Part shown: one piece after another, positions 1 to 24,801 of the stretch
How positions within the stretch are numbered: position 1 is the first letter of the stretch
How the letters are laid out: each line of letters begins with the position of its first letter
IMG/VR virus record: IMGVR_UViG_3300000115_000182
Location: 1 to 24,801 of that record
Direction: 5' to 3' (one strand)
Length of the DNA stretch: 24,801 nt
From: a virus
Position numbers and translations under genes: made by a program
The notes under the pieces: generated by a model
The model's database searches: none
What the model saw: only the letters and a program-made list of their open reading frames with translations
Told to the model about the DNA's origin: nothing

Positions 1-85
1 ACTTATCATAAAACTTTTTTGCTACCTTTTTAGGATAGTTTTTTAACATATCATCATTTTTCCAATATTGTTCAAATTTATTCAC
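1..85 (-). CDS. start of an unidentified gene (partial, runs off left edge)
   Basis: A GTG codon at 85-83 opens a frame that stays open for 28 codons to the window edge. It begins MNKFEQYWKNDDML and is rich in Lys, Asn and Tyr. The GTG overlaps the TGA of the preceding oxygenase gene by four bases (GTGA). A clear GGAG ribosome binding site lies at 96-93, seven bases upstream, which is what makes this a gene rather than a chance frame. The tight coupling suggests it belongs to the same modification-enzyme operon. Too little is visible to name a function. Confidence 0.6.
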   Translation of the reverse strand, partial: MNKFEQYWKNDDMLKNYPKKVAKKFYDK

Positions 86-588
86 GAATATGCTCCTACC
101 ATATGTACTCTATCTGTCCAACCTAAATTTAATGCAGTATGATATTGAGTTGTGTCCATCTCATATAACACACCAGGTTGATTCATTTCATAGAGTTGTT
201 TTTCTATTATAAAGAAACATTCTTCATTTGTCAATAGTGGAATGTGCAATCTCTTTGTTTCGTCTTTATGATATGAGTATGCTCTTCTATCTGAAGACAA
301 TCGCATAAACCTCCATTTGGTTGTATTATATGTTTTATTAATTATGTTTATAACTTCTTCCACATAAGAGTTTTTAAACCATTCATTCATAAGATTTAAG
401 TCAATCTCAGGTATTCTTTTATAATCTTCATTAAACTTATTGTCTACCATTACATTTTTACCGTCAAATGAGGTAATCGCTATTTGATTTTGGTCATATA
501 TGACATCTTTAGGTATCTCAACTGAATTATGCTTTATTAATAATTCTCTGAAATCAAATTTTAATTTAGTTTTTTTTATTGGTTGCAT
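82..588 (-). CDS. 2OG-Fe(II) oxygenase, aspartyl/asparaginyl hydroxylase-like
   Basis: This 168-aa protein looks like a small Fe(II)/2-oxoglutarate-dependent dioxygenase, probably a hydroxylase acting on a protein side chain or a small molecule. The C-terminal half carries the expected double-stranded beta-helix residues: H107-K-D109 as the HxD metal pair, H150 as the distal metal histidine inside an HxxxN motif (N154), and R160 as the likely 2-oxoglutarate anchor. The first 95 residues have no motif I recognise. It starts 23 bp inside the preceding oxygenase gene and is the third of three such enzymes in this operon. The short length and DRVHMV ending recall the aspartyl/asparaginyl beta-hydroxylase branch rather than phage prolyl 4-hydroxylases. 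The family call is fairly secure; the substrate is unknown. Confidence 0.7.
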   Translation of the reverse strand: MQPIKKTKLKFDFRELLIKHNSVEIPKDVIYDQNQIAITSFDGKNVMVDNKFNEDYKRIPEIDLNLMNEWFKNSYVEEVINIINKTYNTTKWRFMRLSSDRRAYSYHKDETKRLHIPLLTNEECFFIIEKQLYEMNQPGVLYEMDTTQYHTALNLGWTDRVHMVGAYS

Positions 589-1039
589 TTTTTATCTTTT
601 TCTTTACAGTTTCAAAATCGTCATCAAATATAGATAGTTTAAAAAGTAATCTATCTTCTGTTGTATTTTTAACACTATGTATTTTTTGAGTATTTAGTAA
701 GCAAATTTTATAGAAATAATCTACACCTTCTATAGTTACTGGTGCTGGATTATTTGTTTCTAGTAAAATATTTATAGAACATTTTGTTTGGTCATCAATA
801 TGCTCTGGTATATTAGAACCTTTTGGTAATGTATAAAATCTAGGTCTTACTTCACCTAAATTAAAATACCTTATAAGATATTTTGCATAATGAAAGTTAG
901 CAGGTATTATTCTCCAGTTCTCTGCTTGACCTCCTGGTCTTCTATCAACATAGTTTTCAGATGTGTGTTTTATTTTATCATACTCTAGTAATAAAATATC
1001 TTCATTGACATCAAAATTAAATTTATATATGTTGTTCAT
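566..1039 (-). CDS. 2OG-Fe(II) oxygenase-like protein
   Basis: A 157-aa protein with the facial triad of Fe(II)/2-oxoglutarate dioxygenases: H80-I-D82 in the context IPEHIDD, distal H121 in IHSVKN (again HxxxN), and R130 nine residues later as the probable 2OG-binding arginine. It is short for the superfamily, so it is probably little more than the catalytic jelly roll, and it resembles the neighbouring 168-aa enzyme in motif spacing. The ATG follows GGAAAG with a short spacer. The gene overlaps the preceding glycosyltransferase gene by 17 bp and the next oxygenase gene by 23 bp, so the genes are probably translationally coupled. The substrate is unknown; a tail or surface component is an inference from the operon context only. 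Confidence 0.65.
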   Translation of the reverse strand: MNNIYKFNFDVNEDILLLEYDKIKHTSENYVDRRPGGQAENWRIIPANFHYAKYLIRYFNLGEVRPRFYTLPKGSNIPEHIDDQTKCSINILLETNNPAPVTIEGVDYFYKICLLNTQKIHSVKNTTEDRLLFKLSIFDDDFETVKKKIKNATNKKN

Positions 1040-1721
1040 AATCTTTCCACAAATGTGGTTTATTCATAGAATGTGTAAAATGTACCATTTTTATATCAGA
1101 ATGAAATTCTCCTCCTAAATACACATAATTATTTCCACTTACTTTTTTATATTTAGAAGATATATTAGTTTTCCATTCCTTTCTCTTCATTGTTCCCGGT
1201 GTACCATCTACTACCCACCTCGTACACCATGCGTTTGGTAATAGTTTTAAATTCAATCTCTCTCGTACACTATCTTCAACAAAATACTGCTCACCATTTA
1301 TAGGTCCTTTTGTTGTTTTGTTTTTTATATAATGCGTTTGCCAATGATTAGGGTCTTTCATAAATTTATCATAAATATATTTTACGTCTTTAGGATAATA
1401 TTTAAAAAAACCACCATTTATTTTATACTGCTCTTGATTTGTATCTCTCCACCAACCAGGTATTGCTAAAAATTCACCTCTTGCAATGGGGTACTCAAAT
1501 ATTTTTTTATAATCATTAATTAATAATATATCGATATCCATAACACAGATAGGTTCATCAATGTCTAGATTCATACCATACATTTTATTCCACTGTAAAT
1601 GAACATTGTCTTTTATAGGTTTTCGTACCCAAATAAATTCATAATCAGGTAGTTTTTTCTCTAAGTATGTTTCATACTCAGGACCATATTTGTTACCTAT
1701 TCTAACCGTTACAATTTTCAT
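1023..1721 (-). CDS. glycosyltransferase-like protein, GT-A type
   Basis: A 232-aa protein (start at the ATG at 1721, MKIVTVRIG). It resembles a GT-A fold glycosyltransferase: a beta strand at the N terminus, then WNKM (44-47), then VMDID with D62-x-D64 as the probable metal and nucleotide-sugar DxD motif, and further on NGEQYFVEDSV, the usual position for acceptor and catalytic residues. A start nine codons upstream at 1748 is open, but it lies deeper in the preceding gene; ATG 1721 follows TGGAAAAAATACT and leaves a 20-bp overlap typical of this operon. The 192-aa protein at 5541-6119 shares the WNKM...DxD arrangement, so the two are probably distant paralogues. The donor sugar and acceptor are unknown. 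Confidence 0.6.
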   Translation of the reverse strand: MKIVTVRIGNKYGPEYETYLEKKLPDYEFIWVRKPIKDNVHLQWNKMYGMNLDIDEPICVMDIDILLINDYKKIFEYPIARGEFLAIPGWWRDTNQEQYKINGGFFKYYPKDVKYIYDKFMKDPNHWQTHYIKNKTTKGPINGEQYFVEDSVRERLNLKLLPNAWCTRWVVDGTPGTMKRKEWKTNISSKYKKVSGNNYVYLGGEFHSDIKMVHFTHSMNKPHLWKDYEQHI

Positions 1722-2868
1722 AGTATTTTTTCCATTCAGGAAACACATCTAAAAAATTAGTTTCTCTTAATCTATCTCTTCTCTTACAATGTCTTAACAT
1801 TTTCCACATATCAGTTTCATTATATTCTGCATTTTCTAAATATTTAATTAAATCAGTAGCACCTTCTTCATACAATTTGTTTAAATATATTTCTTTTATA
1901 TCATCAGGTATACTATTAACAGAATAAAAATTATTAGTTACTGGTGAACCTGCATGACCTTTTCTCATTTTAAGTAATTCTGGTATTCTTGCTATATTTA
2001 ATGCGTTTATTGTTGCGGTAAACATGACATCACCACCCCAAACTTTTTGCATCATATCATAATGTTTTAAAACAACTTTAAAATCTGAACCATGTCTAAT
2101 GTAATTTGTAACTACTTCAGGTCCTTCTGCTGAAACATTTATAATAACTTTTTTGAAACCATCTAAAATTTTAATTAGTTTTTCAGGATTTACTGTACCA
2201 TTTGTTATTATTCTAATAATGGTATTTTTATCTTGTTTTAACATTAATTTATAGTTATCTTTTACAAGTAGGGGTTCTCCACCCGTAAATTTAAATTCTA
2301 GTATTTCATAAGTTTTTAAATCATCATAAAAGTTTTTATAGTTTTTAGTTTTTGGAAACATAAAACTAAATTCACCTAATTTAACTGCTTCAGAATTATA
2401 TTTACTTGATGCTCCTTCACTACACATATTACATGCTAAATTACAAGTATTACCTCCTACAGACAATGCTTCAACACTATGCAAAAATGTAGGTGCAGAT
2501 TCTTCGTGTATTATTTTTTCTAATTCTTCTTTTTTATGTTTTAGTTCATCTTTTGTAAATCTTTCTAAGTACCATTGACGGTGAGACCTTAAACCTGCTT
2601 TTTCACTCTTTATACAGTTTTTACAAATGTCTTTAAAAAAATCTTTGTTATTTTCTTTTATTGCTTTTCTAAACTTTTTTACGAATGAACTATTGTAATA
2701 ATCTTGTATTGAATGCTTATCCGTTTTATACAGTTCATTACCAAAGTTTTCATATAATTCACCAGAGTCAATTGCACAACATGGATTATAATAACCTATG
2801 ACATTTGTGTACAAATTAGTAAAAGGTTCAGGACAAATCCACTCATAATCTTCTAATTTTTTAACCAA
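1702..2868 (-). CDS. radical SAM enzyme with N-terminal twitch/SPASM-like region
   Basis: A 388-aa radical S-adenosylmethionine enzyme. The cluster-binding motif is C142-x3-C146-x2-C149 (TCNLACNMC), followed by a GGEP motif at 196-199 that binds the SAM amino group. Upstream of the core is a cysteine-rich segment: C12 in ICPEP, C30-C31 in the NPCC segment, and C82-x2-C85. This is the pattern of the N-terminal 'twitch' auxiliary-cluster domain in a phage and bacterial radical SAM family. Such enzymes usually modify peptides or proteins, but the substrate here is not visible. The start is TTG at 2868-2866, supported by GAGG nine bases upstream inside the end of the preceding gene (8-bp overlap). 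There is no recognisable precursor peptide next to it. Confidence 0.85.
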   Translation of the reverse strand: MVKKLEDYEWICPEPFTNLYTNVIGYYNPCCAIDSGELYENFGNELYKTDKHSIQDYYNSSFVKKFRKAIKENNKDFFKDICKNCIKSEKAGLRSHRQWYLERFTKDELKHKKEELEKIIHEESAPTFLHSVEALSVGGNTCNLACNMCSEGASSKYNSEAVKLGEFSFMFPKTKNYKNFYDDLKTYEILEFKFTGGEPLLVKDNYKLMLKQDKNTIIRIITNGTVNPEKLIKILDGFKKVIINVSAEGPEVVTNYIRHGSDFKVVLKHYDMMQKVWGGDVMFTATINALNIARIPELLKMRKGHAGSPVTNNFYSVNSIPDDIKEIYLNKLYEEGATDLIKYLENAEYNETDMWKMLRHCKRRDRLRETNFLDVFPEWKKYYENCNG

Positions 2869-4282
2869 AGATTTCTTCCTCTCTCTTTTTTAAAGATTTT
2901 TTAAAATCTGGTAATCTTTCTTTTTGCCAAGGTGTTAATGCTAATTCAGTTGCTTTAGCATACCAATCTATTAAATTCATATCATCAGTTGATACATAAT
3001 TTTTTAAATTAAATATCGAACCTTTAAATATAGTTTTTTTAGAATTCCTTTTCATCTGTAAAAATAAATTATAGAAAGAAAAGAACCTTTGAAAGATATC
3101 ATAGTAATATGTTTCTGCTTCGTATGAAAATATATTACTTACATGAAATAAAACAGTATCAGAAGCATTAACATAAAAATTAAACTTTTTATGAAAAGTT
3201 TCTGTTAACAAATTACCTCTTAAAAAATCAATATTCTTTGCACATACCTCATCAAAGAATGATTCCCAATCACACATATCTTTCATCTCATCAAAACTTT
3301 TCTGTGCTAATTCTTTTGTATGTCCACTTCTATAACTAAAATTACTGTTATTTAACAACTCAATATAATCTTTACCATTCCAACCCATAAGCATTCCCTT
3401 ATAAACATCTATTGCTTCGTAACTAATATCATACATTAATATATTTTTAGGTTTTATGTTTGATTTTTGTATTACTTTAAATGGGTGAAATGCTGATGCT
3501 ATTGATATCAAAGTATCTACATTATCATTTAATTTTACTTCGTCTATAGTTTCAGTTTCAGTTGAAAAGAAACCATGATGATATTCTTTTGCATTTAGTG
3601 ACAATGATTTCATTAAACACTTCATGGTGTCGCCGTGATATGTGAACCACTTCAAAGGTTTTAACTCTGTAAATGGACTAACACCATAGTCTGCTGTCAA
3701 CAATTCAGATATCATATATCCACCAGGTAATACTTTTTCTACATCTGCTAAATCATCATCTTTTTTAATCCAAGTAGGTGTATAGTCATCATGAAAGTTT
3801 ACTAAAGACCTTTTTATTTTTGTAACATCTTTATTATCAGAATAATATTCTGGTGAACCTGCTAACTTCCATGCTTTTAAATTTAAGAAAAAACATTGCT
3901 CATGTAAAAAATAATATTGCTCTTTACAATCTAAAACGTGACCCATTAATGCAATGTTATTATCTAACATTTTTTTCACATTTTCAAAAAAGAAAGATGA
4001 ATTCATAAACGTACCATTTTTCATTACAACTAGTAGTTCATAATCTTTCGCATAAGCATCATCAATAGCAATATCTATATCTTCTTCTTTATAAAATCCT
4101 AAGATATCACATTTTCTTTTATAAAAATTATAAACAGTATTTTCTGTGTATGTTTCTACAATATATTTTACTAGGTCGTGTTTTATGATATGTCTATCAT
4201 CTATAACTGCAAATGCTACAGACTTTGACAGTAATTTAGGACTTCCTTTTAATGCTTGTTTTTTATCAGATATGATGTTCAT
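2861..4282 (-). CDS. unidentified 473-aa protein, possible glycosyltransferase-like N half
   Basis: I do not recognise this protein with certainty. Starting at the ATG at 4282 it has 473 residues. The N-terminal half alternates predicted strands and helices (AFAVIDD, ELLVVMKNGTFM, ALMGHVLDC, FFLNLKAW) in an order that recalls GT-A-like proteins, but I see no convincing DxD. The C-terminal half contains ILMYDISYEAIDVYKGML, which could be the second strand of a Rossmann or methyltransferase-like fold, and is rich in Phe and Tyr. A TTG four codons upstream (4294) is open, but the ATG has GAG eight bases before it. It overlaps its neighbours by 17 bp upstream and 8 bp (with the TTG-started radical SAM gene) downstream, so it belongs to the same modification operon. 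It may be a two-domain transferase. Confidence 0.6.
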   Translation of the reverse strand: MNIISDKKQALKGSPKLLSKSVAFAVIDDRHIIKHDLVKYIVETYTENTVYNFYKRKCDILGFYKEEDIDIAIDDAYAKDYELLVVMKNGTFMNSSFFFENVKKMLDNNIALMGHVLDCKEQYYFLHEQCFFLNLKAWKLAGSPEYYSDNKDVTKIKRSLVNFHDDYTPTWIKKDDDLADVEKVLPGGYMISELLTADYGVSPFTELKPLKWFTYHGDTMKCLMKSLSLNAKEYHHGFFSTETETIDEVKLNDNVDTLISIASAFHPFKVIQKSNIKPKNILMYDISYEAIDVYKGMLMGWNGKDYIELLNNSNFSYRSGHTKELAQKSFDEMKDMCDWESFFDEVCAKNIDFLRGNLLTETFHKKFNFYVNASDTVLFHVSNIFSYEAETYYYDIFQRFFSFYNLFLQMKRNSKKTIFKGSIFNLKNYVSTDDMNLIDWYAKATELALTPWQKERLPDFKKSLKKREEEIFG

Positions 4283-4943
4283 AATATTTCTCAAAACTCT
4301 TTACAAATAATTCTGCAAAATCATAATCATACTCAGCATGTGCTATAATATGAAATCTATTTTCATTTGACTTGTTATAAGCATGGTGATACTCATCATT
4401 ATTAAACATATAAACCTCTAAAGGTTTAAATGGAACAACACCATTACTTAAATGTTCTAACACGCAGTTTTTTGGTTGTGTTATACATATATTTAGTGCA
4501 GAAAAAATACTCTCTTTTTTTCTCTCCGTATATGGTATTCCTGTCGGAGTATCACTATGTTCTAAGATATAACCACCAGGTCGTAATAACATATATCTTA
4601 ATCTTCTATAATTTTTTAATGGTATGTCTTTTTTAAAAAAGTCTACTGTCTTTGGTGCATAATCGCAAACATCTGTCCAATCCCATTTTATATTTTTATC
4701 ACTATCACTATGATAACCATATTGCTTACCACTCATAGTTTTCCAGTAAGCACCTTCAACTCCATGAATACTAGTAGAATCCCAACCCTTATGTTTTTTA
4801 CCTCTATGACTAACAAAAAATTCTTCTTTGTGGACAGTCTGCACTTCTTGAATAGATTCTTTTGGTAGTTGTACATCTAATTTTAAATGAAAAAGATTAT
4901 GTGTCTTAATAATATCTTCTACTTTATTCCAATAATTTTTCAT
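4266..4943 (-). CDS. 2OG-Fe(II) oxygenase, aspartyl/asparaginyl beta-hydroxylase-like
   Basis: A 225-aa protein with the best oxygenase signature of the three in this operon. RYMLLRPGGYILEHSDTP carries H129-S-D131 as the HxD metal pair, SALNICI supplies the next strand, H186 in YHHAYN is the likely distal histidine with the HxxxN spacing (N190) shared by its two relatives, and R196 in ENRFHII is the likely 2-oxoglutarate ligand. The RPGG-x-I-x-x-H-x-D arrangement is typical of the aspartyl/asparaginyl beta-hydroxylase and related phage dioxygenases. About 110 N-terminal residues precede the core. Its start follows an AGGAAC sequence, and it overlaps the upstream methyltransferase-like gene by 4 bp. 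The target is unknown. Confidence 0.78.
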   Translation of the reverse strand: MKNYWNKVEDIIKTHNLFHLKLDVQLPKESIQEVQTVHKEEFFVSHRGKKHKGWDSTSIHGVEGAYWKTMSGKQYGYHSDSDKNIKWDWTDVCDYAPKTVDFFKKDIPLKNYRRLRYMLLRPGGYILEHSDTPTGIPYTERKKESIFSALNICITQPKNCVLEHLSNGVVPFKPLEVYMFNNDEYHHAYNKSNENRFHIIAHAEYDYDFAELFVKSFEKYYEHHI

Positions 4944-5566
4944 TGTTTTGTTCCTATTAATAGAAATCTTGAATATTCACCTATCTTATGTGAATAGGAT
5001 TTGTAATCAATAAAATACTCTTTAAACTTTTCTACTAACTCCTTTTCACTAGTTATTAAGTTACTATGGTCTCTTGCAGGTTTGTCTGTACTTTGTAAAA
5101 CACAGATAGTATCTTTTTTAGCAGTAAATAACCAATGATGTAAAGTATCGTCACTCATATGTTCACATGAAGTATTAATTGTTAAGTTATACCTATACTC
5201 TTGAAAATTTATTGTTGATATATCTTTAGTTACAAAATGTGTAATCTTATTGTCGTGAAAAAGAACTTTTCCTACATTTTTTGCTACACTGTCTACATCA
5301 TAACATCTTATCTCAGTCATATGTTTATTAAAATAATTTTTTAATAGATATGATAGATAACCATACCAAGAACCTAGTATTGCAATTTGAAATATTTTTT
5401 TTGTGTTACTTGTATACTCGTTTAGACATTTTATCAACCACACTTTACTTTCTTTTTGTGTGGGACTAAAACAGTGAAATATATCAACTGCTCTATTAGG
5501 ATATTTTTTTATTGCTTTTTTTACTCTTAGTTGCCAAAACTCACTGTCGATTTTTAAATTTTCCAT
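4940..5566 (-). CDS. SAM-dependent methyltransferase-like protein
   Basis: A 208-aa protein with the outline of a class I methyltransferase. A glycine-containing loop after a hydrophobic strand (IAILGSWYGYLSYLL, 61-75) stands where motif I binds SAM. RCYDVD (87-92) ends the second strand with an acidic residue for the ribose, and LTINTSCEHMSD (128-139) matches the strand-4 position, where many O- and N-methyltransferases have an N/D-P-P or similar catalytic loop. A late strand FLLIGTKQ ends the protein. Its stop overlaps the next gene by four bases (ATGA) and its start lies inside the preceding glycosyltransferase gene. Methylation of a sugar or protein in the same pathway is plausible but not shown. 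Confidence 0.6.
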   Translation of the reverse strand: MENLKIDSEFWQLRVKKAIKKYPNRAVDIFHCFSPTQKESKVWLIKCLNEYTSNTKKIFQIAILGSWYGYLSYLLKNYFNKHMTEIRCYDVDSVAKNVGKVLFHDNKITHFVTKDISTINFQEYRYNLTINTSCEHMSDDTLHHWLFTAKKDTICVLQSTDKPARDHSNLITSEKELVEKFKEYFIDYKSYSHKIGEYSRFLLIGTKQ

Positions 5567-6119
5567 TATATAATGTAATTACCTTTTTTGTATAATTTTT
5601 ATCTTTCCAACTCATAATCGTATCTGTGTCAAAATATTTATAAGTAATATTTTCATTGTATATAAAACGGTCAATACCCTTATATAATCTAAAAAATGTG
5701 TCGTGATTGTTTGCAAATTTTTGGTAAATGTCTTGTGCAAAACTCCATCTCATAACAGAAGTATTTACTAAAGTATTATTTCTAACTTTAAATCCTAAAT
5801 TTTTTTTATTATCTTTCCATTTACTTGAGTCTATAAGTGTAAAGTGTTCAAAATCATCTGCTAAGAAATCTATATTATCATGTATTTTAATATCCAAATC
5901 AAAGTATAAACTATTTCCGACGTAATTAAAGAAATGCATTTTGTTCCACACATCAGGAAATTTTCTTACAATAGGAATATCGTAATCTTTTTTAGGTTTA
6001 TCTGTTAAACAAAAAAACTTATGTTCTTTTGCTAAATACTTACTTACAGAGTCTTTTAATTTGGTAACAAAACTTCTATCATATTTACTATCACATTTTA
6101 AACAATACACATTAATCAT
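5541..6119 (-). CDS. glycosyltransferase-like protein, GT-A type
   Basis: A 192-aa protein that looks like a small GT-A glycosyltransferase. It opens with a strand (INVYCLKC), has FFCLTDKP (35-42), WNKM (58-61) and then LYFDLDIKI with D74-x-D76 as the probable DxD metal site, followed by LIDSSKW and NTSVMRW. This order (FxCLTD, WNKM, DLD, N-[ST]-x-x-M-x-W) fits a group of small phage and bacterial transferases acting on surface glycans. The C terminus, with a YKYFDTDTIMSWKD segment, is short. It overlaps the radical SAM gene by 8 bp upstream and the methyltransferase-like gene by 26 bp downstream. The sugar, acceptor and whether it acts on host or virion are unknown. Confidence 0.65.
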   Translation of the reverse strand: MINVYCLKCDSKYDRSFVTKLKDSVSKYLAKEHKFFCLTDKPKKDYDIPIVRKFPDVWNKMHFFNYVGNSLYFDLDIKIHDNIDFLADDFEHFTLIDSSKWKDNKKNLGFKVRNNTLVNTSVMRWSFAQDIYQKFANNHDTFFRLYKGIDRFIYNENITYKYFDTDTIMSWKDKNYTKKVITLYNGKFKNRQ

Positions 6120-7089
6120 TTAGTTTCTTTCTTAGATTATTTTTTGAACAAAATCTTTTACATGATTTGGATGGTAACACAGTCCAAGAATTTTGTAAAT
6201 GCTGAAAGAAATCAGAGAATAATAATATATCAGATAAATCATTTTGTATAGCATTGTTATCGTTTTCATCATACCACTCTAGTATAGCATCATCATTTTC
6301 ATTAAATCGTTTTTTTAAAAACGAACCACCTAGATAGCAACAAGCATGTACATTACCTTGAAAATCTAAGAAGAATTCATTATCTTTCTTTGCTTTACAA
6401 TTCACATCACCAGATATTTCAAATGATAATGATTCATCAGGTTCTTCTAATCTATACTTTTTATCTTTGTATGTAAACGCCCATTCATCTGCTCTAGCAA
6501 ATCTTTGAGTTCTTATAGACACAAATTCATTAAATCCTAATCTCTTAGACATTTTTCTAGCAATATTAATTTGGTTTTTATTATGTTTGAATATAATAAA
6601 CTGCCATCTAGCATTACCACCAGCATCAATAAATGCTTTTGCATTTCTTATTACTTTCTTAAAATTTGTATTGATACGATAGTATGAATGTGTATTATTC
6701 AATCCATCAAGTGCAAATGTTATCCTATGGTCTATGTCTTTAAGTGTTTCACCTAGATTTTTAAAATATTTTGGAGTTTTTAGACTACCGTTTGTAGCAA
6801 TGTCTATTCTTTTAGCATGAGGTTTTAGATATTCTACAATAGAGGTAAAATCTGTACTAGTAAGAGGATCGCTAATATTGCCACAGAAGTTGACACGACC
6901 AAGATTAAATGTATCAAAAAATCTACTGTTGAAAATATTCTTGATTTGAGTGAAAGATAATTCATTTTTATCAAAAGTAGGAACCTTTTTTAATTCACCG
7001 TTCTTAATATACTGTCGCCCACACATTGAACACAAAGCATTACACTTATCTGTCAATTCAATGTGAACATTCACATCTTTTTTAAACAA
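6112..7089 (-). CDS. radical SAM/SPASM-like enzyme
   Basis: A 325-aa radical SAM protein. C16-x3-C20-x2-C23 (KCNALCSMC) is the cluster motif placed a few residues from the N terminus, as expected. The GGEP position is replaced by CGNISDPL (69-76). A C-terminal cysteine set (C241, C260-C261 in HACCYLGG, C320 and C324) is the SPASM-type auxiliary iron-sulphur domain found in enzymes that modify peptides or proteins. The annotated start is TTG at 7089, four bases past the stop of the preceding gene; its ribosome binding site is weak, and a GTG five codons inside is an alternative. It is the first gene of the modification cassette, directly after the structural genes, and differs in architecture from the other radical SAM gene. 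Confidence 0.82.
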   Translation of the reverse strand: MFKKDVNVHIELTDKCNALCSMCGRQYIKNGELKKVPTFDKNELSFTQIKNIFNSRFFDTFNLGRVNFCGNISDPLTSTDFTSIVEYLKPHAKRIDIATNGSLKTPKYFKNLGETLKDIDHRITFALDGLNNTHSYYRINTNFKKVIRNAKAFIDAGGNARWQFIIFKHNKNQINIARKMSKRLGFNEFVSIRTQRFARADEWAFTYKDKKYRLEEPDESLSFEISGDVNCKAKKDNEFFLDFQGNVHACCYLGGSFLKKRFNENDDAILEWYDENDNNAIQNDLSDILLFSDFFQHLQNSWTVLPSKSCKRFCSKNNLRKKLND

Positions 7090-7092
7090 AAT

Positions 7093-7608
7093 TTATTTTC
7101 TAGTTCTTTTACCTAATCTACCTATAAGAACAGCAAACGCCATAAATGCTTCTAATGGATCTTCTGCTTTTCTTAGTTTAGATTTTTCATCTGCATTTTT
7201 AGAATTTTTAACTCTTTCATCTTCAAATAAATCAAGTTTTATTCTGAATAGTGTTTCTGACTGACTTTTTTCCTTTGGGTCAAAAGATTTTATAAATGTA
7301 GACATTTTATTATGCATCATTCTATCAATTTGTGCTGGATCCCAATCTTTTGGTTCCGATAAAGACCATCTTTTTACAAGTCTTTTTAATTCTTGCATAT
7401 AGACTTCTGCTCTCTTATTTGTTTGTTCTTCAATTTCTTCTAGAGGTACTTCTTTTAATAATTCTTTGAAATAGTGACCATCAGGTTCAACAGAAACAAA
7501 AAATTCTGAATTTGCTTTTGCTTCATCATCTCTCCATATAACTGCTATAGTATCTTTTTGATTATTTGTAAAGTATGCTTCTATTACTTTTCCACTAAAT
7601 TCTGCCAT
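7093..7608 (-). CDS. unidentified 171-aa protein at the end of the tail-gene block
   Basis: I do not recognise this protein. It begins MAEFSGKVIEAYFTN with a beta-rich 40 residues (VIEAYFTN, IAVIWRDD, FFVSVEPD), followed by a highly charged helical stretch (LEEIEEQTNKRAEVYMQELKR) and a basic C terminus LIGRLGKRTRK. A strong ribosome binding site (AGGAGA) precedes the ATG. It sits 11 bp after the 320-aa structural gene and 3 bp before the first modification enzyme. The charged, Lys/Glu-rich make-up and the position after fibre genes would suit an assembly chaperone or minor virion component, but no motif supports either. Confidence 0.7.
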   Translation of the reverse strand: MAEFSGKVIEAYFTNNQKDTIAVIWRDDEAKANSEFFVSVEPDGHYFKELLKEVPLEEIEEQTNKRAEVYMQELKRLVKRWSLSEPKDWDPAQIDRMMHNKMSTFIKSFDPKEKSQSETLFRIKLDLFEDERVKNSKNADEKSKLRKAEDPLEAFMAFAVLIGRLGKRTRK

Positions 7609-7619
7609 AATTAATTCTC

Positions 7620-8582
7620 CTAATGTTTTTGTATTTCAAATTTATGAGTTGCGGCGGTTGTTGCTGAACCGTTTGGAAATTCCTGAGACCTGTAATCATC
7701 ACTTACTTGTCGTGTTTGATAGTTACCAGAACCATCTAAAATTGTGTTTACCATTCCTGTTCCTCTTTGAGTAGCACTTTGATTGTAAACATATCTAATT
7801 TTATGATTAGCATCACTTTCTGATGCTGTTTCTCTTATCCATTCTAACAAATAACCTTGCCAATCTGCTAAAGGAAATGTCTGCAAATTACCATCACTAT
7901 TTATGAATAAAGGACACCCATTATCTTGTGTAAGATTTGGTTCTGTACCTTGGTCTATTTTAAATAGATAATAGTTGCTTATAGTTGTTGGTTGGTCTGC
8001 TGTTTCTGGTATACCATCTGATGAATACTCACCCGTATCCGCTCTTGTATCTGTAAAAATAGGATTTGATGATACCAATGTGCAATTTGATAATGTTGTT
8101 GCACTATTTACAGTATATGTACCACCTTGATTTTCTTTATCAGAAAATGCTGATACTAATAAGTCAATTGCTGGATGTAAAAAAGTATCTTTAATATCTG
8201 TTAAATTCATTGCTTGAATATTACCACCAGATGTTAGATACACCGGCCATAGTCTTCCTCCGTCTGCTGTTGGAGAAACACTTGCATTTGTTTGTGTTAT
8301 TCTATTATAACTAACGGTAACAGTTTGAGGTTCTTCTGTAGAACCTTCTGCCACAAAAGCAGTTGTGCTTGTAGAAGTTGCACCAGCAGATTTTCTTGTA
8401 TCAGTTATTGCTCCACCTGTTAAAGAACCACCCGTTGCAGATGACTCTACTGTCAATGTTACTGAAGGATTTCCTGCATATGCAAATATGCAATAAGAAA
8501 CACTTAGGGCAATTTCCGCATCTGTCATTCTTCTTGGGTTATTTACTGTTGCATCATATATTAGTGGGTCTCTTGCCGCCAT
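7620..8582 (-). CDS. putative virion structural (fibre or baseplate-associated) protein
   Basis: A 320-aa protein dominated by Thr, Ser, Gly and Asn and starting MAARDPLIYDATVNNPRRMT. The N terminus resembles a group of marine T4-like phage structural proteins of unknown role. The central part (TGGSLTGGAITDTRKSAG, VTVSYNRITQTN) is predicted to be beta-rich. The segment DWQGYLLEWIRETASESDANHKI near the C terminus is probably helical. The ATG has a strong AGGAGA site ten bases upstream. It lies between the small fibre-like genes and the 171-aa gene, in the same transcript. A virion role is inferred from composition and location; I do not see a catalytic motif. Confidence 0.65.
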   Translation of the reverse strand: MAARDPLIYDATVNNPRRMTDAEIALSVSYCIFAYAGNPSVTLTVESSATGGSLTGGAITDTRKSAGATSTSTTAFVAEGSTEEPQTVTVSYNRITQTNASVSPTADGGRLWPVYLTSGGNIQAMNLTDIKDTFLHPAIDLLVSAFSDKENQGGTYTVNSATTLSNCTLVSSNPIFTDTRADTGEYSSDGIPETADQPTTISNYYLFKIDQGTEPNLTQDNGCPLFINSDGNLQTFPLADWQGYLLEWIRETASESDANHKIRYVYNQSATQRGTGMVNTILDGSGNYQTRQVSDDYRSQEFPNGSATTAATHKFEIQKH

Positions 8583-8603
8583 ATTTTAATCTCCTATATT
8601 TTA

Positions 8604-8831
8604 TTACGAACCAGGTGTGAAAATAGTTTTAACAACAGTTGAACCATCAGATGCTAAAATTTGTATGGTAACCGCAGACGCCATCTTTGCTGAAGTCACT
8701 GCTGTTGAAGATAATTTGTCATTAGTTACTGCGTCATCATTTATCTTCGCAGTCGTTACATTACTGTCGGCAATATCTGCTGTTGCCACTGTGCCATCTG
8801 TAATATTGTCAGTTGTAATTCTTGTTGTCAT
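8604..8831 (-). CDS. small fibre-like protein with TxxIxDxxVTxxKL-type repeats
   Basis: A 75-aa Thr/Ala/Asp-rich protein. Residues 1-52 are built from short degenerate repeats (ITTDNITDGTVATADIADSNVTTAKINDDAVTNDKL), a pattern common in phage tail fibres, where it forms elongated trimeric shafts. A short C terminus (VTIQILASDGSTVVKTIF) follows. It is much shorter than a full fibre, so it may be a small fibre, a fibre-associated piece or the relic of a larger gene. It has its own late promoter TATAAATA at 8859-8852 and a GAGG site before the ATG, which argues against it being debris. No receptor-binding domain is visible. Confidence 0.65.
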   Translation of the reverse strand: MTTRITTDNITDGTVATADIADSNVTTAKINDDAVTNDKLSSTAVTSAKMASAVTIQILASDGSTVVKTIFTPGS

Positions 8832-8851
8832 TTATACCTCTTTACTATATC

Positions 8852-8859
8852 TATTTATA
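8852..8859 (-). promoter_or_regulatory. T4-type late promoter
   Basis: The leftward strand reads TATAAATA, an exact match to the T4 late promoter core recognised by the phage late sigma factor (gp55 type). It stands 20 bases before the ATG of the 75-aa fibre-like gene, with a GAGG ribosome binding site between, and in the 32-bp gap after the 205-aa gene. Confidence 0.7.
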
Positions 8860-8863
8860 CACG

Positions 8864-9481
8864 TTATGAAGTTATCAATTCTCTCACATTTATAATAACC
8901 CCATTTGCAGGTGCTGTGGTAAATGTTAATGTTGTGCTTGATATTGCATAATCATCAGTTGGTTGCTGAACAACACCATTTTCTGTAACGATTACTGATG
9001 CTGTTGCTTGACCACTCGTCACAGTAAAACCTGTTGTCGAACCGTCTCCCGTATATTTTCTATTGTTGAATGATACAGAACCAATACCACCTATATCTGA
9101 TAACACTTGGGCACCAGTTCTTGTTTTTATTACTCCGCTGTCACTCACTAAAAATTTATCTGTATCAGAACCAGCGGCGGCGATACTTCCTAATGCAATT
9201 GCAAATGTTACAGAATCATCAACTTGACTAACAGTTGCAGTGATTCCAGAACCACCACTAAATTTTAGTGTATGATTAGTTGATATAGTTGCTTCTGTTG
9301 AAGAATCATCACCAATTACAAAGGTTGCTGATGCTTGAGAGGCGAGATTTACTGCTTCAACTAAATCGGTTGCACCAGTAACACTTAAATTAGTAATATC
9401 TCCCACATCAGTTGCTAAACTGTTAAATGTAGTTCTGAATGTTTCTACTGTATTGGTTGTTGCTACACTTCTATCTGCCAT
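8864..9481 (-). CDS. tail-fibre-like protein with C-terminal GDGSTTGF module
   Basis: A 205-aa fibre-like protein. The N terminus TTNTVETFRTTFNSLATDVGDI resembles the start of many marine phage fibre proteins. Residues 56-95 (IGDDSSTEATIS...FSGGSGITATV) match a repeat also present in the 300-aa protein at 17483-18385. Residues 144-202, with GDGSTTGFTV, ENGVVQQPTDDYAIS and the ending VREL, form a module also found at the C terminus of that protein and near the end of the 2089-aa protein. The start follows TAGGT and overlaps the preceding 77-aa gene by 11 bp. A role as small fibre, adaptor or decoration is inferred. No enzymatic motif is seen. Confidence 0.7.
   Translation of the reverse strand: MADRSVATTNTVETFRTTFNSLATDVGDITNLSVTGATDLVEAVNLASQASATFVIGDDSSTEATISTNHTLKFSGGSGITATVSQVDDSVTFAIALGSIAAAGSDTDKFLVSDSGVIKTRTGAQVLSDIGGIGSVSFNNRKYTGDGSTTGFTVTSGQATASVIVTENGVVQQPTDDYAISSTTLTFTTAPANGVIINVRELITS
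8876..9052 (-). repeat. GDGSTTGF module, copy 1 (codes for 59 aa)
   Basis: This is the coding stretch for residues 144-202 of the 205-aa fibre-like protein. It is related to copies at 10118-10294 and 17486-17662. The key shared residues are T-G-D-G-S-T-T-G-F at the start, a central (E/K)NG, Q-P-T/E-P with an aromatic two or three residues later, S-TTLT, and TAPA near the end. Stretches of DNA similarity are also visible with the copy at 17486-17662. Confidence 0.75.
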
Positions 9482-9704
9482 TTTTACCTACTAATTTTTT
9501 AATTAAATCTTTAATTTCATATAACTCTTGTTTAAGGTTATTTATTTCTCTACAAGCATCTCTTATTTTATCATTATTTTTTTTCATTGCTTTTCTTCTT
9601 TGCATATACTTTTCATAATCAGATTTATTTGTATTTACTATTGCACTTGAATATTCATCTCTTACTAAATCTTGATAACCCTCTACTTTTAATACTTTAC
9701 CCAT
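9471..9704 (-). CDS. small charged coiled-coil protein
   Basis: A 77-aa protein, MGKVLKVEGYQDLVRDEYSS and onward. The N terminus (VLKVEGYQDLVRDEYSSAIVNT) recalls short proteins next to structural genes in marine T4-like phages. Residues 30-72 are strongly helical and charged, with heptad-like spacing of Ile and Leu (REINNLKQELYEIKDLIKKL), suggesting a coiled coil. Its ATG shares one base with the stop of the 2089-aa gene (TAATG), so translation is probably coupled. Its stop lies 11 bp inside the next fibre-like gene. It may be a linker or chaperone for fibre assembly; nothing in the sequence proves this. Confidence 0.65.
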   Translation of the reverse strand: MGKVLKVEGYQDLVRDEYSSAIVNTNKSDYEKYMQRRKAMKKNNDKIRDACREINNLKQELYEIKDLIKKLVGKNGR

Positions 9705-12700
9705 TATGTTGCTAGTGCTATTGCTCTAAAGTCTTTTATTCTGACTGGATAAGACGAAACACTCCCTTTCATTACAATTTTTATTTGAAATGATGAAAAC
9801 TCAGGTAAATCACTTATTGAAAATTTATGTTCTTTAAATAACTCATCAGCAACAGTGCCATCTACTGGAGTTACAGCAATATCAGGTGCACCGCCTGTAT
9901 TAAATGCAGTGTATGATATATCATTTAACTTTCTAGTTTCTTCACCACCTGTTGTTCTAAAATATGCTTCAATAGTTGATGTTGTAAACACAGAAGCATC
10001 AACTCTAATTTCTAATGCTTGTGATGGATTTGCTAATGTAATTGGTCTTGTCAAGTAAACACTTGATGAAGAACCACCTTCATTATCAGTATCTTCTATA
10101 AAGTTAATAGTATTTGTAATTTTTGCAACAACTTTATCATCTGATGCTGGTGCTGTACCTAAGGTTAATGTTGTACTTGATACTGTAAAATCATTTATAG
10201 GTTCTAATAATGTTCCATTCTTTTTTACTTGCATAATATGTGCATTTGTTGGTGTTGCACTTAAAGTAAATCCTGTTGTTGAACCATCACCAGTAAAGGT
10301 GTCAGTTGAACTGACTGTTGGATTACTTACTCTATTTTGTATAGCAAATGATGTTAATGCTTTAGTATCTATCACAGGTGATAAATTATTTACTGTAGAA
10401 ACTATTGATGTATTTAACAGTAATGATTTATAGTTTGTAGTTGCAGATAATTCATTTGTTTGATTTATAGATGATGCAATAACTCTAGGTTCTGTGAAGT
10501 ATATGTTTTTACCAAGAACTATGCTTCTAGCATTACTTGATGAATCTAAACTAAATGGTGTTTCTGTACCATGTATAGATTTACCGGTTGTTGTTCTTAA
10601 TGTAGAAGACAATGTTGTTTGAGGATGAACAATGTGACCTATTTGTAATTGTAATACATCAAATGCTCTATTTTGTGTCGCAGTAATATTTGAACCACCA
10701 ACTTCACTTGTTGCATTTGCATCATTACCAGCAGTTGTAATATCATAACTATCAAAAGTAATGTTTGATATTGAGGTATAAGTTCCATTTATACTACTAT
10801 TTGAAATATTATTATATGTACCTGAACCAACACTTGCTATTGTGACATTATCAGATGTTGACATCATTCCGTGGTTTGGATGTTTTACTCTTATTACTTT
10901 GGTACCATTAAAAGTTGTCAAAGGATTTAATGCTAATGTTTTTGTTGGAATATCTTTGTTTGCAAAAGTTACTGTACCAGTTGTGCCTGTTGTAAACTTA
11001 CATCTATTTAATTTGTATTTTAAATCTTCCATTTGCTCAGGTGTCCAAGTTCTATAATTAGAAGATTTAAAGAGAATACCTAAATCGGGTATCTTAGAAA
11101 CTATCCTATTACCATCAAGTGTCTTATCACCCAATCTACAAATGTATGCTGTATAATCAAAAGAGTCAGAATAAAATATCACACAATATTCTGTTCCTTC
11201 ATGTAGGTATACTGGTGAAGGAAATACAAATTTAGTTGCTACTGAACCATCTGTACTTGTGGTAATCTCTGAAGGATTTAAATACTTTGTGGAAAATGGT
11301 ACAACATCTGTACCAGGATATCCGTTAATCATATTTCTAATTTCACATCTAACAGGAACAGTAGATGATTTTGTAGCAAAGAAAATTTCAACACTTGAGA
11401 AAAAAGCACCATTTTCAATATCTACCATAAATGATTGTGCGAGTGGGTCACCACCAGCGCCACCGCCACCGCCTCCTCCTCCTCCAAATTGTTGGACACG
11501 TGGTTGAGGTATTGCTTCAGACAATGTTCTATTTGATGTTGTGCTGGTTCTTACAACTTGAATTTCTCTAGTTGATGTAAATACCCCTCTGACAGTTTCT
11601 TGCAAACCTTTTGCTACATAATCTGCTTCGGCAGATGTTGCTACATTTGTTTTATCATCTGAGTTTGTTGAAGAACTTGTTAATCTAAAAACTCTTTTAC
11701 CAGTTCTCCATCTAGGATTTGCGTCTGTGCTAGGGTCAGGAATTGCAAATGTACCCGTTGCTGTTCCGTTTGTATCTGTAATAATACTTCCACCTGATGA
11801 ACCACCTGTAGGTGTGACATAGGTATTGATATCTTCATTATCAAAGAAAGCATATACTCTTGTGTTTGGTCGCATACCTCTTGCAGTAAACGATATATCT
11901 CTTGCTCTTATAAAAGGAATAAAGTTAACACCGACAACTCTATCACCTAAATTTTCTGTTACTGTTAATGGAATTGCTGTTGAACGAATACCACTTCTTG
12001 TTTGACCAGTTCTTCTAACATTTCCAGAAACTCCTGTCCATTGTGTTTGCCATTCATTCCATTCTGTACCCATAGGTATTTCTGTAATATTAGGATTTGA
12101 TAATCCTAACTCGTCTACTAAATTGTCAAAAGCACCTCTAACATTTACAGTTAAGTCAGGTACTCTTACAACATCTTTCCACATATCTACGGGTGGGTCT
12201 AAATCTATTTTACCAATCCAATCAAAAACTGCATATGGATTTAAATTTTCTGTAGCAGTTGCATAAGGCACATCAATAACCGTTTCTTCTGTATAAGGTA
12301 ATGTTATTAAATCACCAGTTTTTTGATAACCTGCATCTGTTCTATCTGCTTCAACGATTGCTGTACCGTCTTGGTCAACTTCTTCTAAATCAACAGCATC
12401 AGAAAAATATAAACCTCTTCCTTCACCTGTTGTTCTATCTACTGCAAACTTGTAATCATTGTTAGATACATCACCAATATTATGACCAGAAAAGTTATCT
12501 ACGACAAATCCGTTTTTAAATCTATCAAATCCATCAGAGTCTTGAATTTGTAATGACTTTGAATCTATTTCTAACATAGAAAGTTGTGTATAGTATTCTG
12601 TATTTGATATTCTTTTTTCTAATTCTCCAATATCTTTCATAGTATATCTTTTTGTATCTTGTAAATCAACTTCGACATCGGATGTAGATAATGTGTAAGA

Positions 12701-15700
12701 AGGAACATTTACAAGTGCAGTATACAAATGACCCTCTAAATTTGATGGTGCTTCTGGTATTATTGCAGGTGCACCTTTTGAAACTCTAAATTCACCATTT
12801 CTTGTTAAGAAAATTTTATCTATTCTTTTAAGATAAAATTCAAAGTCAGCAGTTATATCGTTATTAAACTCAACAACATCACAATCAGACGCACCTGTAC
12901 CATCATAACTTCTATCAGAATTTCCTGAACCTATTGTAGATGCATCATCAACTCTAGGTCTAAAATCTAGACAATCTCTTAACTGAAAAATTTCACCTGT
13001 TGTATCTGATGTATATGAAGATATATTTTCATAGTCTACAATACCTGAATAACTGTCAACGTCAAAGTAATCACCTGTACCGTGTGAGAAGAAATCAAAA
13101 TCAATTAGTAATCTTCCTGTTGGTACTAACTTACCAGGTTTTAATTTAATTCTACCAATATCATAGTAGTTATCTCTTTGACCATTATCTAAATCAAATC
13201 TATCTGTTATGTCTGTATGACTTGTAGTAGCGGTGGTACTAAAATCTGGCGCCATATAAACTTTATTTAAAACTTTAATATCTGCTTTACCCAAACCAAC
13301 TACACCACTTTCAATGGTTGCTTGAGTAGACACTGCTAAAGTTTCATCTTCATTTAATGTTTTAGATTTTGATGGTGCTACACTTCTTGAAACAGTTGTT
13401 AGTATTTTTACCTTATGACCATTGAAGTTTGCACCAAAGTCTAGTGTTAATGTTCTACCCGTTGGTGAACCTGAAAGGGCAAATATTGCATCACCTTCGT
13501 GATTATTACCTGATAAATTTAAAACATCACCAACAGCACCTGTTCCACCAGAACCAGTTGACATTATTGTTACTGAGAAATCATCATTATTTAATGATGC
13601 AAAAGTTTCGTTTGTTCCTGTGGTAATAGATATATCACCGTTTGATGATAAAGTACCTGTAAAATTTCTTCTTACATTAAAGTTTGTATCTGTAACTAAA
13701 CCATTTGCAGTTGTCTTTAATGTTTTGATTGTTTCATAAGGTAATTTAAAAATATTAGTATTATTTTCAGGATTTTGTAATTTACCTCTTTGTCTTGTAA
13801 CGACTTTAGCAGTTGATACATCAGAACTACCGACAGCAACCGTTAATGTAAGTGAAGTTGCAGAATCAATATATTTAACTAAACGAGTTAATGAAGTACC
13901 TGCATTGTTTGTAAATGTAATTTGGTCTCCAATTTTTAACTCTGTATTAAAATTTGTACCAGAACCTGTTACTGTAGAACCACTATTTGCTACTGTTATA
14001 TTTCCAGTCAAAGTAAAATTATCACCATATGTAGATGTTAAATCTGTATCAGCAGTATAGTTTGGTGAACCTGACATTCCGATTTGTTTTACTTCTGAAG
14101 TATCTGCTATTCTAACACCTTTGTAACCAAATCTATCAGTTTGAATTGTACCTGTTACATTTGAAGTAGCACCATTAATAATTTCACCTGCTTCAAAAAA
14201 TCCTTGAACATCACTCAGTACAACGACTGTGTGTTTTGCAGTTGGACCAGATGTGAATGTAGTTACATTAGGAAAACCTGTTCCACTTGCATCATATAAT
14301 TCAAAAGTATTTGTTGTTGTATTTTTTACGGTGTAAATTGTATCAGAAGAAACGGTGGTACTATCTACTTGATAATTTCCACCTGATAAAGTAATTTGTT
14401 GACCATCTGTAAATCCATGTGCATTTAGTGTTACAACCGCCGCCGAAAATGCACCTTCAATATCTGTACCAGATGCAGTTATTGATGTAACTGCTGTACT
14501 TTTAGTTTCTGTTACTGCTTGAACAACACCTGTTCCACCATTTGATGCACCACTTACTATTTCACCTGTTGTAAATGATACTGATGTAGGTATACTAACT
14601 CTTGTGAACATTTCAATATCAAAAAGATAGTGTCTAAAAATAGTTGCTGAAGTTCCTGCGTAGATATCATTAGTTTCTGTACCTGCAACATATTCAAAAC
14701 CTCTAGTTTTTGCTCTACCTATTTCAGGAACAGTGACACCTACAGATGCTTGAAGTGTTCCTCTTGCACTTGTTTTTGTATCAAAAAGAGTTAATGTTTT
14801 AAATGCTTCAACATCACCAGATACGAATGTAATATCAGGTTGACCAAAAACATTATTTACATTAATAAAATTCTTTATGTCGTATCTTGTTTTGTGATTG
14901 TTTTCTGTTTCAAAATCTCTTGCTTTATCAACTGCTACAAATGTAGTAGCAATTCTATCTATTTCATAACCTGAAACATATGCTTTGAAAGGGTCAAAAC
15001 CAATCGCTATTTTTGTACTATCACCACCATTTTCTGATGTAAAGATACCTCTGTTGGTACCACTTTTTAAATGCTCTCTTATTTCTGTTTTTAATGGTTG
15101 AAGTGTATAATGTCCTGATTCATCAAATGTTCTTCTTGCTAAATTTTCTTCTAGAACAGAATATTCTGTATTTCTAACCAATCTTTTAACATTACCTTGT
15201 TCAATTCTTGCTATCTCAAAGAAATTTGAATCTTCAGTTGATGATAAAGTTTTTTTAGCAAGTGCTAAAGATATTTTAAATCTGTGGGCACCTGGTGCTG
15301 ATTCGTTAGATGAACCAGTTGCATTATCATTTAATGAACTATCATCACTTGGTGTGACAAAACTTTCTGTTATCGTAAAACCCATTCTGTAACTTGATGT
15401 ATTCGTGTACTTATCTAACACCAATGTTTCTTGTGAGTTTCTGATAAAGAAACCATCATAGTAATAAACACCTGCTTGTACTTGAACTGCCGAACCTATG
15501 TGTGCAGTTGCTACGACAACTGTAGGACTTCCATCAGCACTTGATGTTAAAGTTTCACCTGCATCAAAAACTGTTTTAGCATTGTTTGTACCAGTTTTTG
15601 TGTATCGAACATATAATGTGTCTGGGTCAGTTCCGTCTGTTACATCTACTTTAGTAACAAATCCTACAACACCTGATGAACCACCTGTAAGTGTTGTATT

Positions 15701-15973
15701 TAAATATGTGCTTAAACTTGTTGCTGTCTTTGAGGTTAATTTTATAGAATGAAAATCGGTATCAATTGATATTTGTCCAGGTATTATCATTGAACCTTGT
15801 TTGAACATATGATCGCCAAATCTCTCGATTTGGTTTTGTAATATTGATTGTGATTGTGTTAATTCTCTACCTTGAACAGCGAACGCAGGACGAAACAAAA
15901 TTCTATGAAAATTTTTATCTTCCGAGAAATCGTCATAATAGGGCGATACATTAAAATCGGTTGATGCTGGCAT
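9704..15973 (-). CDS. giant virion structural protein, DUF4815-like N terminus
   Basis: A 2089-aa protein, the largest in the window. Its start (MPASTDFNVSPYYDDFSEDK, then RPAFAVQGRELTQSQ and QIERFGDHMFKQGS) matches what I know as the DUF4815 region of large structural proteins in marine T4-like phages. The middle is beta-rich, with GE-(I)-x-(N/S)-G-A-x-S-type repeats. Residues 1497-1505 are nine glycines, followed by a DPLAQSF segment (about 1509-1515) and a region of roughly 150 residues including VRCEIRNMINGYPG and VYLHEGTEYCVIF that recurs in this protein class. A GDGSTTGF module occupies 1894-1952. The ATG has a strong AAGGAG site. It follows gp8, where T4 has its gp9-gp12 fibre and baseplate genes, so it probably connects or forms fibres on the baseplate. 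Confidence 0.85.
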   Translation of the reverse strand: MPASTDFNVSPYYDDFSEDKNFHRILFRPAFAVQGRELTQSQSILQNQIERFGDHMFKQGSMIIPGQISIDTDFHSIKLTSKTATSLSTYLNTTLTGGSSGVVGFVTKVDVTDGTDPDTLYVRYTKTGTNNAKTVFDAGETLTSSADGSPTVVVATAHIGSAVQVQAGVYYYDGFFIRNSQETLVLDKYTNTSSYRMGFTITESFVTPSDDSSLNDNATGSSNESAPGAHRFKISLALAKKTLSSTEDSNFFEIARIEQGNVKRLVRNTEYSVLEENLARRTFDESGHYTLQPLKTEIREHLKSGTNRGIFTSENGGDSTKIAIGFDPFKAYVSGYEIDRIATTFVAVDKARDFETENNHKTRYDIKNFINVNNVFGQPDITFVSGDVEAFKTLTLFDTKTSARGTLQASVGVTVPEIGRAKTRGFEYVAGTETNDIYAGTSATIFRHYLFDIEMFTRVSIPTSVSFTTGEIVSGASNGGTGVVQAVTETKSTAVTSITASGTDIEGAFSAAVVTLNAHGFTDGQQITLSGGNYQVDSTTVSSDTIYTVKNTTTNTFELYDASGTGFPNVTTFTSGPTAKHTVVVLSDVQGFFEAGEIINGATSNVTGTIQTDRFGYKGVRIADTSEVKQIGMSGSPNYTADTDLTSTYGDNFTLTGNITVANSGSTVTGSGTNFNTELKIGDQITFTNNAGTSLTRLVKYIDSATSLTLTVAVGSSDVSTAKVVTRQRGKLQNPENNTNIFKLPYETIKTLKTTANGLVTDTNFNVRRNFTGTLSSNGDISITTGTNETFASLNNDDFSVTIMSTGSGGTGAVGDVLNLSGNNHEGDAIFALSGSPTGRTLTLDFGANFNGHKVKILTTVSRSVAPSKSKTLNEDETLAVSTQATIESGVVGLGKADIKVLNKVYMAPDFSTTATTSHTDITDRFDLDNGQRDNYYDIGRIKLKPGKLVPTGRLLIDFDFFSHGTGDYFDVDSYSGIVDYENISSYTSDTTGEIFQLRDCLDFRPRVDDASTIGSGNSDRSYDGTGASDCDVVEFNNDITADFEFYLKRIDKIFLTRNGEFRVSKGAPAIIPEAPSNLEGHLYTALVNVPSYTLSTSDVEVDLQDTKRYTMKDIGELEKRISNTEYYTQLSMLEIDSKSLQIQDSDGFDRFKNGFVVDNFSGHNIGDVSNNDYKFAVDRTTGEGRGLYFSDAVDLEEVDQDGTAIVEADRTDAGYQKTGDLITLPYTEETVIDVPYATATENLNPYAVFDWIGKIDLDPPVDMWKDVVRVPDLTVNVRGAFDNLVDELGLSNPNITEIPMGTEWNEWQTQWTGVSGNVRRTGQTRSGIRSTAIPLTVTENLGDRVVGVNFIPFIRARDISFTARGMRPNTRVYAFFDNEDINTYVTPTGGSSGGSIITDTNGTATGTFAIPDPSTDANPRWRTGKRVFRLTSSSTNSDDKTNVATSAEADYVAKGLQETVRGVFTSTREIQVVRTSTTSNRTLSEAIPQPRVQQFGGGGGGGGGAGGDPLAQSFMVDIENGAFFSSVEIFFATKSSTVPVRCEIRNMINGYPGTDVVPFSTKYLNPSEITTSTDGSVATKFVFPSPVYLHEGTEYCVIFYSDSFDYTAYICRLGDKTLDGNRIVSKIPDLGILFKSSNYRTWTPEQMEDLKYKLNRCKFTTGTTGTVTFANKDIPTKTLALNPLTTFNGTKVIRVKHPNHGMMSTSDNVTIASVGSGTYNNISNSSINGTYTSISNITFDSYDITTAGNDANATSEVGGSNITATQNRAFDVLQLQIGHIVHPQTTLSSTLRTTTGKSIHGTETPFSLDSSSNARSIVLGKNIYFTEPRVIASSINQTNELSATTNYKSLLLNTSIVSTVNNLSPVIDTKALTSFAIQNRVSNPTVSSTDTFTGDGSTTGFTLSATPTNAHIMQVKKNGTLLEPINDFTVSSTTLTLGTAPASDDKVVAKITNTINFIEDTDNEGGSSSSVYLTRPITLANPSQALEIRVDASVFTTSTIEAYFRTTGGEETRKLNDISYTAFNTGGAPDIAVTPVDGTVADELFKEHKFSISDLPEFSSFQIKIVMKGSVSSYPVRIKDFRAIALAT
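10118..10294 (-). repeat. GDGSTTGF module, copy 2 (codes for 59 aa)
   Basis: This stretch codes for residues 1894-1952 of the 2089-aa protein. It keeps T-G-D-G-S-T-T-G-F, a central KNG, EP-x-NDF, S-STTLTL and TAPA, but is more diverged than the copies at 8876-9052 and 17486-17662. It is internal here, whereas the other two copies are C-terminal or nearly so. Confidence 0.7.
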
Positions 15974-15982
15974 CTATACTCC

Positions 15983-17452
15983 TTAAAATTCAACTATTAA
16001 TTTAACATTTTCAGTCTGGTCACTTGCTCTTGATATTGGTGTTCTACTTTCTAAGTATATGATATCGCCTGAATCTGCATCTATTTCTGACGGTGCATAT
16101 CCGTTAGTAAATGAAACATTGTTTACTGCACTGTCTGAATCGGGATCCGGTGTTCCTGTTGCTGACGAAGTTTGACCTGTTACAACATTTTCACCACTAA
16201 ATGCTGTTAAGTTTCCATTTGCATCTAGACCTTCATCATTAAATCTTGTTTGTATGTAATATAAAATTCTGTTTGTTGAATCATACTCAACTATTTTACC
16301 AACTGCGCCTGTTGATGTTTGATTTATTTCTTCATCAACAACAAAAGCACCTGGAGTTGGTGAAGATTTAAATCGAATTGCTTTAGTTCCTCTAAGTGTT
16401 GTAGCACTTGCGGCGGAACCACCTGAGTTTGGGTCTCTTAATAAGAATAGTTTTCTAAAATCGTTTGATACTGTAAAGTCACCAGAGTTCGCCGCCTCTG
16501 CACCTGTAAATGTTGCATTTAGCATTATAAAAACACCACCTAATTCTTCTATAGCATTTGTACCATGTCCACCTTTTGGTTCAATTATACAATCTAATTC
16601 TGCACCTGATAATGAACCACCACCAGCAGTGTTTATATCTGCCACTCTAATATAACCGAACGTATAACCTGAACCTACATTTGTAACTGTAACTGCACTA
16701 ATGGCATTTGAAGATATCGTAACTGTAACTGTTCCTGATGAACCATCACCTCTAATCGGTACACTTGTATGTGTGCCATTTGTACCACCTGAACCAGCAG
16801 TTTTAATTTTAACTATATTGATAGCACCGTCTACGGCGGCGGATGCAACTGTAGAGTTTGTTGCTACACCCATAAAGTCTGTAGATAAAAAGTTTGCTTG
16901 TTGTGATGAAGACAATGTGTACATATATTTCCACTTATATCCGTCAGCAGTTGTTAAAATAGATGTTGATGTACCTGTAGGTTCAACTGTTGAATTTGCA
17001 TTACTATTATTATCTAAACACTTGTAGACATTAAATGCACTAGACATTACAAAAAATGTTGCATCAAATAAACTACTTGCACCACTGTTAGCAGTAAGTG
17101 TAGTTGATGTTCCTGTAATAAATGAACCGTAATCGTGTCGATACATATCGTACACTGTACCAGTTGTCCAATTTCTTCTAGGTATAACTTGTTGTATATC
17201 AGATGAAGTAATTTTTTTGGCGGCAAGAGCATCATCAAAAACATAAAATTCCTCTGATACACTATCAGGAGGAGTTAATGGCGATGTTTCTGTACCTAAA
17301 TTTTCCGTTCTGGAATCACCTCTTGTTTGAGTAGCATGTGCTTGAGGTTTACCTATACCCAAATAATAAATATTTGGACTTGATTCTGTAAAACTCTCCA
17401 AAAACTGCTCTGAGTTATTAATTCTGAATTTGTTTGTAATAATTGCTGGCAT
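15983..17452 (-). CDS. gp8: baseplate wedge protein gp8
   Basis: A 489-aa homologue of T4 gp8, a subunit of the baseplate wedge. Matches to T4 gp8 that I can recall are: N-terminal ITNKFRI, VIPRRNW (89-95; T4 VIPRRDW), DGYKWKYMYTL (170-180; T4 DGYVWEYLFEI), DFRKLFLLRDP (331-341) and the C-terminal GDIIYLESRTPISRASDQTE (462-481; T4 GEMIYMENRPPIIMAMDQTE). T4 gp8 is about 334 residues, so this protein is some 150 residues longer. The extra length falls mainly between 200 and 440 and includes a GSGYTFGYIRV segment and GE/SGA-type repeats (369-432). It has its own late promoter and an AAGGA site. Confidence 0.92.
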   Translation of the reverse strand: MPAIITNKFRINNSEQFLESFTESSPNIYYLGIGKPQAHATQTRGDSRTENLGTETSPLTPPDSVSEEFYVFDDALAAKKITSSDIQQVIPRRNWTTGTVYDMYRHDYGSFITGTSTTLTANSGASSLFDATFFVMSSAFNVYKCLDNNSNANSTVEPTGTSTSILTTADGYKWKYMYTLSSSQQANFLSTDFMGVATNSTVASAAVDGAINIVKIKTAGSGGTNGTHTSVPIRGDGSSGTVTVTISSNAISAVTVTNVGSGYTFGYIRVADINTAGGGSLSGAELDCIIEPKGGHGTNAIEELGGVFIMLNATFTGAEAANSGDFTVSNDFRKLFLLRDPNSGGSAASATTLRGTKAIRFKSSPTPGAFVVDEEINQTSTGAVGKIVEYDSTNRILYYIQTRFNDEGLDANGNLTAFSGENVVTGQTSSATGTPDPDSDSAVNNVSFTNGYAPSEIDADSGDIIYLESRTPISRASDQTENVKLIVEF

Positions 17453-17468
17453 TTCTAATCCTTCATAC

Positions 17469-17476
17469 TATTTATA
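17469..17476 (-). promoter_or_regulatory. T4-type late promoter before gp8
   Basis: TATAAATA on the leftward strand, 16 bases before the gp8 ATG, with AAGGA in between. The eight bases upstream read AAAAACAG, identical to those before the TATAAATA of gp25 (16 identical bases in all), suggesting more than a chance core match. Confidence 0.8.
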
Positions 17477-17482
17477 CTGTTT

Positions 17483-18385
17483 TTATAATTCTCTAATTAC
17501 AATTTTGACACCACTCGCTGGTGCGGTATCAAATGTTAAAGTTGTTCCTGAAATTGAATAATCTGCTGTTGGTTGCTGACATACACCATTTTCAAATACT
17601 AATACGTTATGTACTGTTGCTCCATTAGTAACTGTAAATCCAGTTGTTGAACCATCACCTGTTGCTGTTCTTGTATTTGTTGTTAACTGTGTGACGCCTA
17701 CTGTCTTATTAGTTAGTGTTTGTGAACCTGTTAATGTTGCTACGTCACTATTAATAGATATATCAATTCTGTTATTTGTTATTGCAGTTGTGATACCACT
17801 TGCACCGACAATATCAAGAGTACCACCTAATGATATGTCTGTACTGGTAGAAGATTCATCTCCTATTGTAATTGATGAGTTTGCTAAATTGGCATTTGAT
17901 ATACTTGCTGAACCTGATAAGTTTGAATTTGTCAATCCTGTTATTGTGTTATCACCGGCGGCAAGTGTTTTATTTGTCAAAGTATCTGTTGATGTTTCAG
18001 TTACGATAGATCCATCAGTTGCGAAAGTAATTGTTCTTGTTGCAATATCTACAGATGATGTGATACCACTACCACCCTCAAATTTTATATCTTGACCTAA
18101 TGTTAAATTTACAGCAGTTGAGTCATCACCTGATATTGATAAAGACGTGCCTGATATGGTATTATTTGCAATAGCAATAGTTTTATTTGTTAAAGTTTCT
18201 GATGCGTTTCTAACAACTACATTATCAGTAGCATCAGGGAATGTTAAAGCATATAACGAACTACCGTCACCTAATTTACTGTAAATCTCATTAAAGTTAT
18301 CATTGATTAAATCTCCACCATCTCTGAGAACCGTTCCTGTTCCGTCATTTGCGGTGGAACCTATACCAAGTGTTTGTTTTGCCAT
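17483..18385 (-). CDS. tail-fibre-like structural protein with LTNKT repeats
   Basis: A 300-aa Thr/Ser/Gly-rich protein. The N terminus (TANDGTGTVLRDGGDLINDNFNEIYSKLGDG) is a motif common at the start of phage fibre and baseplate-attached proteins. Three LTNKT repeats occur at 65-69, 136-140 and 224-228. Two copies of a GD(D/E)S-T...GITt segment lie at 86-120 and 175-210, and a GDGSTTGF module closes the protein (242-300). It sits between the gp7-position protein and gp8, a place where T4 has no gene, and has its own late promoter and an AAGGGA site. It is probably a short fibre or baseplate decoration; no tip domain is recognisable. Confidence 0.7.
   Translation of the reverse strand: MAKQTLGIGSTANDGTGTVLRDGGDLINDNFNEIYSKLGDGSSLYALTFPDATDNVVVRNASETLTNKTIAIANNTISGTSLSISGDDSTAVNLTLGQDIKFEGGSGITSSVDIATRTITFATDGSIVTETSTDTLTNKTLAAGDNTITGLTNSNLSGSASISNANLANSSITIGDESSTSTDISLGGTLDIVGASGITTAITNNRIDISINSDVATLTGSQTLTNKTVGVTQLTTNTRTATGDGSTTGFTVTNGATVHNVLVFENGVCQQPTADYSISGTTLTFDTAPASGVKIVIREL
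17486..17662 (-). repeat. GDGSTTGF module, copy 3 (codes for 59 aa)
   Basis: This stretch codes for residues 242-300 of the 300-aa fibre-like protein. Key residues are T-G-D-G-S-T-T-G-F-T-V, F-E-N-G-V, Q-Q-P-T-x-D-Y-S-I-S-G-T-T-L-T-F, TAPA and the ending IREL. It is closest to the copy at 8876-9052, whose coding DNA shares visible stretches with this one. Confidence 0.75.
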
Positions 18386-18406
18386 TGAATTTATCCCTTA
18401 CTTACT

Positions 18407-18414
18407 TATTTATA
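18407..18414 (-). promoter_or_regulatory. T4-type late promoter
   Basis: TATAAATA on the leftward strand, 21 bases before the ATG of the 300-aa fibre-like gene, with AAGGGA in between. Its first bases overlap an inverted repeat at the end of the preceding gene. Confidence 0.7.
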
Positions 18415-18428
18415 AGACTAGGTCTTAT
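18412..18428. other. inverted repeat at the end of the gp7-position gene
   Basis: ATAAGAC (18412-18418) and GTCTTAT (18422-18428) form a perfect 7-bp inverted repeat with a 3-base spacer. It spans the stop codon of the 868-aa gene and shares three bases with the late promoter at 18407-18414. There is no run of T after it on the leftward strand, so it is not a convincing intrinsic terminator. It could protect or process the 3' end of the upstream message. Confidence 0.4.
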
Positions 18429-21024
18429 CGAATTTTATAGAGTTATTGTCAAACGTAATTCCTATTTCATCAAAACTATTTCCACTTTGTTGCCATACCT
18501 CTGCTGGTATTGTAAAGTTTGTTTTAGCACCAAAAATAAATTCTCCTGATCCTACTAATTGACCATCTATATTTTGGTTTTGTAATCCACTGAGTCTTAT
18601 ACCTGCAATATCTCTTATTTGAATTCTGTTTGCTGTATGTAAATCCAATAGTCTAGCATTCAACCCTTTTAATGTGCTTGAAACAGGTCTACCATAAACA
18701 GTTGTATTACTTCGAATAGTTGTTTTTTCTTTCATCAACATATTGACGGTCATTTCTTTTGTTAATGTCACATCTCTGGTAGAATTAGTTAAAAATGTAC
18801 TTCTTTCTGAACTTGCACCAACTACCGTGGGTGTTGCCCTCAAAGATGTACCATCATCAGCAGTTCCCAATCTTCTACCTACAAGAGGACTAAATATGAA
18901 ATCAAATACTGACATAATTGGAGACTCACTAATACCTGATACGACACCTTCAACGGGTGATGAAATCTGTGCATTTAATCTAGTTGTAGTATTAACTTCT
19001 CCAGCATAATAAAAACCTGCTGTGTGCATTGTTCTTTTAAAACTGTCCCTCCAGTCTTCAATAGAACGACCAACTTTTATTACATATGAAAAATCTTGAT
19101 AATATAGACTATCTTGTATTCGCATTGTATTTTCTGAAATGTGACCATCTTCATTAATAAAACTTCCTGAAGTAGTTGTTGTTGTATTTACGGTAACACT
19201 ACCAGTTGCTCTATCATTTTTAGCAATTGTCGCCGTAGCACCTGATGTATTTCCCGTAACAATAGATATTTCTTCAAAAGTACCTGTAGAAGATTTTACT
19301 TTTAATAATTTAAGTGTAGGGTCAAAAGTATCAACTATTGCTGTAGTAACAGTTGAAGAACTATCATTTCCCGTTATTGTTTCACCTACAGTAAATGCAG
19401 TTGCAGACGTATCTTTTAACAATAAATTTTGTGTAAAACTTACAGTAGGTGGTGATGGCGATTCATTGTAACTAACACCATGATTCGGAACTTTTATTGT
19501 TAATATTCTACCTATCTCACTTCCAAATGCAATTATAGATGCATCTTCTCCGCTCGTACTTGTAATTGTAATTGTGGGTATTGAATTATAACCAAAACCA
19601 TTGTTTATAAATCTAACGTCTGTAATATCTCCAACTCCTGTTCCAGATTCTTGAACAAATTTATTACCTGTGTAAAGACCGCCCTTTAAAGTTTCGTCTT
19701 CTAATATAATATGGTCGTCAGTGTAACCACCATCACTATTACTGTTTGCATCTTCGGGTACAAAACCACCATTTACAACAGAAACTTTTGCTTGAGCAGA
19801 ATTTCCACCCGTACCTGAGTTAGAAAAAACTAAACTATCTCCGATTTCATAATCAGAACCACCTGCATCAATTATAACTTCTGTAATAGAACCATGTCCT
19901 ACTTCATCTACTTGAACAATAGCACCGTCACCTCCAGCATCACTTAAAGTTACTGTGTCTCCGCTACTGTATAAAGACCCGTCATTTGTAAATGAAAAAA
20001 CATCAGGTATTCCTGTAATTGTTGCTTTTATGGCAACCACATCATCATCATTCTGTGTTCCAATTACTGATTGACCTGCTACAAATGTTCCTGTAACTGT
20101 AGCATTATTCAATATAAATTCTGTGACCTCTACTGAACCGATTTGAAATTTAAATACATTTTCTACAACTGCTGTTGCTTCATTTATACTAGAATCACTA
20201 GCAACATTGTTTTGTGTGATTGTTCTTCCTACTAATTTTAATGTATCTCCTGTTGTAGAAATACATCTCATAATTTTTTGAGTGTCCCATTTACCATCTG
20301 ATACTCTCAACATATTATCTCTAGGATATATTGTTTCCGATAATTCATTAAAAAGCATTCTAAAAAACATTTGATGTCCTTCAGCAGTACCTTTTATTTT
20401 ATATAAAGACTTTATGTTTTTTATTAAGTTTCTTTTATTTAATCCTGTTGCTAAGGATTCAGGTATAGTATGTAAAAACTCATCTCTGAATTTTGTTAAA
20501 TAGGTATCAATAACTCTATCAGGGTCTCTGTAATTTAATAACTGTTGAATTGTTTGAACAGGATTTGGTTTGTAAGCATTTAATACAGCACTTGCACCTG
20601 AAGTTTGACCAACAATAACTTCACCCTTTTGCAATTTGTCTTCATGCACAACAAAAAGTTTTAAAGAAGGTACATTTTCTGCAATAATAACTGTTGATGC
20701 TCCTGATGATTGACCAACAATAGTTTCACCAGATTCAAATTTACCATAAACAGAACTTTCTAATAATACTTTATCACCAACATCTTTTATGGTTACATCA
20801 TTTTGTATTTTTGTACCGTTTAATAATAAAACAAAACTGTTTCCAGTTTCAGTTTCTTGAGTTATACCATCAGTTGCTTCTAAAGATGTTAATTGTATTT
20901 CTGCACTTTCTAAAAATACAAAAAAACTTTTTAGAAAGTCAGCAAATACTGGATGGTCAGAAATTACAAAATCAGGTAATTGTCTTATAACATGAGGTGA
21001 TACTTTATTGGTTAGTCTTGCCAT
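18418..21024 (-). CDS. baseplate wedge protein at the gp7 position
   Basis: An 868-aa structural protein lying exactly where T4 has gene 7, between gp6 and gp8, so most likely a baseplate wedge subunit. The N terminus (QLPDFVISDHPVFADFLKSF) resembles proteins at this position in marine T4-like phages. A conserved helical region follows around residues 155-245 (LLNYRDPDRVIDTYLTKFRDEF, IKNIKSLYKIKGTAEGHQMFFRMLFNE). Two GE-x-IVGQ-(S/T)-SGAS repeats stand near 98-110 and 134-146, and two further related segments lie in the C-terminal half. T4 gp7 is about 1030 residues; I see no direct sequence match to it, so the equivalence is positional. Its start is two bases after the gp6 stop. Confidence 0.75.
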   Translation of the reverse strand: MARLTNKVSPHVIRQLPDFVISDHPVFADFLKSFFVFLESAEIQLTSLEATDGITQETETGNSFVLLLNGTKIQNDVTIKDVGDKVLLESSVYGKFESGETIVGQSSGASTVIIAENVPSLKLFVVHEDKLQKGEVIVGQTSGASAVLNAYKPNPVQTIQQLLNYRDPDRVIDTYLTKFRDEFLHTIPESLATGLNKRNLIKNIKSLYKIKGTAEGHQMFFRMLFNELSETIYPRDNMLRVSDGKWDTQKIMRCISTTGDTLKLVGRTITQNNVASDSSINEATAVVENVFKFQIGSVEVTEFILNNATVTGTFVAGQSVIGTQNDDDVVAIKATITGIPDVFSFTNDGSLYSSGDTVTLSDAGGDGAIVQVDEVGHGSITEVIIDAGGSDYEIGDSLVFSNSGTGGNSAQAKVSVVNGGFVPEDANSNSDGGYTDDHIILEDETLKGGLYTGNKFVQESGTGVGDITDVRFINNGFGYNSIPTITITSTSGEDASIIAFGSEIGRILTIKVPNHGVSYNESPSPPTVSFTQNLLLKDTSATAFTVGETITGNDSSSTVTTAIVDTFDPTLKLLKVKSSTGTFEEISIVTGNTSGATATIAKNDRATGSVTVNTTTTTSGSFINEDGHISENTMRIQDSLYYQDFSYVIKVGRSIEDWRDSFKRTMHTAGFYYAGEVNTTTRLNAQISSPVEGVVSGISESPIMSVFDFIFSPLVGRRLGTADDGTSLRATPTVVGASSERSTFLTNSTRDVTLTKEMTVNMLMKEKTTIRSNTTVYGRPVSSTLKGLNARLLDLHTANRIQIRDIAGIRLSGLQNQNIDGQLVGSGEFIFGAKTNFTIPAEVWQQSGNSFDEIGITFDNNSIKFDKT

Positions 21025-21026
21025 TT

Positions 21027-22907
21027 TTAATAACTACTTGCTGTGCTATTGTATGATGATGTTGTCGTGTAACCCACACCTGCGTCAGAAGAACCACCTA
21101 CAAAGGTATCTGCTTCCACAAATACTGTAGAATTTGATGTATCTATTTCTAATACTTGACCTCTAACAGGAACTACATCATTTGATTCAGGTGTCGTTGT
21201 AATTTCTATGACTGTAGATACTGAACCTCTTATGTTTTCAATTGATGATACATTTAAAGAACTAATAGTTAATGCTCCTGAATTATAATCAATTGTTCCT
21301 TGAGTATTACTTGCATATGTTCTAACACCACCAACTAAACTATATCTTCTTAAATTTCCTGCACCATCATCATCTAAAAAATAAACTGTGTCAGAATTAC
21401 CACTAATTTTAAAACCAGTAGTTTGAATAATACCACCTGATGATGAATTATGACCCGAATGTGGATTGTAGATTGCATTTCTGTAATATACATTGTAAGT
21501 GGTGGAGGTGTTTAGTGTTGGTGTAAAAGATTTTCTTAATCTAATAGTTGTTGTATTTGACACTATTGCAGAATTTGAACTATCAATTAAAGTTGAAATT
21601 TTTGAAAATCTGAAAACACCATCAAATACAGATAAGTTATTTTGGTTATAATTTGATATCACATTTAAAATATCTGTTTTTAATGTTTCTGAACCTAGTG
21701 CTGTTTTGTTTGCATCATATTTTGCTGTAACTGTTAGCAATATATCTGTAGTATCTGCATCTACAATTTTAGGTTGAACTGAAGCAACATTAAAAGTTTT
21801 TAAACTAGTTTTTATACTTTCTTTTGTTGTTTCTGTTAATGTTGAACCAGATTTAGGTTGAATAGCAATATTTACTGTGCCATAAATTGGGTTCTCATCA
21901 TCTTCACCACCCCATGCTGATATAGATTTTGCATTAGGGTACAATTCTAAAACTTTAACTTCATAATCAGATGTTGTAACTGCTCTATTTTGGGAGGCGT
22001 ATGATAATGGTGCGTTAAATCTTATTGAAGATTTTGATTCTTCGTCTGCACCACCTTGTGCTGACGTTACAGTTGTAATTGTAACATTTGAAAATCCACC
22101 GATTGAACCTGCTGTTAATATAAATGTATTTGCACCATTCGCCAATGCTCTATTTGTAACTATATATTTTGTCTTAACAATATTTCCATTTGATAATGCT
22201 TTACCAAAAATACCGTCTCCAAAATATATTTCAAATTCACCAGTTTCAGTTTCTTGTAAGAAAAAGACCGTGCTTTCACTATTAATATTTTCATAATTAT
22301 TTGCAAGAGTGTATGTGTTGGTTGTTGTGTCTGCTACAGACTCTTGAACTTGAACTGTTAAAGTAGATGTATCCATATCTGCATTAGGTAATACAAATCT
22401 AAAATCTGTATCTTCAGACAAATATGTATAATTAAATGATGATAGAGTACCTTCGAAGATTTCTACATTTGAAAATTTGTAAACACCGTTTTCAGGAGAA
22501 ATTGTTATGTCTTCGTTAGTCACGAACTTGTAACTATTACCATCCATTGTTGATGAAAAAGACGTCCCTCTGCTCAATGTTACTGAAGCACCGGTGGCGG
22601 TGTTCAATAAAATATCTACAGTTGCTTTCGCCGCCCTTCCAGATTTAGGTGAATAATTTAACATTTTGGCAAGTGATACTAAATTCTTTCTAGTATCCGC
22701 ACTGTCAATGTACATTTCGTTTGCTAACATATTTGCATTAAATGATAGATAATGTGTATTGTATGCTAGTATGTCTAGTAACACTGCCATTCCAGAACCT
22801 TCAAAATTGTAATCTGAAAATTGACTTTGTTGGGATAAAAATGAACGTAAATTTTGTTTAATATCGTCAAAATCTAATGCTGAAACTTCTAATTTTGAAT
22901 TTGCCAT
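21027..22907 (-). CDS. gp6: baseplate wedge protein gp6
   Basis: A 626-aa homologue of T4 gp6 (about 660 residues), the wedge protein whose dimers form the ring around the baseplate hub and which belongs to the gpJ-like baseplate family. The N-terminal signature is clear: DDIKQNLRSFL (14-24), YNFEGSGM (33-40) and LLDILAYNTHY (43-53), against T4 EIKQNLIEWL, YDFEGSRL and LCDLLAYNTLY. NLVSLAKMLNYSPKSGRAAKA follows, and the middle has the FGDGIFGKALSNGN segment typical of gpJ-like proteins. The ATG shares one base with the gp25 stop (TAATG) and has AGAGA before it. The order gp25-gp6 is as in T4. Confidence 0.92.
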   Translation of the reverse strand: MANSKLEVSALDFDDIKQNLRSFLSQQSQFSDYNFEGSGMAVLLDILAYNTHYLSFNANMLANEMYIDSADTRKNLVSLAKMLNYSPKSGRAAKATVDILLNTATGASVTLSRGTSFSSTMDGNSYKFVTNEDITISPENGVYKFSNVEIFEGTLSSFNYTYLSEDTDFRFVLPNADMDTSTLTVQVQESVADTTTNTYTLANNYENINSESTVFFLQETETGEFEIYFGDGIFGKALSNGNIVKTKYIVTNRALANGANTFILTAGSIGGFSNVTITTVTSAQGGADEESKSSIRFNAPLSYASQNRAVTTSDYEVKVLELYPNAKSISAWGGEDDENPIYGTVNIAIQPKSGSTLTETTKESIKTSLKTFNVASVQPKIVDADTTDILLTVTAKYDANKTALGSETLKTDILNVISNYNQNNLSVFDGVFRFSKISTLIDSSNSAIVSNTTTIRLRKSFTPTLNTSTTYNVYYRNAIYNPHSGHNSSSGGIIQTTGFKISGNSDTVYFLDDDGAGNLRRYSLVGGVRTYASNTQGTIDYNSGALTISSLNVSSIENIRGSVSTVIEITTTPESNDVVPVRGQVLEIDTSNSTVFVEADTFVGGSSDAGVGYTTTSSYNSTASSY

Positions 22908-23332
22908 TATCGTAATCTCTCTAAAAATGAATCTATTTTTTGTTGTGTTGGTATTCCTTTAACATAAAAGTATATTTCTATACCATATGTGTGTGTATCC
23001 ATATTTGGTTCAATTATAACATTCTCAACTGTTGCTCTAGGTTCATAAATTGCTAAACATTCGAGAACTTTCTTTTTTATACTCATTGCTGTCAAAGGAT
23101 TTACATTTTCAAACAATAAATTTCTAATATCACTTCCTAACTCTGGATGAAAAGGTCTTTCATAGTGTGATGTGTTAATTATATTTCTAACACTTCTTTT
23201 TACTGCGTCAGCATCTTCTAAAACATTAACATCTCCTGTAACAGGATGTCTACCAAAGTCTAAATCTAAATCACGATATAATTTAGTGATTCTTCTTGAT
23301 TTATTAGTATTTGTTGCGTCATAGTTTGCCAT
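22907..23332 (-). CDS. gp25: baseplate wedge protein gp25
   Basis: A 141-aa member of the gp25/GPW family, the small wedge protein at the hub end of the wedge that helps trigger sheath contraction. T4 gp25 is 132 residues. YERPFHPELGSDIRNLLFE (57-75) and the family's conserved EPR motif at E97-P98-R99 (IYEPRATV) are clear. The C terminus (GIEIYFYVKG) gives the expected strands. A perfect TATAAATA lies only six bases before the ATG, and no ribosome binding site is seen, which would make a transcript from that promoter start at or next to the start codon. Confidence 0.95.
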   Translation of the reverse strand: MANYDATNTNKSRRITKLYRDLDLDFGRHPVTGDVNVLEDADAVKRSVRNIINTSHYERPFHPELGSDIRNLLFENVNPLTAMSIKKKVLECLAIYEPRATVENVIIEPNMDTHTYGIEIYFYVKGIPTQQKIDSFLERLR

Positions 23333-23338
23333 AACTAA

Positions 23339-23346
23339 TATTTATA
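23339..23346 (-). promoter_or_regulatory. T4-type late promoter at gp25
   Basis: TATAAATA on the leftward strand, preceded by AAAAACAG as at gp8, and only six bases before the gp25 ATG. In T4 late promoters transcription begins about six bases after the core, so the message would have almost no leader. Confidence 0.75.
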
Positions 23347-23354
23347 CTGTTTTT

Positions 23355-23642
23355 CTAACCACCTGCAAAAACATTCGTAGAACCTGTTGCACAGAATGAA
23401 CCACAAGAAATAAAGTCACCTATTCTCGCCATAGGAAGACCATTGACACGAACAGTAAGTGATCCTAATACCTGAGTACCTGAATGCGTAGCATCAACAC
23501 AAGTATGTGGCGACCATTTACTTCCTGTTTTACAGACAGGTCTTCCGTTAACAAAAACATTGAAAGAACCTGTAAGTGCTATTTGTGGTGGAAAACATCC
23601 ATGTCCTGTGCTTAAATCTCCTAATCTTGTTACTGCTCTCAT
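23355..23642 (-). CDS. PAAR-domain tail-spike tip protein (gp5.4-like)
   Basis: A 95-aa PAAR protein, the sharp tip capping the central spike in contractile tails (T4 gp5.4). The fold is indicated by repeated strand-turn units (FNVFVNGRPVCKTG, LTVRVNGLPMARIGD) and by the metal-binding positions H14, H46, H53 and C80, with further cysteines at 16, 37, 48 and 84. The ending GSTNVFAGG is typical of the family. The ATG follows directly on the stop of the 174-aa gene and has a strong AGGAG site. Having gp25 directly downstream supports the assignment. Confidence 0.92.
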   Translation of the reverse strand: MRAVTRLGDLSTGHGCFPPQIALTGSFNVFVNGRPVCKTGSKWSPHTCVDATHSGTQVLGSLTVRVNGLPMARIGDFISCGSFCATGSTNVFAGG

Positions 23643-24167
23643 TTAAAACTCCTGTAAATCTCTTGTTTGTCTTGCTAATATATTATTAATTTCTACAATA
23701 CCTTCTGACCAATCATTTGTAACTGTAATTGTAAAAGTTTTTGTTTCTTCACAACCACCATTGCTTTTTGTTGTGACAATGTAGTCAAAATCTTTACTTA
23801 TGGTCGAATCAGGTGTATAACTACACAAATATCCTATTTTATCAGGTATATCTGTATATTTTATCACCGTTGTTATTATTCCACTGCTTCGAAATATCCA
23901 TTGTGTATTTAAAAAGGGTGTTACATAATTTCCTGATATATTACAACTGCTAGTACCATCCGTAAGTATGACACCTGCATTTTCTTCAACTGCAACTACG
24001 GTCATTTCTGTAATTGCATCTCCACAGTCATCTTCTACATCATCTGCATCATCTCCATCTGAATCTTTTACTTCTGCTGATATTGTAAAAGAAAAATCTG
24101 CGGAAACTGACACCGAACCTAAACTAGGTCCTTCTGGTGTATATTCAAATTTATCTCCCTCTGCCAT
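23643..24167 (-). CDS. unidentified protein at the head of the baseplate operon
   Basis: A 174-aa protein that I cannot name. It starts MAEGDKFEYTPEGPSLGSVS, has an acidic stretch (KDSDGDDADDVEDDCGDA, 34-51), a Thr/Ser-rich beta-like body (ITTVIKYTDIPD, FDYIVTTKSNGGCEETKTFTITVTND) and a helical tail ending TRDLQEF. The body could be an Ig-like or other beta-sandwich domain. It is the first leftward gene after the divergent intergenic region and is directly joined to the PAAR gene, so a spike-tip or baseplate-associated role is likely. The acidic stretch might bind calcium, but its spacing is not a proper EF-hand. Confidence 0.65.
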   Translation of the reverse strand: MAEGDKFEYTPEGPSLGSVSVSADFSFTISAEVKDSDGDDADDVEDDCGDAITEMTVVAVEENAGVILTDGTSSCNISGNYVTPFLNTQWIFRSSGIITTVIKYTDIPDKIGYLCSYTPDSTISKDFDYIVTTKSNGGCEETKTFTITVTNDWSEGIVEINNILARQTRDLQEF

Positions 24168-24171
24168 TTAT

Positions 24172-24178
24172 TATTTAG
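24172..24178 (-). promoter_or_regulatory. possible late promoter variant (CTAAATA)
   Basis: CTAAATA lies four bases before the ATG of the 174-aa gene. It differs from the T4 core, but it is the only candidate for the start of the leftward late unit. In such AT-rich DNA a chance match is quite possible. Confidence 0.3.
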
Positions 24179-24206
24179 TTGACATTCCTACTGGTTATGT
24201 TATTAT
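24179..24206 (+). promoter_or_regulatory. sigma-70-like promoter for the rightward genes
   Basis: A perfect -35 hexamer TTGACA (24179-24184) is followed after 16 bases by TATTAT (24201-24206), a good -10. TATACT at 24204-24209 is a less well-spaced alternative. It points to the 58-aa gene 42 bases further on, in the 80-bp divergent gap. A host-type promoter would allow early or middle expression. Confidence 0.55.
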
Positions 24207-24247
24207 ACTTGTATAACTGATTCGTTAATATAATAAAAGGAAAAAAT

Positions 24248-24424
24248 ATGATAGGAAAAACAATGTTTATCTTCGGTATAGGAATTGTCTATGTTGGAGT
24301 ATCATTTGAAGATATTGCTGTTTCGTTTTTTGTGAGCAGTATTGGTATTTTCAATATGTGGGTGAGTGTTGCTATAATGATAAAAGATAAATCAGAATGG
24401 ATTGACCAAGACTTGTTAAATTAA
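24248..24424 (+). CDS. small two-helix membrane protein
   Basis: A 58-aa protein opened by ATG at 24248, with AAGGA before it. It begins MIGKTMFIFGIGIVYVGVSF and ends IKDKSEWIDQDLLN. Two hydrophobic segments (about 5-19 and 24-45) suggest a hairpin in the inner membrane with a charged C-terminal tail. It is the first gene of the rightward unit, downstream of the TTGACA promoter and 12 bp before the exported Cys-rich protein. I do not recognise it; small phage membrane proteins of this kind can act in lysis control or superinfection exclusion, but nothing here distinguishes these. Confidence 0.65.
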   Translation: MIGKTMFIFGIGIVYVGVSFEDIAVSFFVSSIGIFNMWVSVAIMIKDKSEWIDQDLLN

Positions 24425-24431
24425 ATAAATA
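24424..24431 (+). promoter_or_regulatory. possible late promoter (AATAAATA)
   Basis: AATAAATA differs from the T4 late core only in the first base. It overlaps the stop of the 58-aa gene and lies five bases before the ATG of the 113-aa gene, a spacing like that at gp25. It may be a chance match in AT-rich DNA. Confidence 0.3.
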
Positions 24432-24436
24432 GGTGC

Positions 24437-24778
24437 ATGGGACACTATGCACTTGTAGTTACACTACTACTATTTTCATTTTCACTAAAATCTGTTGATG
24501 AATGTCAAGATTTTAAGACAGATGTTATGATTTGTCTAAATGAAGGTGCTGATTCTGTATATGCAAGATACGGAAGAGAATATAAAGGTAAATTGCCAAG
24601 AACTGACATGTTTACTATGTGCAGACTCAAAAAATCAGAGTGGTTTCAAGATGAAAAGGGTAAAAAAGACTTATCCTACAAGTGTACATACGAACATCCG
24701 CAAAATTTACCCGATATTATCATGTCAACAGGTCCAAGATATCAATGTCCAAGAAATATTCAATGTAAAATTAAATAA
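24437..24778 (+). CDS. exported six-cysteine protein
   Basis: A 113-aa protein with an N-terminal hydrophobic segment (YALVVTLLLFSFSL, 4-17) that looks like a signal peptide, followed by a polar domain holding six cysteines (23, 33, 62, 83, 104, 110). An even number of cysteines in an exported domain suggests three disulphide bonds in the periplasm. It may instead stay anchored by the N terminus. The ATG is preceded by AGG, three bases away, which is a poor ribosome binding site. I do not recognise the family. It lies between the 58-aa membrane gene and another gene starting 12 bp downstream. Confidence 0.65.
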   Translation: MGHYALVVTLLLFSFSLKSVDECQDFKTDVMICLNEGADSVYARYGREYKGKLPRTDMFTMCRLKKSEWFQDEKGKKDLSYKCTYEHPQNLPDIIMSTGPRYQCPRNIQCKIK

Positions 24779-24790
24779 TGAGGTTTTATT

Positions 24791-24801
24791 ATGTCAAAAT
24801 C
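24791..24801 (+). CDS. start of an unidentified gene (partial, runs off right edge)
   Basis: ATG at 24791 (MSK...) is preceded by TGAGG with a seven-base spacer and lies 12 bp after the stop of the 113-aa gene in the same direction. Only three full codons are visible, so nothing can be said of the product. Confidence 0.4.

Follow-up and report, generated by a model that had tools for sequence, protein, structure and literature searches.

Pelagimyophages carry a hypervariable host recognition cluster (HRC), in which fiber genes lie together with glycosyltransferase genes and radical SAM cassettes, and Zaragoza-Solas et al. (2020) read the HRC genes as modifying the O-chain of the host (PMC7029224). 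We analyzed a 24,801-nucleotide stretch of viral DNA (termed the window; IMG/VR record IMGVR_UViG_3300000115_000182), in which an island of tailoring genes (positions 82 to 7089, minus strand) is of this already known kind and is located at the HRC site. It shares with the HRC the VrlC-to-neck borders, the combination of fiber, glycosyltransferase, and radical SAM genes, and hypervariability. In contrast, the available part of PMC7029224 does not describe the pairing of an oxygenase (OG3) with an unnamed protein (u477), a fixed border at the fib320 gene, a split between strands, or a recurrence outside T4-like phages. New here are the presence of the island in 25 of 29 dereplicated relatives, its convergent orientation in 15 of these 25, and the u477 family paired with an AspH oxygenase.

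Judged by fib320, the closest cultured phage is Pelagibacter phage Mosig (EXVC030M; MT647606), whose island occupies the same site, adjoining a fib320 homologue (48% identical) and containing AspH, radical SAM, methyltransferase, aminotransferase, carbamoyltransferase, and nitroreductase genes. The Mosig island differs in having roughly 25 genes on both strands and in giving no u477 match to two single queries. Campylobacter phage CP220 resembles the window in that several radical SAM genes are followed by two nucleotide-diphospho-sugar-transferase-like genes, behind baseplate and PAAR genes, but it has an amidinotransferase-like gene, its radical SAM proteins are about 25% identical to those of the window, and tblastn searches with the window proteins found no AspH or u477 match in it.

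Gene content and borders of the island

The preliminary description had reported a nine-gene, overlapping, leftward cassette, and its enzyme classes hold: all nine open reading frames (ORFs) are on the minus strand, overlap their neighbors by 4 to 47 bp, and comprise two radical SAM enzymes, three AspH-type 2OG oxygenases, two DxD-containing glycosyltransferase-like proteins, a methyltransferase-like protein, and u477. The radical SAM proteins are rSAM_325 (6112 to 7089; phrog_21308, E value of 4.7e-24), which has a C-terminal Cys-rich, SPASM-like tail, and the twitch-domain protein rSAM_388 (1702 to 2868), which exceeds the curated cutoff of NF033640 (N_Twi_rSAM; 220.3 versus 170 bits). Both contain CxxxCxxC and pass PF04055 (37.0 and 40.3 bits, respectively; cutoff, 29.5 bits). 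OG1_168 (82 to 588) and OG3_225 (4266 to 4943) belong to the AspH family of 2OG-Fe(II) oxygenases, as they pass PF05118 (Asp_Arg_Hydrox; 24.5 and 29.4 bits; cutoff, 22.6 bits) and possess the HxD...H facial triad, and the HxD...H...R residues of OG3 are invariant across 83 aligned sequences. OG2_157 (566 to 1039) has no Pfam match and is 2OG-oxygenase-like by its HxD motif; a 78% identical relative adjoins OG1 in the related contig L015, and further relatives occur in the same setting. GT_241 (1023 to 1748; DxD in VMDIDIL; relatives 63 to 84% identical) and the small GT_192 (5541 to 6119; DxD in FDLDIK; related genes in most sister islands) gave no Pfam, NCBIfam, or PHROG match, and their label as putative GT-A-like glycosyltransferases rests on the DxD motifs and the context. 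MT_208 (4940 to 5566), a class I methyltransferase-like protein, falls below the Pfam threshold itself (E value of 0.065), whereas a clear relative from its family does match Methyltransf_25 (E value of 5e-5), and the family is kept in 24/29 islands. The length of 473 aa initially given for u477 (2861 to 4294) is correct from the ATG, and a TTG start yields 477 aa. No transmembrane-like segment was found in the nine island proteins. The cassette does continue past the left edge, as had been proposed: the open frame at 1 to 98 (minus strand) is the 5' end of a tenth gene, of which L015 holds a full-length copy (236 aa) with a 2OG-like HxD discerned by eye and no Pfam or NCBIfam match.

The island begins 3 bp behind a tail-region gene encoding a 171-aa protein (u171; 7093 to 7608), which is kept at this place in 25/29 relatives and separates the island from the last fiber-like gene, so the cassette is not directly behind the fiber genes as first stated. 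Upstream, all on the minus strand, are fib320 (7620 to 8582), a tail-region protein at the island border with 363 IMG/VR relatives; the short tail-fiber-like fib75 (8604 to 8831; phrog_28766/892, tail fiber); the tail-fiber-like fib205 (8864 to 9481; phrog_18673); and a VrlC-like baseplate protein (9704 to 15973; phrog_358), which forms one border of the HRC and whose C terminus is 49% identical to Mosig "VrlC." The missing left part is supplied by L015, a near relative whose genes are 68 to 84% identical to those of the window's left part and in which a tail-fiber-assembly-type protein (phrog_1084/phrog_3304), fibers, and a neck protein form the other border. The island thus has VrlC on one side and the neck gene gp14 on the other, the neck side being visible only in L015. 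A candidate homology between the distal pair of 2OG-like and small-protein genes in L015 and the AspH-acetyltransferase pair of Mosig was rejected, as BLASTP found none.

T4-type late promoter motifs (TATAAATA) were found 6 to 21 nt before four structural ORFs, and the nearest intergenic motif before the island precedes fib75 (8852 to 8859, minus strand). In agreement with the preliminary description, nothing resembling a terminator was found on the coding strand in positions 1 to 10000, the stretch between the fib75 motif and the island included. A late motif precedes fib320 in 14/29 relatives, and no late motif was found at the block head of the three convergent sister islands that were followed at length. 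A published pelagiphage transcriptome covers HTVC022P and HTVC027P and no HTVC008M-like phage. We infer that the island is expressed late. A perfect sigma-70 hexamer pair in OG1 (234 to 206) was discarded, as it lies ahead of the left-edge genes rather than of the island itself and overlaps with a motif conserved at the protein level.

The mean GC content is lower in the island ORFs than in the structural ORFs (0.272 versus 0.339; P = 0.0016). Third codon positions show no such deficit (0.180 versus 0.153); the difference therefore reflects protein composition, and a recent foreign origin was dropped. DNA hypermodification was also set aside, as the nine proteins have no nucleotide-modifying or DNA-glycosyltransferase signature.

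Sister islands in related phages

The comparison of gene content with related phages, which had been suggested at the outset, located the sister islands at the same site, often with sugar-nucleotide enzymes: an NAD-epimerase (E value of 5e-27), a DegT aminotransferase (E value of 2e-79), and a carbamoyltransferase fused to a radical SAM domain. In 17 relatives, the epimerase gene immediately follows fib320 and is on the tail strand. Gene order and content differ strongly among relatives, and membrane proteins are scarce, with any transmembrane-like segment in 16 of 356 sister-island ORFs and four or more in one. The expectation of a tailoring pathway beside fiber genes, probably late, is supported by the late motifs and by two further phage groups, where the cluster lies behind tail/fiber proteins (G033) or beside a fiber-type gene (G034). 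Fusion to the tail operon does not extend to the relatives as a general property: since more than half of the sister islands run against the tail genes, cotranscription is not conserved. Baseplate_J proved uninformative as a tail marker in the relatives.

The u477 family and its pairing with OG3

The u477 family is virus rich, with relatives on 295 IMG/VR contigs, and has no Pfam, PHROG, or NCBIfam name; two single queries found no match in a 50,697-record phage collection. In 29 of 34 loci, u477 and an AspH oxygenase (OG3) were no more than two genes apart (mean of the control, 7.4; maximum, 16), and the order rSAM325-MT208-OG3-u477-rSAM388 recurs in many viruses. The pair was also found in jumbo-phage relatives away from tail genes (in L110, it adjoins a ThyX-like gene) and in Bdellovibrionota genomes. 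Conserved occurrence far from tail genes together with host LPS or cofactor genes is what the preliminary description had said would refute its reading, and this was observed in part.

The AlphaFold model of u477 (pLDDT of 89; an earlier run with 5 sequences was set aside for its low confidence of 47.8) suggests two domains, a GT-A-like N half and a class I methyltransferase-like C half. Among its best solved-structure matches by Foldseek E value are the lysyl hydroxylase/glucosyltransferase LH3 and COLGALT1 (both human) and the mimivirus collagen glucosyltransferase R699 (PMC9546862) at the top and the PBCV-1 capsid glycosyltransferase at rank 20. For the LH3/COLGALT/R699 type, E values are 1e-5 to 1e-3 and TM scores are below 0.5 for this two-domain query, which suggests a weak likeness to hydroxylysine glycosyltransferases; a sequence profile of u477 gave no PDB match even at an E value of 10. 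Chemistry of the LH3/COLGALT1/R699 type pairs a GT-A enzyme with a 2OG hydroxylase. Unlike those proteins, the window u477 has no DxD metal motif at the expected place (VVMKNGTF, where some relatives have DADTEF), and no collagen-like substrate was found for it: the window and neighboring ORFs contain no G-x-y runs, so the collagen-like substrate prompted by the fold matches was dropped.

Candidate functions of the island

We tentatively favor a late, cytosolic hydroxylation and glycosylation pathway with the virion fibers as the likeliest target. The nine genes would make up the larger part of a single, shuffled tailoring island that a marine T4-like phage carries in its tail-fiber (host recognition) region; they would be transcribed late, together with the structural genes, and give soluble enzymes in the host cytoplasm. 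There, AspH-type oxygenases would hydroxylate, radical SAM enzymes would oxidize or rearrange, and the others would methylate and glycosylate a substrate, most likely a tail-fiber or tail protein. In the core step, OG3 may hydroxylate a residue, on which the adjacent u477 would build a sugar with GT_192 and GT_241; the radical SAM enzymes and the methyltransferase may then tailor this sugar further, resulting in a varied adhesin surface. The content, position, and conservation of the genes and the OG3-u477 pairing are observed, and the order of reactions, the substrate, and the choice of virion proteins over the host surface are inferred. The fiber borders, the recurrence in relatives, the sugar enzymes, the late motifs, the few membrane proteins, the OG3-u477 pairing, and the u477 fold matches argue for fibers as the target, and the convergent islands, the missing late motif at the block head of the three followed at length, the jumbo-phage and Bdellovibrionota pairs, the low TM scores, the missing DxD, and the lack of collagen-like repeats weaken it.

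The main rival, which we consider somewhat unlikely, is that in the course of infection the island alters a glycan on the surface of the host (the O-chain or core of LPS), excluding competing phages or preventing progeny from readsorbing; its site in the fiber region would follow from both traits tracking receptor identity. This is the interpretation published for pelagimyophage HRCs (PMC7029224). It is also in line with the convergent islands, which need their own promoter, and with the epimerase, DegT aminotransferase, carbamoyltransferase, and SGNH-like genes, which are typical of O-antigen synthesis. However, no flippase, polymerase, or lipid-linked initiating transferase was recognized, membrane proteins are very few, the AspH-type oxygenases found here differ from LpxO in that they have no membrane segments, and the late motifs and the epimerase gene lodged between tail genes do not fit well. 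Many LPS-core glycosyltransferases are also soluble, and the scarcity of membrane proteins is therefore not decisive.

It is improbable that the island acts on a small cofactor or yields a diffusible small molecule, a peptide or one of aminoglycoside-like type, rather than modifying a macromolecular surface. Radical SAM enzymes with auxiliary-cluster domains, AspH oxygenases, and PP-loop-like and carbamoyltransferase genes do resemble natural-product tailoring, and a related cluster in a Bdellovibrionales MAG includes a radical SAM-like protein that shares 39% identity with a phage-island one across about 630 aa. Yet the overlap of the nine genes leaves no room for a precursor-peptide ORF, none was found in a scan of ORFs of at least 60 aa, and several glycosyltransferase-like genes per island and a constant placement between fibers would not be expected. 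Still less probable is passive auxiliary-gene cargo in a recombination hotspot, without a joint pathway: the variable order and content of the genes would suit it, but the OG3-u477 pairing is far above the control, the five-gene order is recurrent, and the ORFs overlap tightly with intact catalytic motifs.

Returning to fibers as the target, a broader proposal, which we regard as rather unlikely, is that OG3 and u477 form an unrecognized, virus-centered hydroxylate-then-glycosylate protein system, a prokaryotic-virus counterpart of lysyl-hydroxylase/collagen-glycosyltransferase chemistry with which many marine phages would decorate their own tail fibers with tailored sugars. If fibers are modified, this would constitute a new protein modification pathway in viruses, and sequence alone could not predict the binding of these abundant marine phages. 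Even if the host surface is the target, the OG3-u477 pair would give the "LPS-like" islands of marine T4-like phages, long unexplained, a concrete core that can be assayed.

Layout and extent of the island

Read leftward on the - strand, the window, an entire IMG/VR record of 24,801 bases, encodes baseplate wedge proteins, a VrlC-like protein of 2089 aa, and short proteins resembling fibres. Next come fib320, a tail-region protein of 320 aa, an unknown protein of 171 aa (u171), and nine overlapping ORFs (7089 to 82, - strand). Pfam cut-offs were passed by both radical SAM proteins, of which rSAM_388 is a member of the twitch-domain family NF033640, and by two of the three 2OG proteins. Motifs and relatives were the basis for assigning the remaining 2OG protein, the two glycosyltransferase (GT)-like proteins, and the methyltransferase. 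The families named in the preliminary description agree with these results, with support that differs by protein.

The island is truncated by the window's left edge. A near relative (L015) shares rSAM_388, GT_241, OG2, and OG1 with the window (68 to 84% identity) and carries, beyond OG1, a 236-aa 2OG-like gene with a start that matches the frame at the window's left edge, then proteins of 188, 69, and 113 aa, the last of tail-fibre-assembly type (phrog_1084/phrog_3304), then fibres and a neck protein (phrog_211). On the other side, relative L003/L019 has the same gene order as the window (40 to 80% identity). The island thus fills a gap between two sets of tail-fibre genes.

An alignment search with fib320 retrieved 363 IMG/VR relatives, 80 of which were fetched, and the site was compared in 29 dereplicated loci that extend 5.4 kb or more beyond fib320. 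An enzyme island follows fib320 in 25 of these loci, structural or unassigned genes taking its place in the other 4; relatives of the methyltransferase-like MT_208 and of u171 occur in 24 and 25 loci, respectively. Sister islands also contain NAD-epimerase, DegT aminotransferase, nitroreductase, carbamoyltransferase, TauD dioxygenase, and fatty acid desaturase genes, a repertoire indicative of modified-sugar chemistry. Fusion of a complete carbamoyltransferase (PF02543+PF16861) to radical SAM was shown once (L035:5465-8401, 978 aa); relatives of 957 aa (L092) and 975 aa (L032) fall in the same protein cluster. In two sister islands, the terminal genes encode a multi-pass membrane protein (TctA-like by eye) and, after it, a signal-peptide-like protein (L191:4751-6825 and L193:65-1787).

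Strand and expression signals

The proposal that the cassette is joined to the tail genes as an operon holds for the window's phage but not for the group, since the island is opposite to the tail genes in 15 of 25 loci (same strand in 6, mixed in 4). An epimerase gene lies immediately behind fib320, on the tail strand, in 17 relatives.

TATAAATA occurs six times in the window, always on the coding strand, which is no excess over chance (5.6 expected); its information is only in placement, none in total count. Four of the six copies are 6 to 21 nt upstream of structural ORFs, although the stretches of 40 nt before these ORFs together make up ∼2% of the window. The two copies within the island are both inside ORFs. 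In three long relatives, motifs of this type precede several structural and same-strand enzyme blocks but not the start of the convergent block. Late expression is thus likely for the window's island and only possible for convergent ones. Perfect sigma-70 hexamers (TTGACA-17-TATAAT; ∼0.07 expected in the window) were found inside OG1 (206-234, - strand); the pair is also present in L015 and overlaps a conserved protein motif.

The OG3-u477 pair

The 477-aa protein u477 had no match in Pfam, PHROG, or NCBIfam, nor, with two single queries, in a 50,697-record phage collection. IMG/VR yielded 295 relatives and 84,980 species genomes only four, including L101 (CAJWSQ010000087.1, labelled a Flavobacteriales MAG). 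In L101, phage neck genes come after the island; the contig is evidently from a phage and seems to have been binned with a bacterial MAG. L098 (Bdellovibrionales MAG, contig JAHDFM010000016.1) holds a cellular cluster with u477, OG3, and several N_Twi-type radical SAM genes; a further radical SAM-like protein there has 39% identity over ∼630 aa to a phage-island protein (L190:14536-16386). In G045, the record of L115, a u477 relative (35467-36663) contains two in-frame TAG codons and adjoins a second copy, possibly reflecting TAG reassignment or a broken copy.

An OG3-type AspH gene is at most two genes from u477 in 29 of 34 dereplicated loci; random genes from the same loci averaged 7.4 and never exceeded 16 in 1000 draws. 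The order rSAM325-MT208-OG3-u477-rSAM388 recurs, and the HxD...H...R residues of OG3 are conserved in 83/83 aligned sequences.

An AlphaFold model of u477 from 36 sequences (pLDDT 89) gave LH3, mimivirus R699, COLGALT1, and ADP-glucose pyrophosphorylases as best solved structures in Foldseek; the PBCV-1 capsid glycosyltransferase ranked 20th, and NNMT-like methyltransferases came lower. Because TM-scores to solved structures were <0.5, we only tentatively read u477 as a GT-A plus methyltransferase protein. The window's u477 lacks DxD at the expected place, and some relatives have DADTEF. Three uncultured-phage proteins in BFVD match nearly its full length (TM 0.57-0.74).

In five contigs (G031, G032, G033, G036, and G040), the u477 cluster shares its strand with a gp6-like gene that lies ∼33 kb upstream. 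Fibre linkage is common yet not universal: tail/fibre proteins precede the cluster in G033, with a fibre-type N-terminus gene near its end, and a tail-fibre-type gene adjoins one end in G034, whereas the gp6-like gene is distant in jumbo-type records and the L110 neighbour is ThyX-like (named by eye). Very large enzyme clusters in G033 (L137/L183) and G034 (L142/L187) extend to fibre-type genes. Radical SAM and 2OG-like genes are numerous in these clusters, which also hold SDR, SGNH, and PP-loop-like genes (by eye).

Proposed target of the enzymes

The island belongs to a published kind, the host recognition cluster of pelagimyophages (PMC7029224). As far as we searched the open-access PMC literature, we found no description of the OG3-u477 pair, its breadth, the fixed border genes, or the strand split. 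The interpretation published in PMC7029224, modification of the O-chain, is a plausible alternative for this island. We favor a virion protein as the likeliest target, given the near absence of membrane proteins, the island's location, and the pairing of hydroxylases with GTs. Most likely, soluble enzymes would hydroxylate, glycosylate, and further tailor a target in the cytoplasm late in infection, and our best guess for that virion protein would be a fibre.
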